Assembly (NCBI RefSeq): GCF_034263275.1
Contig: NZ_CP139559.1
Location: forward strand, 496,001-560,000
Length of the DNA stretch: 64,000 bases
Direction of reading: 5' to 3'
Origin: Mucilaginibacter sp. cycad4
GTDB lineage: Bacteria > Bacteroidota > Bacteroidia > Sphingobacteriales > Sphingobacteriaceae
Shown here: positions 1 to 64,000 of the stretch, piece by piece
Numbering within the stretch: position 1 is the stretch's first letter
Layout: every line of letters starts with the position of its first letter
Notes under the pieces: model-generated
The model's input: the letters and a program-made list of their open reading frames with translations, nothing else
Told to the model about the DNA's origin: nothing
Databases searched by the model: none
Position numbers and translations under genes: made by a program

Positions 1-515
1 CTTACCCAATCAAGCTGCTTTAGCAAGCCAATGCCAACACCATCGGGTTTAAGGCTGTGTATGGTATCATGGTTGCGCCAAACGGCTATGTTGTGCTTAT
101 CAAGCAATTGCTTTTTATACAGGTATACATCATCATTGGCCAGCCAGGTTGTTTCATCGGCATGGTTATAAAAAGTGGGCTCATGCGCTATAATAAAATT
201 AGCACCTAAGCTGATAGCCTTTTCAATTACGCCGATAGTAGCAAACATGGTGGTAACTATGCCGGTAACTACAATATCGCGGTTGCCCGATTTTAAGGTA
301 TCCACTGTGTTGGGGAACGGGGCACCGGGCACCTGTTTCATAAACAGGTCGATAATTTGCCCTACGGTAATATTTTCATCATGCTTAACAAGGGTGATTG
401 CATCTGCAGCAAAAGGAGCTGATAATAACGCAGCAGTACCTGCTAAGGCACTTAACTGACCGATGAACTTACGGCGATCGGGATTATGATTAATGGGGGA
501 GAGGTTTGAATTCAT
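1..515 (-). CDS. Nif3-like dinuclear metal-centre protein, Tat-exported (3' end outside window)
   Basis: The ATG at 515 opens a frame that runs off the left edge, so only the first 171 residues are present. The N-terminus has a twin-arginine motif (DRRKFIGQL) and then a hydrophobic, Ala-rich stretch, so export by Tat is likely. The body carries TVGQIIDLFM, DTLKSGNRDIVVTG and ANFIIAHEPTFYNHAD, which resemble the Nif3/YbgI family, whose His/Glu residues bind two metal ions. The substrate of this family is unsettled. Export is unusual for the cytosolic branch but occurs in Bacteroidota. Family assignment is fairly secure; function is not known. Confidence 0.72.
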   Translation of the reverse strand, partial: MNSNLSPINHNPDRRKFIGQLSALAGTAALLSAPFAADAITLVKHDENITVGQIIDLFMKQVPGAPFPNTVDTLKSGNRDIVVTGIVTTMFATIGVIEKAISLGANFIIAHEPTFYNHADETTWLANDDVYLYKKQLLDKHNIAVWRNHDTIHSLKPDGVGIGLLKQLDWV

Positions 516-624
516 GGTAATGATTGGGTTTTGTCAAAGATAACATAGCACAAGTTAATTTCTGGATTTGTAATAATTGTGTGACGTATTTATATCTTCG
601 CATAAATTTAACGATTCCTAATCC

Positions 625-1806
625 GTGCAAAAACTTGCTAAGCTTATCACCAACAAACCCTTTGTTTATTCTTTATGGTTTGGCCTAAGTCTATTTTTGG
701 TCATTAAAGGCGTTTTAGCCCACCAGGGGTTTAACAATTACACCATATTTAAATATAACTTTTTAAATACCATTCATCAGCATAACCTGTACGCTTATCA
801 GCCTGAGCATTATTACGACCTGAACCACTATGGGCCGATATTTTCCATAATCATGGCACCATTCGCTATTCTGCCTGATAGTATCGGGGTTATTTTATGG
901 GTGTTGTTCAATGCCTTCATCCTGTTTAAAGCCATCCAACTCTTGCCATTGAAAAACGATCAATACGTTATTGTGCTTTTGTTGTGCGCTCATGAGCTGA
1001 TGACAGCATCGGCCAATGTGCAAAGTAATCCTATGATAGCGGCGCTGATCATATTAAGTTTTAATTTTATAAAGCGGGAGAAGGATTTTTGGGCGGCGCT
1101 AATGATAGCGCTTGGCGCATTTATAAAGCTGTACGGTATAGTGGGACTGGCTTTCTTTTTCTTTTCGGCCAACAAACCAAAGTTTATGCTAAGTTTTATA
1201 TTCTGGTCGGCAGTGTTGTTTGTATTGCCGATGTCTATTTCATCTCCCTCGTTTATCATACAAACTTATCATGACTGGTATGCTGACCTGGTAGTCAAAA
1301 ATTCGGATAACCAGCAATCATACATGCAGGAAATTTGTGTTACGGGTTTTATCCGCAGGGTTTTTCATTATGATAACCTTAAGAATATGTATGTGATAGG
1401 GCCGGCACTGGTGCTGTTTGCCCTGTCGTACCTTCGCATTGGAGCCTATAAGGTTTTGGAATATCAGCGGCTGATCCTTTCGTCGGTGCTAATCTTCGCA
1501 GTGATCTTCAGCAGTTCGGCCGAGTCATCAACCTACATTATCGCTTTTGTTGGGGTAGCCGTTTGGTTTATGAATTTGAACCGACCGGTAACCGGCTTTG
1601 AGATTTTTCTGCTGGTTTTAGCATTGTTAATAACCAGTCTTTCCCCTTCCGATCTTTTTCCATCCTTTATCCGCACACAATATATCGTTCCTTATAAATT
1701 GAAATCGATACCCTGTTTTTTGATCTGGCTTAAAATAATTTACGAAACACTTACCAGAGATTTTGTCAAAGAAAAAGAAAGTGTATTAAGCCCGGCAACG
1801 GTTTAA
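625..1806 (+). CDS. GT-C membrane glycosyltransferase, GT87/DUF2029-like
   Basis: Starts at GTG; no in-frame ATG gives a better start. The 393-residue protein has about ten hydrophobic segments and an early lumenal loop (NLYAYQPEHYYDLNHYGP) typical of GT87 enzymes such as bacterial alpha-mannosyltransferases. These move a sugar from a polyprenyl-phosphate donor on the outer face of the inner membrane. The GT2 gene 265 bp downstream could make such a donor, and a polysaccharide deacetylase follows it. Acceptor and sugar cannot be read from the sequence. A weak Bacteroidota-type promoter (TTTG at 567-570, TATCTTCG at 593-600) lies just upstream. Confidence 0.7.
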   Translation: MQKLAKLITNKPFVYSLWFGLSLFLVIKGVLAHQGFNNYTIFKYNFLNTIHQHNLYAYQPEHYYDLNHYGPIFSIIMAPFAILPDSIGVILWVLFNAFILFKAIQLLPLKNDQYVIVLLLCAHELMTASANVQSNPMIAALIILSFNFIKREKDFWAALMIALGAFIKLYGIVGLAFFFFSANKPKFMLSFIFWSAVLFVLPMSISSPSFIIQTYHDWYADLVVKNSDNQQSYMQEICVTGFIRRVFHYDNLKNMYVIGPALVLFALSYLRIGAYKVLEYQRLILSSVLIFAVIFSSSAESSTYIIAFVGVAVWFMNLNRPVTGFEIFLLVLALLITSLSPSDLFPSFIRTQYIVPYKLKSIPCFLIWLKIIYETLTRDFVKEKESVLSPATV

Positions 1807-1937
1807 AAGGAGCCAGGTATAAAATAAACCGTGAATGACTATTTTTTGCTGTAAAATCAGAAAAATTTGCAGATTAATAAATAATTATTAATTATGTTTG
1901 TAACAAGAAAGTTGCATTTAGGGTCTTTTGCATCTTT

Positions 1938-1969
1938 TTTGTTAAAACTGATCATGACAGTTACGTTTT
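1938..1969 (+). promoter_or_regulatory. Candidate Bacteroidota promoter for the GT2 gene
   Basis: TTTG (1938-1941), a 20-base spacer, then TACGTTTT (1962-1969) matches the Bacteroidota -33 TTTG / -7 TAnnTTTG pattern except at the last base. It would leave a leader of roughly 95 bases before the ATG at 2072. The region is AT-rich, so a chance match is possible. Confidence 0.33.
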
Positions 1970-2071
1970 GTAGCAATTAATCGTAAGGTCATTTCAGAGT
2001 GAAAATGCAATCAAATATAAGCTTTTAATATTATACCGCCTGTTACAATTAAAAATTTCCATAGTATAACT

Positions 2072-3040
2072 ATGATATACCCTGCTGATAAAAAGATCTC
2101 TATTGTTATACCCTCCCATAACGAAGAAAAAAACATTAGTTATTTAATTGAGCAACTTCGTGAAACACTTTTGCCCACAGGATACGCCTATGAGCTGATT
2201 TTTGTTGACGATGGCAGCCGTGATAACACTTTAAATGAATTAAAGATCAGTGCCGAGCTGCATCCTAATGTTTTTTATGTAGAGCTTTCACGCAACTTTG
2301 GTAAAGATTACGCCCTTAAAGCGGGTATTGCAATGGCCCAGGGCAATGCCGTAATAACGATGGATGCCGATTTGCAGCACCCACCGCAACTGATCCTGAA
2401 GATGTTAAAGCTTTGGGAAAATGGCTATGATATTGTTTACACCTATCGTGAAGGTGAAAATCCACACGGCAAGGGATATCAGAAAGTTACCTCAAAGTTG
2501 TTTTACAAAGGCCTTAATATGCTATCAGATATCAAGATGGAAAACGGTACTGCCGATTTCAGGCTGATTGATGAGAAGGTAGTGAAACAGCTTAAACTTA
2601 TTGACGAATACGAGATCTTTTTCAGGGGGATAATTAAATGGGCCGGTTATAAGCAAGTTGGCATCCCTTATGTACCGTCAAAACGACATACCGGCGAGGC
2701 AAGCTATTCTTTTTCAAAACTGGTTAGGCTTGCTATAGGCAGTATTGTAGCCTTCAGTGCAAGACCGCTTTATATTGTATCGTTGATAGGCTTGTTCTTT
2801 TCATCACTGGCTATTTTGTACATTCCTTACGTGCTGGTAAGTTATTTTTTAGGTTATGCGGTTTCGGGGTGGGCGTCAATTGTTGCTACTATAGCCTTTT
2901 TTGGCGGCCTTCAGTTACTTATAATGAGTGTTATTGGAGTGTATGTAGGCAAAATATTTATGCAGTCTAAACATCGCCCGCATTATATTATCCGTTCGTC
3001 AAACGTTGTTATTGTAGATAATGATTTTATTGGGGTTTGA
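2072..3040 (+). CDS. Family 2 glycosyltransferase, polyprenyl-phosphate sugar synthase type (DPM1/ArnC-like)
   Basis: 322 residues. The N-terminal GT-A domain has the nucleotide-sugar motifs FVDDGSRDNT (about residues 48-57) and TMDADLQHPP (about 96-105), the signature of dolichyl/undecaprenyl-phosphate glycosyltransferases. Two hydrophobic hairpins near residues 230-300 anchor it in the inner membrane. It should transfer a sugar from an NDP donor to undecaprenyl phosphate on the cytoplasmic side. Its last 20 bases overlap the deacetylase gene, so the two are probably translationally coupled. With the GT-C gene upstream this gives donor synthesis plus transfer. The sugar is unknown. Confidence 0.85.
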   Translation: MIYPADKKISIVIPSHNEEKNISYLIEQLRETLLPTGYAYELIFVDDGSRDNTLNELKISAELHPNVFYVELSRNFGKDYALKAGIAMAQGNAVITMDADLQHPPQLILKMLKLWENGYDIVYTYREGENPHGKGYQKVTSKLFYKGLNMLSDIKMENGTADFRLIDEKVVKQLKLIDEYEIFFRGIIKWAGYKQVGIPYVPSKRHTGEASYSFSKLVRLAIGSIVAFSARPLYIVSLIGLFFSSLAILYIPYVLVSYFLGYAVSGWASIVATIAFFGGLQLLIMSVIGVYVGKIFMQSKHRPHYIIRSSNVVIVDNDFIGV

Positions 3041-3827
3041 TGTCGAGGAGTTTGATATGCCGTTTGAGTACGGTAAATCAATATCATTTGATGAGCAGCT
3101 TGAAATTTCAACAAGAGGTACCAATATTATACTCGGCCTGCTGAAACAAAAAAATATAAAAGCTACTTTCTTTTGTACTGCTAATTATGCTGTCAATAAG
3201 CCAGAAATCATCAAAAGAATGGTAGCCGAAGGGCATGAAATAGCTTCGCATGGATATTATCATTCCGATTTTAAAGTTGAGCATTTAAGGCAGTCAAAGC
3301 TGGTATTGGAGCATATTTCGGAGACTGAGGTAACAGGTTTTCGGATGGCCCGGATGATGCCGGTGGATGAGGCAGAGATTGCAAAAGCCGGTTATGAATA
3401 TAATTCGTCCATAAATCCAACCTGGCTGCCGGGCAGATACAACAATTTTAATAAATCCCGAAGCTGGTTTTATGACCATGATGTGCTGCAGATCCCGGCT
3501 TCGGTTTCGCCCCTGATACGTTTTCCGCTTTTTTGGTTAAGCTTTCATAATTTACCGCTGTATGTGTTAAAGCTCATTAGTGCGGCAGCACATAAAAAAG
3601 ATGGCTATCTGAACCTGTATTTTCACCCCTGGGAATTTACCGATCTGCACGATAAGGAAAAATTCGGGTTCCCTGGCTATGTTTCAAAAAACTCAGGCGA
3701 AGTTTTTGCTCAACGAATAGGTGATTTTATTGATTGGGCAGCGTCTAAAGGTTACACCTTTAGACGGACGGACAGTTTTTGTAGTAAGATAAAAAACAGA
3801 AATAAGCCGGCACCTGTTTTGTATTAA
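3021..3827 (+). CDS. Polysaccharide deacetylase family protein (NodB-like)
   Basis: 268 residues with NodB-fold landmarks: FDVEEF at the start (metal-binding and catalytic Asp region), TFFCTANYA, SHGYYHSDF (the HxxxH metal ligands) and a late FHPWEF. Such enzymes remove N- or O-acyl groups from glycans. No signal peptide is visible, so it may act at the cytoplasmic face on a lipid-linked sugar, as ArnD does after ArnC. It overlaps the upstream GT2 gene by 20 bases, which supports a joint pathway. The substrate is inferred from context only. Confidence 0.8.
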   Translation: MILLGFDVEEFDMPFEYGKSISFDEQLEISTRGTNIILGLLKQKNIKATFFCTANYAVNKPEIIKRMVAEGHEIASHGYYHSDFKVEHLRQSKLVLEHISETEVTGFRMARMMPVDEAEIAKAGYEYNSSINPTWLPGRYNNFNKSRSWFYDHDVLQIPASVSPLIRFPLFWLSFHNLPLYVLKLISAAAHKKDGYLNLYFHPWEFTDLHDKEKFGFPGYVSKNSGEVFAQRIGDFIDWAASKGYTFRRTDSFCSKIKNRNKPAPVLY

Positions 3828-3967
3828 CAGGCTGTTAAGCAGCTTATAGCAAATCAATTACCAAATTGATTGTTATTTTCAGCATAATTTTGCATATTTG
3901 CACCGCAAAAAATTATACGATATGCCATGGATCAAAACCATGTGTATATTTGTAATCAGGATGCGAT

Positions 3968-4041
3968 GGTCCTATAGCTCAGCTGGATAGAGCAACAGAT
4001 TTCTAATCTGTAGGTCTTTGGTTCGAATCCAAATGGGATCA
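3968..4041 (+). tRNA. tRNA-Arg(TCT)
   Basis: A full cloverleaf can be drawn: acceptor GGTCCTA/TGGGATC with two G-U pairs, D stem GCTC/GAGC, anticodon stem ACAGA/TCTGT with loop TTTCTAA giving anticodon TCT, and T arm TTTGG-TTCGAAT-CCAAA, with discriminator A. CCA is not encoded. The 3' part from 3990 is duplicated at 22699-22751, so this gene is the integration site of the island. Its 3' half now comes from the island and stays functional. Confidence 0.95.
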
Positions 4042-4042
4042 C
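3990..4042 (+). repeat. Left attachment repeat (att core, 53 bp) inside tRNA-Arg
   Basis: 53 bases, from the D-stem GAGC to two bases past the tRNA's paired 3' end, are identical to 22699-22751. Bases just outside differ on both sides (A versus T before, A versus T after). This is the expected product of tyrosine-integrase recombination in the 3' part of a tRNA gene. Confidence 0.93.
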
Positions 4043-4045
4043 AAG

Positions 4046-4105
4046 AAACCTTTCAGCTCCGCTGAATGGTTTTGTGACCTCTTTAAGTCAAATAAAGGGG
4101 TTTTT
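4046..4105 (+). terminator. Tandem hairpins after tRNA-Arg, second with T-tract
   Basis: AAACCtTTCAGC (4046-4057) pairs with GCTGAAtGGTTT (4061-4072) with one mismatch. A second hairpin, ACCTCTTTA (4077-4085) with TAAAGGGGT (4093-4101), runs into a short T-tract. The second resembles the chromosomal hairpin at 22761-22783, so the island appears to supply a replacement terminator. Confidence 0.6.
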
Positions 4106-4124
4106 CATTCTAAACGAGTTCAAA

Positions 4125-4152
4125 ATGCTTATCTTAAAGATAGGCATTTTTT
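4125..4152 (+). terminator. Rho-independent terminator
   Basis: ATGCTTATCT (4125-4134) pairs with AGATAGGCAT (4138-4147), ten pairs with one G-U and a 3-base loop, followed by a run of T to 4152. It would shield island genes from tRNA readthrough. Confidence 0.6.
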
Positions 4153-4193
4153 GTTTTAAATCCAAGCGGTTTGTTTAATCAGCATGGTAAAAA

Positions 4194-4229
4194 TGGCGCA
4201 CTTTATGGCGCATTGAGTGGCGCACTTTT
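4194..4229 (+). repeat. Three 12-bp iterons, TGGCGCAyTkwk type (left end)
   Basis: TGGCGCA recurs at 4194, 4206 and 4218 with exact 12-base spacing (units TGGCGCACTTTA, TGGCGCATTGAG, TGGCGCACTTTT). Two matching units lie at 22630-22653 beside the other att site, in the same order. This is the layout of integrase arm-type binding sites. Confidence 0.7.
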
Positions 4230-4303
4230 ATACTGGTTTAGTAACGTATTCATCCGCTGACTAAAGAAAGCCCGCCAAACCTGATACTTCAATGGATAAA
4301 AAC

Positions 4304-4539
4304 CAATATCAATACTTTAGTGTTATCGGTGGAGATTGTGGTATTCTTGATGTTACTACCTACGTTGCCCGGTATACGTAGGCGACACTGGCAAAGCGAA
4401 TGGCTTATTCAAACGAATTGATAGCGGAAGCATTGGGCTATGAGTACGGTAACAAAACAACCTCAATTTATTTAGACGATTAACAGGAGGTGTAGTTGAT
4501 GAGGTAAACGAAAAAGCTACTACGTTAATCACATTATGA
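4304..4539 (+). pseudogene. Remnant of a second tyrosine integrase (C-terminal end)
   Basis: One frame reads VTTYVARYT, then a TAG at 4379-4381, then ATLAKRM and AEALGYEYGNKTTSIYLDD. This is the usual C-terminal catalytic end of Bacteroidota phage-type integrases, including the box with the nucleophilic Tyr (SIYLD). A TAA at 4481 and a shift of frame follow, after which VVDEVNEKA continues the family's tail, ending at 4539. The upstream two thirds of the gene are gone. It differs from the intact integrase at 21476-22624, so it marks an earlier element at this tRNA. Confidence 0.72.
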
Positions 4540-4545
4540 ATATTA

Positions 4546-4577
4546 AGCCCCCTGATTAAAATCAGAGGGCTTTTTTT
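4546..4577. terminator. Rho-independent terminator between integrase remnant and ASCH gene
   Basis: GCCCCCTGAT (4547-4556) pairs with ATCAGAGGGC (4561-4570) with one mismatch, followed by seven T on the + strand. It sits 1-2 bases from the stop of the minus-strand ASCH gene and may also end that operon, though the minus-strand T-tract is poor. Confidence 0.65.
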
Positions 4578-4578
4578 A

Positions 4579-4950
4579 TTACAGATAATAAGCAAATGAT
4601 TGAGGTGGTAACAAATTAAAATCCCTTTTTAACGATTTAGGTGTGCTGTAACGTTTCGTGTTTTTTATCTTTATTGCGTATCCATCTACTTTTTCTTCAA
4701 AATACTTAAAAAAGAAATGCTCAGTTATTCCGGATGCTTCTGCGGTTAATTCCCACAATTTGTTTTTTTCAAATTTCAATATTTCTTCAATCTCAAACTC
4801 ACCAATAACTTGCTGCACTGGTGACGAAGCATAAACGATTATATTTTTTACGGTGGGATTTTTAAATATCGCCTTTCGAAACTCAAATTGCTTTGTACCG
4901 TCGAAAATTTTAAATGCGAATTCAGGTTTGATAGATAGTACTACTTTCAT
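4579..4950 (-). CDS. ASCH-domain (PUA-like) protein
   Basis: 123 residues, nearly all one domain. The start MKVVLSIKPEFAFKIFDGTK, the central VKNIIVYASSPVQQVIGEF and the end PPQSFAYYL match stand-alone ASCH proteins. This beta-barrel fold is related to PUA and usually thought to bind RNA or modified nucleotides. It is the last gene of a four-gene operon (kinase, PIN-GNAT-PUA-like, anchored protein, ASCH), 6 bases after the preceding stop. A role as RNA or ligand sensor, or as antidote, is inference. The family assignment is strong. Confidence 0.82.
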   Translation of the reverse strand: MKVVLSIKPEFAFKIFDGTKQFEFRKAIFKNPTVKNIIVYASSPVQQVIGEFEIEEILKFEKNKLWELTAEASGITEHFFFKYFEEKVDGYAIKIKNTKRYSTPKSLKRDFNLLPPQSFAYYL

Positions 4951-4956
4951 ATATAG

Positions 4957-5907
4957 TTATTTACAGCTAATCCAATTGATTATTTGCTGGCTGACAATGT
5001 TAAACAAAATAGCTAATACGGCTAAACCTAATATGTATACTGCAATCGTTCGCCAATTGTTACTTTCAAATTTAGATTTAATTAGTACGCTAAAGTCTTG
5101 TTTGGCATCTCCCGGCTTGCCGCCTTGTGTCCAGTGGTATGCAAGAAAAATTTGATTAGGATTCAATTTGTCATCATCTACGTATCCTATCCAACGGTAG
5201 TTCTCTAAATTTCGACAGCTAACATACGGCTTATGTGACCCTAAAACATCTTCGTTGGAAGAACATATAAAGAAGAAGTGTGCTTTTTTAATTTTCAGTG
5301 CTTTTTCCCGGTCAATTCGTTCTAAAAGGTCTAAATCCAAATCTCTCGCTTCATTAACCCGAAAATCAATTAGTTCAATTTTAGAGAATGCACTTTGAAC
5401 AACAGCGTTAGACGGCTTTTGAATATCACTTAGGCTCAGTAGGTAATTCCCGCTGATTCTAAATCTAAAATAGGTTTGCTCTTGTGATTCTTGGCAGCTA
5501 ATGTTAATAACCGTCCCCTTAAACTGCTCTGTTATTTCAACATCAGAATCACTGGTTTCGTAAATATTAAAAACAAATTCATTGTTGGAATCTGTAATAC
5601 GGTGATTTTTGCTGATTCCTACCGATGTCGTTTTATAGTTTTCGTTAAAAATTGCACTGACCAAATCTGGTTTACTGATAAATTTATCAACGATGTCGGT
5701 AAAATCTGCTTTCTGTATTTTAAATGGAAAATATATTTTCAGCCTTGATATGTTAGTAGTGTTGTCCAACTTAATACCAATGTCCATAAACCTTGTATAT
5801 TGGGATGAACCCAAAGGTAATTTCCAAAGGTTGAAGTGAAGCTCAACATCATTTAACGATTCAATAGAGTTGTTTTTTGGCTCATACCATACAGCAATAC
5901 TTTTCAT
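4957..5907 (-). CDS. Unrecognised protein with C-terminal transmembrane anchor, operon with PIN-GNAT protein
   Basis: 316 residues that I do not recognise. The body (about 1-285) is mixed alpha/beta by composition, with no signal peptide. One hydrophobic helix near residues 290-308 (TIAVYILGLAVLAILFNIV) precedes a short tail, so it is probably tail-anchored with the large domain in the cytoplasm. Its start overlaps the PIN-GNAT stop by 4 bases (ATGA type), showing translational coupling. It may tether the complex to the membrane or act as a membrane effector; neither is shown. Confidence 0.75.
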   Translation of the reverse strand: MKSIAVWYEPKNNSIESLNDVELHFNLWKLPLGSSQYTRFMDIGIKLDNTTNISRLKIYFPFKIQKADFTDIVDKFISKPDLVSAIFNENYKTTSVGISKNHRITDSNNEFVFNIYETSDSDVEITEQFKGTVINISCQESQEQTYFRFRISGNYLLSLSDIQKPSNAVVQSAFSKIELIDFRVNEARDLDLDLLERIDREKALKIKKAHFFFICSSNEDVLGSHKPYVSCRNLENYRWIGYVDDDKLNPNQIFLAYHWTQGGKPGDAKQDFSVLIKSKFESNNWRTIAVYILGLAVLAILFNIVSQQIINWISCK

Positions 5908-7424
5908 TTTTTATAAGCGAATTTGATAAGGCGGTTAAATTGGTCTTTATTAATTTTTATAAAACCACGTGGCATATTAGTCACATCCTGTATTATGCCT
6001 AATTGGTTTAAATCATTAAGTGTCGGCTTGGGCATCGGCAGTGAATGGGCATATAAAAAATTTATAACAAACGGTCTATATTTGGGGTACTTGTCCCAAA
6101 ATTGGCTTTTTAAATCTTCGTCTGAAATAACAGTTTTCTTCCTACATATTGCCTTAAAATCATCGAATGTTGCAATAGAATCTATAATATTTTCAACAAT
6201 GCCAATCGTTGTGACAGTGCTTGAATATATCTTAGGTGCCTGCTCTCCAATTCTATAAAAGATTAAAACATCCCCCGATTTAAAATCTCTTTCTTTAGAA
6301 TGAGATATGTAAACTTTACTTAACCCGTTTCTATGCGGTTTGCTTTCTACAAAATCTAAAGGCGATTCATTGTTTAATCTTGAATCTGGAAATAATTCGC
6401 TATGGTATTGCGGTTCAATTTTAACGATATAAAAATTTAAATCTCTTGAAATAAACGGGAAAGTAAGCTTTGGATTTTGAATATTTACCGGGTTCCGTCG
6501 GCTAAAAGGTTTAACCAACACTTGTTCAATTCCATTGTTTGTATTTTTAGTGCCATGCTCAACAAACCCCCATTCCTTTAGCATTAAAATCAATCTGTTT
6601 TGTTCAGGTCTTTTGTCAAAAATTGTTACGTATATTTCTTCAATAGAAGTATTATTTAAGGCGTTGTCGAACACGATTTTGAGAAATCGTTCACCAATTC
6701 TTACACCGTTATTTATAACCTTAAACGTGCCTATTTTTAATCTTTTTCCTTTAGTAAATATTGGTGCAATCTCAGAATAGTTTTCACTTTGGTCTTCAAC
6801 TTTGATATAAAGAAAGGCACTTAAAATGTTATTGTTATAGCAGACATAGCAAATCTCATCTGCTTTTTTATTGAACCAGTTGTCAAAACCGGCGTAGTCT
6901 TCACGGAACGTATCGAAAAATGTGTCTTGCAGATTGAGCGAACCGAAATAAGATTTTTTTACAGCCAGTACTTTGTAATCAATCAATTCGGGATTTTCGG
7001 ATATAGACTTATCTATAAATTCATCGATTTTGAACACTTTGTTTTGAACGCCAAGAACGACCGCCTTATTATGAATTTTAGTGTCTTCGGTTATGAGAAT
7101 ATCGACCCGCCCTGCGTACACTTCGTTTAAGATTTGCGTATCGATTCGGTCATTGTCATTATTATCAAATTTAGAGCTTACATTCCTTATTTTATCGTCA
7201 AAGGGAGCGATAGTCTTTAGAGTATTATAGTTCTCTATTTTCACATTCATTACCCCCTTCGCAACTTTGTCTTTATATTTATTTAACTCTACTGCTGTTG
7301 CCGGATGAATACACTTTTCAATTTTTAATTTATCCAGCCAATAAAATAGTACGCCAATACCTTCATTTTGAATGCGGTTAGATTCTCGATGTATGATAAT
7401 ATTTGTATCAAGTAAGGCTCTCAT
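5904..7424 (-). CDS. PIN nuclease - GNAT acetyltransferase - PUA/EVE-like fusion protein
   Basis: 506 residues with three regions. Residues 1-135 look like a PIN RNase with the acidic set D6 (MRALLDTN), E46 (TAVELNKY), D92/D95 and D114 (ITEDTKI). Residues about 185-305 resemble a GNAT fold, with an acetyl-CoA loop VRIGERFLK (241-249) and LKEWGFVEHG (282-291). Residues about 330-430 (KVYISHS, GDVLIFYRIG, TTIGIVENI) resemble an EVE/ASCH-type PUA-like barrel. It overlaps the kinase gene by 17 bases and the next gene by 4. It could cleave or modify RNA, but no target is visible. Confidence 0.8.
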   Translation of the reverse strand: MRALLDTNIIIHRESNRIQNEGIGVLFYWLDKLKIEKCIHPATAVELNKYKDKVAKGVMNVKIENYNTLKTIAPFDDKIRNVSSKFDNNDNDRIDTQILNEVYAGRVDILITEDTKIHNKAVVLGVQNKVFKIDEFIDKSISENPELIDYKVLAVKKSYFGSLNLQDTFFDTFREDYAGFDNWFNKKADEICYVCYNNNILSAFLYIKVEDQSENYSEIAPIFTKGKRLKIGTFKVINNGVRIGERFLKIVFDNALNNTSIEEIYVTIFDKRPEQNRLILMLKEWGFVEHGTKNTNNGIEQVLVKPFSRRNPVNIQNPKLTFPFISRDLNFYIVKIEPQYHSELFPDSRLNNESPLDFVESKPHRNGLSKVYISHSKERDFKSGDVLIFYRIGEQAPKIYSSTVTTIGIVENIIDSIATFDDFKAICRKKTVISDEDLKSQFWDKYPKYRPFVINFLYAHSLPMPKPTLNDLNQLGIIQDVTNMPRGFIKINKDQFNRLIKFAYKK

Positions 7425-7968
7425 GTAGCTGTGATAGTAGTTTATTATAACTCAGGTCTGATTGGCTTGTATCGTACACAAAAAGTGGCACGCTTAATTC
7501 CGTAGAGATTTCTTGTGCATAGTGCAATTCCATAGTTTGCATATAGGCTAAAGATTTTTCAGAGTATGTTTTTTCGTCCCGATTCTTTAGCCCATCTGCA
7601 ACCTTCGCCGTATCGCCGACAATTACAACGAGGTAAATCGGGTTGATGGCGGAGAAGGTTTTCAAAGGCACTTTCGTTGCAACCCCATCTTTATTGAATA
7701 AGCAAAAATGTCCGTCTAAAATATAGTGATGGTCATGGTTAACTACATTGTGTAACCCTCGTAATAATCTGTCTTGGGTGTCGGGGATATCACTTACTAA
7801 CTTGTTTTTGAAATCGGTATTGATATCCTTCCATTTCAAAACTTCGCTGGCAGAGAGGTAATTGATATTCAGAGCATTTACCAGCCTGTGGCAAATAGTA
7901 CTTTTGCCAACCCCATGTATTCCACCAACGAATATAATATTCTTGAATAATGTCGTTTTATTGTTCAC
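7408..7968 (-). CDS. P-loop kinase/ATPase, adenylate-kinase-like
   Basis: 186 residues. A Walker A motif GIHGVGKST lies at residues 16-24, YILDGHFCLF is a Walker-B-like segment, and a likely lid region is GLKNRDEKTYSE. The small size fits nucleoside/nucleotide or polynucleotide kinases better than AAA+ motors. It is the first gene of the four-gene operon and its end overlaps the PIN-GNAT start by 17 bases. Possible jobs are phosphorylating a nucleoside, an RNA end or the toxin itself; the sequence does not decide. Confidence 0.78.
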   Translation of the reverse strand: MNNKTTLFKNIIFVGGIHGVGKSTICHRLVNALNINYLSASEVLKWKDINTDFKNKLVSDIPDTQDRLLRGLHNVVNHDHHYILDGHFCLFNKDGVATKVPLKTFSAINPIYLVVIVGDTAKVADGLKNRDEKTYSEKSLAYMQTMELHYAQEISTELSVPLFVYDTSQSDLSYNKLLSQLHESLT

Positions 7969-8012
7969 AAATTGACCGATAAAATAAAGGTTGTTAAATA
8001 TATAATTATAAT

Positions 8013-8050
8013 ACTACTTGTTATATAAAATTGCTGTAATAGCAAGTAGT
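8013..8050. promoter_or_regulatory. Inverted repeat upstream of the kinase operon, possible operator
   Basis: ACTACTTG (8013-8020) is mirrored by CAAGTAGT (8043-8050), with a further TAT/ATA match after one mismatch. It lies 45 bases upstream of the kinase ATG, in AT-rich DNA where the promoter should be. It could be an operator or just a hairpin in the leader. Confidence 0.35.
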
Positions 8051-8181
8051 AATTAATGTGGACGAGTTTATGAATTATTCCAACAAAAAATTGAAAATAT
8101 TAGCTCTGATTGTCGGTTAAGCCCACCTGCCACCCCGTCGGTCGGGTAAATTATCCGTTTTTTATACTGAATTCTGTATAT

Positions 8182-8217
8182 GTTAATGATCCCCGCCAGG
8201 CGGCGGTGATCATTAAC
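8182..8217. repeat. Long hairpin in intergenic region
   Basis: GTTAATGATCcCCGCC pairs with GGCGGtGATCATTAAC around a 4-base loop: 15 pairs with one C/T mismatch. No T-tract follows on either strand. It lies between the unknown 107-residue gene and the kinase operon. It may be a processing or termination structure, or a small palindromic repeat element. The rest of 7969-8270 shows only the inverted repeat at 8013-8050. Confidence 0.6.
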
Positions 8218-8270
8218 GTCAATTAAAGTACTAAAAAGTACAGTTTTATACCATAATGGTACATATAATT

Positions 8271-8594
8271 TTAGTCCAAAGATTCAGGAAATATCACGTT
8301 ACCATAGCTATTTAACTCAATATCTAAATTTACAGTCCGGTGGATACGGTGCTTTAAATTCTTAAAATTTGATGCACTCCACTGCTTTCCGTTCAGCGTA
8401 CCACATAGGATATACGCCGCCGCATAGTCATCATTCGGGTCTGACATTAAGAACGTTTCTGTTATAGTAAAAAACGTCCGCCCCCTTTCAAGTTCAATGG
8501 TTTCTCCTAAAAACGGTAATTCCGCACACGTGTAGTGATAAAGTGAATCAAGATGCGCTATGCTGAATAACACAACTTTGAAATGGTTTTGCAT
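8271..8594 (-). CDS. Hypothetical protein, 107 residues
   Basis: I do not recognise this protein. It has no signal peptide or membrane segment. Phrases such as GETIELERGRTFFTITETFL look like a small beta-rich domain. It is third and last of three same-strand unknown genes (8271-9682), 67 bases after its neighbour. The ATG at 8594 is the only reasonable start. It lies between the kinase/PIN operon and the restriction operon, so a role in defence or element control is possible but unsupported. Confidence 0.55.
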   Translation of the reverse strand: MQNHFKVVLFSIAHLDSLYHYTCAELPFLGETIELERGRTFFTITETFLMSDPNDDYAAAYILCGTLNGKQWSASNFKNLKHRIHRTVNLDIELNSYGNVIFPESLD

Positions 8595-8661
8595 GACTTG
8601 TTTGTTGGTATCGCCTTTTGCAATGGCATGGTTTGTATAAACGTCACAAAACGAAGTTCGC

Positions 8662-9312
8662 TTACTTAAAAAGCCATTGAAGGAAATTTACGTTAGTTTT
8701 CTCTTGTTGTATTTTTTGCATACGGTTGAGATATTCAAAGTGCGATACTAATCCGCATTCCCGGTCAAAGTCATCCGGGCTGAAATGAATAACTTTAAAA
8801 TTGATATTGTTATTTTCAAGATTATAAGTCAGGTCACGTAATTCGCCGCTGTTTAACAGGAAATCATTTATTAATAAAACATTATCATCTGTAAAGGCAG
8901 CCAGTGACAAAAAACCACGGCGGCGATTAAAAACACGTCCTAAACTATTTAAAGGCTGGTTATCCTCATCCCATTCGGGTTTTATTTCATTCTCTCCCTT
9001 TGCGGTACAAAATCCGGTTAAATCCTTTTTTGTAGCAAATTTTAACAGATACTCAACTGTAGATAGTTCAATTCTTTTTTCTTGTTTGATAGGAGTTTCA
9101 GGAATAAGGTAGTCCATTTCATCATCATCATCTTCTTCGTATCTGATTTGGGGATTTTTATCAACTGCCAAAGCATGATAAATTGTTTTATTACGTTCGT
9201 AGTCCCAATGACTACTTGATGATACGATTTCGAAGCCGTCTCTAACAGCACTATTAACCAAGCGATTAAAATAATCAAAATCATCTTCGTTAATAATCAA
9301 GTGTTCTGCCAT
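8662..9312 (-). CDS. Hypothetical protein with acidic linker, 216 residues
   Basis: Not recognised. An N-terminal segment of about 55 residues is followed by a very acidic stretch (YEEDDDDEMDY, near residues 57-67), then a compact C-terminal domain with hydrophobic strands (GFLSLAAFTDDNVLLINDFL). No membrane segments or nuclease motif were seen. It starts 22 bases after the membrane-protein gene at 9335-9682, so the two are probably cotranscribed. Confidence 0.6.
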   Translation of the reverse strand: MAEHLIINEDDFDYFNRLVNSAVRDGFEIVSSSSHWDYERNKTIYHALAVDKNPQIRYEEDDDDEMDYLIPETPIKQEKRIELSTVEYLLKFATKKDLTGFCTAKGENEIKPEWDEDNQPLNSLGRVFNRRRGFLSLAAFTDDNVLLINDFLLNSGELRDLTYNLENNNINFKVIHFSPDDFDRECGLVSHFEYLNRMQKIQQEKTNVNFLQWLFK

Positions 9313-9334
9313 TACCCAACTCCTTACGTAACCC

Positions 9335-9682
9335 TTACCGATACATTAACCAATATTTATCACTTAATGATTTGGCTTCATTCAACGGGCGTTTTACCGG
9401 GTCAACAACTTTTTTAAATTCCCACTTTTCCTCAAACCGATTATATCTTCCATAACATTTTATATTTTGGAACATTTGTTCTCCATCTACAGTGCTGATA
9501 AGAGGTGGGTACTCGCTATCATATTCCCATTCTGTAAATTGAACTTTTGAATTTCTGTAGGCGATGTATGTTTTGATAATCAATACTACCACCATAACAA
9601 TACAGGCTATAATAAAACCGATAACATACATTATCGCAATAGTTATGGCTAACCCAACTACGTAAGAAATCAGCTTGTTCAT
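9335..9682 (-). CDS. Small membrane protein, 115 residues
   Basis: Residues about 5-37 are strongly hydrophobic (VVGLAITIAIMYVIGFIIA then CIVMVVVLIIKTY), enough for one long or two short membrane helices. A soluble C-terminal part of about 75 residues follows. No family recognised. It is first in a three-gene run read away from the XRE gene at 9783, and the shared upstream region has two inverted repeats. Confidence 0.6.
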   Translation of the reverse strand: MNKLISYVVGLAITIAIMYVIGFIIACIVMVVVLIIKTYIAYRNSKVQFTEWEYDSEYPPLISTVDGEQMFQNIKCYGRYNRFEEKWEFKKVVDPVKRPLNEAKSLSDKYWLMYR

Positions 9683-9690
9683 TTAAGTAA

Positions 9691-9747
9691 TTTGTAACAC
9701 TAAGTTACAAAACAAAAACGAGATTACCAATACCTGTGTTGGTATTG
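9691..9747. promoter_or_regulatory. Two inverted repeats in the divergent region before the XRE gene
   Basis: TTTGTAAC (9691-9698) mirrors GTTACAAA (9704-9711), and CAATACC (9728-9734) mirrors GGTATTG (9741-9747). Both lie between the divergent membrane-protein and XRE genes, where an XRE-type regulator would bind. The two palindromes differ, so they may be sites for different proteins. Confidence 0.4.
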
Positions 9748-9782
9748 CGAAGCTGATTAAACGGCAACCTTGTAGGTTGAAA

Positions 9783-10022
9783 ATGTCGGAAATCAAGAAA
9801 TCAGCCTTAGACCTCTATATAATTGAACGTGTGAAGCAAATGCGTCAAGATAGAAATATGTCGCAAGCTGTTTTGGCTATCAAATTGGATGTGTCAGATT
9901 CATTTATCGGCGCCATTGAAAACCCGCACCACCGGGCGAAGTATAATACGGAACACATCAATAAACTTGCTGTGATTTTTAATTGTAGCCCCCGTGATTT
10001 TTTACCTGAAAAACCGCTTTAA
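9783..10022 (+). CDS. XRE-family helix-turn-helix regulator
   Basis: 79 residues. The HTH runs through about residues 14-65: VKQMRQDRNMSQAVLAIKL, then DVSDSFIGAIENPHHRAKY, then INKLAVIFNCSPRDFL, a typical Cro/C1 fold. I chose the ATG at 9783 over the TTG two codons upstream. The gene ends 10 bases from the convergent hsdR stop and is divergent from the membrane-protein gene. Its size and position recall controller (C) proteins of restriction systems, but it could equally regulate the unknown genes on its other side. Confidence 0.85.
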   Translation: MSEIKKSALDLYIIERVKQMRQDRNMSQAVLAIKLDVSDSFIGAIENPHHRAKYNTEHINKLAVIFNCSPRDFLPEKPL

Positions 10023-10032
10023 CCGCTACCAA

Positions 10033-13000
10033 CTACCCGGCTTTATTCAAACTGTTGTAAACCTTTTTTAACATATAATCCTTTACCAACCCGCCAAAAT
10101 CTTTATCGTCCATCATCTTGGAAAATATATCTTGGTTTTGCTCCATACGGGAGATAAGTTTATCCATGAAGATGTCGTCAAAACCAAATTTAAAGTTCTC
10201 AATGGTGTTTGTTTTAGCCTGTAGGCTCAACTTGTTATCGGCGACCAACTCAGCTTCAATCTGGTCAAAGAAAAGCTTGTCAGCATCGTTAAATTCGGTT
10301 GAGAACCTTTTATTAAGCACTTCAATAATTTCTGATAGTGCCGCCTTTTCTTCTTTAGTCATGCGGATACCCGCTTCGTTTTGTCCATCCAAACCATATT
10401 CCGCTTGCGGCTCCATTACGATATTTATTTCGCTGATTCGCTGCAATCGGTAATACTCCAATGATACTTCGTCACCTAATTGAAAACGGTCGTTTGCGTT
10501 TCTTGGTAGTTTTTTAAGCAGGAATTTACCGTATGTAAAAAGTTTTTCCAACTCCACATCCGTAAAAGGCATAATTTGAGTTAGGAATGAATAAAGCCGC
10601 ACAAATGATTGAAGTGTATTTTTAAAGCCTTCCTGCGTTGATTCGGTATTGATAACATCATCCTTGCTGCTCTCAACTGGTAATTGCTTGTAGCGGTCAA
10701 CTGCCGGGTCAACGTAAGCGTATAACTTACCTTGCTCCGCTACTGATAAAGCCCTCGCCGACTTAAAATATACGTTACAAAAATTATCGACTTCGGTGTC
10801 CCAAATTATGTGCGCCTTTCTAATTTCATTCTGTAAGTCGTACAGGTGGTTCGGGTCGGTTGTGGTTTCAACTGTGGTCAGTTCGTAATACGGTTGAAAC
10901 GAATTTAGTATTTCTTCGGTCTCGTTAGCAAAGTCCAGTACAAAGGTATCATCCTTGCCGGCAGACATTCGATTTAACCGTGATAGTGTTTGCACGGCCT
11001 TAACGCCTGACAATTTCTTATCTACATACATCGTATGCAATAGTGGCTGGTCAAACCCGGTTTGGTATTTGTCTGCAACTAACAGTAATTGATATTCACT
11101 GGTATTAAATTTCTTCGGTAATTCTTTTTCCTTAAAGCCGTTCAGGTCAACCTCGGTAACACCATCCGGGAACATATCATAAATCACTTTACCCGAAAAT
11201 GCTACTAAGGTCTTTATATCATTATAGCCCTTTTTCTCGATATACTTATCAAATTCTTCTTTGTAGCGTACAGCATGTAACCGTGAACTGGTAACAACCA
11301 TCGCCTTCGCTTTCCCGCCAATTTTTTTTGATACAACTTGTCTAAAATGTTCAACCATTACTTCGGTCTTTTGGGCTAAGTTATGCGGGTGTAGTGATAA
11401 AAACCGGGCTATTGCTGTCGCTGCCTGCTTTTTATGTACGTCCGGGTCGTCATCAATCTGTTTGGATAGCTTGTAAAATGTTTTGTAGGTAGTGTAATTC
11501 TTTAATACATCCAAAATAAAACCTTCTTCAATGGCTTGCCGCATTGAATAAAGGTGAAAAGGCTTTGGTTTACCATTCTCATCAGGTGTACCGAAAACCT
11601 CTACCGTTTTAGCTTTTGGAGTGGCAGTGAAACCGAAAAAACTAAGGTTAGTTTGCCGTCCACGAGCTTGCATAGACTTCCTGATTTCATCTTCTACATC
11701 ATCGTCTAAACCTGTATAAATATCCTCCTGTTCAGCGTCTTCCAATGATTTTGCCGCTAATACTTCTTTTAGCTTTTTTGTCGATTCGCCCCCCTGACTG
11801 CTATGCGCTTCATCAATGATGACTGCGTACTTGCGATTAGACATCTCGCCAATTTTATCTAAAATGAATGGAAATTTTTGCAGGGTCGTGATAATGATAT
11901 TTGACCCAGCGGTTAAGGAATCGGCTAATTGCTGAGAATCTTTATCTATTTTTTGGACCACCCCCTGTTTGTGTTCAAACTGGTATATGGTGTTTTGTAG
12001 TTGGTTGTCCAGGACCTTCCTGTCGGTAATTACTATTACCGTATCAAAGATTCGTTCGTTAGCTTCGTTATGGATACTTGAAAGACGATAAGATAACCAA
12101 GCTATTGAATTTGATTTACCCGACCCAGCAGAGTGTTGGATAAGGTAGTTCTTACCCGCCCCCTCCGCACGGGCGTTTGCGCTCACCTGACGTACTACCT
12201 CCATTTGGTGATACCGTGGGAATACAATAGTTTCCTTTATTTTAGTAACACCATTAAATTCAAATTCTTCGGAACTCAGGTGAAGGAACTTACCGATAAT
12301 ATCCATCATGCTATCCTTCGCCCATACGTATTCCCAAAGGTAGGCGGTACGGTAACCATTATAGTTTGTAGGATTTCCCGCTCCGTTGTTGTTACCCTTG
12401 TTAAATGGTAGGTAACGGGTATGTTTACCATCCAATTTGGTGGTCATATAACATTCATCCGTATCGACGGCAAAGTGTACTAACGACCGTTTCTTAAATT
12501 GAAATATCGGTTCTGTCGGTTCACGGTCATACACGTATTGCTTTTTTGCGTGTGTAATGTCTTGCCCGGTAAACTGGTTTTTAAGCTCTATGGTGGCAAT
12601 TGGCAATCCATTGAGGGATAATACCATATCAATTGAGTTGCTGCCTCTACGCTCGTAAAACAGCTGCCGGGTGACTGATAATCTATTGGTTTTATACAAG
12701 ACCTCAGCATTAGGGTTAAGTGTAGATTCCGGCTTGAAGTAACCCAACCTAAATTTAACGCCGTAATCAATAAACCCGTTACGTATCACATCAAGTGTAC
12801 CCCGTAACTCCAATTCCTTTAATAAGCGTTGGATTACCTTTTTCTCGACTTCCGTTTTATGAATGCCTGAAATTTTAATCCATTCTTTAGGTTGCGACGC
12901 TTTTAGAAAGTCTGTGACGTAACCGGGGAACAAACCTAAGTTAACATCAAAATCATCTGAATTCCCTATGACGTAACCACCGTAAGTGAGTAGCGATTGC

Positions 13001-13047
13001 TCGATAGCTGCTTCAAAAGTTTTTTCTGTGTGTATCCCGCTTGCCAT
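10033..13047 (-). CDS. hsdR: Type I restriction enzyme R subunit (HsdR)
   Basis: 1004 residues, normal length for HsdR. The N-terminal PD-(D/E)XK nuclease has SIDMVLSLNG and IATIELKNQ (catalytic E and K near residue 154). The SF2 translocase has Walker A SAGSGKS (about 306), DEAH (about 411) and GFTATPK. The C-terminal helical part should bind the methylase core. Together with HsdM and HsdS it should translocate and cut unmethylated DNA in an ATP-dependent way. It is the last gene of a five-gene minus-strand operon, 5 bases after the DUF262 gene. No frameshift or lost motif was seen. Confidence 0.95.
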   Translation of the reverse strand: MASGIHTEKTFEAAIEQSLLTYGGYVIGNSDDFDVNLGLFPGYVTDFLKASQPKEWIKISGIHKTEVEKKVIQRLLKELELRGTLDVIRNGFIDYGVKFRLGYFKPESTLNPNAEVLYKTNRLSVTRQLFYERRGSNSIDMVLSLNGLPIATIELKNQFTGQDITHAKKQYVYDREPTEPIFQFKKRSLVHFAVDTDECYMTTKLDGKHTRYLPFNKGNNNGAGNPTNYNGYRTAYLWEYVWAKDSMMDIIGKFLHLSSEEFEFNGVTKIKETIVFPRYHQMEVVRQVSANARAEGAGKNYLIQHSAGSGKSNSIAWLSYRLSSIHNEANERIFDTVIVITDRKVLDNQLQNTIYQFEHKQGVVQKIDKDSQQLADSLTAGSNIIITTLQKFPFILDKIGEMSNRKYAVIIDEAHSSQGGESTKKLKEVLAAKSLEDAEQEDIYTGLDDDVEDEIRKSMQARGRQTNLSFFGFTATPKAKTVEVFGTPDENGKPKPFHLYSMRQAIEEGFILDVLKNYTTYKTFYKLSKQIDDDPDVHKKQAATAIARFLSLHPHNLAQKTEVMVEHFRQVVSKKIGGKAKAMVVTSSRLHAVRYKEEFDKYIEKKGYNDIKTLVAFSGKVIYDMFPDGVTEVDLNGFKEKELPKKFNTSEYQLLLVADKYQTGFDQPLLHTMYVDKKLSGVKAVQTLSRLNRMSAGKDDTFVLDFANETEEILNSFQPYYELTTVETTTDPNHLYDLQNEIRKAHIIWDTEVDNFCNVYFKSARALSVAEQGKLYAYVDPAVDRYKQLPVESSKDDVINTESTQEGFKNTLQSFVRLYSFLTQIMPFTDVELEKLFTYGKFLLKKLPRNANDRFQLGDEVSLEYYRLQRISEINIVMEPQAEYGLDGQNEAGIRMTKEEKAALSEIIEVLNKRFSTEFNDADKLFFDQIEAELVADNKLSLQAKTNTIENFKFGFDDIFMDKLISRMEQNQDIFSKMMDDKDFGGLVKDYMLKKVYNSLNKAG

Positions 13048-13052
13048 AACCG

Positions 13053-14876
13053 TTATAGTGAAAATTCATTGATTTTTTTCACATCCCAAATAAGCTTCGC
13101 TAATTCGAGATATACTGATTGCCGTTCTTTTATTACCGCTTTCTTAAAAGATGGTACGGCTACCATCTTTAATTTTCCAGCCTCAATGAATTTCAAAAAA
13201 TGTGGATTGTTTTTAAACGTCTTTTCGTTCAAAGATGCTGCAAGTAAGTTCTGACTGTAATATTTATCTAATTTCTTGTCGTAGTTGCTATCATTTAAAC
13301 TTCGGTTAATATCCTGTGGCAGCAATACTAAAGCGCCAAACATGTTTCTATGGTTTTGAAAACTTTCTTCGGATTCGTATTCGTCTTTATATCTTCTGTA
13401 GTGGTCAGAAATAACGTGTTCAATATCGTAAGGATTTTTTATCCAACGGTCGACATAAGTCTCAAATTTGGTGTCACGCCCGCTTTGTTTTTCAACGAAA
13501 TGCGTAAGCCTTGCTAATTGATGAAGCATGTATCGCTTTGTCCATCCATTTAAGTTAAAACTATTAATTCCGCTTAATTTGAACTCATAGTTAGCAATTT
13601 CCTTTGTGAGGAACTTTGATAAATCCGGCAACGTATTTCGCCGTACTTTTTTGGCGTAGGTAAACATCGCATAAGTCATGGCTGAGTAATCCAATGTTTT
13701 GAAATTGAAAATTCGGATTGAAATAAACTGGTCTAAAAAGCAAGATACTGTTCGGATTTTTTTATCAACTGTTTCCTTGCTATCAGTTGGAGTAATCGCA
13801 GCTAAAATTAATAAAGGCTGCAATGTAAAGTTTCGGTTAGCGTTGTAAAATACGTGTTCAAAGCCCGCAGTCAGATTGTTTGAATACCTAAATATCCGAA
13901 TATATGTATCAGCGAAAAGGATAAATTCCTTTTGAACAAATCTGTTGAAATCGTTTGACCTCTGTAAGCCTATGTGCAACGAATTTTCTCGCACCCATTT
14001 GTGAAAAGCGTTGCTGATTTTATCAAAGTCTCCTTGTTGTGCGTTCTTTTTGCGCTCTCTGATTGTAACGGCATATTGTGACCTCAACCAAGTTTTTATG
14101 CAATCACTTTCTTGTTCTTTTCCTAAAGCCTTTAATTCTAATATTTTGTTCTTCCAAAGTTCATTTGCTTTTTGCCTTTCATTATCATCTGCTATTTCCG
14201 ATAATAAATAGCCCTTTAACATTTCTGTTGCTGTTAAACTTAGCCCCCGGTCATTCATTGATACGAAAATCTTATGCGCATCCTGTTCTGTTTGGGCTTC
14301 AATACGAATAAATTGCACATTATCAATTATCCAATCTTTGAAGTAAGGCAATGCTTGTTCACTTACAGCATCAATCATTAAACTTTTTATATCATTGTAC
14401 CTATTCCAAATATTTTTTACGCTTTCCGGGCGGTTGTTCAATTCAAATTCTTTACCATCCAAGATGCTTTCTAAGCATTCATTCCTTTCTTCAACATTAA
14501 TATTGAATGTGGTTTTGCCGTATTTCTGCGAATGTATCAGGTTTAAAACTTCGGCTTTGTCATGTTCGTCTTTAAGATTTAAGGTCAGATAAATTAACAA
14601 TAAAGCTAAAGACGTAAGCCTTTGCTGACCGTCAATAATGGCATTTTCATCTTCGGTAAGTACAACAGACCCCATAAAGTAGTGACCATATTTTTCTACT
14701 TCCTGACGTTCGTGGTCGTCTGAATAATACTCTAAAAACTCTCCTGTGAGGTCTTCAATCAATTCTTCAATCTGCTTTCTTTCCCATTGATACTCACGTT
14801 GGTAGTAATGGATGCTATACTTTACACCAGTAAATAATTCTCTGATACTTTTAGGTGCGCCTAATATTTTTTTCAT
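13053..14876 (-). CDS. DUF262/DUF1524 protein, GmrSD-like
   Basis: 607 residues. The N-terminal DUF262 domain has YYQREYQWERKQIEELIEDL and the nucleotide-binding motif DGQQRLTSL (about residues 82-90). The C-terminal DUF1524 domain has the His-Me-finger pattern IEHVISDHY (about 486), then HRNMFGALVLLPQDINRSLN. This is the architecture of fused GmrSD, a type IV nuclease that attacks modified phage DNA, and of several other defence nucleases. It lies inside the type I operon, 9 bases after the PD-(D/E)XK-like gene. It may add attack on modified DNA; the specificity is unknown. Confidence 0.88.
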   Translation of the reverse strand: MKKILGAPKSIRELFTGVKYSIHYYQREYQWERKQIEELIEDLTGEFLEYYSDDHERQEVEKYGHYFMGSVVLTEDENAIIDGQQRLTSLALLLIYLTLNLKDEHDKAEVLNLIHSQKYGKTTFNINVEERNECLESILDGKEFELNNRPESVKNIWNRYNDIKSLMIDAVSEQALPYFKDWIIDNVQFIRIEAQTEQDAHKIFVSMNDRGLSLTATEMLKGYLLSEIADDNERQKANELWKNKILELKALGKEQESDCIKTWLRSQYAVTIRERKKNAQQGDFDKISNAFHKWVRENSLHIGLQRSNDFNRFVQKEFILFADTYIRIFRYSNNLTAGFEHVFYNANRNFTLQPLLILAAITPTDSKETVDKKIRTVSCFLDQFISIRIFNFKTLDYSAMTYAMFTYAKKVRRNTLPDLSKFLTKEIANYEFKLSGINSFNLNGWTKRYMLHQLARLTHFVEKQSGRDTKFETYVDRWIKNPYDIEHVISDHYRRYKDEYESEESFQNHRNMFGALVLLPQDINRSLNDSNYDKKLDKYYSQNLLAASLNEKTFKNNPHFLKFIEAGKLKMVAVPSFKKAVIKERQSVYLELAKLIWDVKKINEFSL

Positions 14877-14885
14877 TGTAAGGGT

Positions 14886-15521
14886 TTAGGAATTTGCGAT
14901 AAGTTTAAGGAAATAATATTTGTTTATTTGAGTCCAGTTGAAAGTATAATCCTTTAATAAGCTAATGTTGACAGGTTTGCCGCCGATAGGTGTGGTCTTT
15001 ACAACGCCTCCGATTATTGAGTAACCATGAGAAATATCGTAATCCCAATTTTTAGTTATTTTCTTTAAAGGGGATACCAAATTTTTCATGTCGGTCATAG
15101 TTAATTGAATACCTGATAAGTGACCCGCCCCTAAAGAATATTTTTCCAGTAAATGAATATCTTCATAAACGTCTTTCATAAAAAGGTCAGCACCACCACG
15201 CTTCTTACCTGACGAAGCAAGCGTTTTGTAGCATTTCATTTCGATAGGTAAATATTTAAACTCATTGTCTTTTTTCATAGAGATTAAAATGTCGACTTCT
15301 CTCCATCGTCCATCGACCGATATCCCGGTTTCAAGTTCAAGTGAAACCTTTTCGTCAGGGGCGTATATAATCAAATCAAACGCATTATTTAGGATATAGG
15401 CGAACTGCAACTGCATCGAAGCCTCTTTGTTTATATTTATTACGCCGCCACCAACTTTTGAAGTAAAGCTTATCCAACAGTCATCAATTAATCTGTAAAC
15501 ACGGTTGATAAGGTTAGTCAT
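14886..15521 (-). CDS. Predicted PD-(D/E)XK-like nuclease embedded in type I operon
   Basis: 211 residues, no family recognised with certainty. The segment REVDILISMKKDN followed by LPIEMKCYK has the spacing of a PD-(D/E)XK active site (D, then E-x-K), and an upstream Glu in SLELETGI could be the helix-1 residue. The start overlaps hsdS by 4 bases and the next gene is the DUF262 protein, so it is translated as part of the restriction operon. It might be an accessory nuclease or a specificity partner for the DUF262 protein. Nuclease assignment is inference from motifs. Confidence 0.62.
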   Translation of the reverse strand: MTNLINRVYRLIDDCWISFTSKVGGGVININKEASMQLQFAYILNNAFDLIIYAPDEKVSLELETGISVDGRWREVDILISMKKDNEFKYLPIEMKCYKTLASSGKKRGGADLFMKDVYEDIHLLEKYSLGAGHLSGIQLTMTDMKNLVSPLKKITKNWDYDISHGYSIIGGVVKTTPIGGKPVNISLLKDYTFNWTQINKYYFLKLIANS

Positions 15522-16789
15522 GAGAAAACATTTACTTCGTCCCTTATGTCAACCTTGCCAGTAACCACTTCTGATATTAATGCGGTTTTGTATTCTTTAA
15601 GATGTTCAACTTCTTTTTTTATCTTTTGCATTAATCTATCTATTCGGTAGCATTCTTGCGTTATAAATTCTCCAATTCTCCGCTGTTCATCATAATTAGG
15701 TACAGGTATTGACAAATTCTTAATTTTTTCGACCGCCAATCCCGGTTGCGCTGCTGATTGTGAATATTGATTCAAGTTCATTACGGTTAAAAGGTTGCCA
15801 AGCCAAATCCAATCATATTCTTTATTCAGATAACAAACAATAGCATGTTCAGATGCCCAAAATTTATTTGAGGCATAATTAATATTACCGCATAATGCAC
15901 CTTGCCTACCTATGAGGATATAATCACCATCCATGTTGTATCGCTCATAATAACCTCTCAACCCATTCCCTCCATATACTGGATAAGCACCTTCCTCGGT
16001 GATAAACTCGGATGTGATTGTATCTCCACTTTTTAGATTGGCAACATATTTAATTTTTTTTACTGTCCAATGCTCGGGTATTTCTCCTAACCACTCAACC
16101 CAGCTATTTATCATTTTTGTAGTTGAGTTTAGTCCCTTAGTGACTGATTGAGTAATAGTTGTTATACGCTCTTCATTAAGAAGTTGAAGGAGTTTTTCTT
16201 TGCCACCTATTAGTTTGTCTATTAACTCTGTTTTATGATTGAGATATTGAGAAATACTATGTTGTTCAGGAATTGATGGGCAAGGGAACTTAAACTCGTT
16301 AAAAACATTTTGATATAAATGCAATATGGTTGAGCCGCTTTTATTGTGGTTAATAAAAGATGTAAAAATATCTGACTGCAAAACCCAATAGAAAAAAGAT
16401 GTAATGTAATCTCCGCTAATTGGTCTTGTTACAAATACCCCACTATTTAAAGTTGCGATAGACGGGATATTTTTAACCAATGCAATTTTTCCAATAGTTC
16501 CGTCTTTGGTAATAAGCAAGTCGTTTTCCTTTAATTGGATGTAAGGGTCTTCGTCATACCTCGCTTTTGTAATTTGATAACAGGTTGTCCAATTAATTTG
16601 TCCATCATTGAAATCTGTACCGGTAACTACGTAACTGTCGCCAACTTCCAAAAATTCTTCCGACCGAAGACCTTGCCAACCAATTCTTCCTTTTACGTAG
16701 GTAGTATGCTTGACCTTTTTTAAAATCCAGTGTTGCGGAACTTCACCAATCCACTCAATTCCTGATTCTTTATAATTATACATTCCCAT
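15518..16789 (-). CDS. hsdS: Type I restriction enzyme specificity subunit (HsdS)
   Basis: 423 residues with two target-recognition domains. Each begins with the usual lead (WIGEVPQHWILKKVKH at about 12 and WLGEIPEHWTVKKIKY in the second half) and ends with a conserved helix (PSIPEQHSISQYL; YDEQRRIGEFI). The two TRDs should read the halves of a bipartite site. The start shares one base with the hsdM stop (TGATG), and the end overlaps the next gene by 4 bases. Both halves look intact, with no inverted second hsdS nearby that would allow phase switching. Confidence 0.95.
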   Translation of the reverse strand: MGMYNYKESGIEWIGEVPQHWILKKVKHTTYVKGRIGWQGLRSEEFLEVGDSYVVTGTDFNDGQINWTTCYQITKARYDEDPYIQLKENDLLITKDGTIGKIALVKNIPSIATLNSGVFVTRPISGDYITSFFYWVLQSDIFTSFINHNKSGSTILHLYQNVFNEFKFPCPSIPEQHSISQYLNHKTELIDKLIGGKEKLLQLLNEERITTITQSVTKGLNSTTKMINSWVEWLGEIPEHWTVKKIKYVANLKSGDTITSEFITEEGAYPVYGGNGLRGYYERYNMDGDYILIGRQGALCGNINYASNKFWASEHAIVCYLNKEYDWIWLGNLLTVMNLNQYSQSAAQPGLAVEKIKNLSIPVPNYDEQRRIGEFITQECYRIDRLMQKIKKEVEHLKEYKTALISEVVTGKVDIRDEVNVFS

Positions 16790-18507
16790 CAGGCAATTAC
16801 TTCGTTGATTAATCCCAAAGTTTCTTGCTCCAAGGCAATTATGTCACGCCTTATATCATCCAATGACCTCAACGGCTTATATTGGTAGAAGTATTTAGTA
16901 AAGTTAATTTCGTAACCAATTTTAGTTTTAGTTTCATCCACCCATGCATCCGGTACGTGAGGTAATACCTCTTTTTTTATGTAAGCTTCTATGTTTTCTT
17001 TCAACGGGATACTTTCTGTATCTCGTAAACTACTATCTGCTTTTGGTTTGCCGTTTTTGTCGGTTTTTATATTGCCTTTGGCATCCCTTTCAGGGCGTTC
17101 AACCGTAACTTTTGAATAGCCGAAGTCCCGGTTATCAAAAATTTTACTGATTTCGGTCGGTAAAAATTCGCCATACACCTTAGTGATTTCGGTAATGTGG
17201 TCAGGGCTTAATTCGTTACGTTTATCACCAAGAGATTTACTCATTTTTTTATAAAAGTCCACGGCATTAATTAGTTGTACTTTCCCCCGGCGATTAGCTG
17301 ACTTATGGTTGGATAGTATCCATATATAGGTACTTATGCCGGTATTATAAAACAATTGGTTAGGCAAGGCTATAATAGCTTCCAATAAGTCATTTTCTAT
17401 TATCCACTGCCGTATGCTTGATTCATTCTTCGTTGTACTTGGACTACCCGAAAACATTGGCGAACCGTTGAATACGATAGCCAGCCGTGAGCCTTCTGGC
17501 TTCATTTTTGATATAAGCGACATCAAGAACAGGAAAGACCCATCCCCGGAGGATGGCAACCCGGCACCAAACCTGCCGCCAAATCCTTTTTCTTCATGTT
17601 CAGCTTTTACCTTTTTAGCAATCTTTTCCCACTTAACACCAAACGGCGGGTTGGTAATCAGGTAATCAAATTTTTCAGTTGATAGGTGGTCATCAGATAT
17701 ACTATTACCCTTTTTTATATTAACCGGGTTTTGTCCTTTAATCAACATATCCGATTTACAGATAGCGTATGATTCCGGGTTTAACTCCTGACCAAACACT
17801 TCTAAACGGGCATCCGGGTTCAACTCATTCAGGTATTCTTCGGCAACGCTTAACATACCGCCCGTCCCGGCACAGCAATCGTATATGGTTTTTACGATAC
17901 CTTTTTGTGTAAGTATATCTCGGTCATTCAGGAAAAGCAGGTTAATCATTAACCGTATAACTTCACGTGGCGTAAAATGCTCACCAGCTGTCTCGTTTGA
18001 AATTTCAGCAAATTTGCGTATCAATTCTTCAAACAAGTAACCCATTTCCATGCTACTTACCTTTTTTGGGTGTAGGTCAATTTCCTGAAAACGTTTTACC
18101 ACCATAAATAACAGGTTGTTGTTATCCATGCGGGTAATTTGGTTTTCAAACTCAAATTGCTCAATTATCTCACGGGCATCGGCAGAAAACCCGTTTATGT
18201 ATTCGATAAGGTTGGCGGCAATGTTGTTAGGGTCAGCAACAAGTTTATCGAAAGTGAAATTGCTGCGGTTGTGAAAATTGTATCCGGCTACCTTATTTAG
18301 TATTGGGTCAATGTTCTGTATGTTCATGGTTTTAGCCTGTTCATACTTTTTAAGCACCTCAACTTTGGTGCCTTCCAGTACGCAATCTAAACGCCTCAGT
18401 ACCGTTAACGGTAGTATAACCTTGCCATAGTCACTTTGCTTATAATCGCCCCGGAGAAGGTCAGCTATTGACCATATAAAATTGGCAGTTTCCTTAAAGT
18501 TCTTCAT
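16789..18507 (-). CDS. hsdM: Type I restriction enzyme methyltransferase subunit (HsdM)
   Basis: 572 residues. An N-terminal helical domain (FIWSIADLLRGDYKQSDYGK) is followed by an N6-adenine methyltransferase domain with the SAM motif DCCAGTGGML and the catalytic NPPFG (about residues 286-290), plus GEHFTPREVIRLM. With HsdS it protects host DNA, and with HsdR it restricts. It is the first gene of the operon. About 270 bases separate it from the divergent primase-helicase gene, which should hold both promoters. Confidence 0.96.
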   Translation of the reverse strand: MKNFKETANFIWSIADLLRGDYKQSDYGKVILPLTVLRRLDCVLEGTKVEVLKKYEQAKTMNIQNIDPILNKVAGYNFHNRSNFTFDKLVADPNNIAANLIEYINGFSADAREIIEQFEFENQITRMDNNNLLFMVVKRFQEIDLHPKKVSSMEMGYLFEELIRKFAEISNETAGEHFTPREVIRLMINLLFLNDRDILTQKGIVKTIYDCCAGTGGMLSVAEEYLNELNPDARLEVFGQELNPESYAICKSDMLIKGQNPVNIKKGNSISDDHLSTEKFDYLITNPPFGVKWEKIAKKVKAEHEEKGFGGRFGAGLPSSGDGSFLFLMSLISKMKPEGSRLAIVFNGSPMFSGSPSTTKNESSIRQWIIENDLLEAIIALPNQLFYNTGISTYIWILSNHKSANRRGKVQLINAVDFYKKMSKSLGDKRNELSPDHITEITKVYGEFLPTEISKIFDNRDFGYSKVTVERPERDAKGNIKTDKNGKPKADSSLRDTESIPLKENIEAYIKKEVLPHVPDAWVDETKTKIGYEINFTKYFYQYKPLRSLDDIRRDIIALEQETLGLINEVIA

Positions 18508-18703
18508 GTTATTGCAATGATAGGGCTAAGTTCTTCTAAAACTACAAATTTGAATGTATTTGAAAATAAAAGTGGCAATTTTTTTTAAATGAATTATTTT
18601 TGTAATAAGAGAAATCAGCAATAATTCCGCTGGTAAACAAATCGAAAAAATACATCTTAAAGTATTAAAAGAGAGACGACTAATCGGGAAATAGTATTAC
18701 TAA

Positions 18704-18766
18704 GTTAAGTTCACTGAACTATTACCGCCGTCTTTCGCTTCATTGAAGCATTAAAGAGAACTTAAC
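18704..18766. promoter_or_regulatory. Inverted repeat upstream of the primase-helicase gene
   Basis: GTTAAGTTC (18704-18712) is mirrored by GAACTTAAC (18758-18766), with a smaller hairpin GCTTCATTGAAGC inside. It ends 16 bases before the primase-helicase start. A replication origin, an operator or a leader hairpin are all possible. The rest of 18508-18781 is AT-rich with no gene visible. Confidence 0.35.
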
Positions 18767-18781
18767 AACGATTTATGAATA

Positions 18782-21211
18782 GTGAATTTAATTTACTCCA
18801 CGAGTGAAAAGACTTTTCACGTAAAACCAACCGATGACGAGATAGCAAAACTTAAATTCTCACATTGCAAAACATCGGATGAAAAACTAATTGAATGTAT
18901 TGAGCGGGGACAACCATTTACCGCCCAAGTGTATGACCAAAACAAACGGCATACAAATAATTTTATAACGCAAACTATTTTTGCGCTTGACTTTGACGAG
19001 ACCATCACTCTAAACGAAGCAAACGATATTTGCCGGGATTTTGGTTTGAATTACCTTTTTGGCTATTACACCTATCGGCATACGGAGACTGACCCAAGAT
19101 TCCGTTTGGTATTTATTTGTGACGGTGAAGTGCGAGATTCACAACTTGCGTTAGATATTCTTCAAGCGTTCACTGTGGTTTTCAATGGTAAAAATGATAT
19201 TTCATGTTTGGACTTAGCAAGGGTTTGGTCGGGAACCAACAAAAAAGTATTCCGGGGAATTCCTGATTCAACTTTTAATCCTGCTCAATTATTTGAAATA
19301 GCTAACGAACTAAAATATGCCTTAGCTGGTGGTAGAAGTAGAAAAATTTTCAATTTTAATAATATTGAAAAAACGGGAAATAATGGTTATTCATCTTTAT
19401 ATACTTATAGGATTACCGAGATTCCCCCTTTTTTCGTCGAACCTAAGACAGGCGGCGATTTAATTGATAATTGGAAGATGGAAGACCTATTGAAATGTAG
19501 GTTATTCAAAACTTTTTACGAAGGCGGGGGTACTCCTGATTTAGGTTCCAAACTTAACGACCGGGAATTACTATGTATGGCATCCAACTTAATAACTATT
19601 GTTGGCGGTGAGAAATTGTACAAGACCTGTTTAGACAGAAACCCCGAATATGCTAAGGTTAAGCGGTATAAAATTTCATGGTTACGCAATCAGGGAAATT
19701 ATCGACCTTGCTTAATTGGCAATTACTCACCTTACAAGGAAGACCAAGATAATCCCGACCAAACGTTTGCTGAATTGCTTAGAAAACGAGGGCGTGTTGA
19801 GATTGACCCATCATATCAAGTTGATATGCTTACGCTGCCGAAAGCCGAAGCTAAGCTATTAAAGGCGAACGAGCGGATACGCACCGAAAAAGGGAACAAG
19901 GTATATTTGGTTAAAGTACCGCCGGGGCTTGGTAAAACTTCTTATTGGAGAAATCAAAAAAGTGTAGTAATCGGCTTTCCAAGCAACAAGTTGAAAGATG
20001 AACACTATACGGCATCGAACTTAGATAATGATGAAAAAGTTGTTACGCCGGAAGCATTAGTTAATTTTAGCGCACCGGTAAAAGCACACTTTAATAGGTT
20101 ATATCAAACAGGTTTAGGTGAGGTAGTTAGTTTTCTGATTAAGGACTTGGCAAAGGGCTATTCAATATTTGAGAGTGGCATTGCTGATGCTAACGATATA
20201 GTTTGTGCATCGGAATATCTTGTTAAAAATAAATTAATCAGGGATGTTAATGCAGACTTAACCGTATTCACTACCCACACAAGGATGGTTTACCAATCTT
20301 TCCCGCATGATACCTATGTATTTGATGAAAATACTTTTGGTTCATTGTTTGAACAGTTGACAACTACTGTTAGTGACGTTTCGATAGTGGTAAACGAGTT
20401 AAAGCTTAGGGGATTAGATACCAGCGTATGGGAGGATGTTTTAACTATTAAAGATTCAAACATCCACGGCACCCCCAACTTTGGTGATTATCATTTCATT
20501 TTAAAGCAGATAGTCCGGGCAAATCATTTCAACAGTAACGTACTTAAATTTTTTCAATCGTCAACTTTTTCATTTCAAGAGGGGTACATACACTACCAAG
20601 TTAATCATCTGAGTAAGCTGCCAACCGATAAAAAAATAATTTTTTTAGATGCGACCGCTTCAAAAACCTTATTTGAAAAAGTATTTGGGGATAGGCTGGA
20701 AGTTATTGATATATCTAACGTTCAATTACAGGGGACTATCATACAATACACTTCCAAAAGTTGCTCTAAAAGTGGACTTAGCAAGTACCACGAAAAAATT
20801 TCAACAATGGTCGGCGATTCACCTGTTATCACATTTAACGAATATAAAAAGTACTTCAAAAATCCTGATGATACGCTACACTTTGGTAACGCTGTCGGCT
20901 CAAATAAATTAGAAGGGAAAGATTTTTGTGTAGTTGGCACGATGACTTACCCGCCGATGTATTATAAGTTTTTAGCTGATACACTAATGATTGAGTGCGA
21001 TAATTTTGAAACAGAACCTTTAAAAGTAACCTATAAAGGTCGCCGATTCTCTTTCAAAACGTTCGCCAATCCTGAATTACAAAAGCTGCACTTGGAACAA
21101 GTGGAGGGAGATTCATTACAATGCGTTCACCGGGGGCGTTTGATAAGAACTAACTCAACGGTACGGCTGTTTTCAAATTTCCCGTTGTTGCAGGCTAAGT
21201 ATATTTACTAA
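18782..21211 (+). CDS. Primase-helicase replication protein of the island
   Basis: 809 residues, GTG start; a stop lies just upstream in frame, so it cannot be longer. The N-terminal part has FALDFDET (about residue 67) and FRLVFICDG, resembling archaeo-eukaryotic-type primase motifs. The C-terminal part is an SF2-like helicase with Walker A PPGLGKTS, a B-like motif VFDENTFG, FLDATASKT and a motif VI QCVHRGRLIRT. Such proteins start replication of phages, satellites and integrative elements. It is divergent from hsdM and followed by the integrase end. The helicase call is firm, the primase call moderate. Confidence 0.72.
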   Translation: MNLIYSTSEKTFHVKPTDDEIAKLKFSHCKTSDEKLIECIERGQPFTAQVYDQNKRHTNNFITQTIFALDFDETITLNEANDICRDFGLNYLFGYYTYRHTETDPRFRLVFICDGEVRDSQLALDILQAFTVVFNGKNDISCLDLARVWSGTNKKVFRGIPDSTFNPAQLFEIANELKYALAGGRSRKIFNFNNIEKTGNNGYSSLYTYRITEIPPFFVEPKTGGDLIDNWKMEDLLKCRLFKTFYEGGGTPDLGSKLNDRELLCMASNLITIVGGEKLYKTCLDRNPEYAKVKRYKISWLRNQGNYRPCLIGNYSPYKEDQDNPDQTFAELLRKRGRVEIDPSYQVDMLTLPKAEAKLLKANERIRTEKGNKVYLVKVPPGLGKTSYWRNQKSVVIGFPSNKLKDEHYTASNLDNDEKVVTPEALVNFSAPVKAHFNRLYQTGLGEVVSFLIKDLAKGYSIFESGIADANDIVCASEYLVKNKLIRDVNADLTVFTTHTRMVYQSFPHDTYVFDENTFGSLFEQLTTTVSDVSIVVNELKLRGLDTSVWEDVLTIKDSNIHGTPNFGDYHFILKQIVRANHFNSNVLKFFQSSTFSFQEGYIHYQVNHLSKLPTDKKIIFLDATASKTLFEKVFGDRLEVIDISNVQLQGTIIQYTSKSCSKSGLSKYHEKISTMVGDSPVITFNEYKKYFKNPDDTLHFGNAVGSNKLEGKDFCVVGTMTYPPMYYKFLADTLMIECDNFETEPLKVTYKGRRFSFKTFANPELQKLHLEQVEGDSLQCVHRGRLIRTNSTVRLFSNFPLLQAKYIY

Positions 21212-21224
21212 GCAGTACAAGTAA

Positions 21225-21260
21225 GCCCTATTGTCATTAATTAATTGCGGGCAATAGGGC
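21225..21260 (+). terminator. Hairpin after the primase-helicase gene
   Basis: GCCCTATTG (21225-21233) pairs with CAATAGGGC (21252-21260) over an 18-base loop. It starts 13 bases after the stop, but there is no T-tract, so it is a weak terminator candidate. Confidence 0.4.
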
Positions 21261-21395
21261 ATTATTGTGAAGGCTTAATTTTTTCACAAAATTTGCGTAA
21301 AAAAATTTTTACCGACTCTCAAAATTTTACAAAAACGGTCATGTTTTGAAAAAGTCAAATTCAGGGTTCGGCGGTAGATTCGATTGTCTTGGATA

Positions 21396-21475
21396 GTCCC
21401 AAATGGGGACCACCCGGCCCGGGCCCGCCCCGGAGAGTAACGGGATACTGTGTGGGGGGCTTTCGGGGGAGGTAA
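21396..21475. other. GC-rich, structured non-coding segment before the integrase 3' end
   Basis: GTCCC (21396-21400) pairs with GGGAC (21406-21410). A stretch made almost only of C and G (21411-21433), with a CGGGCCCG-type palindrome, follows, then G-rich runs to 21475. The surrounding island is AT-rich. No ORF is visible. It may be a structured RNA, an origin-type element or a strong pause between two converging genes. Confidence 0.45.
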
Positions 21476-22624
21476 TTAAACTAACTCTAATACTGGTAAC
21501 ACATCCTTTAATTGTTGGCTGTTCAATTCACCTAAACCCCGTAGATACTTCAACGTCACTATCATTGTTGAATGCCCTAAAAGTTGTTGTAGTATGTGAA
21601 TGTCCTTAGTGCGATTATACACATCAATGGCAGCGGTATGGCGAAAAGAATAAATGGTTTGCTCTGATTGTATCAAACCATTTTTGCTCATATCAGACTT
21701 TAGGCGTGTCCATATCAGGTTAAAATAGTATTCGTTAAAAGCATGATTACTTAACGTAAATATATTTGTTTCGGGGTCTTGTACTTTCGATAATCTATTT
21801 TCAATAATAGTTTGAAGATATTTGGGGACTGATACCACCCTTACACGAGCGCTTTTATTCTCTGCACCGGATAACGAAATGGTTGAGAAATCATCATTAA
21901 AGTGCCGTTTTTTTAATAATCTGATTTCAATATGTGGGCGTAACATGCAGCTATACGATAACAAACAACACAAGTATAAGTCGGGATTTGATTTTTTAAG
22001 ATAGTCCAGCAGGGGAATTAATTGTTCTTTTGTATAAATCTTGTGAAGGGCAGCTTTCGGTTTTAAGCGTGGAGTATTTAGAATCAAATTAACCGTGATG
22101 TATTTTTTCCTTTCAAATTCGGCAAAGAATAATCCCAACATCCTACGGATATTCATGTAGTTGGTCGCAGACGATTTGAACTGATTGAGAAAGGTCTCAA
22201 TTCTGCTAAGCTTTAGTGATTGAAGTGGACTACATTTTTCTTCTGTACTTAAAAATGCTAAAAACTGCTTTACGATGGATTTTATGTTTCTCTTATACTT
22301 ATCGGATAAAGGGCTGGATAGCTTTGTTGCTTCAACTTCTAAAAATAGTTGTTCAAGAGATGGTATTGGTTCTGCATTAATTTCAATAATTGGCTCATCA
22401 ACTATTAAAGGATTCCAGCCTGTTTCCAGTGACTTTTTAAATTCAAATAACAATTGCCTTAGCAACCTGTCTTTCTCCTTTATAGATGATGCGTAGTTTG
22501 GATAAATCTTAATTTTCAAACGGTTACCGTTGTACTCCCTGAATCTTTTTCCATTAAAGTGAAAAGAGATGTGAGAACGATAAGATAAGTTGGGTTTAGT
22601 AACAATTTTTGGCTCAGTGTACAT
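21476..22624 (-). CDS. Tyrosine recombinase (island integrase)
   Basis: 382 residues, normal length. The catalytic domain has Arg in CMLRPHIEIRLL (about 229), YSFRHTAA (R about 328, H 329), LLGHSTMIVTLKYL (His, and the nucleophilic Tyr about 360). The N-terminal SAM-like part precedes it. It should catalyse integration and excision at tRNA-Arg. The start is 75 bases from the right att repeat, with iterons between the two, as expected for an att-int module. It is not closely similar to the integrase remnant at 4304-4539. Confidence 0.93.
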   Translation of the reverse strand: MYTEPKIVTKPNLSYRSHISFHFNGKRFREYNGNRLKIKIYPNYASSIKEKDRLLRQLLFEFKKSLETGWNPLIVDEPIIEINAEPIPSLEQLFLEVEATKLSSPLSDKYKRNIKSIVKQFLAFLSTEEKCSPLQSLKLSRIETFLNQFKSSATNYMNIRRMLGLFFAEFERKKYITVNLILNTPRLKPKAALHKIYTKEQLIPLLDYLKKSNPDLYLCCLLSYSCMLRPHIEIRLLKKRHFNDDFSTISLSGAENKSARVRVVSVPKYLQTIIENRLSKVQDPETNIFTLSNHAFNEYYFNLIWTRLKSDMSKNGLIQSEQTIYSFRHTAAIDVYNRTKDIHILQQLLGHSTMIVTLKYLRGLGELNSQQLKDVLPVLELV

Positions 22625-22629
22625 TGATT

Positions 22630-22653
22630 TGGCGCATTAAGTGGCGCACTTGT
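22630..22653 (+). repeat. Two 12-bp iterons (right end)
   Basis: TGGCGCATTAAG and TGGCGCACTTGT, adjacent 12-base units, match the left-end iterons at 4206-4229 in sequence, order and orientation. They begin 6 bases upstream of the integrase ATG, so they may serve both as arm sites and as an operator for integrase expression. Confidence 0.68.
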
Positions 22654-22674
22654 ACCCGAATAAGAAAAAAACCG

Positions 22675-22750
22675 CCTCAGTTAGCTCATTTAGACGTTGA
22701 GCAACAGATTTCTAATCTGTAGGTCTTTGGTTCGAATCCAAATGGGATCA
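22675..22750 (+). pseudogene. Degenerate tRNA-Arg copy at right end
   Basis: Besides the 53-bp 3' part, the segment before it still has TAGCTCA and a D-stem GCTC (22684-22687) that pairs with GAGC (22699-22702). The D loop (ATTTAGACGTT) lacks the usual GG, and the 5' acceptor half (CCTCAGT) does not pair with TGGGATC. It is unlikely to be a working tRNA. The 5' half seems to come from the island side. Confidence 0.6.
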
Positions 22751-22751
22751 C
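22699..22751 (+). repeat. Right attachment repeat (att core, 53 bp)
   Basis: Identical over 53 bases to 3990-4042 inside the tRNA-Arg gene. This copy is the original chromosomal 3' end of the tRNA, followed directly by its terminator at 22761. Confidence 0.93.
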
Positions 22752-22760
22752 TATTATATA

Positions 22761-22789
22761 GCCTCTTAGTTTATCTAAGGGGCTTTTTT
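22761..22789 (+). terminator. Original terminator of the tRNA-Arg locus
   Basis: GCCTCTTAG (22761-22769) pairs with CTAAGGGGC (22775-22783) with one G-U pair, then six T. It lies 10 bases after the tRNA 3' fragment, where the tRNA terminator stood before integration. Confidence 0.7.
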
Positions 22790-22897
22790 GTTGCGTTTAT
22801 CGCCTTTTTCTCCAGCAGGTACAGTTTTTCATTCTGTTAGTTGAGATTCTGTCAGTGGTTTGGGTTTACTTTCTGTTTCGTGTTTTATCTGTTTAGG

Positions 22898-23062
22898 TTA
22901 CTTATTGGCACACTTTCGGCATCCTTTATTTAAGTCCCGGCCATTTATCATGTCCTGTGCCATCGCCGCACGCTTTATCTTGTATGTTTTGCGGATATTA
23001 GCTAAAGCCAGTCATTGAAATGTTTTATCTCGCCATTGTTTATCTCCCGGAGAATAAATAGC
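22898..23062 (-). pseudogene. Possible gene remnant next to the island
   Basis: One minus-strand frame reads SPGDKQWRDKTFQ, a TGA, then LALANIRKTYKIKRAAMAQD and NGRDLNKGCRKCANK, ending at the TAA at 22898. The composition (Lys/Arg-rich, CxxC near the end) looks coding, but a stop interrupts it and no good start exists. I do not recognise the family. The rest of 22790-23114 holds nothing else I can support. Confidence 0.28.
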
Positions 23063-23114
23063 TTTGTTACACCACGAAATTCAGGCAAAACAAAATCAAT
23101 ATCCTAATCTTATC

Positions 23115-23453
23115 ATGTCAGAAAACATCCAAACTACTACAGCAGTTGATATCAACGAAATGTATCAATACGCCACCAATCTTTTCGTCGGCGGACAAAA
23201 TTCCTACGAAGTAAAAACGGCATTAATGACACGGGGCCTCGACGAAGGAAACGCTGATTATATTGTTCAGCAGCTTGATCAACAGATTAATAACGCGCAT
23301 AAAGAACGGGCAAAAAAAGATATGCTTTACGGCGCGTTGTGGTGTGTCGGCGGCCTCGTATTAACACTTGCACATATTGGTTTCATATTTTGGGGTGCAA
23401 TAGTTTTTGGTGGAATCCAGTTTTTCAGGGGAGTTATAGCTTATAACAGGTAA
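23115..23453 (+). CDS. Small membrane protein, 112 residues
   Basis: I start it at the ATG at 23115 (MSENIQTT); a TTG 17 codons earlier is possible but gives an unlikely N-terminus. A soluble N-terminal half (YATNLFVGGQNSYEVKTAL) precedes two closely spaced hydrophobic helices (LYGALWCVGGLVLTLAHIG and IFWGAIVFGGIQFFRGVI). Similar short two-helix proteins of unknown role are common in Bacteroidota. No operon partner on this strand. Confidence 0.7.
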   Translation: MSENIQTTTAVDINEMYQYATNLFVGGQNSYEVKTALMTRGLDEGNADYIVQQLDQQINNAHKERAKKDMLYGALWCVGGLVLTLAHIGFIFWGAIVFGGIQFFRGVIAYNR

Positions 23454-23559
23454 GGAAAATATCCTAATCTATTGAATATATGAGCCGGGCATCATGTTCA
23501 TTCAGTCTTTGTGTCGCAATAGCACCCATTTTTTTCTGCTTCATTGGCGGGATTTAGTG

Positions 23560-24231
23560 TTAGTATCCAATTTCAACTGTTGCCTGGTAAGTATCCTGGT
23601 TAGCAATGTTATTGATGATAAAGTGCGCAACATCGGCTCTCGATATTTTAAGGCAGTTTTTAAGAAATGCATTAATAGCTATGCGATATTTGCCACTAAC
23701 AGCCTGGTTAGTAAGCTGCGGCGGGCGAATGATAGTCCAGCTAATGTTATTGCTTTTTACCAGGATCTCCATTTTATGCAAATCGGCGTACATGTGTTTC
23801 AGTAGTTTTTGAACTACATATTTTTCAATAAGTCTGATATAAAATGGCAGTACGGGGCTTATTTCAATTGCACTGGCCGAGATCAGGAACATGCGTTTTA
23901 TACCTTTTTGCTCCATCGCTTTTAAAATATGGGCATTACCTTGCGAATACAAAGTTGTGGGTTTATCTGATCCGAAGCCACCGGCCACGCCTATTGCCGA
24001 AATTACAGCATCCTGGTTTTCAAAATGATTTTCAAAGGTGCCGGGTTGCATAACATCCCCGCTTACTTTTTTAAGGTTGGGGTGTTCGGTTGTCAGTTTG
24101 GCTGGGTTTCGCAATATTGCTGTAACTATATGCCCGGCTTGTAGAGCTTGTTCAACGCATTGCCTGCCGATACCGCCGTTTGCGCCTACAATTATCAATT
24201 TATAAATTGTTGTGTTTTGTGGATTTTTCAT
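23560..24231 (-). CDS. NAD(P)-binding, NmrA-like short-chain reductase family protein
   Basis: 223 residues with a Rossmann start LIIVGANGGIGRQCVEQAL (GxxGxxG), a DAVISAIGVAGG loop, and RMFLISASAIE in the catalytic region. The lack of an obvious YxxxK and the C-terminal pattern SWTIIRPPQLTNQ place it with NmrA/atypical SDR proteins, which act as redox sensors or quinone-type reductases. It follows the membrane-protein gene at 24243 by 11 bases. Both are divergent from the MarR gene and are probably its targets. Confidence 0.82.
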   Translation of the reverse strand: MKNPQNTTIYKLIIVGANGGIGRQCVEQALQAGHIVTAILRNPAKLTTEHPNLKKVSGDVMQPGTFENHFENQDAVISAIGVAGGFGSDKPTTLYSQGNAHILKAMEQKGIKRMFLISASAIEISPVLPFYIRLIEKYVVQKLLKHMYADLHKMEILVKSNNISWTIIRPPQLTNQAVSGKYRIAINAFLKNCLKISRADVAHFIINNIANQDTYQATVEIGY

Positions 24232-24242
24232 TTTTTTGGCGA

Positions 24243-24719
24243 TTAGCTAAATTTAAAAACGCTTAAAAAAACTATGCTGAAAAATAACACCAGTTGCACT
24301 GCAAAAAAGATATTGAGGTTCGTCTTGATCCGGTCAACCTGTTCTGTTAAGCGGGCGCTGTCTTTATTAATAATCGTTCGCAACTTTTCGCCTTGCCTCC
24401 TGCCAAAAAATATCCCGTTCAGTATCAGCATAACAACAATCCCTATTTTTATTCTGAACCATAACTGCTCGCCAAACACGCCATGGGTTAAGGCCATCAT
24501 ACCAATACCCGTTATAACCAGCAAAGCGGCACCTATACCAATCAGTCTTGACGACTTAGACGTACCCGTTAGTATGCCTTTTAACTTTTCTGTGTCTTCA
24601 TCAAAATGCTTCCAAAAGGTTTTAAATATTGTAAAATCAACAATGGTAGTACCAGCCATTATGGTTAGCCCTGTTAGGTGCAGTATTAATAGTGTCGGTA
24701 AAAAGATTGATGTATTCAT
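24243..24719 (-). CDS. Four-helix membrane protein, 158 residues
   Basis: Four hydrophobic segments are visible (TLLILHLTGLTIMAGTTIV; IGIGAALLVITGIGMMAL; IKIGIVVMLILNGIFFG; IFFAVQLVLFFSIVFLSVF). This fits DUF2269/CopD-like small integral membrane proteins of unknown function. It is the first gene of a two-gene run with the NmrA-like reductase and is divergent from marR. Operator-like repeats lie 34 bases upstream, so control by MarR is likely. Confidence 0.72.
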   Translation of the reverse strand: MNTSIFLPTLLILHLTGLTIMAGTTIVDFTIFKTFWKHFDEDTEKLKGILTGTSKSSRLIGIGAALLVITGIGMMALTHGVFGEQLWFRIKIGIVVMLILNGIFFGRRQGEKLRTIINKDSARLTEQVDRIKTNLNIFFAVQLVLFFSIVFLSVFKFS

Positions 24720-24752
24720 TTGTTGTGGTAATTAAATTTTTATTTGAATTAT

Positions 24753-24851
24753 ATACCATATGGTAGTAATGTTATGCAATAATATACCAAAAGGAAGTAA
24801 ATAGCAAATATTGAATGCGTTTTTTTTAAATTTGATACCAAAAGGAAGTAA
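24753..24851. promoter_or_regulatory. Three 17-bp operator-like repeats and a TAnnTTTG element in the marR divergent region
   Basis: ATACCATATGGTAGTAA at 24753-24769 and ATACCAAAAGGAAGTAA at 24784-24800 and 24835-24851 share 14 of 17 bases. The first contains the palindrome TACCATATGGTA. A Bacteroidota -7 element TAAATTTG (24827-24834) abuts the third copy, which lies just before the MarR GTG at 24855. This layout fits autorepression plus control of the divergent gene pair. Confidence 0.6.
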
Positions 24852-24854
24852 CAA

Positions 24855-25481
24855 GTGAATAAAACAGTTGAATTGGTTAAACTTTGGGGCGATTATGAAG
24901 AGCAAAACCCCGGTTGTACTCTGGATGATTTTTTTCGGCATCAGCTAACGGCGAAGGCAAAAGATGAAAAGAAAGCGATACCCGACTGGCAACTAAGGCC
25001 GGGAATTAATGGCAAGCTCATGATTTTAATAAGACGGATAGGGAAGTACCATATGGTATATTCAAACAAAGCGCTTGAAGGTACGGGGCTTGATCAGATA
25101 GAAGAGTTTGGTATATTGGTTACCATCTTTAACCAGGTTAACCCTATAAAATCTGAGGCTATCTATAATAATATCATCGAGCTATCGAGCGGTACCAATA
25201 TGCTGAACAGGCTCAAAAAACGTGAACTTATAACCGAGTATGAAGACATAGATGATAAACGTATTAAGCGTTTGAAATTAACCGCGAGGGGAGAGGATGC
25301 CCTGGGTAAGGCCAAGGTGCGTGTACTTGAAGTTGCGCGAATGATGGTAAATGTGCTAAGTGATGAAGATAAGCAATTGTGCTTTCAACTGCTTAATCCG
25401 GTGAGTGAAAAATTCGACGGTACCTTTCAAAAGTTTAAGAATAAAAGCTTTGACGAAATTTTTGAGTTTATGATGCGATAA
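24855..25481 (+). CDS. MarR-family transcriptional regulator
   Basis: 208 residues, GTG start placed 3 bases after the last operator-like repeat. The winged-helix core is about residues 70-150: LDQIEEFGILVTIFNQVNP, SGTNMLNRLKKRELITEYE (recognition helix) and DDKRIKRLKLTARGEDAL (wing). MarR proteins are usually released from DNA by small phenolic, oxidant or drug-like ligands. The divergent reductase and membrane protein are the likely regulon. A further copy of TACCATATGGTA lies inside this gene at 25047-25058. Confidence 0.9.
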   Translation: MNKTVELVKLWGDYEEQNPGCTLDDFFRHQLTAKAKDEKKAIPDWQLRPGINGKLMILIRRIGKYHMVYSNKALEGTGLDQIEEFGILVTIFNQVNPIKSEAIYNNIIELSSGTNMLNRLKKRELITEYEDIDDKRIKRLKLTARGEDALGKAKVRVLEVARMMVNVLSDEDKQLCFQLLNPVSEKFDGTFQKFKNKSFDEIFEFMMR

Positions 25482-25652
25482 TTATTGGTACTACTTTGTT
25501 TGGTGAGGGATAATGTTGGTTGTTTTTGTGCATTATTAGTCAACATCCGGATTCATTATCCGGGTTAGTGTTAATATTTGTTAAAAGCGTACAGGTTAAT
25601 AATTTATGTGTTATATTTAGATAACCTACTTTACCTGTTAACTGAACCCGTC

Positions 25653-26450
25653 ATGAAAACATTGAAACTTACCTTTGCAGTAATATTGATGCTCTTGTCA
25701 GTAAATCTGTTTGCTCAGCGTGTTAAAGGAATTGTGATTGATAAAGCTACTTATTTGCCGGTTACAAATGCATTTATAAGCACACCGACGTCAAAAAATA
25801 TAAGCAGTGCAGAAGGGAAATTCGTGTTGGCCAAGGTAAAACCCGGCGATACTTTGAGGATTACCAGTATAGGCTACAAGCCTTTTAGACTTATAATAAG
25901 TTTTTTAAAATATGATACTTTAAGATGTTACATTGAGCCCGATGCAACCGTTTTAAGGGAAGTTAAGATCAGGGGCAGGCGCAACGCCAGGGCTGATTCT
26001 TTGCGGAACAGGAGGGAGTTTGCCTCTGCTTTTGCCTATCGCGGTTCAACCATAAAAGATGCCTTTATAGCACATCCATATGATCTTGATATTAATAAAC
26101 CCAGCAATCATATAAATGCAGATAAAAGTACTGCCACTATTTTAAGCATCAACCTGCTTTCGGTACTTGATATGCTTGGTAAAAACAAGGCTCCTCAATC
26201 AAAGTTGCAAAAGGTTTTACTGAAAGATGAGGAAGGTGAGTATGTCGACAGGTTTTTTTCGCCAGAGAAAGTAAGTTCAATAACCAACCTCAAAGGCGAT
26301 TCGCTTCAAAACTTTATGAACGAATATCACCCTGATATTAAAAAGGTTAAAAAGATGAGCGACTATGATATGGTGAGCTACATTAAAAAAAGCTATACCG
26401 AGTACCTCAAATCGGGCAGTAAACAAACAACTCCACTTTTTGTAAGGTGA
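25653..26450 (+). CDS. Exported protein with carboxypeptidase-like regulatory domain
   Basis: 265 residues from the ATG at 25653, which opens a signal peptide (LTFAVILMLLSVNLFAQ). An Ig-like CarboxypepD_reg domain follows (VKGIVIDKATYLPVTNAFI, then GDTLRITSIGYKPF), as at the N-terminus of TonB-linked receptors, but no barrel follows. The C-terminal half (RNRREFASAF to the end) resembles other short Bacteroidota proteins of this kind. Probably periplasmic or outer-membrane associated; function unknown. Confidence 0.78.
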   Translation: MKTLKLTFAVILMLLSVNLFAQRVKGIVIDKATYLPVTNAFISTPTSKNISSAEGKFVLAKVKPGDTLRITSIGYKPFRLIISFLKYDTLRCYIEPDATVLREVKIRGRRNARADSLRNRREFASAFAYRGSTIKDAFIAHPYDLDINKPSNHINADKSTATILSINLLSVLDMLGKNKAPQSKLQKVLLKDEEGEYVDRFFSPEKVSSITNLKGDSLQNFMNEYHPDIKKVKKMSDYDMVSYIKKSYTEYLKSGSKQTTPLFVR

Positions 26451-26464
26451 ATGGGCTGGTACTG

Positions 26465-26662
26465 TTAAAAGTATTTTTCAATTACCAGGTACTTTTTGTT
26501 GCAGCTATAACAAAAATACCTTTTAACCGGTAGCCAAAATGTCAATAGTTTTAACAGTACCGGCCTATGGATCCGTTGGCCAGTATTAGTTTGACATTTT
26601 GGACAAAATGTATAACTGTGCCTTTTTTTTGAAGGTTCATTTTCAGTATTTACAATATGCAT
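26465..26662 (-). CDS. Small zinc-ribbon protein, 65 residues
   Basis: Two CxxC pairs (CPKCQT near residue 20 and CYSCNKK near 52) flank a basic, hydrophobic middle (RPVLLKLLTFWLPVKRYF), giving a zinc-ribbon pattern. Similar short proteins with a WLP-KRY segment seem frequent in Sphingobacteriaceae. No function is known. It converges on the gene ending at 26450. Confidence 0.62.
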   Translation of the reverse strand: MHIVNTENEPSKKRHSYTFCPKCQTNTGQRIHRPVLLKLLTFWLPVKRYFCYSCNKKYLVIEKYF

Positions 26663-26754
26663 AACATGAATACAATTAAACCCATTGTATCCTCATAAGC
26701 AGGCTTTGTTGATTAAATACCCAAAACTAAAATATTCCTTTTATGGAATAGCTT

Positions 26755-26982
26755 TTATGAGGCTTTACTTTTATATGGTGTGCCTGTAAGCACCGGCGAT
26801 TTTTTGTTAAACCTATTCCATTCATCAATATTTACTATACCGGGAGCAGTTGCATAATGCTTTTTATTTGTTGGGCAGGTAACCACAAAACCTTTACGGG
26901 TTTGATCAATTACAGGACGTGCACCACACGCTTTGCAAGGCTCACAATGGATATTGGGTTGAATTTGGATAGACTCGGACAT
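26755..26982 (-). CDS. Lar-like small zinc-binding protein, 75 residues
   Basis: CKACGARPVIDQTRKGFVV, then CPTNKKHYA and a terminal DEWNRFN. The Cys pattern plus a final WN motif resembles the Lar/restriction-alleviation zinc-ribbon family, though one Cys of the second pair is missing. Lar proteins tune type I restriction in enterics, and this window has a type I system in the island; a link is speculative. About 290 bases upstream hold no gene. Confidence 0.55.
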   Translation of the reverse strand: MSESIQIQPNIHCEPCKACGARPVIDQTRKGFVVTCPTNKKHYATAPGIVNIDEWNRFNKKSPVLTGTPYKSKAS

Positions 26983-27276
26983 TACGTTTTTTAAAGGTTA
27001 AATGACCCCCCTGCTATTGGGCAAGAGAATTTTTATCATTATGAATTAGGGTTTGGGTTGCGTTGCTACAAAGATGCAAATAATATTTTTATTAAAAAAA
27101 TGCAATTTGAGAAGTAGATTTCACAATTATGTAACATGTTTATTAGTAAAAGTGTAAAATTGGGTTGTTTTGTGTGCATAATTGTGCAACTGTTAGTTTA
27201 CAACAGGCAATTTTAAACTGTGACTTTTTTGTTTATTAACTACTTTTTTACACTTTGGGATATTGAATCTATCGCC

Positions 27277-29424
27277 ATGAAGAAAATTATATGTCCGCTG
27301 TTATTGTTATTAGTTTGCACTCATTTCGCATTTGCTCAGCCATCCTCATCTTCTGTAAGGCAATGGCAGGACCAGAAGTTTTCCATGTTTATCCATTTCG
27401 GTGGTATTTATTCAGTTTTGGGTGGTGTTTGGGATGGAAAGCCCGTTACCCGGGGTTTAAGCGAGCAGATCCAGGCCCATGCCGGTATTTACAGTGATAC
27501 TTACGCCAACCTGGCCAAAAACTTTAACCCGGTAAACTGGAGTGCTGATAGTATTGCCCTGCTGGCCAAAGCGGCAGGGATGCGCTCTGTTGTACTCACT
27601 TCAAAACATCACGACGGATTTTGCATGTTTAAAACAGCAACTACCGATTTTAATGTGGTGGACGCTACTCCATTTAAACGTGATGTAGTAAGAGAAATGT
27701 CAGAAGCCTGTAAAAGGCATGGTTTAAGGTTTGGTTTGTATTTTTCGCTGATAGACTGGCATTATCCGCAGGCATCACCAATATCAAGTCATAATTCTGA
27801 TTATATAACACCCGAACATCATGAGTATAACAAAAAACAGGTAACCGAGTTGCTGTCAAACTATGGTACTATATCTGAGCTTTGGTTTGATATGGGGTCG
27901 CAAAGTCCTGAACAAAGCAAGGAACTTTATCAACTGGTACACCGCCTGCAGCCCGACTGCATGGTGAGCAGCCGTTTGGGTAATGATCAGGGCGATTTTG
28001 CCGTTATGGGCGATAATCAGTATCCGGATTATTCCATTGGGGTGCCCTGGCAGTCGCCCGCCTCCTTTTTTGACGAAACCTGGGGCTACAGGTCATGGCA
28101 AAAGCGCGGCAGCGAGGACGAAAAGTATAAAGAAAAACTGGGAAGCCTGATCCGCGTGATTAGCAGGGGAGGCAATTACCTGCTCAATATCGGGCCTAAA
28201 GGCGATGGCTCAGTGGTTGGTTTTGAAAGGGATGTTTTATTGAAGATAGGCACCTGGCTCTCTAAAAATGCTGAAGCTGTTTATGGAACAAACGCCGATC
28301 CATTTTTTACCGCATTTAACTGGGGTAATATAACCAGTAAACCCAATAAGCTTTATCTTTTTGTAACCTCGGTACCGGCCGACGGCCTGATCACCTTGCC
28401 CGGTCTGGAAGGCAAGATCAGTAAGGTTTCTGTCTTGGGCGAACAACAATCTCTTAACTTTAAGCAAGTAACTGATGCCGCCGTGATAACCTTACCCGCA
28501 GATTTTGACGGTGAAAGGCAAATAAAAGTTATAGTTGTTGACATTGCCGAAGGTTATAAAGTGCAACCTGTTCATATCCTGAGCAGTAGTTATGACCATA
28601 TAAAACTGAACGAGCATAATGCCTATAATTACTATAGTTCATCAGGAATTGATTACAACAGCAATTACCAAAGCACGGTAAAGCAAGGCTGGACAATTAA
28701 GCCCAAACACAACGGAAAGTACCTGCCTACCATACAATTTACCGATGAAGAAAAAGGCAGCATTGTTGACCTAACTGTAAACAATGTAACCACCACGCTC
28801 AAGCTCGACAGCGATAGGAGGATGAAGTATAAACCTGATACGGCTAAAATAAAATGGGGCCCATTATATATAACCGGCCCATACTCCGCAGGCTTAGGAG
28901 GCTTAAACGGCAGCGCCGGTAAAATTGACATAAGCAAACCATATACAAATGAAACTGATAAACCATGGCAACGTATGGATAGTTACAGAAACGGTAAGCT
29001 TATTGATTTGCCGGCAGGTATGGATAATGCTTACTACATTTTGCAAAACATCAACGCAGGCAAGGATCTGATTTATGCGCAGGTTAAAATAACCAGTGGT
29101 GATGGCATCATCGTATTGCTGAATGGTGAGCAGCTACTGATCAATAATAATCCGGGTAAGGCTGCCTATGTAAGCCATGTTATAAGTTTGATACTGATGC
29201 CTGGCAATAACCAGTTACTGATAAAAGTATTCAACAACTTTAAAAAGAATATCCCTTTTGCGCTCACACACAGCATTCCGCAAAATATCTATACAAAAGA
29301 TCTTGAACCTTTAATGTTTGAGGCCAATAAGCTTTACCCGGTGAGTTTAAAACTACATGATCCGGCATCACCGCATCAAACTTTAAAGCTGCCTAACCTT
29401 GAAATTTGGTTTTCGAAAAAATAG
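27277..29424 (+). CDS. Alpha-L-fucosidase, GH29 family, exported
   Basis: 715 residues from the ATG at 27277, the start of a signal peptide (IICPLLLLLVCTHFAFAQ). The GH29 TIM barrel has FSMFIHFGGIYS, LTSKHHDGFCMFKT and GLYFSLIDWHY, with the probable nucleophile Asp in SELWFDMG. SRGGNYLLNIGPKGDGSV closes the barrel. About 250 further C-terminal residues are probably beta-sandwich domains that bind sugar. It should release L-fucose from glycans in the periplasm. No SusC/SusD pair is next to it, so it is a solitary glycosidase. Confidence 0.9.
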   Translation: MKKIICPLLLLLVCTHFAFAQPSSSSVRQWQDQKFSMFIHFGGIYSVLGGVWDGKPVTRGLSEQIQAHAGIYSDTYANLAKNFNPVNWSADSIALLAKAAGMRSVVLTSKHHDGFCMFKTATTDFNVVDATPFKRDVVREMSEACKRHGLRFGLYFSLIDWHYPQASPISSHNSDYITPEHHEYNKKQVTELLSNYGTISELWFDMGSQSPEQSKELYQLVHRLQPDCMVSSRLGNDQGDFAVMGDNQYPDYSIGVPWQSPASFFDETWGYRSWQKRGSEDEKYKEKLGSLIRVISRGGNYLLNIGPKGDGSVVGFERDVLLKIGTWLSKNAEAVYGTNADPFFTAFNWGNITSKPNKLYLFVTSVPADGLITLPGLEGKISKVSVLGEQQSLNFKQVTDAAVITLPADFDGERQIKVIVVDIAEGYKVQPVHILSSSYDHIKLNEHNAYNYYSSSGIDYNSNYQSTVKQGWTIKPKHNGKYLPTIQFTDEEKGSIVDLTVNNVTTTLKLDSDRRMKYKPDTAKIKWGPLYITGPYSAGLGGLNGSAGKIDISKPYTNETDKPWQRMDSYRNGKLIDLPAGMDNAYYILQNINAGKDLIYAQVKITSGDGIIVLLNGEQLLINNNPGKAAYVSHVISLILMPGNNQLLIKVFNNFKKNIPFALTHSIPQNIYTKDLEPLMFEANKLYPVSLKLHDPASPHQTLKLPNLEIWFSKK

Positions 29425-29435
29425 GAACCAGGAAA

Positions 29436-29472
29436 TCAGCCTTACGAAGTTCCCAAACCTTCGTAAGGCTGA
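29436..29472. terminator. Bidirectional hairpin between converging genes
   Basis: TCAGCCTTACGAAG (29436-29449) mirrors CTTCGTAAGGCTGA (29459-29472) over a 9-base loop. It lies between the converging fucosidase and Smr genes. The stem resembles the one at 53558-53590 (core ACGAAG/CTTCGT). Confidence 0.6.
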
Positions 29473-29487
29473 CACTATCGTAAATTG

Positions 29488-30438
29488 TTACTTCAGCAAC
29501 ACCTTAGTAGCGCCGTAACCAAATTTTTCTTTACGTGCATCCATAAAGGTTTGTACTTTTTTATGCCTTCCCAATTGTTTGTGCAACTCATTACGCAGTG
29601 TGCCGTTACCTGCGCCGTGTATAAAAGTAATATCGGGTAATTGATGAACAATAGCTGCATCCAGCGCTTTGTGAAAATGGGCCAGCTGAATTTCCATAAT
29701 CTCGGCGTTGTTTAAAAACTGGTAATCGTCCCGCAGTTTTTCTATATGCAGGTCGACTTCGCTAACCGGCTTTTCAATCACTATTTTTTCGGTAGGGCTT
29801 TCAAAAAAGCTTTCCTTCAGTTTTTGAGCATCAATAACCAGCTCAGGCTCGTCGAGCCTGATGAGCCAGCCAGCCTGGTTAAGCAGTGGAATGTTCTTTT
29901 TAGTGGTCGAAAAATCCTTAGCCTTAAATTTTTCATGTAGAGCCAACGGCGCCGGTGGTTCAACGTTTTGTTTGGTACTGAATAAAACGCTGAAAATAAA
30001 CTTTGGCCAAACCTGCAGATCGGCCAGTTGGGCGGAGTAAATATTTTCGGTTGATTTAGGAGCTATGATCCCTGCAAATTCACCTTTAAATACCTGTTGC
30101 TTATCAGTTGTTAAAGTAGCCAGTAGTTGAAATGATGTTTCATTGATTAAATGAAAATGTACAACAGAGCTTGCCCTGGCGTCAGTAACCACACCTATAT
30201 AAACGCCGTTTTTTACAAATTCACCTGGTGTTACAGGCTTTTCATCCGTTGTGCTGCTGCTTTTTATTGTCCCTGCCGGTTGGTAACCATGAACGTAAGT
30301 TACTTTGCTGGCAAGTACCGGAATCTCAAAATCGTCGTCGCCGGTAACGCCTATCATTTGCTCATCGATAATCCGGGTAACAAAACCTTCCATTTTTTCA
30401 TCAACAAACCGAACAAAATCGCCTAATTTATATTTCAT
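29488..30438 (-). CDS. DUF2027-Smr domain protein
   Basis: 316 residues. The N-terminal part (YKLGDFVRFVDEKMEGFVTR) and middle match the Bacteroidota DUF2027 region. The C-terminal Smr domain has VDLHIEKL and TFIHGAGNGTLRNELH, the family's DxH and HGxGxG motifs. Smr domains are nucleases acting on RNA or branched DNA, in MutS2 and in ribosome rescue factors. The target of this MutS-less form is unknown. Single gene facing the fucosidase. Confidence 0.85.
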   Translation of the reverse strand: MKYKLGDFVRFVDEKMEGFVTRIIDEQMIGVTGDDDFEIPVLASKVTYVHGYQPAGTIKSSSTTDEKPVTPGEFVKNGVYIGVVTDARASSVVHFHLINETSFQLLATLTTDKQQVFKGEFAGIIAPKSTENIYSAQLADLQVWPKFIFSVLFSTKQNVEPPAPLALHEKFKAKDFSTTKKNIPLLNQAGWLIRLDEPELVIDAQKLKESFFESPTEKIVIEKPVSEVDLHIEKLRDDYQFLNNAEIMEIQLAHFHKALDAAIVHQLPDITFIHGAGNGTLRNELHKQLGRHKKVQTFMDARKEKFGYGATKVLLK

Positions 30439-30592
30439 AGTAGTATGTTATTACTGTGCAAAGTTAATTTATCCGGGCACATCTGTGCCGACAATAAAAC
30501 TTACTTATTTTTTAAGGCAAGTTTGATAGATGACTATATGATCCACCGTTTTAACAGCATCATCTTTAATTACATACTTTAATTTTTATGTC

Positions 30593-31099
30593 ATGAGCAG
30601 TAATACCCCTAAAACATTGGATGCCGTTTTATTGAAACAAGTCTTTGTCCACAACCTGAACAGAATTTATTTTGGTAAATGTTACCTTGACAAACACCTC
30701 AAACACTTGAAAAGCCTTGCCTCATTTATGGCATTGCAACAAGCTATACAGGAGTTTTGGGATGATATCAAAAAGCAGATACGCCGGATGGATGAGATTT
30801 ATGTTTTGATCAATGAAACCCCGTCTGATAAAAACTGTAACCCCATAAAGTCCATTGTTAAAGATGAGTTTTGCCTTGACGAAGGACAGACTATCCCCGT
30901 ATTACTGGATATGGATATTATGATGTATCTGCAATTGCTTGAGCATATTAATATAACATCATGCCATATGCTTATAATGGTTGCCAGGCAGCTTAATTAC
31001 ACCGATGCTCAACAATTGCTTACCGAATGTAAGGATGAATCAATTGACAATGATGAGCTTTTCACGCTCATTTCCAAAGAATATATTGTTGCTGATTGA
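30593..31099 (+). CDS. YciE/YciF-like ferritin-fold protein (DUF892)
   Basis: 168 residues, all helical by composition. The start LLKQVFVHNLNRIYFGKCYL followed by FMALQQAIQEFWDDIKKQIR matches DUF892, a ferritin-like four-helix fold seen in stress-induced genes. Several family metal ligands (Glu/His) are hard to place here, so it may not bind metal. It stands alone, with a hairpin (31114-31140) just after the stop. Confidence 0.7.
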   Translation: MSSNTPKTLDAVLLKQVFVHNLNRIYFGKCYLDKHLKHLKSLASFMALQQAIQEFWDDIKKQIRRMDEIYVLINETPSDKNCNPIKSIVKDEFCLDEGQTIPVLLDMDIMMYLQLLEHINITSCHMLIMVARQLNYTDAQQLLTECKDESIDNDELFTLISKEYIVAD

Positions 31100-31113
31100 A
31101 AAGGGAAATAAGA

Positions 31114-31140
31114 AAGCCATCCGCACAGCGCAGATGGCTT
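31114..31140 (+). terminator. Hairpin after the DUF892 gene
   Basis: AAGCCATC (31114-31121) mirrors GATGGCTT (31133-31140) with an 11-base loop and only a weak T-rich tail. Confidence 0.42.
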
Positions 31141-31375
31141 AAATGTTAGTTATTTAATACCCCTATTAAAATAACTGGTAACAAAGTAAAAAAAAATATA
31201 TCCGATAGCACAAAATATTTATTCATAAATAAACTTTGTGACAGCTTTGTTACAAAATGCACATCAGTACAACGATTTATCAGCTAACTTTTTGTTTTAA
31301 ATTTCATGATTAATGCTTCCTGCATATCGTTATTTAGTCCAATTGATTTAAATTGGCGACTGAAATTTAAGACGT

Positions 31376-33241
31376 ATGATCAAACCCATTATTTTATCTG
31401 CTTTATCCTGTATTGTTTTTGTACAGGTTAAGGCTCAAACCTTGTATATGCCCCGCGATATACAAAAAGCATTTAAAAACGAAACCCGTTCGCCTGATGG
31501 CCGTCCCGGTAAAAAGTACTGGCAAAATTATGGACGCTATAATATCAGTATTACGGCTGTGCCCCAAAATCGAACTGTAAAAGGTACCGAGCAGATCACT
31601 TATGTAAATAACAGCCCGGATACTTTAAAAAGGCTTAACATGAAGCTCATTCTGAACATTCATAAACCGGGTGCCGCCCGTTTTGGCGATGCCGGAGCTG
31701 ATTATCTTACACCGGGCATTCAGTTTGATAATTTTTTGATTAATGGCGAAGCAAAAAAAATGGTTTCCAATTCAACAAATCACTTGGTGGGTTTAAGTAA
31801 GCCGTTGATGCCGCATGATTCGGTTAAGCTTGATATTGGCTGGCATTTTGAAATTTCAAAAGAAAGTGGCCGCGAAGGTATGATTGATTCCACTACCTGT
31901 TACCTGGCCTATTTTTATCCGCGGGTATCAGTTTATGACGATTACAATGGCTGGGACAGGCTGCCTTTTTTGGACGCCCAGGAATTTTACAACGACTTTA
32001 ACGATTATACCCTGCACGTTACCGCGCCTAAAAACTACGTAGTTTGGGCCACAGGTACCCTGCAAAACCCTGATGAAGTACTCCAGCCCGAATATGCGAA
32101 ACGGCTGAAAGCTTCGTTCACCAGTGATTCAACTATCAACGTGGCATCGGCCGCCGAGGTTGCCGCTCATAAAGTAACGGCTCAAAAGGAGATGAACACC
32201 TGGACCTGGACCGCTAACGATATCAGCGATATGGCTGTAGGTATCAGCGATCATTATGTATGGGATGCCGCCAGCGTTGTGGTTGATGATGCAACAAACC
32301 GCCGCGCCAGTATGCAGGCAGCTTTTTTAGATAGCTCGGAAGATTTTCACCATGCGGTACAAAACGGCCGTAATTCATTAAGTTGGTTGTCGCACAACTG
32401 GCCCGGAGTGCCTTATCCATTTCCTAAGATGACCTCGTTCCAGGGCTTTGCAGATATGGAATATCCTATGATGGTTAATGACAGCCATACCAATGACGTC
32501 CGGTTTTCGCAATTTGTGCAGGATCATGAGATAGCGCATACCTACTTCCCTTTTTACATGGGTATAAACGAAAGCCGTTATGCCTTTATGGACGAAGGCT
32601 GGGCAACCACTTTTGAATTGTTGATAGGAACATCAGAAATAGGCAAAGAAAAAGCCGAAGCATTATACAAAAATTTCCGTGTTGACAGGTGGATCCATGA
32701 TGCCTCAACCGCCGAAGACCAGCCGGTTATTACACCGTCGAGCGAATTGAGGGGCGGTTACGGCAATAACTCATATGGCAAACCATCATTAAGTTATTTT
32801 GCCCTGAAAGATATGCTGGGCGACCAACTATTCAAAAAAGCCTTACATGGATATATGGACCGCTGGCATGGTAAACACCCAATACCATGGGATTATTTTA
32901 ATTCTATGAGCAATATCACAGGTAAAAACCTCGATTGGTTCTTCAATAACTGGTTCTTCACCAATTATTATATTGACCTGTCTTTAAAGAGTGTTACAAA
33001 AGCAGCAGGCGGCTACACCGCAACTATTAAAAACATAGGCGGTTTCGTAGTTCCGTTTGATATAAAGATTACTTATGCAGACGGCTCGGCTGGAAGCATT
33101 CACCAAACCCCTGCTGTTTGGGAAAAAAATCAAAAGCAAATTGCAATAGATATTAAAACCACTAAGGCCATTAAATCAGTTACTTTAGATGGCGGCATAT
33201 TTATGGATGCGGATGAAAGTAACAATACATGGAATAAATAA
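31376..33241 (+). CDS. M1-family aminopeptidase, exported
   Basis: 621 residues with a signal peptide (IILSALSCIVFVQVKAQ). The gluzincin site is complete: HEIAH at residues 384-388 and Glu 407 in AFMDEGWATTFE, the HExxH-18-E spacing. FQGFADMEYPMMV upstream fits the substrate-binding strand of the family, although the classic GAMEN is altered to GFADMEYP. It should cleave N-terminal residues from peptides in the periplasm. It converges on the YtxH gene and shares a terminator with it. Confidence 0.9.
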   Translation: MIKPIILSALSCIVFVQVKAQTLYMPRDIQKAFKNETRSPDGRPGKKYWQNYGRYNISITAVPQNRTVKGTEQITYVNNSPDTLKRLNMKLILNIHKPGAARFGDAGADYLTPGIQFDNFLINGEAKKMVSNSTNHLVGLSKPLMPHDSVKLDIGWHFEISKESGREGMIDSTTCYLAYFYPRVSVYDDYNGWDRLPFLDAQEFYNDFNDYTLHVTAPKNYVVWATGTLQNPDEVLQPEYAKRLKASFTSDSTINVASAAEVAAHKVTAQKEMNTWTWTANDISDMAVGISDHYVWDAASVVVDDATNRRASMQAAFLDSSEDFHHAVQNGRNSLSWLSHNWPGVPYPFPKMTSFQGFADMEYPMMVNDSHTNDVRFSQFVQDHEIAHTYFPFYMGINESRYAFMDEGWATTFELLIGTSEIGKEKAEALYKNFRVDRWIHDASTAEDQPVITPSSELRGGYGNNSYGKPSLSYFALKDMLGDQLFKKALHGYMDRWHGKHPIPWDYFNSMSNITGKNLDWFFNNWFFTNYYIDLSLKSVTKAAGGYTATIKNIGGFVVPFDIKITYADGSAGSIHQTPAVWEKNQKQIAIDIKTTKAIKSVTLDGGIFMDADESNNTWNK

Positions 33242-33261
33242 TAAAAAAAGTGCCTATAAAT

Positions 33262-33296
33262 AATAAAACCCTGCTAACTGGCAGGGTTTTATTATT
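33262..33296. terminator. Bidirectional terminator between M1 peptidase and YtxH genes
   Basis: AAAACCCTGC (33265-33274) mirrors GCAGGGTTTT (33281-33290) over a 6-base loop, with T-rich DNA on the right and A-rich DNA on the left, so it can work on both strands. Confidence 0.75.
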
Positions 33297-33314
33297 TTAT
33301 AATAGTACTAAATA

Positions 33315-33701
33315 TTATGCGTTCTGTACAGAATTGTTCCAATCGTTGGCAGTTGCTTTGGCTTTTGATTTTGCTTCATCGGCAGCATCACTTGCATTGC
33401 CTGCGATATCATCGGCTTTTGATTTAACAGCATCAACAGCTTTATCTTTAGCATCCCAAAGGTCGCTAACAGTTCCGCTAAACTTGGTTTTAGCTTTGTC
33501 AATTACACTATTGCTGTAATCTTTGATATCTCCGGCTGTTGTTTGCGCTTTAGTTTTGGCGGTATCAACCAGGTCATTTATATAATCTGCAATATCGCCT
33601 CTTAATTCTGTTCCTTTTTCAGGAGCTAACAATAAACCCAAAGCCGCGCCCGCCGCTGCACCTACCAATAGTGCTGCTATAATTTTTGCTTGATCTTTCA
33701 T
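33315..33701 (-). CDS. YtxH-domain protein, 128 residues
   Basis: A hydrophobic N-terminal segment rich in Ala and Gly (IIAALLVGAAAGAALGLLLA) ends in the YtxH signature APEKGTELRGDI. The remainder is a long Ala/Lys/Asp-rich helix (DTAKTKAQTTAGD and repeats). Such proteins are stress-linked and membrane-tethered, with unclear function. Single gene, convergent with the M1 peptidase. Confidence 0.85.
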   Translation of the reverse strand: MKDQAKIIAALLVGAAAGAALGLLLAPEKGTELRGDIADYINDLVDTAKTKAQTTAGDIKDYSNSVIDKAKTKFSGTVSDLWDAKDKAVDAVKSKADDIAGNASDAADEAKSKAKATANDWNNSVQNA

Positions 33702-33833
33702 GTTCTTTTCTTTGTTTTATGTGTAGTCGATTTATGATATTACAGGATAAACAACAACAATGCCAGTTTTTATTTGAAAGTAACATTCAAATATTAAGCC
33801 GGTGTACGCGATAGGTTAACAAAAAAATAAGGC

Positions 33834-33863
33834 AAAAAAAAGGCACTCAAGAAATTGAGTGCC
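33834..33863 (-). terminator. Terminator of the cold-shock gene
   Basis: GGCACTCAA (33842-33850) mirrors TTGAGTGCC (33855-33863) with a GAAA loop. On the minus strand it is followed by a run of eight T. It starts 27 bases after the csp stop. Confidence 0.8.
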
Positions 33864-33889
33864 TGGTAGGCTTAATGATTATATTATAC

Positions 33890-34084
33890 TTATATAACTT
33901 TTACATTTACCGCGTTAAGACCTTTACGGCCGTTTTCAACTTCGTATTCAACGGTGTCGTTTTCACGAACTTCGTCAATAAGGCCTGTTGAATGAACAAA
34001 GATTTCAGGACCACCATTGCTTGGTACTATAAATCCGAAACCTTTTGTTTCATTAAAAAATTTTACTGTTCCTTGATTTTGCAT
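33890..34084 (-). CDS. Cold-shock protein (CspA family)
   Basis: 64 residues from the ATG at 34084; a longer frame from 34117 adds 11 residues foreign to the family. The OB-fold motifs RNP1 KGFGFI and RNP2 IFVHST are intact. It binds single-stranded RNA and prevents structure at low temperature. About 470 bases upstream lack a gene, enough for the long leader typical of cold-shock mRNAs. A strong terminator follows. Confidence 0.93.
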   Translation of the reverse strand: MQNQGTVKFFNETKGFGFIVPSNGGPEIFVHSTGLIDEVRENDTVEYEVENGRKGLNAVNVKVI

Positions 34085-34117
34085 TATTTTATTTATTAAT
34101 GCTGCCAAGATAGCCAT

Positions 34118-34556
34118 AATTTACCGTAATTAAGCAATACCCAAAAGGTAATTTAGGTTCAATTCAAACAGATGGAACAGTGTTTACCTGTTAAGTGATT
34201 GATGGTTAGGTTACTATTGCCAAATAGCCTTCCTGTATAGTCTCTTCCGGATCTTTCACTATTCCCCGTGTCTTTCATTTCGTTCGTTAACGATATGCTC
34301 TATTGTATTAACGTAACCAAATCAATATTTTTCCATCCGCAGGAGGTCTGATATATCAGGTAGTAATGCTACCGGCTCTCCGCAATTCGTTCGATTGTAT
34401 GATAGCTATATGTTTAAGAGTCTCCTTTTGAATACTGATTTGTTCCTCGTTCCTTTTGCGTGTAGTAGTTTACCAGGCTGCTGTTAAAAACTAATCGCCA
34501 ATGTGTTTAAAGAATATGTGACCTAACCCGGCCTTTAATTTTTTAAAGGATTAAGT
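34118..34556. other. Gene-free region between divergent csp and HAD genes
   Basis: About 440 bases without a convincing ORF on either strand. It probably holds the cold-shock leader and promoter (minus strand) and the promoter of the HAD gene. I see no repeat or clear hairpin. Confidence 0.5.
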
Positions 34557-34607
34557 TTGCAAAAAAACCGTGATTGGTTTTATCCTCATAAAATTGAAAA
34601 TTACTAC

Positions 34608-35261
34608 ATGAAGGCCTTTATATTCGACCTCAACGGCACTATGATCAATGACATGCCCTATCATACCAAAGCATGGCAATATCTTTTAAATACCGACCTT
34701 GGCGGTAGCTTTACCTGGGATGAAGTAAAACCACAGATGTACGGCAAAAATCAGGAAGTACTGGTACGTATGTTTGGCCCCAACCGCTTTACTACCGAAG
34801 AAATGGACAGGCTTTCTTACCTTAAAGAACAGCGCTACCAGGATGAGTTTTTGCCCCACCTGGCACTTTTACCCGGTTTGCATGAGTTCTTGGAAAACGC
34901 TTATCAAAAGAGTGTCCCCATGGCTATAGGCTCGGCGGCAATTCCTTTTAATATTGATTTTGTACTGGATAACCTTAACATCAGGCATTATTTTAAAGCA
35001 ATAGTAAGTGCCGATGATGTAGTACTAAGTAAACCCCATCCCGAAACATTTTTAAAAGCTGCTAAATTGCTGAACACCTTACCTACAGACTGTATTGTGT
35101 TTGAGGATGTACCCAAAGGCGCCGAAGCTGCCGCCAATGCAGGCATGAAAGCTGTTGTACTTACTACAACACACCAGCAGGATGAGTTTGAAGCTTTGCA
35201 AAATGTAATTCATTTTGCCAATGATTTTACGGATAGCTTTATTAAGGGCCTGGTGCAATAA
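34608..35261 (+). CDS. HAD-superfamily hydrolase, beta-phosphoglucomutase-like
   Basis: 217 residues from the ATG at 34608 (MKAFIF); a TTG 17 codons earlier gives an N-terminus not expected in the family. HAD motif I is FDLNGTM, so the second Asp (general acid/base) is Asn. Motif II is around GSAAIP, and motif III/IV is SKPHPETFLKAA and VFEDVPKG. Size and cap (PYHTKAWQYLL) fit the beta-phosphoglucomutase/phosphatase group. The Asn change suggests altered chemistry or a phosphatase with a different acid. Confidence 0.82.
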   Translation: MKAFIFDLNGTMINDMPYHTKAWQYLLNTDLGGSFTWDEVKPQMYGKNQEVLVRMFGPNRFTTEEMDRLSYLKEQRYQDEFLPHLALLPGLHEFLENAYQKSVPMAIGSAAIPFNIDFVLDNLNIRHYFKAIVSADDVVLSKPHPETFLKAAKLLNTLPTDCIVFEDVPKGAEAAANAGMKAVVLTTTHQQDEFEALQNVIHFANDFTDSFIKGLVQ

Positions 35262-35345
35262 TTAGTAGGGTTTGTTATTTTATTGTTTGTTTTAACGTAT
35301 TATTGTTCAGGATCCTATTTGTAAACCTGATCTGAACCTTTTACG

Positions 35346-36110
35346 ATGAAACTTAAATTCAGCCTGCTTTTGCTCCTGGCCGGTATGATCATCAGCTCAT
35401 GCAGTGATCATATTTATGCGCCGGCCATGCACCATAGCGATATTGCTTATCTGCCTAAACCGGTATCTGCTGATGCTGTTAAATCGGCAAATTATATTTC
35501 GGGGGCATTAGTAGTTGATGAAAGCCCCAATTACTCGGACGAGTTGGTTAGTGCACAGCTTAATTTTAGCCGCGCACATGTGTTTGATCATTTCAACCTG
35601 GCTTATGGTGCTTTTGGTACATTAGGAAATTATCATAATAGCGAATTGGAGCCGCAAGACCCCAACTATTTTAAAAATAAGTTCTTTGGAGCGGCAGGAG
35701 GGAGGTTATCGGGTAACTTTTTTGTGAGCAGCGGGCATATCGATTTTCGCTTTATTGGCTTTGAAGCCGCTTACAGTCATGAATTTGGCGATTATCTTGA
35801 CTTTAGGAAAGCTGTTACCAACAAACCAGGTTTTTACACCGACTCACGCGCCGATCTGCTTACGTTAGGCGGTACAACCGAGGTTATATTTCATACCAAT
35901 AAAGTTACCAACCAGTTTGGATTCCGGCTTTTTTGGGGAGGTACATTCGGTAACGACAACGTATACCGAAACAAAAACAGCGATTACGTTTACAGGGCTT
36001 ACAATCCTGGTTTTGTAACCGCTGCTTATTTTATGCAGATCAAAAACTATATAGCCATTGTTGAAGCCGGTAACTATGTACAGTTAAGGCTTGGCTACAG
36101 ATTTAGATAG
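35346..36110 (+). CDS. Lipoprotein with beta-strand-rich body
   Basis: 254 residues. A signal peptide ends in a lipobox (GMIISSCS), so the Cys near residue 19 should be lipidated. The body has alternating hydrophobic and aromatic strands (FRLFWGGTFGNDNVYRN, AAYFMQIKNYIAIVEAG, YVQLRLGYRFR) and a terminal aromatic-rich strand, resembling a small outer-membrane or beta-barrel-like domain. Family not recognised. It ends 1 base before the convergent lysA stop. Confidence 0.7.
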   Translation: MKLKFSLLLLLAGMIISSCSDHIYAPAMHHSDIAYLPKPVSADAVKSANYISGALVVDESPNYSDELVSAQLNFSRAHVFDHFNLAYGAFGTLGNYHNSELEPQDPNYFKNKFFGAAGGRLSGNFFVSSGHIDFRFIGFEAAYSHEFGDYLDFRKAVTNKPGFYTDSRADLLTLGGTTEVIFHTNKVTNQFGFRLFWGGTFGNDNVYRNKNSDYVYRAYNPGFVTAAYFMQIKNYIAIVEAGNYVQLRLGYRFR

Positions 36111-36111
36111 C

Positions 36112-37281
36112 TTATTCAGAATAAACGCTGCCAACCCTGTCGCGCAGGTTGTAGCCTGAAGCCATTACCTCGCCATAAGCGCCCGCTGTACGCACAGCTA
36201 TCAGATCACCGCGGAATGACTCGGGCAGGCTTACGTCCTTCTGAAAACAATCCGTGCTTTCGCATATCGGCCCAACAACATCATACTTTAAACTTTCGGA
36301 TTTTCCTGCTTCCGGACTTTCCGACTTCCGACTTAAATTTTCTATCTGGTGATAAGCCTGGTAAAGCATCGGGCGGATCAGCTCGGTCATACCGGCATCC
36401 AGGATCAGGAAGTTCTTTTTCTGCCCGTTTTTAACATACAATACGCGCGATATAAGTGAAGCACTTTGGGCCACCAGTGCACGGCCAAGCTCAAAGTGAA
36501 CTTCTTGCCCCGGCTTAACGTTCAGGAAGTTTTTAAACACCTGGAAGTAGGCTTCAAAATCGGCTATATTGTTGTCCGGAGCATAGTAATCAACCCCGAG
36601 GCCTCCTCCGGTATTAAGCACTTTTATCGGGAAGCCGCGGTCCTCAAACCAATCCTGCATTTCATTAATGCGGGTACATAGATTTTTGTAAACTTCCAGG
36701 TCGGTAATTTGTGAGCCGATATGGAAGTGGATCCCTAAAAATTGCAGGTTATTACATTTGCGTAAAGCAGCAGCAACATCAGGCAATTGCCAGGTATTGA
36801 TGCCGAATTTATTTTCATCAAGTCCGGTGGTGATGAAATGATGGGTATGCGCATCCACGTTTGGGTTGATACGGATAGCTACACCTGCTTTCTTATTTTT
36901 TGCTTTTGCAAGGCCATCGATAATAAAAAGCTCCTGGATGGATTCGACATTGAAGCAGAAGATATCAGCATCAAGGGCCAGGTTTATTTCACGGTCAGAC
37001 TTACCTACACCGGCAAATACAACTTTGCCTTTATCAAAGCCATGCTCAATGGCCGCCTTTACCTCGCCACCGCTCACGCAATCGGCGCCAAAGCCATAGG
37101 TTTGTATGGTATCAATAACCTTTGGGTTAAAGTTGGCCTTCATGGCGTAATGCACATGGAAGCCATGCTTTGCAGATGCATCGCGGCAGGCACTCAGGGT
37201 GTTTTTAAGCACCTCAAGATCGTAGTAATAAAACGGGGTATCCAGGCCGTTGAATTTATCTATAGTTTTACTTGTGAACAT
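36112..37281 (-). CDS. lysA: Diaminopimelate decarboxylase
   Basis: 389 residues from the ATG at 37281 (MFTSKTIDKF); the frame extends 8 codons upstream but that start is unlikely. Fold III PLP enzyme: HYAMKANFNP carries the PLP lysine, LGIHFHIGSQ and NTGGGLGVDY bind the cofactor phosphate, and GPICESTDC supplies the partner active-site Cys. It converts meso-diaminopimelate to lysine. The aspartokinase gene lies 111 bases upstream on the same strand, so lysine output and pathway entry may be cotranscribed. Confidence 0.95.
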   Translation of the reverse strand: MFTSKTIDKFNGLDTPFYYYDLEVLKNTLSACRDASAKHGFHVHYAMKANFNPKVIDTIQTYGFGADCVSGGEVKAAIEHGFDKGKVVFAGVGKSDREINLALDADIFCFNVESIQELFIIDGLAKAKNKKAGVAIRINPNVDAHTHHFITTGLDENKFGINTWQLPDVAAALRKCNNLQFLGIHFHIGSQITDLEVYKNLCTRINEMQDWFEDRGFPIKVLNTGGGLGVDYYAPDNNIADFEAYFQVFKNFLNVKPGQEVHFELGRALVAQSASLISRVLYVKNGQKKNFLILDAGMTELIRPMLYQAYHQIENLSRKSESPEAGKSESLKYDVVGPICESTDCFQKDVSLPESFRGDLIAVRTAGAYGEVMASGYNLRDRVGSVYSE

Positions 37282-37294
37282 TGTAATATATTTT

Positions 37295-37391
37295 ACCTCA
37301 CCCAACCCTCTCCAAAGGAGAAGGCTATTTAATGAGATTAATTTAATGTGTTTTATAAAGTCCTCTCCTTTGGAGAGGATTTAGGTGAGGT
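37295..37391. repeat. Inverted repeat element between lysC and lysA
   Basis: Left arm (37295-37323) with ACCTCACC and CCTCTCCAAAGGAG, and right arm (37362-37391) with CTCCTTTGGAGAGG and GGTGAGGT, mirror each other over about 29 bases with few mismatches. Elements of this kind are scattered through Sphingobacteriaceae genomes. Here it would form a large hairpin in the lysC-lysA transcript. Confidence 0.7.
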
Positions 37392-37392
37392 T

Positions 37393-38703
37393 TTAAAACA
37401 GCCTGTTATGTAAGCTCCTTAAAGTTTCAACCTTATCCTCGGTTTTCACCAGTAATGACAGGTTATGATCGCTGCCGCCGTATGATATCATCCTTAACGG
37501 AATATGCTTAACGGCTTCCAGTACCCGGGCTGCATAGCCATGTTTTTCGGCTCCAAAATCACCTACCACACAAATGATGGTATGGTTCACATCTATCTCA
37601 ACCGAACCGTATGCGTTCAGCTCTTTGGTGATATCACCCAAATAGGTAGTGTCATCGATAGTTACCGAAACCGCTACTTCTGAAGTGGTGATCATATCGA
37701 TAGATGTTTTATAGCGTTCAAACACTTCAAACACCTTACGCAGGAAGCCATGAGCTAAAAGCATCCTGCTCGATTGGATCTTGATAGCGGTGATGGCATC
37801 TTTGGCGGCGATGGATTTGATCTTGTCCTTTTCGCTGGTGATGGTGATCAGGGTACCTTTTGCCTGCGGATCCATGGTATTCAATAAACGAACAGGGATC
37901 TTATATTTTTGAGCAGGGAACACACTTTGAGGGTGCAGGATCTTGGCGCCAAAGTAAGCCAGCTCGGCAGCCTCATCAAATGACAGCTGGGCAATAGGCT
38001 GTGTGCCCTTTACAATCCGCGGATCGTTATTATGCATGCCGTCGATATCTGTCCAGATCTGTACCTCTTCGCTGCGGATGCCGGCACCAATCAATGAAGC
38101 GGTATAATCGCTGCCGCCGCGGCGCAGGTTATCTATCTCTCCATAGGCATTGCGGCAAATATAGCCCTGGGTAATAAACAGGTTCACCTCGGGGTGCTTA
38201 TCAAGCAGCGGGAGCAGGTTTTCGGTAATATGATCAACAATGGGCTCATTGTCCTCATCTATCTTCATAAAATCCAAAGCAGGCAGCAATACTGAGGGTA
38301 TGCCTATCTCCTTTAAATAAACGTGATAGAGGGTAGTTGAAAGCAGTTCGCCCTGCGCAACAATGATCTTATCTTCAATATGGGTGAAAAGATCATTGGC
38401 CAGGTTGCTGAGCAACGAAAAATGGTAGTCGATAACCTCTTTGCCCTGGGCTAAAAACTCGGGCTTCACAAACAATTCCTTAATAAAAAGTTCGTACTTA
38501 TCCTTCAGGATAGTAATAAGCTGTACCGCCTTCTTCTTATCACCGGCGAGGTATGCTTGTCCAATTTCTACAAGGCTGTTTGTTGTGCCTGACACTGCCG
38601 ATAGTACCACTACCTGGCGCTCGGCCGGATTAATGATATCAAGCAGTGCTTTCATCCGGGCGGGGCTACCTACTGATGTCCCACCAAATTTTAAAACTTT
38701 CAT
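37393..38703 (-). CDS. lysC: Aspartate kinase
   Basis: 436 residues from the ATG at 38703 (MKVLKFGGTSVGSPARM); the frame is open 23 codons further but the family starts here. The kinase domain has FGGTSVG, RRGGSDYTASLIG and EVQIWTDIDGM. Two ACT domains follow (AITAIKIQSSRML and IICVVGDF regions), which usually bind lysine as feedback inhibitor. It makes aspartyl phosphate, the first step to lysine, threonine and diaminopimelate. It is upstream of lysA, with a large inverted repeat in between. Confidence 0.94.
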   Translation of the reverse strand: MKVLKFGGTSVGSPARMKALLDIINPAERQVVVLSAVSGTTNSLVEIGQAYLAGDKKKAVQLITILKDKYELFIKELFVKPEFLAQGKEVIDYHFSLLSNLANDLFTHIEDKIIVAQGELLSTTLYHVYLKEIGIPSVLLPALDFMKIDEDNEPIVDHITENLLPLLDKHPEVNLFITQGYICRNAYGEIDNLRRGGSDYTASLIGAGIRSEEVQIWTDIDGMHNNDPRIVKGTQPIAQLSFDEAAELAYFGAKILHPQSVFPAQKYKIPVRLLNTMDPQAKGTLITITSEKDKIKSIAAKDAITAIKIQSSRMLLAHGFLRKVFEVFERYKTSIDMITTSEVAVSVTIDDTTYLGDITKELNAYGSVEIDVNHTIICVVGDFGAEKHGYAARVLEAVKHIPLRMISYGGSDHNLSLLVKTEDKVETLRSLHNRLF

Positions 38704-38944
38704 TTTTATGTTGCTGTTAACCGTATATGATCGGTGTTCCCGAACATCAGTTTGCTGATATTCAAGCACCAATATTTGAGGCGCTAAAAATAGTGTTTTA
38801 AAACGCTTTAATGTAATGTGATTGGAATTTAAATTTGACGGGCTATATCATCCCTGAGTTTTGAAATCCGTGGTATTCTGAATTGTAAATAACAGCCCTG
38901 CGTGGCATTCCGGGTAAGATGTCGGGATCTTAATAAACCCAATT

Positions 38945-40078
38945 TTATTCCCTTCCCTTCAACATATCAAGTGAGTAAAAGCTGTCCCGCCAGTAAATGC
39001 CGCCCTGTACAACGGTTATTATTGATGCTTTTAAAAAATGCCAGGCTAAGAAGAATCCCGAAAAGGGGATCATGAATGCATACCACCACTTATTTGGGGG
39101 CACCATCATCATATAAACAATATGGAATACCAGCATAATAGCAGCCATGATGCGGATAACTGTAGTGCCGAAAACAAACATCAACGGCATGGGCAAAGCT
39201 ACAGTTAATAACATATTCAGCACGTTAACGATGGCTTGCGTAAGATTATAATTGGCTACAGCAAATGCGTTTTTCTGAAGACCGCGTCCTAACTCACCCA
39301 GGTTTTTGTACCATTCTAAACAAACGTAGCCCTTGCCAACTAATACATCCTGCCGCAAGCCTTCCTTTTTTATTATATGGCCCATTTGCAGGTCGTCATC
39401 CGGGCGTAGTTTGATGCGCACGTGGGTGCCCATTTTTTCATAGGCTGTACGCCTTACCAAATTGAAAGCTCCAATGCTCGATGATGCTTTTGATTTTGGA
39501 TTTTTAGCCTCCCATGGTTTCATGTGGGCCATAAGCATAATGCCGAAAGTAGCAAACACACTGTTTAAAATAGCTGACCGCGATTTCAGCTCGGGTAGCA
39601 TGGTTAAATGATCAAGCTGCTGCTTAACTGCATAACCAACGGCTTTATTAATAGCATCAGGGTGGAAAACGATGTCGGCATCGGCAAAAAGCATCCATTC
39701 TTCGGTGCTGCCAAGGTAGCCCTGGTACAAGGCATTATTTTTACCAAGCCATCCATCAGGCAAGGTGCTGATAGTGGTAACCTGGAGTTGTGGATATTGG
39801 GAAGTAAAGCCCTGTAATATTTCGGCGGTACGATCGGTTGAGCGATCGTTTACCACAATAATCCGGTAGTTGGTATAGTTGATACGACAAACACTTTGCA
39901 GTGCTTTTTCCAGATCTTCTTCCTCGTTGCGTACTGCTATAATGATGGCAAGTGGCGGGGGATTAGCCATTAGAGGCTGCTGGCTTACCTGTTTAATTTG
40001 TTTGAGACCGTTGAGCAGATAAAAGTTTAGCGCCAAAGTCATTACAAACAGTATTACGCTGTACCAGAATAGTATCAT
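38945..40078 (-). CDS. Membrane glycosyltransferase, family 2
   Basis: 377 residues. One N-terminal membrane helix (SVILFVMTLALNFYLL) precedes a GT-A domain with VNDRSTDRTAEIL and LFADADIVFHP (DxD). RPDDDLQMGHI is a second acidic motif, and three or four C-terminal helices follow. The arrangement fits GT2 enzymes such as hopanoid- or carotenoid-linked and cell-wall glycosyltransferases. The acceptor is unknown. Single gene, divergent from the sugar isomerase at 40164. Confidence 0.82.
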   Translation of the reverse strand: MILFWYSVILFVMTLALNFYLLNGLKQIKQVSQQPLMANPPPLAIIIAVRNEEEDLEKALQSVCRINYTNYRIIVVNDRSTDRTAEILQGFTSQYPQLQVTTISTLPDGWLGKNNALYQGYLGSTEEWMLFADADIVFHPDAINKAVGYAVKQQLDHLTMLPELKSRSAILNSVFATFGIMLMAHMKPWEAKNPKSKASSSIGAFNLVRRTAYEKMGTHVRIKLRPDDDLQMGHIIKKEGLRQDVLVGKGYVCLEWYKNLGELGRGLQKNAFAVANYNLTQAIVNVLNMLLTVALPMPLMFVFGTTVIRIMAAIMLVFHIVYMMMVPPNKWWYAFMIPFSGFFLAWHFLKASIITVVQGGIYWRDSFYSLDMLKGRE

Positions 40079-40163
40079 GATAAATAGGTTTGGATAAAGG
40101 TGGGTAAAATCAGGAAATAATCACAACAAAAAATGGCATTTTGCATTACCAATTTTAATACTT

Positions 40164-41147
40164 ATGGAAAATATTAGCCGTAAAAGATTTATTGCTTCGG
40201 CCGCAATAGCTGCTGCCGGCCTGCCTTTTGGTTTAAGTGCTTTGGCTAAGCCGTCATCTTTAGATTCTGGCGTTGCTGTCGGCAATCCCTCTCCGGGTGG
40301 AAAAATAAAAGTGAGTATATTTTCTAAACATATGCACTGGCTTAATTATGCCGATATGGCCACCTTAACGGTACAGCTTGGTTTCGACGGTATTGACCTG
40401 ACCGTACGTCCCGACGGCCATGTGCTGCCTGAACGCGTTGCCGATGACCTGCCCAAAGCGGTTGAAGCTATTGAAAAAGCCGGACTCAAGATTTACACCA
40501 TAGTAACCAATATTAAAACTGCCGATGAAAAATACACCGAAGCGATTCTGAAAACAGCATCGGCATTGGGCATTAAATATTACCGCACCGCCTGGTTTAA
40601 TTATAACAAGGCTATCAGTGTACCGGCCAACATTAAGGCCATCAATAAACAACTGGCCGGCCTTGCCAGGCTCAACAAAAAATATGGGATGCATGGTGGC
40701 TATCAAAACCATTCCGGTGATCTGTTTGGTGCATCGCAATGGGATTTATGGCTGAGCCTTGAAGGGCTTGACCCTAATAACATCGGTTGCCAGTACGACG
40801 TAAGACATGCTACTACCGAAGGTGCCGATACCTGGCCTATTACACTCGGCCTGTTGAAGGTTTATTCCAAAACAATCAATGTAAAAGATTTTTACTGGGA
40901 GAAAAGGGGCGACAAATGGCAGGTGAAAAGTGTACCCTTAGGCGAGGGAATGGTTGATTTTAAAAAATACTTTGGCCTGCTGAAACAATACAATATCAAT
41001 GGCCCCATGAGCTTGCACTGCGAATATCCTTTAGGCGGAGCAGAGGATGGTAAACGTGAGCTGGCTATTAGTAAGGATGCATTTTCAGCCGCTTTAAAAA
41101 AGGATTTGGCCAGATTGCGGGGTTGGCTTGCGGAGTATGATCTGTAG
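40164..41147 (+). CDS. Tat-exported sugar phosphate isomerase/epimerase-like protein
   Basis: 327 residues. The N-terminus has a twin-arginine-type signal (SRKRFIASAAIAAAGLPFG; one Arg is Lys in this SRKR form). A xylose-isomerase-like TIM barrel follows, with LGFDGIDLTVRP, YGMHGGYQNHSGD, GCQYDVRHA and GPMSLHCEY supplying metal ligands. Exported members usually rearrange free sugars or ketosugar derivatives in the periplasm. A paralogue is at 59585. Nearest partner is a DoxX-like gene downstream; no clear operon. Confidence 0.8.
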   Translation: MENISRKRFIASAAIAAAGLPFGLSALAKPSSLDSGVAVGNPSPGGKIKVSIFSKHMHWLNYADMATLTVQLGFDGIDLTVRPDGHVLPERVADDLPKAVEAIEKAGLKIYTIVTNIKTADEKYTEAILKTASALGIKYYRTAWFNYNKAISVPANIKAINKQLAGLARLNKKYGMHGGYQNHSGDLFGASQWDLWLSLEGLDPNNIGCQYDVRHATTEGADTWPITLGLLKVYSKTINVKDFYWEKRGDKWQVKSVPLGEGMVDFKKYFGLLKQYNINGPMSLHCEYPLGGAEDGKRELAISKDAFSAALKKDLARLRGWLAEYDL

Positions 41148-41168
41148 GCCTCACTTTCCACTCTTCAC

Positions 41169-41198
41169 CCGTCATTGCTTGGTACCCAGCAATGACGG
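41169..41198. repeat. Palindromic repeat, CCGTCATTGCT family
   Basis: CCGTCATTGCT (41169-41179) mirrors AGCAATGACGG (41188-41198) around GGTACC. The same GTCATTGC/GCAATGAC arms occur in the larger element at 41849-41921, so both belong to one dispersed family. Confidence 0.65.
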
Positions 41199-41335
41199 AG
41201 TGATTTTTTCCTTTCGCTAAAACTTGTTTTATAACAAATTTGTTACTAAATTTAGTAGCAGCATCCCGGCCGTTCAATCTCTCAGATTTACCCCAGGCTG
41301 CTGATAACCAATTATTAAACTAAAAGGAGGGCTTT

Positions 41336-41773
41336 ATGAATCTGGTTCATAAAATTGAACACTGGGGCGATACTCATCACCCTAAAGTTTTGGATATTGT
41401 GCGTATTGTTCTTGGCGTATTTTTATTGGTGAAAGGCATAACCTTTATGGAAAATACATCATACCTGCGCGGTATTATTACCGATCAGGATGTTATTGAT
41501 GTATCGCCCGATATGCTGATGATCCTGGTGTACTATGTGTCCTTTGCCCATATGGTTGGCGGCATACTCATAGCTATGGGCATATTAACCCGTTTGGGCT
41601 GCATTATCCAGATCCCGATATTGGTGGGTGCGGTATTTTTAACAGGTATTTTTCAGGAGCCTATCAATGCCATGTTATGGCCATCAATTACAGCGCTGGC
41701 CCTGCTTATACTATTTACTATTTTAGGCTCCGGCCCATGGTCGTTAGATAAGGTTCTGTCGTTTAAGGGGTAG
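41336..41773 (+). CDS. DoxX-like membrane protein
   Basis: 145 residues with four hydrophobic helices (VLDIVRIVLGVFLLVKGITF; ILVYYVSFAHMVGGILIAMG; IPILVGAVFLTGI; ITALALLILFTILG). RIVLGVFLLVKGI and the short GxG-type loop fit DoxX/DUF family quinol-oxidase-like membrane proteins. A Shine-Dalgarno sequence AGGAGG (41325-41330) stands 5 bases before the ATG, which is rare in this genome type and suggests strong translation. Role unknown. Confidence 0.75.
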   Translation: MNLVHKIEHWGDTHHPKVLDIVRIVLGVFLLVKGITFMENTSYLRGIITDQDVIDVSPDMLMILVYYVSFAHMVGGILIAMGILTRLGCIIQIPILVGAVFLTGIFQEPINAMLWPSITALALLILFTILGSGPWSLDKVLSFKG

Positions 41774-41848
41774 TGGAGATTAAGAGGTTAGATTGTTAGA
41801 ACTCTTTTTTGAATTTAATACCTCTATGAAATCAGGTATAATATAAAA

Positions 41849-41921
41849 GCGTGATTGCGGGGTACGAAGCAATCCCAAACGACCTGCCAATCGGGGCTTG
41901 CTTCGTACCTCGCAATGACGC
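41849..41921. repeat. Dispersed inverted repeat, GGTACGAAGCAA family
   Basis: GCGTgATTGCGgGGTACGAA and its mirror TTCGTACCtCGCAATGACGC form arms of about 28 bases with few mismatches around a loop. It lies between the DoxX-like gene and the UBP zinc-finger gene. Similar units are frequent in Bacteroidota; here it may act as a terminator for converging genes. Confidence 0.7.
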
Positions 41922-41949
41922 TTTCTTTTCGTTTTAACCCACTTATTAC

Positions 41950-42216
41950 TCAATATCCTTTAACGGCTTCATCCACATAGCACCATAACCAGCGCTCACC
42001 TGGCTCGGCAGATATAACCACGGGGTGACCTGTGGCATGAAAGTGCTTGGTCATATGTGTATTTGGTGAACTATCACAGCAAAGTGTTACGCCGCATGTT
42101 TGGCAGGTACGCAGGTGCATCCACGTACTGTGATGTTTTATACATTCTTCACAAACATAATCCTTAGGTTGGGTTATACTTTCAATAGCTTCAATGTGGG
42201 CACAGGTTTCTTCCAT
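41950..42216 (-). CDS. UBP-type zinc-finger protein
   Basis: 88 residues, essentially one ZnF-UBP domain: CAHIEAI, CEECIKHHSTWMHLRTCQTC, then LCCDSSPNTHMTKHFHATGH. Cys and His ligands are complete. In eukaryotes this fold binds the ubiquitin C-terminus; the bacterial role is unknown. It is the last gene of a three-gene run, 20 bases after the receiver-reductase gene, a set that recurs in several bacterial phyla as far as I recall. Confidence 0.85.
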   Translation of the reverse strand: MEETCAHIEAIESITQPKDYVCEECIKHHSTWMHLRTCQTCGVTLCCDSSPNTHMTKHFHATGHPVVISAEPGERWLWCYVDEAVKGY

Positions 42217-42236
42217 AAGTATAGGTGTTTGGTGAT

Positions 42237-43898
42237 TTAAACTTCGGCCAGGTATTTATGTACAAAACTTATCGCCATTGAGCCTTCGCCTACGGCAGAC
42301 GCCACACGGTTCATAGCCCCGGCACGCACATCACCTGCAGCAAATATGCCGGGACAGCTGGTTTCTAACAAGAATGGATCGCGTTTAAGCTTCCAAACTT
42401 TGCCAAAACTTTCATAGCTGCGCAACTCGCGGCCGGTTTCAATAAAGTCTTTACTGTTTTTGATGATATCCAGTTTTATCCAGTCGGTATAAGGTTTAGC
42501 ACCAATGAATATATATAACGCGTTAGCGGTTTTAACCTCGGATTCTTTGGTTTTACAGTTTTGTATCGTAAGCTTTTCGAGGCAGTTGGTACCTTCGGCC
42601 TCAATTACCTCGGTATTTGGCAAAACCTTTATATTAGGCGTATCGGCAATCTGGTTGATCAGGTAGGCAGACATGGTTGCCGTCAAATCATCCCTGCGGA
42701 TAATGATATGCACATTTTTGGCAAATTTGGATAGGTACATAGCTGCCTGGCCTGCCGAGTTACCCCCGCCAATCACAAATACTTCTTTACCTGTACATGC
42801 CGAAGCTTCGGTAGTGGCGGCACCGTAGTAAATGCCGGCACCTGTAAAGTTATCAACGCCTTTAACTTCCAGTTTGCGGTAATCAACCCCGGTAGTAATT
42901 ACTACTGTACGGCTGATGATCTCGGGCCCGTCATCCAAAATAATTGTTTTGTAGCCATCCTTTTGTCTAATATCGTTAACAGATTGCGGCGACAAAAATT
43001 CGGCCCCCAAACGCATAGCCTGGCTTATGGCGCGACGGGTGAGATCGGCGCCGCTTAAGCCTGCCGGGAAACCCAGGTAGTTTTCAATACGTGAGCTGGT
43101 ACCGGCTTGCCCGCCCGGTGCCTTGCGCTCAATCAGTAAAGTTTTTAAACCTTCTGACGAACCGTATACTGCGGCGGCTAATCCTGCCGGACCTGCACCA
43201 ATAATCACTACATCATAAACATCGGTGAGCTGGGTAGGATTTTTGCCCATTTTATCGGCAATATCCCTTATGGTGGGTTTTGTTAAACAACTACCATCCT
43301 CAAATATCACCATTGGCAAATCGTCGGTTGTGCGGTTATTGATGGTAAGCAAACTGGCCGAATCGATGTTTTTTTCGATATCAAACCAGCGATAAGGGAT
43401 CAGGTTACCTGCTAAAAAATCTTTTATCACATGCGATTGCGGCGAAAACTGGTAGCCTACCAGCTTCATGCCTACAAACTCGGGGATGTAGTGGCTATGC
43501 CAGTCGCCAAGCAAGTCATTTATTACCGGATAAAGTTTTTCCTCGGGTGGGTTCCAGGGTTTCATCAGGTAATAATCAAGCTGCACATCGTTGATGGCTT
43601 TAATGGCGGCATCGGTATCGGAGTAGGCGGTAAGCAGTACCCGTTTAGCTTCGGGGAATACTTTTTTTGCCTTCTCCAAAAATTTAACGCCTTCCATTTC
43701 GGGCATGCGCTGATCGCACAAAAACAAGGCAACCACTTCCGAACTGTTTTTCAATTCAATAAGGGTTTCATATGCCTCATTTGCCGATGTTGTGCTTAGT
43801 ATTTTATATTCTTTGCCATACTGCGACTTTAAATCGCGGCTTATTGACCGCAAAACCTGCGGGTCATCATCTATGGAAAATATTATCGGACGGCTCAT
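42237..43898 (-). CDS. Receiver domain - glutaredoxin-like - thioredoxin-reductase-like fusion
   Basis: 553 residues. Residues 1-130 form a receiver with phospho-Asp in FLCDQRMPEMEG. About 150-225 looks like a thioredoxin-fold spacer (LPMVIFEDGSCLTKPTIRDI). From about 230 it is a FAD/NADPH reductase (VVIIGAGPAGLAAAVYG, GGQAGTSSRIENYLGFP, VFVIGGGNSAGQAAMYL, GIFAAGDVRAG). The place of the CxxC of thioredoxin reductase reads GAATTEASAC, so the disulfide is missing. It probably acts as a phosphorylation-controlled flavin redox sensor. The sensor kinase lies just upstream. Confidence 0.87.
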   Translation of the reverse strand: MSRPIIFSIDDDPQVLRSISRDLKSQYGKEYKILSTTSANEAYETLIELKNSSEVVALFLCDQRMPEMEGVKFLEKAKKVFPEAKRVLLTAYSDTDAAIKAINDVQLDYYLMKPWNPPEEKLYPVINDLLGDWHSHYIPEFVGMKLVGYQFSPQSHVIKDFLAGNLIPYRWFDIEKNIDSASLLTINNRTTDDLPMVIFEDGSCLTKPTIRDIADKMGKNPTQLTDVYDVVIIGAGPAGLAAAVYGSSEGLKTLLIERKAPGGQAGTSSRIENYLGFPAGLSGADLTRRAISQAMRLGAEFLSPQSVNDIRQKDGYKTIILDDGPEIISRTVVITTGVDYRKLEVKGVDNFTGAGIYYGAATTEASACTGKEVFVIGGGNSAGQAAMYLSKFAKNVHIIIRRDDLTATMSAYLINQIADTPNIKVLPNTEVIEAEGTNCLEKLTIQNCKTKESEVKTANALYIFIGAKPYTDWIKLDIIKNSKDFIETGRELRSYESFGKVWKLKRDPFLLETSCPGIFAAGDVRAGAMNRVASAVGEGSMAISFVHKYLAEV

Positions 43899-43951
43899 AG
43901 GGTAAATATGCAGGCAAATTAACTAATATTTTTGGTAAAATCAGCTTTTTG

Positions 43952-45370
43952 CTATCCGTTTATCGGGAAGCAAACTATAAACTCGGTATGCCCGGGCCTT
44001 GATTTTACCTTTATCGAACCGCGGTGCTGCTTCACTATACGCTGCACCACCTCAAGCCCCATACCGGTACCTTTGCCCATTTCTTTAGTAGTAAAGAAAG
44101 GGTCGTAGATGCGGGTGACGTTATCTTCCGGTATGCCGGGCCCATCATCAATAATGGTTACTTCAACAAAGTCGTTATCTTTTTTAGTGCGGATGGTAAG
44201 GGTGCCTTTTTCGTTCACTTCCATGGCATCAAGGGCATTATCAACTAAATTTGTCCATACCTGGTTAAGTTCGCCAATGAGTGCCTTAACCTCGGGCAGC
44301 GTATCGTCAAACTCCTCAATTACAGTGATATTCTCCTTCCTGATCTTATAACCCAGCATGGTTATCGTATTACGGATCCCGATGTGGATATCGGCATACT
44401 GCTTGTCCTGGGCGCGGTCCATATGGGTAAACGTTTTAACTGAACTTACCAGCTCGGCAATGCGGCGCGCCGATTCCTGGATATCTTCAATCATCTTTTC
44501 GCCCATAAGCTTGCTGCTAAGCCAGCCCATAATAATGGATACTGCGTGCTCAGGTATATGTGCTTTCAGTGCCTCCAGATTTTCGGTAGTAAAGCTAAAA
44601 TCAACAAAGCTTTCGGCTATATCATAGGCATCTTCAACGCCGTTATCTTCCAGCCATTCAGATATTTCATCTTCAAGCTGGGTGCGTTGTTTAAGTGTAA
44701 GGCGGGTATAGCATTCCTTTTTGTTCAGGATCCTAAACAACTCGTCTGTAAGGCCGTCAACCTGTTCATCACTTGCTCTTATGGCAAACATGTTTTTTAG
44801 ATGGGCAGGCACCATGCGCAGGTGTTTCCTTAGTGACAACGAATCGCGCACAATGGCCGATGCCGGGTTATTAAGTTCATGCGCCAAACCGGCCGATAGC
44901 TTGCCTAAAGCCATCATTTTATCGTTTTGCTGCTGCATGGCCGTAAAATCGCGTACGCGGGTGGTCATGATATGAACCAGCGCCTGGGTAAGTTCAAAAT
45001 GGTGTTGGATCATCTCCATGATCTCGGCCGTAGGATAGCTCAGTATTGTTAACTCGCCGACAGCCTGGGCATAACCTTTGGCTATCAGCCCACGCGAAAA
45101 CGGCATATAACCTGTGATGCTGCCTTTTTCAACCAGCGTATAATCACGGCGCGAGCCTTGCTGCATCATAAAAAAACGCATGTTGCCTTCCAATATAAAA
45201 TGAGGTCCTGTAAGGTCCTGACCCGGCTCCATCAGGTATTCGCCATCTTCAAATGTTAGGATCTCGCTTTTATCAATCAGCCATTGAAGCTGATCATCGG
45301 GTATATTGGCCAAAGCTTCAAAAGCTTTCAAGTCTGATACGCTTACCTGTAGTTCACTTACCTTTTGCAT
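43952..45370 (-). CDS. Histidine kinase with cyclic-nucleotide-binding-type sensor domain
   Basis: 472 residues. An N-terminal cNMP-binding-like domain (about 15-150: EILTFEDGEYLMEPGQDL, GPHFILEGNMRFF) is followed by a HisKA helix with LSAGLAHELNNPASAI. The ATPase domain has LVDNALDA, IDDGPGIPED and GKGTGMGLEVV. No membrane segment, so it is a cytoplasmic sensor. It is first in the run with the receiver-reductase and UBP zinc-finger genes and is very likely the partner kinase of the receiver. Confidence 0.9.
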   Translation of the reverse strand: MQKVSELQVSVSDLKAFEALANIPDDQLQWLIDKSEILTFEDGEYLMEPGQDLTGPHFILEGNMRFFMMQQGSRRDYTLVEKGSITGYMPFSRGLIAKGYAQAVGELTILSYPTAEIMEMIQHHFELTQALVHIMTTRVRDFTAMQQQNDKMMALGKLSAGLAHELNNPASAIVRDSLSLRKHLRMVPAHLKNMFAIRASDEQVDGLTDELFRILNKKECYTRLTLKQRTQLEDEISEWLEDNGVEDAYDIAESFVDFSFTTENLEALKAHIPEHAVSIIMGWLSSKLMGEKMIEDIQESARRIAELVSSVKTFTHMDRAQDKQYADIHIGIRNTITMLGYKIRKENITVIEEFDDTLPEVKALIGELNQVWTNLVDNALDAMEVNEKGTLTIRTKKDNDFVEVTIIDDGPGIPEDNVTRIYDPFFTTKEMGKGTGMGLEVVQRIVKQHRGSIKVKSRPGHTEFIVCFPING

Positions 45371-45429
45371 AATTTAAAAGTAGGGAATATTATTTAATGA
45401 TGTAAAAATGAGGCAAAAAATTGCAATAG

Positions 45430-45635
45430 GGTGAACGATGATTAAGAGGATTTTGTTTGTCTGAACCGTGATTTGGGGGGATTACGCGGATTTATTGGAT
45501 TTCTCTGATTAAGACAGAGTGATCATCCGGAAGGCGATCGTGAGGACACGATCGCGGGGATAGAACGTTGAGTGCCTTATTTAATCTTCAGGCTGCATTC
45601 AAAAATCCTGAAATCAGGAAAATTCCTTAAATCCC
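45430..45635. repeat. Dispersed repeat with perfect hairpin
   Basis: GCGATCGTG (45534-45542) mirrors CACGATCGC (45547-45555) over an AGGA loop, within a segment (GATTAAGACAGAGTGATCAT, then AATCCTGAAATCAGGAAAAT) that looks like common Bacteroidota intergenic repeats. No gene was seen in 45371-45638. Confidence 0.5.
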
Positions 45636-45638
45636 GGT

Positions 45639-46382
45639 TCAGTTCCACTTGCTCAGGAAACCCCCAAAGGCTTCCTTATACTGATCGCCAACGGTAATGT
45701 TCACTTTACCTATCTGCAAGGCATTGCGGGTAATAGAGTTGATTTTATTGAGCGATACGATAAATGAGCGATGTACGCGCATAAAACGTTTGGAAGGCAG
45801 TTTTTCTTCCAGTGCCTTTAAACTGGTGAGAGAAAGTAACGGCTTTTCTTTATCCTGAAGATAGATCTTCACATAGTCCTTCAACCCCTCAATATACAGG
45901 ATCTCGTTAAGGGCTATCCGTACCAACTGGTATTCGATCTTTAAAAACAGGTATTCCTCCTCTTCCTGTTCTGCGGCGACTACGGTTGCGGGGGCGTTTG
46001 AGCGGTTTACCAGTTCAAAATAAGTTAGGGCTTTATTTGAAGCGTGCAGAAACTCCTCGTAGTTAAAAGGCTTGAGCAAATAACCGAGTGCATCAACCCG
46101 GTAACCTTCAATAGCAAACTGGTTGTAGGCGGTGGTAAAAATAATGCGGGGTTTATTTGCTCCGCGGCTGTCAAGCACCCGGGCCAGCTCCATGCCGTTA
46201 AGGTTAGGCATCTGGATGTCCAGGAAAATAAGATCAACCTTTTGATCCTGTAAGCCAATCAACGCTTCGACGGCGCTGCTGTAGCGGCCTATCAAATTAA
46301 GGAAAGGGGTTTGCTCAATGAAAGCACAAACCAATCCCAGCGCAAGTGGCTCATCGTCAACAGCAATGCAGTTAATTATCAT
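45639..46382 (-). CDS. LytTR-family response regulator
   Basis: 247 residues. The receiver domain has the phospho-Asp in DLIFLDIQMPNLNG (about residue 55), and a LytTR DNA-binding domain forms the C-terminal part (YIEGLKDYVKIYL, RFMRVHRSFIVSLNKI). The start overlaps the kinase stop by 4 bases, so the pair is one two-component system. The TonB-linked barrel gene at 47732 is divergent from the kinase and is a plausible target, by position only. Confidence 0.94.
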   Translation of the reverse strand: MIINCIAVDDEPLALGLVCAFIEQTPFLNLIGRYSSAVEALIGLQDQKVDLIFLDIQMPNLNGMELARVLDSRGANKPRIIFTTAYNQFAIEGYRVDALGYLLKPFNYEEFLHASNKALTYFELVNRSNAPATVVAAEQEEEEYLFLKIEYQLVRIALNEILYIEGLKDYVKIYLQDKEKPLLSLTSLKALEEKLPSKRFMRVHRSFIVSLNKINSITRNALQIGKVNITVGDQYKEAFGGFLSKWN

Positions 46383-47449
46383 GACAGGTTAAGGGTTAAG
46401 TGAACGGTATAGATGTTGGCAGCGGCATCCTCAGTAATATCCAGTTTATATTTTCCGGCATAGAGCAAATCAAGCCGGCGAATGGTATTAGTTAAACCAA
46501 TACCTTTATTTTCGCCAATGTTTAGGTTATGATCTTTATAGATACCGTTCTCCACCTTTAACTCCAGCAGGTTGTCATGCTGATCGATAATGATGCGGAT
46601 GGTACTCGGTTCCGTAGCGCTGATCCCGTGTTTAAAGGCGTTTTCTACAAAAGGTAAAAAAATCATCGGGGCAACGGTTACATCATTAGTATGTGCAGGC
46701 GGAGTAAACGTAATGGTTACTTTTTCGGTAAGGCGCAGTTCCATAAGGCTGATATAGTCTTTAATGAAAGCTATCTCCTGGCTTAATAATGCAGTGCCAT
46801 GCTGCGTATCATACAACACATACCGCATCATGCGCGAAAGCTGATGCAATGCCTTGCGCGATGTTTCGGCATTAACATGTGTAAGCGCGTAAATGTTATT
46901 AAGCGTATTGAAAAAGAAATGCGGGTTGATCTGGGCTTTCAGGAATGATAATTCCGAACTGATCTTGTCCTGTTCCAGGGCCTGGCGCAGGCGGATATCC
47001 ATTTGCCATTTTTGTATAGCAGTAATACTGGTGCTGATACCTAAAACCAACGCTACGATAACAGTACCAAAAAAGTCCCAGCCCCCGCGGTCCCTTGGTT
47101 TTGGCGGGCGGTGCTGCCGGTGAAAAACAGCTTCCATATGCTCATGCATATGCAGCACCTTATCGGCCCAGCTATTGAGCAGCAAAAAAACAATCACTAC
47201 TCCCACAACGGCTATAAAATACATCCCTATACGGTCATGCAATAAAAATCGCGGAACAAGTAATTTGCTGTTGAAGTAATAAGCAGCAACAAGTATAAAA
47301 AGAGTAACCGCCTGTTTGACCCAAAACTGGTACGGTATTTCAACATTCCAGCTAAGGGGCTGATAGAAGAACAACAGCAGTCCAAAAACTACCCATATTA
47401 AAATATGGATGAGTATGGTGATGGTGTTGCTTTTTGACTTAAGGCTCAT
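46379..47449 (-). CDS. LytS-like sensor histidine kinase
   Basis: 356 residues. Four membrane helices lie in the first ~165 residues (HILIWVVFGLLLFFYQPL, FILVAAYYFNSKLLV, FIAVVGVVIVFLLLNSW, GTVIVALVLGISTSITAI). A His_kinase domain follows with INPHFFFNTLNNIYAL (the phospho-accepting His) and a short ATPase domain (FLPFVENAFKHG, NKGIGLTNTIRRL). It phosphorylates the LytTR regulator encoded directly downstream. The signal is unknown. Confidence 0.93.
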   Translation of the reverse strand: MSLKSKSNTITILIHILIWVVFGLLLFFYQPLSWNVEIPYQFWVKQAVTLFILVAAYYFNSKLLVPRFLLHDRIGMYFIAVVGVVIVFLLLNSWADKVLHMHEHMEAVFHRQHRPPKPRDRGGWDFFGTVIVALVLGISTSITAIQKWQMDIRLRQALEQDKISSELSFLKAQINPHFFFNTLNNIYALTHVNAETSRKALHQLSRMMRYVLYDTQHGTALLSQEIAFIKDYISLMELRLTEKVTITFTPPAHTNDVTVAPMIFLPFVENAFKHGISATEPSTIRIIIDQHDNLLELKVENGIYKDHNLNIGENKGIGLTNTIRRLDLLYAGKYKLDITEDAAANIYTVHLTLNLS

Positions 47450-47731
47450 TGAAAGAGTTTACTATAGTGCACGAAAAATAAATTTACATATATAATTCAG
47501 CAATATTACAAATCAATAAAGCTTCAGGACAATCATAATCGCCCGGGAGGCAAAAAATACCGATGAGCGCTTTGATCTGATCTTTAAAGGCCGCTACAAG
47601 CCTTATCCAGAGTAACTATCCGCCTTTATAGCCGAAAAGTGGTACCCTGTCTATACATTACCAGCGCCTGTCTATTATGTTTTTTACACCAAAATTAATG
47701 CTATTGTTTTGTCGCTGTTAATCAGCAAAAA

Positions 47732-50581
47732 ATGAAAATCCTATACTCCTTAGCAGTAATAATTGCCTTAGCGCTTGCATTACCACTTAACGCAAATGCC
47801 GAAACCGGTCGTACGGTTAAAGGTATCGTAAAAGACTCTACCGGGTACCTCGTTGCCGGTACCAGTGTAAAAATGCTTACCGGTACAGATAGCACCACGG
47901 TTATTACGGGTGCCGACGGCACTTTTACCTTTAACAATGTAACAGTAAACCAGTTTAGTTTAGTTTTTAGTTCGATAGGTTATCAGCCGCTCAGGCGCAG
48001 GTTCGTACTTGCAAATGATAATAAGCCCGCCAGTTTGCCCCCGGTTATTCTTAAAATAGAAACTACCATGTTGAAAACTGTGGTTATTGCCGATGTAAAC
48101 CCGGTAAAGCTTAAGGAGGATACCATTGAGTTTAACGCCGATGCCTATAAGGTACGCGATAATGCCCCTGTTGAAGATGTGATCAAAAAACTGCCGGGTA
48201 TGGATGTTGATAAAGACGGTAATATCACCGCCCAGGGCAAAAGTGTAACCAAGGTAAGGGTTAACGGGAAAGATTTTTTTGGAGGCGACGTTAAAACGGC
48301 CACCAAAAACCTGCCTGCCGATATCGTGCAAAATATCCAGATCATTGATGATTACGGCGATCAGGCAAATCTCACCGGTGTAAAAACGGGCGAACCGGAT
48401 AAGGTACTGAACATCACTATCAAACAAAATAAAAACTACGGTTACTTTGGGCAGGCCAGCTTAGGCGGCGGGCGGGATGCTATTCCCGGTGTATCAAGCG
48501 ATAAGGAGAGCAACAGGTATGTGGCGTCGGCCAACGTATTTAGCTTTAACGGAAACAGGCAGCTGGCCTTTTTAGGTAACCTTAACAACACCAATACCAA
48601 TCTGTTTAGCTTTGGAGGTGGTGGTCCAAGAGGCGGAGGACCGGGTGGGCCTCCGGGATCAAACAGCAGCTCATCAAACGGGATCACTACCGCGCGTTCA
48701 TTCGGGTTAAATTATCGCGATAGCTGGGGCAAAAAAATTACCGCTTATGGTAGTTACAGCTTTGCCGACAATTCGGTGAATACCATCAGCAGTACCATTC
48801 AAAATAATCTTTCGTCAGCCAATCCCAGTACCAACACGCAAACTAATAACCAGCAGGACGAAAAGCTGAACCACCGGGTTAACTTTAACATAGAGTATAA
48901 ACCCGATACCATAAATTATGTAAAGATCATCCCAACATATGCTTACGCCAGCACCAACACCACATCAGACGCTACCAGCTTGCTGCTCCGCAATTCGGAA
49001 ACGGTATCAAACTATAGCCTCGCAAACCTCAGTAAATCAACCGAGCCCAATTATGGTGTTAACGTGTTGTTTAACCACAAATTTAATAGCCACGGGCGCA
49101 ACTTCAGCGTAAATGTTGGTGCAGGCAGTTACACTATTAATAAATATCAAAACCCGGTTTATACCTATATTGATGGTGCCCGCAACGCGCCCCTTAATCA
49201 GTTCATCAATACCGATAGCCGTACCGATAGCGTGGGGACTACGGTATCATACATGGAACCGATAAGCAAAAAGGGCTACCTGGAGCTTAACTATGCTTAC
49301 CATTACGCCTATACTACTGCTGATAAAGCTACCGATACCCTGGCCGATGACGGAAATATAAACCGGTACGATTTGCTGAGCAATAACTACAATTCGACTT
49401 TTGTTACCAACAGGTTCGGACTTAACTATCGCTTTATCGACAAAAAATATAATTACACCTTAGGCGTGGTGGCACAGCCTACATTGTTAAAAGGATCGTC
49501 GATAGTTGATGGTACGCCGTTTACAACCAATAACAACACGTTTAACTGGGCGCCCACAGCCAGGTTCATTTATAACTTTTCGCGCAGCCAGTCGCTTAGT
49601 TTAAATTATAATGGTAGCAGTAACCAGCCTACATATACGGAATTACAGCCTGTTACCGATTTCAGCAACGCATCATACCCGGTGCAGGGTAACCCTGATC
49701 TGAAGCCCGAGTTTAACAATACCCTGTCGTTAAAATACAATAAGTTCAATTTTGAAAGCGGTAATGTGTTTTTCAGCAACCTGTCGTTCATTAAAACGGA
49801 TAATAAGATAGTTGCCAATACCATCACTTATCCTAAAACTTATACACCAAACAGTAAGCTGGCCGGAAGTATTTTAACCCAGTATCTGAATGCCGATGGG
49901 TACTACTCGGCACAGGGGTTTTACGTATTTGCCAAGCCATGGCAAAAAAGAAAATATAATTTGTTCATGATCGGTAACATTTCGTACAATAACAACGTCT
50001 CATATATAAGTAATGTCGACTCTGCTACCTATAACATGACAACCGAGAAAAATATAGCCAAAAATTTGGTGTTATCTCAAGGCGCGCGCTTTAGGGTGAG
50101 CATTACCGATGTTATTGATGCCGAAGCAAGTACTACCTACAGCGTTAATACCTCAAGCAATTCTATCAAGCAGGCAAACGTTAACAGCAACTTCCAAACC
50201 CTTAACCTGGGGGTTAACGGTAAAAGCTATTTTAAAGACTGGACGCTGAGCTACGATTATTCAAAAATGATCTATTATGGCTACACCGGTGCTACCAACC
50301 CCAACATATTGAATACCTATGTGGAGCGCCGCTTTTTAAAAGGCAATGCGGGCACCCTGCGCTTTTCGGTAATGGATGTGTTTAACGAAAATACCGGGTA
50401 TGCCACCACTCAAAACGGTAGCTACATCACTCAAACCAACAGTAACCGTTTGGGCCGTTACTACCTGTTAACCTTTACACTTAAACTACAGAAATTTGCC
50501 GGCAAAAAGCCAACTATGGAACGCGGAGGACCAGGTGGGCCACCTCCGGGCGGCGGCCCAGGCGGACCGCCACCGTTTTAA
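47732..50581 (+). CDS. TonB-dependent-receptor-like outer membrane barrel with CarboxypepD_reg N-terminus
   Basis: 949 residues with a signal peptide (LAVIIALALALPLNANA). A CarboxypepD_reg domain follows (TVKGIVKDSTGYLVAGT), then a plug-like segment (DNAPVEDVIKKLPGMDVD, TKVRVNGKDFFGGD) and a long aromatic-rich barrel ending near LLTFTLKLQKF. Gly/Pro-rich loops appear near residue 300 (GGGGPRGGGPGG) and at the C-terminus (GGPGGPPPGGG). It fits the beta-barrel family 3 of Bacteroidota rather than a full SusC. It may import or sense an unknown ligand. No SusD partner follows. Confidence 0.85.
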   Translation: MKILYSLAVIIALALALPLNANAETGRTVKGIVKDSTGYLVAGTSVKMLTGTDSTTVITGADGTFTFNNVTVNQFSLVFSSIGYQPLRRRFVLANDNKPASLPPVILKIETTMLKTVVIADVNPVKLKEDTIEFNADAYKVRDNAPVEDVIKKLPGMDVDKDGNITAQGKSVTKVRVNGKDFFGGDVKTATKNLPADIVQNIQIIDDYGDQANLTGVKTGEPDKVLNITIKQNKNYGYFGQASLGGGRDAIPGVSSDKESNRYVASANVFSFNGNRQLAFLGNLNNTNTNLFSFGGGGPRGGGPGGPPGSNSSSSNGITTARSFGLNYRDSWGKKITAYGSYSFADNSVNTISSTIQNNLSSANPSTNTQTNNQQDEKLNHRVNFNIEYKPDTINYVKIIPTYAYASTNTTSDATSLLLRNSETVSNYSLANLSKSTEPNYGVNVLFNHKFNSHGRNFSVNVGAGSYTINKYQNPVYTYIDGARNAPLNQFINTDSRTDSVGTTVSYMEPISKKGYLELNYAYHYAYTTADKATDTLADDGNINRYDLLSNNYNSTFVTNRFGLNYRFIDKKYNYTLGVVAQPTLLKGSSIVDGTPFTTNNNTFNWAPTARFIYNFSRSQSLSLNYNGSSNQPTYTELQPVTDFSNASYPVQGNPDLKPEFNNTLSLKYNKFNFESGNVFFSNLSFIKTDNKIVANTITYPKTYTPNSKLAGSILTQYLNADGYYSAQGFYVFAKPWQKRKYNLFMIGNISYNNNVSYISNVDSATYNMTTEKNIAKNLVLSQGARFRVSITDVIDAEASTTYSVNTSSNSIKQANVNSNFQTLNLGVNGKSYFKDWTLSYDYSKMIYYGYTGATNPNILNTYVERRFLKGNAGTLRFSVMDVFNENTGYATTQNGSYITQTNSNRLGRYYLLTFTLKLQKFAGKKPTMERGGPGGPPPGGGPGGPPPF

Positions 50582-50698
50582 AGAACGGCAAGGTTCATAA
50601 ATATTAAAAACCTTCCCATCCCTGAGAAAGATGGTGAGTTCAGATCAAAAAAGCATGATGATCTGAGATTTAGTTGATGTTATCATCAGATAACTGCA

Positions 50699-50735
50699 GG
50701 GCGTTCCGGGGTGAGATACGGGACGCCCCTTTTTT
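50699..50735 (+). terminator. Rho-independent terminator after the barrel gene
   Basis: GGGCGTTCCG (50699-50708) pairs with CGGGACGCCC (50719-50728) with one G-U pair, then six T. It lies about 120 bases past the stop. Confidence 0.8.
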
Positions 50736-51038
50736 ATTAATTATACGTTAAGATGATTGTATAGGTTTTATGGTTTTAAGTTTTTTTATATAAATCAGCG
50801 TTATTGGTTTATTTGTTTGCTTATCAGTGTGTTAATATTTCAATATTATTCTTTACCTTGTTATTATAGCCCTAATAACTTAAACCTAAGGTTGAATTTT
50901 ATCTGCCGCAGTGTTTGACCTGCTACCGATTAGCGGGTTAGCGACTTAAATGCTGGTTAATTTACACCTGCTTGAAAATAATGAGCAATTTTTACAGTTT
51001 TTAATTACATTTAGCCAATTATTTGTAAATAAAACTGA
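50736..51038. other. Gene-free region before the AraC gene
   Basis: About 300 AT-rich bases with no convincing ORF on either strand. It should hold the promoter of the AraC-type gene at 51039. No clear TAnnTTTG element or repeat was found. Confidence 0.45.
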
Positions 51039-51914
51039 ATGAAGCCGCTTTTACTTAAAGTTTCTGCCGATCCTGCACATTCCTTTAGCGTAAGGCATGA
51101 CGTATTACCTGATATCAATAACCGCTGGCATTGCCATCCCGAACTGGAACTCATTTATTTTACAAAAGGGGGCGGGACGCAGTTTATAGGCGATAGCATC
51201 AAACAGTTTGAAGACGGCGATATGGTGCTGGTTGGATCAAACCTGCCGCATTACTGGCGCTTTGACGACATGTACTTTAATAATGGCAACGAGCAGGTGC
51301 CGGTTGATACTATCGTAGTGCATTTTTGTGAAAACTTTTGGGGCGATCAGTTTCTTCAGCTCCCGGAAAATAAGCTGATCAAGGTACTGCTTGAGCGCTC
51401 AAAACGCGGCTTACAAATAACCGGCGAAACAAAGAAACAGGTGGCCGGTATTTTAGCTGACATGCTCAATACCGATGGTGCCGAAAGGATCATCATGCTG
51501 CTCAAAGCACTGAATACCATAGCGGGCAGTTCGCCACTTAATTATTTAACCTCCATAGGTTTTAAATATGATCATAATGAATCGGAGAGTGACAGGCTCA
51601 ATAACATTTATGAGTACTCGGTACGCAACTTCCGTAAAAAGATCTACCTGGAGGAAATAGCCGATATAGCCGGTGTAAGCGCCAACTCTTTTTGCCGGTA
51701 CTTTAAATCAAAAACCCGTAAAACCTACTCACAGTTTGTGATTGAGATTAAAGTAGGCTACGCCTGCAAACTCCTGATCGAAAACAAGCTCAACATCAAA
51801 CAGCTTTGTTACGACAGCGGGTTCAATAATTTCTCCACTTTTCACAAGCATTTTAAGCAGGTAACAGGTAAAAGTCCGCTTATGTACCAAAAGGAGTTTA
51901 CGAAGAAGGCATAA
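51039..51914 (+). CDS. AraC-family transcriptional regulator
   Basis: 291 residues. The N-terminal cupin domain has NRWHCHPELELIYFTKGGG and FEDGDMVLVGSNLPHYW. The C-terminal pair of HTH motifs spans about residues 185-290 (YLEEIADIAGVSANSFCRYF and IKQLCYDSGFNNFSTFHKHF, then GKSPLMYQKE). The cupin probably binds a sugar or related ligand. Neighbouring genes do not reveal the regulon; the sigma-factor operon starts 116 bases downstream. Confidence 0.92.
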   Translation: MKPLLLKVSADPAHSFSVRHDVLPDINNRWHCHPELELIYFTKGGGTQFIGDSIKQFEDGDMVLVGSNLPHYWRFDDMYFNNGNEQVPVDTIVVHFCENFWGDQFLQLPENKLIKVLLERSKRGLQITGETKKQVAGILADMLNTDGAERIIMLLKALNTIAGSSPLNYLTSIGFKYDHNESESDRLNNIYEYSVRNFRKKIYLEEIADIAGVSANSFCRYFKSKTRKTYSQFVIEIKVGYACKLLIENKLNIKQLCYDSGFNNFSTFHKHFKQVTGKSPLMYQKEFTKKA

Positions 51915-52030
51915 TTTTTTGCCATCCCAAAGGTTGAAAATGATTCTATTATCCTTTCCCCGGGAATAATTTTCTAAATTCACGGTGATATATCTCTCGT
52001 TTTGCGCACTTACTATTAAACGCATTGATC

Positions 52031-52582
52031 ATGGCACATGAGATAGTTTTTGATAAACCTGCGGCCCAAAGGGAAAAGCTCATTACGGAGCTTTACCAAA
52101 GCGCTTTCCCAACAGTGGCTAAATACGTAAGCAAAATGGGTGGCTCTTTTGATGATGCAAAGGATATTTTTCAGGATGCCCTTGTTATTTATTATGAAAA
52201 GGCCGTGAACGGGAATTTGTCCCTGCATAATGGCGAAAAGGCTTACTTGCTTGGCATTGCCAAACATCTTTGGCTTAAAAAATTTAAGGACGACCGCCAT
52301 AACCTGCCGATTGATAATTGTACCAAAGATTTTGATGTTACCGATGAAGTGGAAGATCAGCCCTCGGGGGGTAAACTGATGCGGTACCTGGAAGCTGCCG
52401 GTAAAAAATGTATGGAATTGCTAAGCGCCTTTTATTATCATAAGCTGCCTATGAAGGAGCTTGCAGATTTGTTTGGCTACGCCGGCGAGCGTTCGGCTAC
52501 CGTGCAGAAGTATAAATGCATTGAAAAAGTAAGGGAAACAGTTAAAGAACAATCACTGGCTTATGAGGACTTCATTGAATGA
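52031..52582 (+). CDS. ECF-type RNA polymerase sigma factor
   Basis: 183 residues from the ATG at 52031; the TTG two codons upstream is a weaker choice. Region 2 has SFDDAKDIFQDALVIYYEKA. Region 4 is around LLSAFYYHKLPMKELADLFG and ATVQKYKCIEKVR. Short, without other domains, so a group 4 sigma factor. Its end overlaps the next small gene by 20 bases, and clpP follows 14 bases later. The usual FecR-type membrane anti-sigma is absent. The small neighbour could be the anti-sigma factor. Confidence 0.87.
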   Translation: MAHEIVFDKPAAQREKLITELYQSAFPTVAKYVSKMGGSFDDAKDIFQDALVIYYEKAVNGNLSLHNGEKAYLLGIAKHLWLKKFKDDRHNLPIDNCTKDFDVTDEVEDQPSGGKLMRYLEAAGKKCMELLSAFYYHKLPMKELADLFGYAGERSATVQKYKCIEKVRETVKEQSLAYEDFIE

Positions 52583-52835
52583 GATCAAGGAAATTGATGA
52601 CCATGTGCTTGGGCAATCTGCACCTGATGAGGCGCTGTTGTTCGAGGCCAAACTGATCATTAATCCTGGCCTTAAATATAAGGTGATGTGGCACAAACAA
52701 ACCTTGGGCCTGGTGCAGCAATATGGCCGTAACAGCCTTAAGGCCGAGATTGAAACTATACATCAGAAGCTATTCAGCCTGCCTGAGCACGAGGGTTTCA
52801 GGCAGAAGATCATGCGTTTGTTCCGTAAACGCTAA
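52563..52835 (+). CDS. Small soluble protein coupled to the sigma gene, possible anti-sigma factor
   Basis: 90 residues, no membrane helix or signal. EIDDHVLGQSAPDEALLFEA in the first third resembles the start of anti-sigma domains in Bacteroidota (a short helix bundle that clamps sigma). A basic tail (FRQKIMRLFRKR) ends it. It overlaps the sigma gene by 20 bases and precedes clpP by 14, so the three are one operon. Regulated proteolysis of this protein by ClpP is an attractive but untested idea. Confidence 0.65.
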   Translation: MRTSLNEIKEIDDHVLGQSAPDEALLFEAKLIINPGLKYKVMWHKQTLGLVQQYGRNSLKAEIETIHQKLFSLPEHEGFRQKIMRLFRKR

Positions 52836-52849
52836 ACATTAAATTTTAT

Positions 52850-53545
52850 ATGAATATCAATCAAAATGAGTTCCGCAAATACGCGGTAGGGCACCGCCGT
52901 GTCCAAAGTTTACATGTCGACAGGTTTATTGCGCAGGTAAATAACAGCAAAATAAGCATGGGCATGACACCCTATATTATGGAAGAACGGCAAATGAACA
53001 TATCGCAAATGGATGTTTTTTCGAGGCTGATGATGGACAGGATCATTTTCCTGGGCACCGCCATAGATGAACAGGTGGCTAACATCATCCAGGCACAATT
53101 GCTGTTCCTGCAATCGGCCGATGCCAAAAAGGATATCCAGATCTATATCAATTCGCCAGGCGGTTCGGTATATGCCGGACTGGGGATTTATGATACCATG
53201 CAGTTTATATCGCCCGATGTAGCTACTATCTGTACGGGTATGGCTGCCTCGATGGCTTCGACATTACTTTGCGCCGGTGCTAACGGCAAACGGGCTGCAT
53301 TGCCGCATTCGCGGGTGATGCTGCACCAGCCATCGGGCGGGGCGCAGGGGCAGGAATCGGATATTGAAATTGCTGCCCGGCAGATCTCTAAAATGAAACG
53401 GGAACTGTATGAGATCACAGCCAAGCACAGCGGGCAAAGCTACGACAGGGTTTATGAAGTATCCGACAGGGATTACTGGATGATAGCCAAAGAAGCGAAA
53501 GCTTTTGGGATGATAGACGAGGTTTTGGGAGCTAAGGAGGATTGA
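52850..53545 (+). CDS. clpP: ClpP protease subunit
   Basis: 231 residues with the ClpP fold and triad: Ser in TGMAASMAST (about residue 134), His in VMLHQPSGG (about 159) and an Asp in EVSDRDYWM. An N-terminal extension of about 30 residues (NINQNEFRKYAVGHRRVQSL) is typical of Bacteroidota ClpP. It degrades unfolded or tagged proteins with a Clp ATPase, which is not encoded nearby. Its place in a sigma-factor operon, without clpX or tig, suggests a second, regulatory copy. Confidence 0.9.
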   Translation: MNINQNEFRKYAVGHRRVQSLHVDRFIAQVNNSKISMGMTPYIMEERQMNISQMDVFSRLMMDRIIFLGTAIDEQVANIIQAQLLFLQSADAKKDIQIYINSPGGSVYAGLGIYDTMQFISPDVATICTGMAASMASTLLCAGANGKRAALPHSRVMLHQPSGGAQGQESDIEIAARQISKMKRELYEITAKHSGQSYDRVYEVSDRDYWMIAKEAKAFGMIDEVLGAKED

Positions 53546-53557
53546 TTAGCATATTGA

Positions 53558-53590
53558 AGACTAACGAAGTTTTTAAAACTTCGTTAGTCT
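53558..53590. terminator. Bidirectional terminator between clpP and creatininase-like gene
   Basis: AGACTAACGAAG (53558-53569) mirrors CTTCGTTAGTCT (53579-53590) around TTTTTAAAA. It lies between converging genes. The core ACGAAG/CTTCGT matches the hairpin at 29436-29472. Confidence 0.7.
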
Positions 53591-53601
53591 GGCTATTTAG
53601 A

Positions 53602-54474
53602 TCACTTATTCAACGCATCTACCTTATCAAAAAACTCATTTTGCAGTTTGATGGTACTGGTATCGGCTTTAATAGCTTTAAGGGCTTGTAAAAAGCTGGC
53701 TATTTCATGCTCTGCTATAAATTTGCCAAATTCGGGTGTAGCTTTAGCGCCTTCACCGGCATAATGGTTAGGGTAAGCGGCATACCACCATATAGGTGTG
53801 TAAATATTGGCCAGGTTTAAACGGTGCTGATTATCGCCCGATTGTGATGCTGCCCTATCCATCTTCATCAGGTCGGGGCGATAGTACAGCATTGATGCGG
53901 TTTCGCTTTCACCGGCGTGCTGGTCACCCTCCATAGCCGACTTGTGCATTTTTCGATATTGGTCATTGTACTCCTTATCGCCGCCGTGCGGATCATAAAA
54001 ATATACTGCATAATTATGGCGTTTGTTAAGCAGCGATTGCATAAAGAACTGGATAAACTCCGGGTTACCGCCATGGCCATTCAATATTACTATTTTATCA
54101 AATCCGTTTCGGGCAATTTCATCGCAGGTAGCTTCCAGTAAATCCCAGATCACTTTGCTGGGCAGGGCAAATGTTCCTGGCTGATGACGGGCCTCATTGA
54201 TCTGCCCATAAAAATAATCGGGAAATACAACAGCATATTCCGACTTAACAGCATGGGCAGCCCACTCACGTACATGGATCAGGTCGGTGCCTAAAGGGGA
54301 GTGGGGGCCGTGTTTTTCCAGGATCCCGATGGGCAGGATACAGGTTTTTGACGATTTTTCGAGTGCGGCAGGAAAATCTGAGGCAACAAGCTCGTCCCAG
54401 CGGGCAGGTATTTGCTGGGCAAAGGAATAAGCAGAAAGCAGCAGTGCCGCAAACAGTAATAAGTAAGTTTTCAT
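53602..54474 (-). CDS. Creatininase-family amidohydrolase, exported
   Basis: 290 residues with a signal peptide (YLLLFAALLLSAYSFAQ). The creatininase fold shows in CILPIGILEKHGPHSPLGTD (metal-binding Glu/His/Asp), FDKIVILNGHGGNPEFIQFF and GDQHAGESETASMLYY. Members hydrolyse cyclic amides or guanidine-type rings, or act in cofactor synthesis. Export makes a cofactor role unlikely. The substrate is unknown. It converges on clpP and is preceded by an empty 100-base stretch. Confidence 0.86.
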   Translation of the reverse strand: MKTYLLLFAALLLSAYSFAQQIPARWDELVASDFPAALEKSSKTCILPIGILEKHGPHSPLGTDLIHVREWAAHAVKSEYAVVFPDYFYGQINEARHQPGTFALPSKVIWDLLEATCDEIARNGFDKIVILNGHGGNPEFIQFFMQSLLNKRHNYAVYFYDPHGGDKEYNDQYRKMHKSAMEGDQHAGESETASMLYYRPDLMKMDRAASQSGDNQHRLNLANIYTPIWWYAAYPNHYAGEGAKATPEFGKFIAEHEIASFLQALKAIKADTSTIKLQNEFFDKVDALNK

Positions 54475-54579
54475 AAATTATAGGTTAATAACAGGTTATA
54501 GCAAACTGTATTTGATCTGAAATTTACGAACTTAAAATGTTGTTTTTCAACAGGTAATTTAAAAATTACAATAAAGGGT

Positions 54580-56448
54580 TTAATGAATGGTGGGTAATGA
54601 GTAGCAGAAAACAGCCCCTTTTACCTTGTTGTTTTCAACCCAGATGCGGCCATTCATTTTTTCGGTAAAATCTTTACATATCATAAGGGCTACGCCTGCA
54701 CCTTTTTCCTTTTCGTTGCTGTACTGCATGTTGGCTTTAAAATTAAAGAGCAACTTCAGCTTATCGGGTGAGATACCTTTTCCTTCGTCCTGTACGCAAA
54801 CAGTTACTTCATTATTATCGCTTGATGCACTTATAGTAATGGTTGAATTATCCGGCGAAAACTTAATGGCGTTGTGTATAAAATTGCGGTGGATAAACTG
54901 TACCAGCTCTTTGTCGGCATGAATAACAATGGCCGGGTCAACTGTGGTTACAAACTTAAGCCCGCGGTCTTTACCCATTAAGTAAAACGGTTGTATAGCC
55001 TCATCAATAAGGTCCTTTAAAGGCAATGGAACAGCTTTGTAATTAAAGCCGGATAGTTGCTGTTTGATCCATTGTAATATGTTTTCAAAAATCTCCAGCG
55101 AAATATTTGAAGAATGCTCCATGGTATCTACCAACTCCATCAATTCTTCCCGTGTAAAAGTATTAGCGTCTTTAAGTACCGTTGCCAGTGTTTTGAGTGC
55201 GCCTATTGGCTGCCTGAAATCATGTGCAAGAATAGATACCAGCCTGTTGTTGAATTCATGATCTATTTCCAGTTTTTCGTTTCGTAGCCGTACGGTGTGA
55301 TTCAGTTCTTCCATTGTTTGGCCATGCTTTTTCTTAAGGTTATACAGACGGTAGGTAAATATTACAGTAATGGCGGTTATCACAAATAAAATACCCAGTA
55401 CAATCGCAAGGACCTGCCTGTTTTGGCTCCTGACGGTTATAGCTTCAAGTTCCTGGTCCTTAAGTGCGTAATCAATGTAATCGAAGCCCGACGTGTTGGC
55501 GAATTTTTCTTCATCTTCATAAAGCTTCAATAATTTTTCGCTGTAGCGCTGTACTTCATTCAGGTTATTTTGAGCGATGTAGATATCATATAATTTTTTG
55601 CCAAAGAACTTTTCATAATAGTGATAACCATTTTTTTCGGCAATGGAAAGCCCTTGTTTATAGTATGTAATAGCTTTGGCTATATCATTATCCAGGTACA
55701 AATCGCCAAGATTAATGATAATATCAAGGCTCAGATACGAAAGCTCCATAGCTAAACCGTTGTTAGCAGCCTGCTGTAGCAATGCGGTACCTTTTTCGCG
55801 CTCATTGTTTTGCAGGTATAATAAGCCCTGAATCTGGTCTGCTTCAACCAGCATACGGTTATCTTTAAATCTTGTTCCTATCTCCCGCGCCTTATTCAGG
55901 TAAATTTCAACCGAGTCTTTTGGTACTTGCTCCGGGTATAAGAGCAGGTAATTACATAACACCAGCGACATAATTGAATCACGCTGCAGGGTTTTGCCGA
56001 TGTTCATTGCACGCTTAAAAAAATCTATTGCTTTTTTATTCTCCCTGGTTTCGTTAAACACCAGGCCAATGTTCATTAACCCCTGTACAATGTTTGAGGT
56101 GTCTTTTAACTCTTTATAAAGATTATAGGCCTCATTATAATACCGCAGCGAAAGCTGCAAATTGCCTTTAAGATCATAAACAATGCCTATAGCATTCAGG
56201 GCATCGGCCTTGCCGGCCTTATAGTCAAGCCGCTCGGCTATATTTCTTGCTTTTTTAGCATAATAAAAAGCACTGTCGATGTTTTGCTCATACAAAAGTA
56301 AGCCCAGCCGGTTAAGTGTGTTTACATATTGAATACTGTCATGAATTAAAGGGAGGTCTTTTTTTAGTTTATTAACCTCCCTGAATTGGCCGGAACATTC
56401 AGATACAGCAAGCAACAGTAATACTAAAAAGCTTACGTTTTTTTTCAT
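54580..56448 (-). CDS. TPR-containing membrane histidine kinase
   Basis: 622 residues. A signal or first helix at the N-terminus (LVLLLLAVSECSG) is followed by about six TPR-like repeats to residue 300 (DALNAIGIVYDLKGNLQLSL, QGLMNIGLVFNETRENKKAI). A membrane helix near 350 (LAIVLGILFVITAITVIFTY) and a HisKA/ATPase module with HDFRQPIGALKTLA, HRNFIHNAIKFS and DEGKGIS complete it. TPRs outside the membrane suggest a protein-ligand sensor. No response regulator is adjacent. Confidence 0.87.
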   Translation of the reverse strand: MKKNVSFLVLLLLAVSECSGQFREVNKLKKDLPLIHDSIQYVNTLNRLGLLLYEQNIDSAFYYAKKARNIAERLDYKAGKADALNAIGIVYDLKGNLQLSLRYYNEAYNLYKELKDTSNIVQGLMNIGLVFNETRENKKAIDFFKRAMNIGKTLQRDSIMSLVLCNYLLLYPEQVPKDSVEIYLNKAREIGTRFKDNRMLVEADQIQGLLYLQNNEREKGTALLQQAANNGLAMELSYLSLDIIINLGDLYLDNDIAKAITYYKQGLSIAEKNGYHYYEKFFGKKLYDIYIAQNNLNEVQRYSEKLLKLYEDEEKFANTSGFDYIDYALKDQELEAITVRSQNRQVLAIVLGILFVITAITVIFTYRLYNLKKKHGQTMEELNHTVRLRNEKLEIDHEFNNRLVSILAHDFRQPIGALKTLATVLKDANTFTREELMELVDTMEHSSNISLEIFENILQWIKQQLSGFNYKAVPLPLKDLIDEAIQPFYLMGKDRGLKFVTTVDPAIVIHADKELVQFIHRNFIHNAIKFSPDNSTITISASSDNNEVTVCVQDEGKGISPDKLKLLFNFKANMQYSNEKEKGAGVALMICKDFTEKMNGRIWVENNKVKGAVFCYSLPTIH

Positions 56449-56647
56449 TAATTAATATTTGCAAAACGGGCTAACGGTTCATGATATAGCCTAAAGCTAT
56501 TATACGGATAAAAAGTGGTATGGTTGAAGAATGTTAAATAAAATAGGCTCAGGTACAGTTAGTTTTACCTGTTAATCAAAAACATTAAACCTTCTGCAGG
56601 TAATACCGGCATAAATGGTTGAAATAAAAAAACGATTCAAAGAACTG

Positions 56648-57349
56648 TTACAGTGAATCGGGATTGGGAATAAAGTTCATAAATGCCTGGAACTTGGCAT
56701 AGTAGTTTTGCATGTTTAGCTGGTAATAATATGCACCGCGTTTTGAGCCGGCTTTATCTTTATCGGCCAGTTTAATGAGTAAACCGGTTGCCAGTACCCT
56801 TTTACTGAAATTACGTTTATCAATAGTGGTATTAAACACGCTTTCGTAAAGGGTTTGCAGTTGCGGGATGGTAAACTTGGTAGGCAAAAGCTCAAACAGG
56901 ATAGGGTGCATAGCTGCTTTGTAGCGGATGCGTTTGCGGGCCTGCTCAACCATTTCCTGCTGGTCAAATATCAATTTAGGGGCACGTTTAAGCTGAAACC
57001 ATTCGGCATGGTAATCATCACTGATCTGGGCTTCATATTTGTGTATATCAACCAGTGCAAAGTAAGCTACAGATACTGTACGCTCAATAGGGTCACGCTG
57101 GGGCTGCCCAAAAGTATATAATTGTTCAAGGTACACGCCCTCCAAACCGGTTAATTGCTTTAAAATACGGTTGGCACTTTGATCAAGACTTTCGTCGGGC
57201 TGAACAAAGCCACCCATCAGGCTCCAGTTTCCCTTTTCGGGTTGAAAGCCTCTTTTTATCAATAAGATTTTTAAAACTTCGCCATCAAAGCCAAAAATGA
57301 TACAATCAACAGCTAATAATAACCTTGTTTGCTTGGAGTACTTGAGCAT
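56648..57349 (-). CDS. Nudix-domain transcriptional regulator (NrtR-like)
   Basis: 233 residues. The N-terminal Nudix domain begins LLAVDCIIFGFDGEVLKI. Its box GGFVQPDESLDQSANRILKQ lacks the REUxEE glutamates, so hydrolysis is unlikely. The C-terminal part (about 150-225: FELLPTKFTIPQLQTLYE, NFSKRVLATGLL) is the winged helix of NrtR/AraR-type regulators. Such proteins sense a nucleotide-like or sugar-phosphate ligand through a catalytically dead Nudix fold. The nearest sugar genes are far off, so its regulon is unknown. Confidence 0.85.
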   Translation of the reverse strand: MLKYSKQTRLLLAVDCIIFGFDGEVLKILLIKRGFQPEKGNWSLMGGFVQPDESLDQSANRILKQLTGLEGVYLEQLYTFGQPQRDPIERTVSVAYFALVDIHKYEAQISDDYHAEWFQLKRAPKLIFDQQEMVEQARKRIRYKAAMHPILFELLPTKFTIPQLQTLYESVFNTTIDKRNFSKRVLATGLLIKLADKDKAGSKRGAYYYQLNMQNYYAKFQAFMNFIPNPDSL

Positions 57350-57518
57350 TTATAAACAGTAATAATTTTATGGTAAAAACAAATATAGAATAACATTCGA
57401 TATAAGCAGGCAAATTTTGCCATGTATACCTGTTAAAAAAGTATTAATTTACAATTGTTAGTCAAATGTGTAAATTAATTGTGCTTTTTACAATAATAAT
57501 TGATACTTAATTCATTAT

Positions 57519-57941
57519 TTATTCGCCCCATGCCGATATTACCAGCATACGGTTGCCGCCATAGTTACGGTGCTCGCATAAATAAATTCCCTGCCACATG
57601 CCTAAAGCCAGTCTTCCGTTACGGATAGGAATGGTTACCGAGCTGCCCAGCATCGCAGCTTTCAGGTGGGCAGGCATATCATCTGGCCCTTCATCATCGT
57701 GTAAATAATCAGGATCGTTTTCGGGTACGGTTTTGCTGAAATACATTTCAAAATCCTGCCTGACGGTTGGGTCGGCATTTTCATTAATGGTTAATGATGC
57801 CGAAGTATGCTGAATAAATACCTGGCAAATTCCGGTTTTTAGCTCATGTATTTGAGGTAGTGCATTAATTACTTCGGCTGTGATGAGATGAAAACCTCTT
57901 TTGCGCTCTCTAAGCTGAAGCATTTGCTGAAATATTTTCAT
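57519..57941 (-). CDS. YjbQ/UPF0047 family protein
   Basis: 140 residues, all one domain. Landmarks are GFHLITAEVINALP, GICQVFIQHTSASLTINENA and RNGRLALGMWQGIYLCEHR, with the conserved His and Asn-Glu-Asn pattern. This family has been reported to have thiamin-phosphate-synthase-like activity, so a metabolic role is possible. Its usual phenotype is weak. Single gene, no operon. Confidence 0.9.
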   Translation of the reverse strand: MKIFQQMLQLRERKRGFHLITAEVINALPQIHELKTGICQVFIQHTSASLTINENADPTVRQDFEMYFSKTVPENDPDYLHDDEGPDDMPAHLKAAMLGSSVTIPIRNGRLALGMWQGIYLCEHRNYGGNRMLVISAWGE

Positions 57942-58046
57942 AAACAGTTTGCTTTATAACAGTGCTGCAAACATATCTATAAAGATTGTTCCGTTTTTGT
58001 TTTGATAGGCCCGCGATGTTAAAATTGTTTGCAGGGTTTGCACTGC

Positions 58047-58364
58047 CTATGCTGCAATAGCCGGATTAAGACCACCATCTTCGGCTGTGAACAGGCGGCT
58101 GATGAATGCCTTTATTTTTTCGATAAAGCTTTTCTTTACCGGTTTTTCGATCATATGAATTTGATCATTGTCCGGAGGCTTTGGGTTATCGGCATCCTGC
58201 ATTTCTTCCAAAACAATTTCACGGATCTCAGGGTCACGGTTTACAATCTCATCCAGTTCGGTGAGCTCGTTAAAGGTGGCTATACCATTTTTTTGCCGTT
58301 TAATAAGTATTTCAAAACGGTCCTGGTTGAAAGTACGCCTTTCCAGTTGTTTGCCGTGTCTCAT
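58047..58364 (-). CDS. Hypothetical protein, 105 residues
   Basis: A soluble, charged protein with helices (FEILIKRQKNGIATFNELTE, LDEIVNRDPEIREIVLEEM) and a basic tail (EKPVKKSFIEKIKAFISRLF). No family recognised. The opposite strand is also open (58029-58388), but the minus-strand reading has more normal composition. Small proteins of this sort are often conserved only within Sphingobacteriaceae. Confidence 0.5.
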   Translation of the reverse strand: MRHGKQLERRTFNQDRFEILIKRQKNGIATFNELTELDEIVNRDPEIREIVLEEMQDADNPKPPDNDQIHMIEKPVKKSFIEKIKAFISRLFTAEDGGLNPAIAA

Positions 58365-58619
58365 GATATATACAGTAATCCTTGTTAAGAACTCAAATTA
58401 AGTGCCATGTATTTATAGTGTTGATTTTCAATTGATTGTTACTGGTTTAAATGCGATGAGGTGCATCGTTGTGATACATTTATTGTTCGTTTTCGTGCAG
58501 GTGTATCTATTATTAAAAATAGGTTTTGACGAACAGTATTAGTATTTTTAAATATCTTTAATTCCATCTCTAAAGGTATCAGCCCGAAATTGTTTTGTTA
58601 GAATTACCAGAAGCAGAAT

Positions 58620-59045
58620 ATGAATGATCTGAGTTCAATCCCCCCCACAAAACAAATACAGGGTATGGCCCTCTTGCTCCAGGTTTTTGATATGCCCGTT
58701 GCTTTAGGATTTTACCGCGATGTGCTGGGTTTTGAAATAGTACAGGCATCGGGCGAAGGAGATGATGTTGATTGGGTGTTATTGAAACTCAATAGTATAG
58801 AACTGATGCTCAACACTGCCTACGAAAAAACAGACCGCCCTCCTGGTCCCGATGAACAGCGTGTTTCTGCCCATGCCGATACTTCACTTTATTTCGGCCA
58901 CCCTGATATTGATAAGCTATACAGCTATTTGTTAAGTAAAGGCATGCATCTAAAAGAACCTCAAATTACGGGCTATGGCTGGCAAGCCATTTATTTGCTT
59001 GATCCGGATGGGTACCTGCTGTGCTTCCACTGGCCCAAACAATAA
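58620..59045 (+). CDS. VOC-family (glyoxalase/bleomycin-resistance-like) protein
   Basis: 141 residues with two VOC half-repeats: FDMPVALGFYRDVLGFEIVQ near the start and HPDIDKLYSYLLSKGMHLKE in the second half. GYGWQAIYLLDPDGYLLCFH closes the fold with the metal-ligand region. VOC enzymes act on small ketone, epoxide or catechol substrates, or bind drugs, so the substrate cannot be predicted. Single gene, convergent with the lipoprotein at 59048. Confidence 0.85.
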   Translation: MNDLSSIPPTKQIQGMALLLQVFDMPVALGFYRDVLGFEIVQASGEGDDVDWVLLKLNSIELMLNTAYEKTDRPPGPDEQRVSAHADTSLYFGHPDIDKLYSYLLSKGMHLKEPQITGYGWQAIYLLDPDGYLLCFHWPKQ

Positions 59046-59047
59046 TA

Positions 59048-59443
59048 TTATAACCGCTCATAGTGAGATTCCGGTCCATCTGCTGCAAGAGGGACTGTTC
59101 CGTAAAAAGTGAGTATTTTGCCTTCTATCCTGAAAAATGTAATGCTGTTACTTGAGGTATCATTATCATACATGATCTGCTCGTGTGCATTGTCATACTT
59201 ACGGGTACGATAAATACCGCTGTTTATCAGGGTGTCTTTTTTGAATCGTTTGTAGGTACTGGCGGCAAAAACAATAATATTGCCGTTGCCTGGTTTTATC
59301 GAATTAAGATCTTTAGGAGGCTCACAGTAACAGCTTGTGCCGCGGTACTCCCACCTGCCAATCAACTGATCATTATTGGGAGTATTGTCTTTTTTACAGC
59401 CCGACAAAACGGCGAGTATGCCAAATAAAAATAACTTTTTCAT
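59048..59443 (-). CDS. Small lipoprotein, 131 residues
   Basis: From the ATG at 59443: MKKLFLFGILAVLSGCKKDN is a lipoprotein signal with a lipobox ending in Cys 16. The frame is open further upstream, but that would hide the signal. The body (LIGRWEYRGTSC, ILTFYGTVPLA) resembles lipocalin-like DUF proteins that begin with the LIGxW motif. Function unknown. Confidence 0.78.
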   Translation of the reverse strand: MKKLFLFGILAVLSGCKKDNTPNNDQLIGRWEYRGTSCYCEPPKDLNSIKPGNGNIIVFAASTYKRFKKDTLINSGIYRTRKYDNAHEQIMYDNDTSSNSITFFRIEGKILTFYGTVPLAADGPESHYERL

Positions 59444-59584
59444 AGCATAAGGTTTATAATACTTTACGTTAATATCGGGCAAAACGCTACAAATTAACTT
59501 TGTTAGTAACACTTTCAATACACAATTTGCAGGCATCAATTAATTGATAACTTTGGAGTAAACCAATGTATTTCCTATAAAATT

Positions 59585-60523
59585 ATGAAGCAGCATAACT
59601 TATCGAGGCGCAGGTTTATTGGCAGCAGCGCACTTGCCGCAGCGGGGTTTTTAGCATTTTCAAGATCATCATTTGCGGGCGTGGTTTCAAGCCGGGCTGA
59701 TAAACCCAACTCGCTTATTAACGGCGTACAAATAGGGGTGATCACCTACTCATTCCGGAGCATGCCGGGCACTATTGATGATTTACTGAAGTACTGTATC
59801 GACTGTAATATTAATGCCATTGAACTCATGGGCGATGCTGCCGAAATTTATGCCGGCGCGCCTAAACATGAGGCCGGCGAAGACTGGGCCACATTCGGAA
59901 AAAAAATGGCCGAATGGCGTGCCTCGGCCCCGATGGATAAATTTAAGGAGATCAGGAAAATGTACCACGGTGCCGGGGTAAATATTTATGCCTGGAAACC
60001 CAATGCCCTCGGCCCCAAAAACAGCGATGCCGAAATTGATTATGCTTTTAATGCAGGAAAAGCTCTTGGTGTAAACCACGTAACGGTTGAGTTGCCCGAT
60101 GAGGCCCAAACCAAACGCCTTGGTGATATAGCTGCCAAACATAAAATGATGGTTGGCTACCATGCCCACACCCAGGCTACGCCAACCCTTTGGGATACAG
60201 CCCTGGCCCAGTCAAAGTATAACGGCATTAATTTGGATATTGGCCATTATGTGGCGGGTACCAGCAGCAGCCCGATACCGTTTATCGAAAAATATCATGA
60301 CCGTATAACCAGCATGCACATCAAAGACCGTAAGTTTCATGACGGTACCAACCAGCCATGGGGGCAGGGTGATACTCCTATAAAGGAAGTGCTGCAACTG
60401 CTTAAAAATAACCACTATAAATTCCCGGCCACCATTGAGTTGGAGTACAAGGTTCCTGATGGATCAGATGCGGTAAAGGAGGTGAAAATATGCCGCCAGT
60501 TTGCGGCCGATGCGCTGGCATAG
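59585..60523 (+). CDS. Tat-exported sugar phosphate isomerase/epimerase-like protein
   Basis: 312 residues with a clear twin-arginine signal (LSRRRFIGSSALAAAGFLAF). The TIM-barrel body has GVQIGVITYSFRSM, INAIELMGDAAEIYA, KMMVGYHAHTQAT, GINLDIGHYVAG and ITSMHIKDRKFH, the metal-site strands of the xylose-isomerase-like family. It is a paralogue of the protein at 40164. The operon is not clear; a small gene follows 73 bases later. Confidence 0.83.
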   Translation: MKQHNLSRRRFIGSSALAAAGFLAFSRSSFAGVVSSRADKPNSLINGVQIGVITYSFRSMPGTIDDLLKYCIDCNINAIELMGDAAEIYAGAPKHEAGEDWATFGKKMAEWRASAPMDKFKEIRKMYHGAGVNIYAWKPNALGPKNSDAEIDYAFNAGKALGVNHVTVELPDEAQTKRLGDIAAKHKMMVGYHAHTQATPTLWDTALAQSKYNGINLDIGHYVAGTSSSPIPFIEKYHDRITSMHIKDRKFHDGTNQPWGQGDTPIKEVLQLLKNNHYKFPATIELEYKVPDGSDAVKEVKICRQFAADALA

Positions 60524-60596
60524 GATGAGGCATTAATCTGTATGCTGGTATTTGTGCCCTGTGTTTCGTAAATTTATATTTATTTGAAATATAGAT

Positions 60597-60773
60597 ATGG
60601 ATAACTCATGTAAACTGAAGCTGGAATGGATCCCTGCCGCTTATAGCGGGATAGCAGAGGATGGCATTAACGGTACATCGGCTGATAAACTTCAGCAAAC
60701 GCAACCTGTAAACGGGATTTATCAAAGCGGCAAAGGCTTTACAAAGCACAAGGCCTACAGGCGGAAATCATAA
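60597..60773 (+). CDS. Short hypothetical protein, 58 residues
   Basis: An ATG at 60597 opens 58 codons ending at TAA 60771-60773: MDNSCKLKLEWIPAAYSGIA, a neutral linker, then a basic end (GKGFTKHKAYRRKS). No motif or family. It lies between the isomerase gene and the 83-residue gene, on the same strand. It may be real, but short ORFs of this length occur by chance. Confidence 0.38.
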   Translation: MDNSCKLKLEWIPAAYSGIAEDGINGTSADKLQQTQPVNGIYQSGKGFTKHKAYRRKS

Positions 60774-60817
60774 GAGATTACTTTGCTGATGTTTGCTGTA
60801 TAGCCTATCTTTATCAA

Positions 60818-61069
60818 ATGGAATCTAAGATATTTTCATACAAGGCAGATGGCATTGTACTTGCCCCGGTTGACGGTCAGTTAAGCATTAGCCCCGTATT
60901 TGATCGCAAAGAACTGCTGAGCAAACTGAAGGGCCTTTTTAATGTTGATGACTATAAAGTTGATGAGCGTACCCTCGATTATAAAATTAAAGACGGGCAG
61001 CTTTACATTGAAGGGGTAATAACTAAACAGGCCGAGGCAAAATCGATAGGATTTATGAGTGGAAAGTAG
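60818..61069 (+). CDS. Hypothetical protein, 83 residues
   Basis: Soluble small protein with no motif I recognise. MESKIFSYKADGIVLAPVDG and DYKVDERTLDYKIKDGQLYI suggest a compact beta-rich fold. It ends 81 bases before the convergent SDR stop. Codon use and composition look like the flanking chromosomal genes, so it is probably real. Confidence 0.6.
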   Translation: MESKIFSYKADGIVLAPVDGQLSISPVFDRKELLSKLKGLFNVDDYKVDERTLDYKIKDGQLYIEGVITKQAEAKSIGFMSGK

Positions 61070-61150
61070 TTAACTGCAGTACTCCGATCTCATTTTTTAT
61101 GCTTGTCTTATTTTTCGGATCAATTAAAGGCGTCCCCTTCTTAAACCCGT

Positions 61151-61951
61151 TCAATCAAGCCTGTTTACCCTGTAATTTAATGCTGCAGTTGTGCCCCCGG
61201 TTACATCAATGGTAACACCTGTTATCTGACCAGCCAGATCTGATGCCAGGAAAACCGCGGTGTTGGCAATATCGGCCATTAAGGGTAATTTTTTGAGCAT
61301 AGTATCAGCTTCCATTTTTTTAAGGATAGGATCCATAACATCGGGCATAGTGTCAATTGCGTTTTTAAACACGCGCGAATCGGGCGAGCCTCCCGAACGG
61401 ATATTAACCACGCGGATGCCATAAGCACCGAGTTCAGATGCCAGTGTGCGCGAAAAACTTTCAACACCGCTGCAAGCCGGGCCAAAGCCACCTGTATGGG
61501 GATAGCCGATACCTCCCGGCGTAGCTGTAAGCGATAAAATTACTCCCGATTTTTGTTTCATCATCACCTTGCCTGCTGCAATGGCCGTCATGAACCGGGT
61601 TTGCATCGTAAGGGTAATCGGCTTTACAAAATCTTCGGCCGATATTTCGGTAAGCGGTACGTTCTGCACCACATCAACTCCAACGGCGTTAAATGAGATA
61701 TCAACTGTTCCTGCGCTGCTTACCACTTGCTGTAAATGCCGATCAATTGCTTTTTCGTCAAATGCATCTACAATTGCTGTTTCAGCCAGGCCCCCTGAAG
61801 CAATAATCTCATGAGCTACTTTTTGAATTGAGGCGGGATTAGGCCCGGTTAAAAATACGTGCGCCCCGGCAGCGGCCAGCGCCTTTGCAACTGCACCGCC
61901 TAATGAACCGCCTGCACCGTAAATTACCGCGTTTTTATTTTGGAGTATCAT
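61151..61951 (-). CDS. SDR-family protein with altered catalytic site
   Basis: 266 residues. The Rossmann NAD(P) motif GAGGSLGGAVAKAL (about residues 12-25), SFNAVGVDVVQN (NAG-like) and a long loop before the C-terminal half are normal for the family. The usual YxxxK is replaced: the segment reads GGFGPACSGVESF, with Phe for Tyr and Cys for Lys. The Ser of the triad may be in GVILSLTATP. It may be catalytically dead or have changed chemistry. Single gene. Confidence 0.8.
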   Translation of the reverse strand: MILQNKNAVIYGAGGSLGGAVAKALAAAGAHVFLTGPNPASIQKVAHEIIASGGLAETAIVDAFDEKAIDRHLQQVVSSAGTVDISFNAVGVDVVQNVPLTEISAEDFVKPITLTMQTRFMTAIAAGKVMMKQKSGVILSLTATPGGIGYPHTGGFGPACSGVESFSRTLASELGAYGIRVVNIRSGGSPDSRVFKNAIDTMPDVMDPILKKMEADTMLKKLPLMADIANTAVFLASDLAGQITGVTIDVTGGTTAALNYRVNRLD

Positions 61952-62203
61952 GATGGGTAGTTTTATTTAAAGATAGCCTTAAAAATATCAGGCTGCATAA
62001 CAAACATAATTGTAAATGATGTTTGAGGGAAGGAGCAAAGATGACAATTATGGGAGGGGTTTGGGACAGTGGAAGGATAATCAAACTAAATGCGAATGAA
62101 CTTACTACTGTCAAAAGGGCCCGATGTTAACCAGCAAGCAAATGTAAACAGATTTGTTTATAATGCAGTTTAAGCTATTTTGATAATATAAAGTTGCTTA
62201 ATG

Positions 62204-63688
62204 TTAAGCTCCTGTCTTTTTTTTGATCCTTAACAAACCATTGGCAGTAGTTGCATAAATGATGCCTTTTGAATCTTGTACTATCTGGTAAATAGTAAAA
62301 CCCGGTAACGGCGAATTGTTATTGTGATAATTTTCCCAGCCATTGTTCAGGTCGAACCTGGCAATGCCTGATTCATCGGTACCCAGCCACAAAACATGCT
62401 CAAACTTATCATACAACATGGTATTAACATGGTTAGCGGGTATGCCCGAGTTTTTATCGTTATAATGCAGCCAATTGCCATTAAACTTTAATACAGCAAC
62501 ACCTTCCTTATCGCTGTCATTTTCGCCAGGCTGTTTATAGCAATCAACAAGTGAGAAGTAAACATTTCCTTTTTCATCCTCCACAGCGCCCGAAATGGTT
62601 GCATTTTTTAACGGGGTATTATTGAGGCTGTTAAAAGAGGTGATAACGCTCTTGTCAATCATAATAGTGCCTTTTGACGTACCTATCCAAAGCCGTTTCT
62701 GACTATCTACATAGGCAAAAAGTACATTGCTTGAGGGCATTTCAGGCATCGATTTTTTGTTTATCACAACTACTTTATCTTTCCTTTTTACAACAAGGCC
62801 GTTTTGGGTTGTAAAAAGCAATTCGCCGTTGCGGCTGTTCAGCACCTGGTTAACCCCGCCTGCTAAAAACTGTTTAAAATCAAACAGCTGCCAGCCGCCG
62901 CTGCCGTACATAAATATTTTATTATCGTAATAAACCCATTTATTGTTATCTCTGTCGATAGTTACTTCCTTTATGTTAGCATCTGACGGGAATGGCGAAT
63001 TATATTCATTAACCGGGATAAATGTTGTTCCCTCAAAACGGGTCATCCCTTTTTCGGTAGCATACCATAACAGATCCGATTGATCCATAGCAGCTGATTT
63101 ACTGATGTTATCAACCAGGGGCGAGTTATATTTTGTCCAAACTGTAAAGTCGTAGTTTTTTAATGATGGATTAGCGTAGGTGAAAGTTTTATTGTAAATG
63201 GTTGGGTCGCCGGGAGGTTTCATTTCGGCAAGGTCCAGCCTTTGTACCTGGCCGTAAACGCCGCCGCTTATAAAACGAAAGATCACATTTACAGACGAGG
63301 CTACCGGTTTTCCATCCACTTTGGCCGGTTTCCAGATACAACCGTTCAGGTAGGTGATCAACTCGTTAGTGAGGGCGCTTTTGCTTGCATCGTTATGGCT
63401 AAGTACGCAGCTAAACCCTCTTTCGTCAACCAAAACCTGGAAGGTTATGGAGCCCGTAGCTTCTTTTAGCAGGTAACGGTTATTGATCCTCGCAGAAACA
63501 AAATCAATGGCAAGCTGATCGCAGCTGGCCTTGGGATCGCCGCAATCCATGCAATAATTGGTGATGTTGCACATCTCTACCTTTTGCAAAAAAAGGTTTT
63601 GTGCAAACAAGGTTGATGGTAAAATGAAGATAAACAGGCAGATAAATAAAACTCTGCGGATTTTGGTTGAGGATAACAATGCCAGCAT
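62204..63688 (-). CDS. Exported protein with TonB-C-like and propeller repeats
   Basis: 494 residues from the ATG at 63688, whose signal is RVLFICLFIFILPSTLFAQ; a start at 63727 is possible. A TonB-C-like domain (about 55-155: LLKEATGSITFQVLVDERGF and GCIWKPAKVDGKPVAS) is followed by Reg_prop-type propeller repeats (DLLWYATEKGMTRFEGTTF, KRLWIGTSKGTIMI, HVLWLGTDESGIARFDLNN). It lacks the kinase part of two-component propeller sensors. Perhaps a periplasmic ligand-binding or TonB-linked accessory protein. Confidence 0.78.
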   Translation of the reverse strand: MLALLSSTKIRRVLFICLFIFILPSTLFAQNLFLQKVEMCNITNYCMDCGDPKASCDQLAIDFVSARINNRYLLKEATGSITFQVLVDERGFSCVLSHNDASKSALTNELITYLNGCIWKPAKVDGKPVASSVNVIFRFISGGVYGQVQRLDLAEMKPPGDPTIYNKTFTYANPSLKNYDFTVWTKYNSPLVDNISKSAAMDQSDLLWYATEKGMTRFEGTTFIPVNEYNSPFPSDANIKEVTIDRDNNKWVYYDNKIFMYGSGGWQLFDFKQFLAGGVNQVLNSRNGELLFTTQNGLVVKRKDKVVVINKKSMPEMPSSNVLFAYVDSQKRLWIGTSKGTIMIDKSVITSFNSLNNTPLKNATISGAVEDEKGNVYFSLVDCYKQPGENDSDKEGVAVLKFNGNWLHYNDKNSGIPANHVNTMLYDKFEHVLWLGTDESGIARFDLNNGWENYHNNNSPLPGFTIYQIVQDSKGIIYATTANGLLRIKKKTGA

Positions 63689-63906
63689 TACGCTTATAAA
63701 TAAAAGAAAGCAAACCCGAAACTCCAAGCGAATGATAGTTAAATAATGTTAAACAAAGATACAAATCCTAAATGAGGATAGCATGAAGCAGATTGCATTT
63801 GGCTCGCCTGCTATAAAACATTTAAAATATGATATATGTTATTTTAAAACTGATTATCCTGAAGCACGGATTTATTACATTTTAAGCCCTTTAATATTTA
63901 CTTAAT

Positions 63907-64000
63907 ATGAAAGCCGAAAAATCAAAAAGCGCCGAAGCGCAAATGCTGATCCGTAAGCCTGTTGCCGAAGTGTTTAACGCTTTTATCGATCCGTATGTTA
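63907..64000 (+). CDS. SRPBCC/AHSA1-like protein (5' end only)
   Basis: ATG at 63907, then KAEKSKSAEAQMLIRKPVAE and VFNAFIDPYV, running out of the window. The phrase IRKPVAEVFNAFIDP is the usual first strand and helix of the SRPBCC (START-like) fold, often found in AHSA1-type proteins. Only about 31 residues are visible, so the family is tentative. Confidence 0.6.
   Translation, partial: MKAEKSKSAEAQMLIRKPVAEVFNAFIDPYV

Follow-up and report, generated by a model that had tools for sequence, protein, structure and literature searches.

What are two nuclease-like genes doing inside a type I restriction-modification operon? The question is raised by a locus of Mucilaginibacter sp. cycad4 in which both genes lie between hsdS and hsdR, within the 64,000-nt stretch of contig NZ_CP139559.1 analyzed here (the window; Table 1). 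The initial annotation suggested that such an operon could cut unmethylated as well as modified phage DNA, or that the added pair could use HsdS/HsdM as a guide. The reading favored here, at a probability of roughly 0.7, is a type I operon whose hsdS-hsdR cargo slot holds two independent defense nucleases, co-expressed with the operon and not guided by HsdS/HsdM.

The operon and its two additional genes

Table 1. Features of the operon and the surrounding island in the window.
Feature	Position	Strand	Product	Remarks
tRNA-Arg (TCT), probable integration site	3968-4042	+		3' 53 nt (3990-4042) form one att copy
hsdR, restriction/translocase subunit	13047-10033	-	1004 aa	5-nt gap after DUF262/DUF1524 gene
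DUF262/DUF1524 gene, GmrSD-like single chain	14876-13053	-	607 aa	9-nt gap after ORF3
ORF3, PD-(D/E)XK-like	15521-14886	-	211 aa	4-nt overlap with hsdS
hsdS, specificity subunit	16789-15518	-	423 aa	1-nt overlap with hsdM
hsdM, type I N6-adenine methyltransferase subunit	18507-16789	-	572 aa
Primase/helicase-like gene	18782-21211	+	809 aa	Divergent from hsdM; weak PHROG primase match (0.00032)
Tyrosine integrase	21476-22624	-	382 aa	Adjoins second att; Pfam Phage_integrase 4.5e-10; PHROG integrase 8.6e-27
Second perfect 53-nt copy of tRNA-Arg 3' end (other att)	22699-22751	+		18,709 nt away from the first

The genes hsdM, hsdS, ORF3, DUF262/DUF1524 and hsdR follow one another on one strand, and their coordinates agree with the five-gene operon of overlapping or closely spaced genes first described, the largest gap being 9 nt. 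The block is no chance reading, since every one of the five genes is found again in such operons of relatives. HsdM matches N6_Mtase (1e-59) and HsdM_N in Pfam and MTase_I in PADLOC (1.6e-265), and carries the motifs DCCAGTG (at 210) and NPPF (at 286); HsdS matches Methylase_S (1e-36) over two stretches; HsdR combines HSDR_N, SWI2_SNF2 and ResIII with the motifs D140...ELK and DEAH (at 412) and matches EcoR124 HsdR (2w00) at 5.7e-15. With hsdM, hsdS and an hsdR that has catalytic and motor motifs, the operon is a complete type I restriction-modification set by sequence and is predicted to be active. The extra genes may be co-transcribed with the methylase genes, and the spacing suggests that they are translated together with the methylase complex, as the initial annotation had stated. 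Two promoter scans are neutral on a single transcript: the pattern TTTG-N18-22-TANNTTTG, taken here to be of the Bacteroidota type, has one match in the window (at 59526) vs. 3.54 expected by chance and none inside the operon, and 14 sigma-70-type sites lie in 9700-18900 vs. 27.4 in shuffles. These scans leave room for internal promoters, which the operon may contain.

The 607-aa DUF262/DUF1524 protein is, by domains and motifs, a member of the GmrSD family with predicted modification-dependent cleavage. GmrSD_N (PF03235, 7.8e-33) and GmrSD_C (PF07510, 4.5e-08) both exceed their gathering scores, and the DGQQR motif (D82-GQQR86) is present in 18/18 aligned rows and the EH of the His-Me finger in 15/18, the window protein being included both times. 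In the DUF1524 motif, the window protein has A directly after the G, a position filled by N or D in the four embedded homologues closest to it. In the PDB, the protein matches the DUF262 protein 9jfl_B at 1.6e-08. In the predicted mechanism, a modification on incoming DNA would be recognized by the N-terminal domain, which would then activate the C-terminal His-Me (HNH) nuclease with the help of NTP; the targets would be phages protected from the type I enzyme by their modified bases.

ORF3 is the newest part of the locus, as judged from open-licence PMC articles (bioRxiv preprints were not covered as a set). It has no family match at E ≤ 0.01 in Pfam, NCBIfam, PADLOC or PHROGs, and no relative at the same threshold in phage records. 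None of the eight members of its family matches any model of the defense catalogue PADLOC 2.0.0 at E ≤ 1, where the family is not listed, nor do they match the curated PD-(D/E)XK families (HSDR_N_2 reaches 0.061 for one of the eight). A PDB profile search with the alignment returned chance-level rows only (best E 0.13), and Foldseek with the predicted model returned no match at E ≤ 0.001. In the alignment, E33, Q37, E64, D77, E94 and K96 are invariant, and the D...ExK motif (D77, E94, K96) falls on adjacent strands (72-84 and 87-97) of an AlphaFold2 model of moderate confidence (mean pLDDT 63.4). This model bears a tentative likeness to a restriction endonuclease: VIA-align places BamHI first (Z 7.7, rmsd 3.8, 135 aligned), in a near-tie with the unrelated Rep15 (7.6), followed among others by EcoRV (7.1; 4.0, 111) and OkrAI (6.9; 3.8, 133), every Z being below 8, the tool's stated background. 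Because unrelated folds (Rep15, ILF3, cGAS) stand beside the restriction enzymes, the list alone is no proof of the fold. The label "PD-(D/E)XK-like", given at the outset, is backed by the invariant residues together with the moderate model. A decayed or regulatory passenger devoid of nuclease function, which would suit the missing family match and the low to moderate fold confidence, is quite unlikely: E33, E64, D77, E94 and K96 persist in eight rows, which span two phyla and show 22-44% identity with the window protein, and the frame is open in 5/5 embedded copies. On the favored reading, ORF3 would be a small PD-(D/E)XK nuclease joined to the same transcript.

The hsdS-hsdR interval in relatives

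Relatives were drawn from the best 80 of at least 568 confirmed hsdM loci; 21 of the 80, whose M-S-R set the script read as incomplete, were dropped, and the counts that follow refer to the remaining 59 complete operons. Cargo denotes ORFs of at least 100 aa on the strand of the operon, with minus-strand ORFs (e.g., L077, L078) excluded. In this hsdM lineage, the hsdS-hsdR interval is a general, swappable cargo site: it holds cargo in 45/59 operons, and the hsdM-hsdS interval does so in 24/59. The 99 ORFs of both intervals fall into 52 clusters, with families that include Schlafen-AlbA, PDDEXK_3, PDDEXK_4, DUF1016/YhcG, NACHT and DUF262; this is a sample, because 10 of the 52 clusters were Pfam-scanned, by their representatives. 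Loss of linkage in relatives, which the initial annotation named as counting against its idea, holds for the two genes as a pair but not for the slot.

ORF3 occupies the slot in five operons (the window, L064, L065, L134, L141). A DUF262 gene accompanies it in two, the window and L064, in opposite order; it is missing from L065, L134 and L141, and conversely L052, L069 and L098 have DUF262 without ORF3. With two of five operons shared and the order reversed, the two genes form no unit, and the view of them as one functional pair was rejected on their separation. Their adjacency in the window and in L064 could recall a two-gene system like TgvAB, but the reversal in L064 and the separate occurrences make this highly improbable; moreover, ORF3 has no DUF262 match, whereas TgvA carries that domain.

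Homologues also occur on plasmids (24 records for DUF262, eight for ORF3), and the stretches viewed in the PLSDB gene table, which is incomplete by its own description, have no annotated hsd gene in 8/11 cases for DUF262 and 4/4 for ORF3. In order and phylum samples, three of the four other clear ORF3 matches lie outside hsd operons. Each gene may therefore be autonomous.

Gene content at the slot turns over: the nearest hsdM relative among the best 80 of at least 568 loci, L048 (93%), has neither ORF3 nor DUF262. On a 62-row hsdM tree, built by a quick method and giving change counts that are blind to gain vs. loss, five DUF262 carriers need five changes and five ORF3 carriers need four. A blastn match joins DUF262 and hsdR in one block with L052, L069 and L098, in line with the idea that the two genes arrived together. 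Joint inheritance alone does not fit, because hsdR follows hsdM, being closest to that of L048, which is without DUF262 (88% identity vs. 78-80% to the DUF262 carriers), and because the five carriers need five changes.

Known embedded systems and guidance by HsdS/HsdM

Arrangements of this kind have been published: TgvAB, RloF, DarTG2 and PrrC all sit embedded in type I operons; the comparisons below draw on parts of the published texts (embedded defenses are also treated by Payne et al. 2024, as cited in other papers). TgvAB of V. cholerae VPI-2 is embedded in the hsd cluster, a type I operon that likewise counts five genes, two of them additional, and encodes a DUF262/DUF1524 protein (PMC11411939). 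There, DUF262 is present in TgvA as well as in TgvB, and neither is dispensable; in the window, ORF3 has no DUF262 match, so two side-by-side DUF262 proteins are not found, and a single-chain DUF262/DUF1524 protein stands next to an unrelated PD-(D/E)XK-like one. RloF of Campylobacter jejuni resembles the window in position and domain, with a DUF262 protein between hsdS and hsdR, but the parts of PMC4619093 and PMC11411939 drawn on here mention no ORF3-like partner (rlo genes: Miller et al., 2005, via the same two articles; DUF262 proteins in C. jejuni: PMC8713573). The single-chain GmrSD enzymes HEC-06, Orf5 and BrxU (PMC12707154) share DUF262 and DUF1524 in one chain, and the 607-aa protein has PADLOC matches to HEC-06/Orf5 (profile PDLC04154, 3.6e-32; PDLC04157, 3.3e-29, best stretch 9-547); unlike theirs, its locus is type I rather than Hma or BREX, and the PDLC04154 match is best over residues 10-271. 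In the EPEC RRDM island, DarTG2 is a foreign defense module between hsdS and hsdR, a site that its authors call a potential recombination hotspot, but its cargo is a toxin-antitoxin rather than nucleases (PMC12255303). Small nuclease-like genes in the same slots of relatives match the small PD-(D/E)XK candidate defense genes PDC-S02 (DUF1016/YhcG) and PDC-S26 (PDDEXK_4), unlike the ORF3 family, of which 0/8 members match a PADLOC model. In the anticodon nucleases PrrC and RloC, the embedded protein combines ATPase and anticodon-nuclease domains. These are absent here: ORF3 has no Pfam match, and the 607-aa protein has GmrSD_N and GmrSD_C only.

The proposal of complementary type I and type IV activities has a direct precedent in TgvAB, with matching domains and motifs in the DUF262 gene of the window; its alternative, HsdS/HsdM as a guide, is unsupported, because homologues of both genes lie without neighboring hsd genes in most viewed stretches. 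In a guided arrangement, ORF3, and perhaps DUF262, would associate with the methylase complex, cutting or nicking where HsdS directs, or would fire upon type I inhibition, as the type I-embedded PrrC, which senses EcoPrrI inhibition, is published to do (PMC12707154). Small PD-(D/E)XK cargo, ORF3 included, is present in at least 12/59 operons by cluster membership, from scanned representatives (best 80 of at least 568 loci), and the first target-recognition domain of HsdS (TRD1) is common to the window, L065, L071 and L134, despite a differing TRD2 in between. Domain borders were set for this analysis, with proteins no longer than 350 aa and L009, L012, L131 and L132 excluded; window TRD1 occurs in 2/4 other ORF3 carriers vs. 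1/61 others, a post hoc, small count uncorrected for relatedness that may point to a connection with HsdS. Against guidance stand the homologues away from hsd genes and TgvAB itself, which gave protection against Tevenvirinae, was protective without hsdMSR in E. coli, and protected similarly with an HsdR nuclease mutant (PMC11411939). Guided cutting is accordingly unlikely, and improbable too is the wider notion that ORF3 and other small embedded PD-(D/E)XK proteins are interchangeable type I accessory nucleases, recruited or unleashed via HsdM2S, by which one specificity complex would drive several effectors. With independent nucleases, the advantage of the slot would be that its genes are expressed together and move jointly, with no physical guidance by HsdS/HsdM.

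The island at tRNA-Arg

The operon probably rides an integrase-bearing island of ~18.7 kb at tRNA-Arg, which may be mobile. The 53-nt att repeat has two copies in the whole window; the left flank is kept in three relatives exactly to the tRNA end, and none of the stretches examined in these relatives contains the island. The 809-aa gene has no Pfam match and a stronger PHROG match (1.9e-14) to a family of unknown function. Relative G326 was considered as an unoccupied site, with ~87 bases of right flank (22757-22843) directly after its tRNA. No clean empty integration site was found, because the G326 match ends there and a further tRNA-end copy lies ~87 kb away, and because the longer right flank (23560-27160), 81% identical in G789, lies there ~11 kb beyond the last tRNA-end copy.

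The arrangement fits published type I operons that serve as platforms for embedded defense genes and, for one hsdM lineage, puts numbers on it: hsdS-hsdR cargo of many families in 45/59 complete operons (from the best 80 of at least 568 loci). ORF3, nuclease-like and with no PADLOC 2.0.0 match, is a concrete candidate that is embedded in five operons and that plasmids carry by itself as well. Protection by ORF3 without partners would make it a new single-gene defense; if it requires HsdM2S, type I complexes would be able to drive added effectors.

The hsd operon and its probable island

The initial annotation proposed five tightly spaced genes in the order hsdM, hsdS, a PD-(D/E)XK-like gene, a GmrSD-like DUF262/DUF1524 gene and hsdR, and this layout is found on one strand; the third gene (ORF3) encodes 211 aa and the fourth 607 aa. 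The hsd genes look intact because HsdM keeps the NPPF and DCCAGTG motifs, and HsdR its D...ELK nuclease motif and DEAH. A search with the window HsdM gives a single match in the organism's own genome.

Features of the operon and its surroundings (window coordinates)
Feature	Position	Strand	Remarks
tRNA-Arg(TCT)	3968-4042		At left border of the probable island
25-nt repeat, 92%	4206-4230 and 22630-22654		Near both island ends
Gene group	4579-7968		On island; ASCH, 316-aa, PDC-M11A and small AAA/kinase-like proteins together
PDC-M11A candidate defence gene, PIN-like	5904-7424		On island; PADLOC 6.8e-205
Small HTH gene	9777-10022		Convergent with hsdR, end 10 nt away; possible regulator
hsdR	13047-10033	minus	5-nt gap after DUF262/DUF1524 gene; Pfam HsdR
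DUF262/DUF1524 gene	14876-13053	minus	9-nt gap after ORF3; both GmrSD domains in Pfam
ORF3	15521-14886	minus	4-nt overlap with hsdS
hsdS	16789-15518	minus	1-nt overlap with hsdM; Pfam HsdS
hsdM	18507-16789	minus	Pfam HsdM
Tyrosine integrase	21476-22624		Beside second 53-nt copy
53-nt copy of tRNA-Arg 3' end	22699-22751		Perfect; from repeat search

The operon probably resides on an integrative island of ~18.7 kb (4043-22751), bounded by tRNA-Arg(TCT) and the 53-nt copy of its 3' end; the 25-nt repeats may be integrase arm-binding sites, and an 809-aa primase/helicase-like gene is also present. In three relatives (G326, G792, G789), the left flank is matched at 84-85% up to the tRNA end, and the seven stretches fetched from these genomes contain neither a match to 4044-22681 nor a clean empty integration site. 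In these genomes, other copies of the tRNA-Arg 3' end, 43-49 nt long, lie widely separated on one contig, so other elements, perhaps successive ones in the genus, probably use this site.

Cargo of hsd operons in relatives

Among the best 80 of at least 568 confirmed hsdM loci, 59 hold a complete hsdM-hsdS-hsdR set. Cargo, here meaning ORFs on the same strand with 100 aa or more, occupies the hsdS-hsdR interval in 45 of these 59 operons, the hsdM-hsdS interval in 24 and neither in 9. The hsdS-hsdR intervals longer than 200 nt (n = 47) have a median coding density of 0.94, and of their 124 consecutive gaps, 73 do not exceed 30 nt. Across both intervals, the cargo amounts to 99 ORFs in 52 clusters; of 10 cluster representatives scanned, eight match Pfam families (Schlafen-AlbA twice, PDDEXK_3, PDDEXK_4, DUF4268, NACHT, DUF1016/YhcG and DUF1643), and three of these kinds are PADLOC candidate defence genes (PDC-S26, PDC-S11, PDC-S02). 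By cluster membership, a small PD-(D/E)XK protein, ORF3 included, occurs in at least 12 of the 59 operons. The largest hsdS-hsdR cluster comprises 10 ORFs of 325-368 aa (L085, L102, L103, L106, L109, L114, L115, L118, L119, L121); its representative, L085:13701-14714, matches nothing in Pfam or PADLOC.

An hsdM tree with 62 rows (quick method, LG+G4) requires five changes to explain the five carriers of the DUF262 clade, four for the five ORF3 carriers, seven for hsdS-hsdR cargo as such and 20 for hsdM-hsdS cargo. The nearest row, L048, drawn from the same best 80 loci, is 93% identical in HsdM and 88% in HsdR; it lacks ORF3 and DUF262, and its hsdM-hsdS interval encodes a PDDEXK_4 protein instead. 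HsdS is 28-35% identical to that of the window in 12 of 14 related operons compared. Two ORF3-carrying loci share the first target recognition domain (TRD1) of the window HsdS, L065 at 73% and L134 at 76%, while their TRD2 differs (16 and 19%, respectively); L071 has the window-type TRD1 without ORF3, and L064 and L141 have ORF3 without this TRD1. The resulting frequencies (2/4 ORF3 carriers vs 1/61 others; naive hypergeometric 0.0085, post hoc and ignoring kinship) make TRD1 sharing a weak lead for an ORF3-HsdS link.

ORF3 and the GmrSD-like gene

ORF3 matches nothing in Pfam, NCBIfam or PADLOC. Eight aligned homologues share invariant E33, Q37, E64, D77, E94 and K96. In the structural model (mean pLDDT 63.4, pTM 0.62), two helices precede three strands that bear E64, D77 and E94/K96; a helix, a strand and then weaker strands follow. 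Many VIA-align rows are restriction-endonuclease-like, all with Z below 8: BamHI (Z 7.7, rmsd 3.8, 135 aligned), EcoRV (7.1, 4.0, 111) and OkrAI (6.9, 3.8, 133); the unrelated Rep15 ties with BamHI (7.6, 4.3, 142), and Foldseek returns nothing at E<=0.001. The motif and predicted topology together, rather than the fold search by itself, are the grounds for keeping the PD-(D/E)XK-like label first given to ORF3.

ORF3 matches occur in 3 of 400 order-sample genomes (own, G008, G395) and 5 of 395 phylum-sample genomes (own, G008, G592, G596 and G731, the last a weak match not recovered in the survey of contexts). An obligate bond between ORF3 and the type I complex is disfavoured because three of the four clear matches outside the window in these samples are not embedded in an hsd operon, G596 (L141) being the exception. 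Carriers among the best 80 of at least 568 hsdM loci are L064 and L065. On plasmids, eight records are 42-47% identical to ORF3, seven of them over most of its length; annotated hsd genes are absent from all four contexts viewed, and one copy is truncated. Of two viral_contigs matches, the one in L134, unlike that in L135, occupies the hsdS-hsdR interval. L134, catalogued as a viral contig, holds a complete hsdM-hsdS-ORF3-DUF1643-Schlafen-hsdR operon. Small ORFs directly precede ORF3 in L065 (14023-14277) and the DUF262 gene in L098 (13543-13806); the pair are 84 and 87 aa.

The DUF262 proteins of L052, L064, L069 and L098 are 72-74% identical to that of the window. DGQQR is unchanged across 18 aligned rows, window included. 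Fifteen of these rows retain EH in the DUF1524 His-Me motif; the rows without it, L128-L130, have divergent C-termini. Of 24 matching plasmid records, 20 are 32-40% identical across 80-100% of the query length (Rhodococcus, Synechocystis, Aeromonas, Pantoea, Deinococcus, Lacticaseibacillus, Companilactobacillus, Klebsiella, Escherichia), and four from Streptomyces are ~26% identical. Among 11 plasmid contexts examined, the Deinococcus radiophilus homologue overlaps hsdS by 4 nt, that of Aeromonas media is followed by SNF2-like, DUF4391, ATP-binding and DNA-methyltransferase genes, and an Aeromonas caviae stretch is unannotated yet has ORFs with hsdS-like and hsdR-like matches; the other eight, including L017, which covers one gene flank only, lack an annotated hsd gene. 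In the order sample, 26 of 400 genomes match at E<=1e-10, own genome counted, and none except the own genome exceeds 36% identity. Seven contexts were examined (L127-L133): L132 has the order hsdM-DUF262-hsdS, hsdM/hsdS adjoin the DUF262 gene in L131, and five have no hsd match. Since most plasmid and order-sample contexts viewed show no annotated or matched hsd genes, this enzyme type, judged by gene neighbourhood, does not need an hsd operon.

Precedents and the preferred reading

The closest precedents are published genes embedded in other type I operons. In Vibrio cholerae, an embedded pair, TgvAB, protected against Tevenvirinae, and protection was similar when the cluster carried an HsdR nuclease mutant; on its own, the pair gave 10- to 100-fold weaker protection against several phages, and the authors propose stoichiometry as a reason (PMC11411939). 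According to Machnicka et al., no defence element is found near GmrSD homologues more often than type I RM systems; they also cite RloF as lying between hsdS and hsdR (PMC4619093). EPEC DarTG2 occupies the same hsdS-hsdR interval as the window cargo, a potential recombination hotspot according to its authors (PMC12255303), and PrrC is a passenger known to sense when its host enzyme is inhibited (PMC12707154).

The open-licence PMC literature searched yielded no description of the ORF3 family and no earlier cargo count for this hsdM lineage. Within that literature, the operon arrangement itself is of an already known kind, and the ORF3 family and the cargo count are the undescribed part. Best supported is a normal type I system with two passengers that would act separately and would probably share one transcript with the hsd genes.
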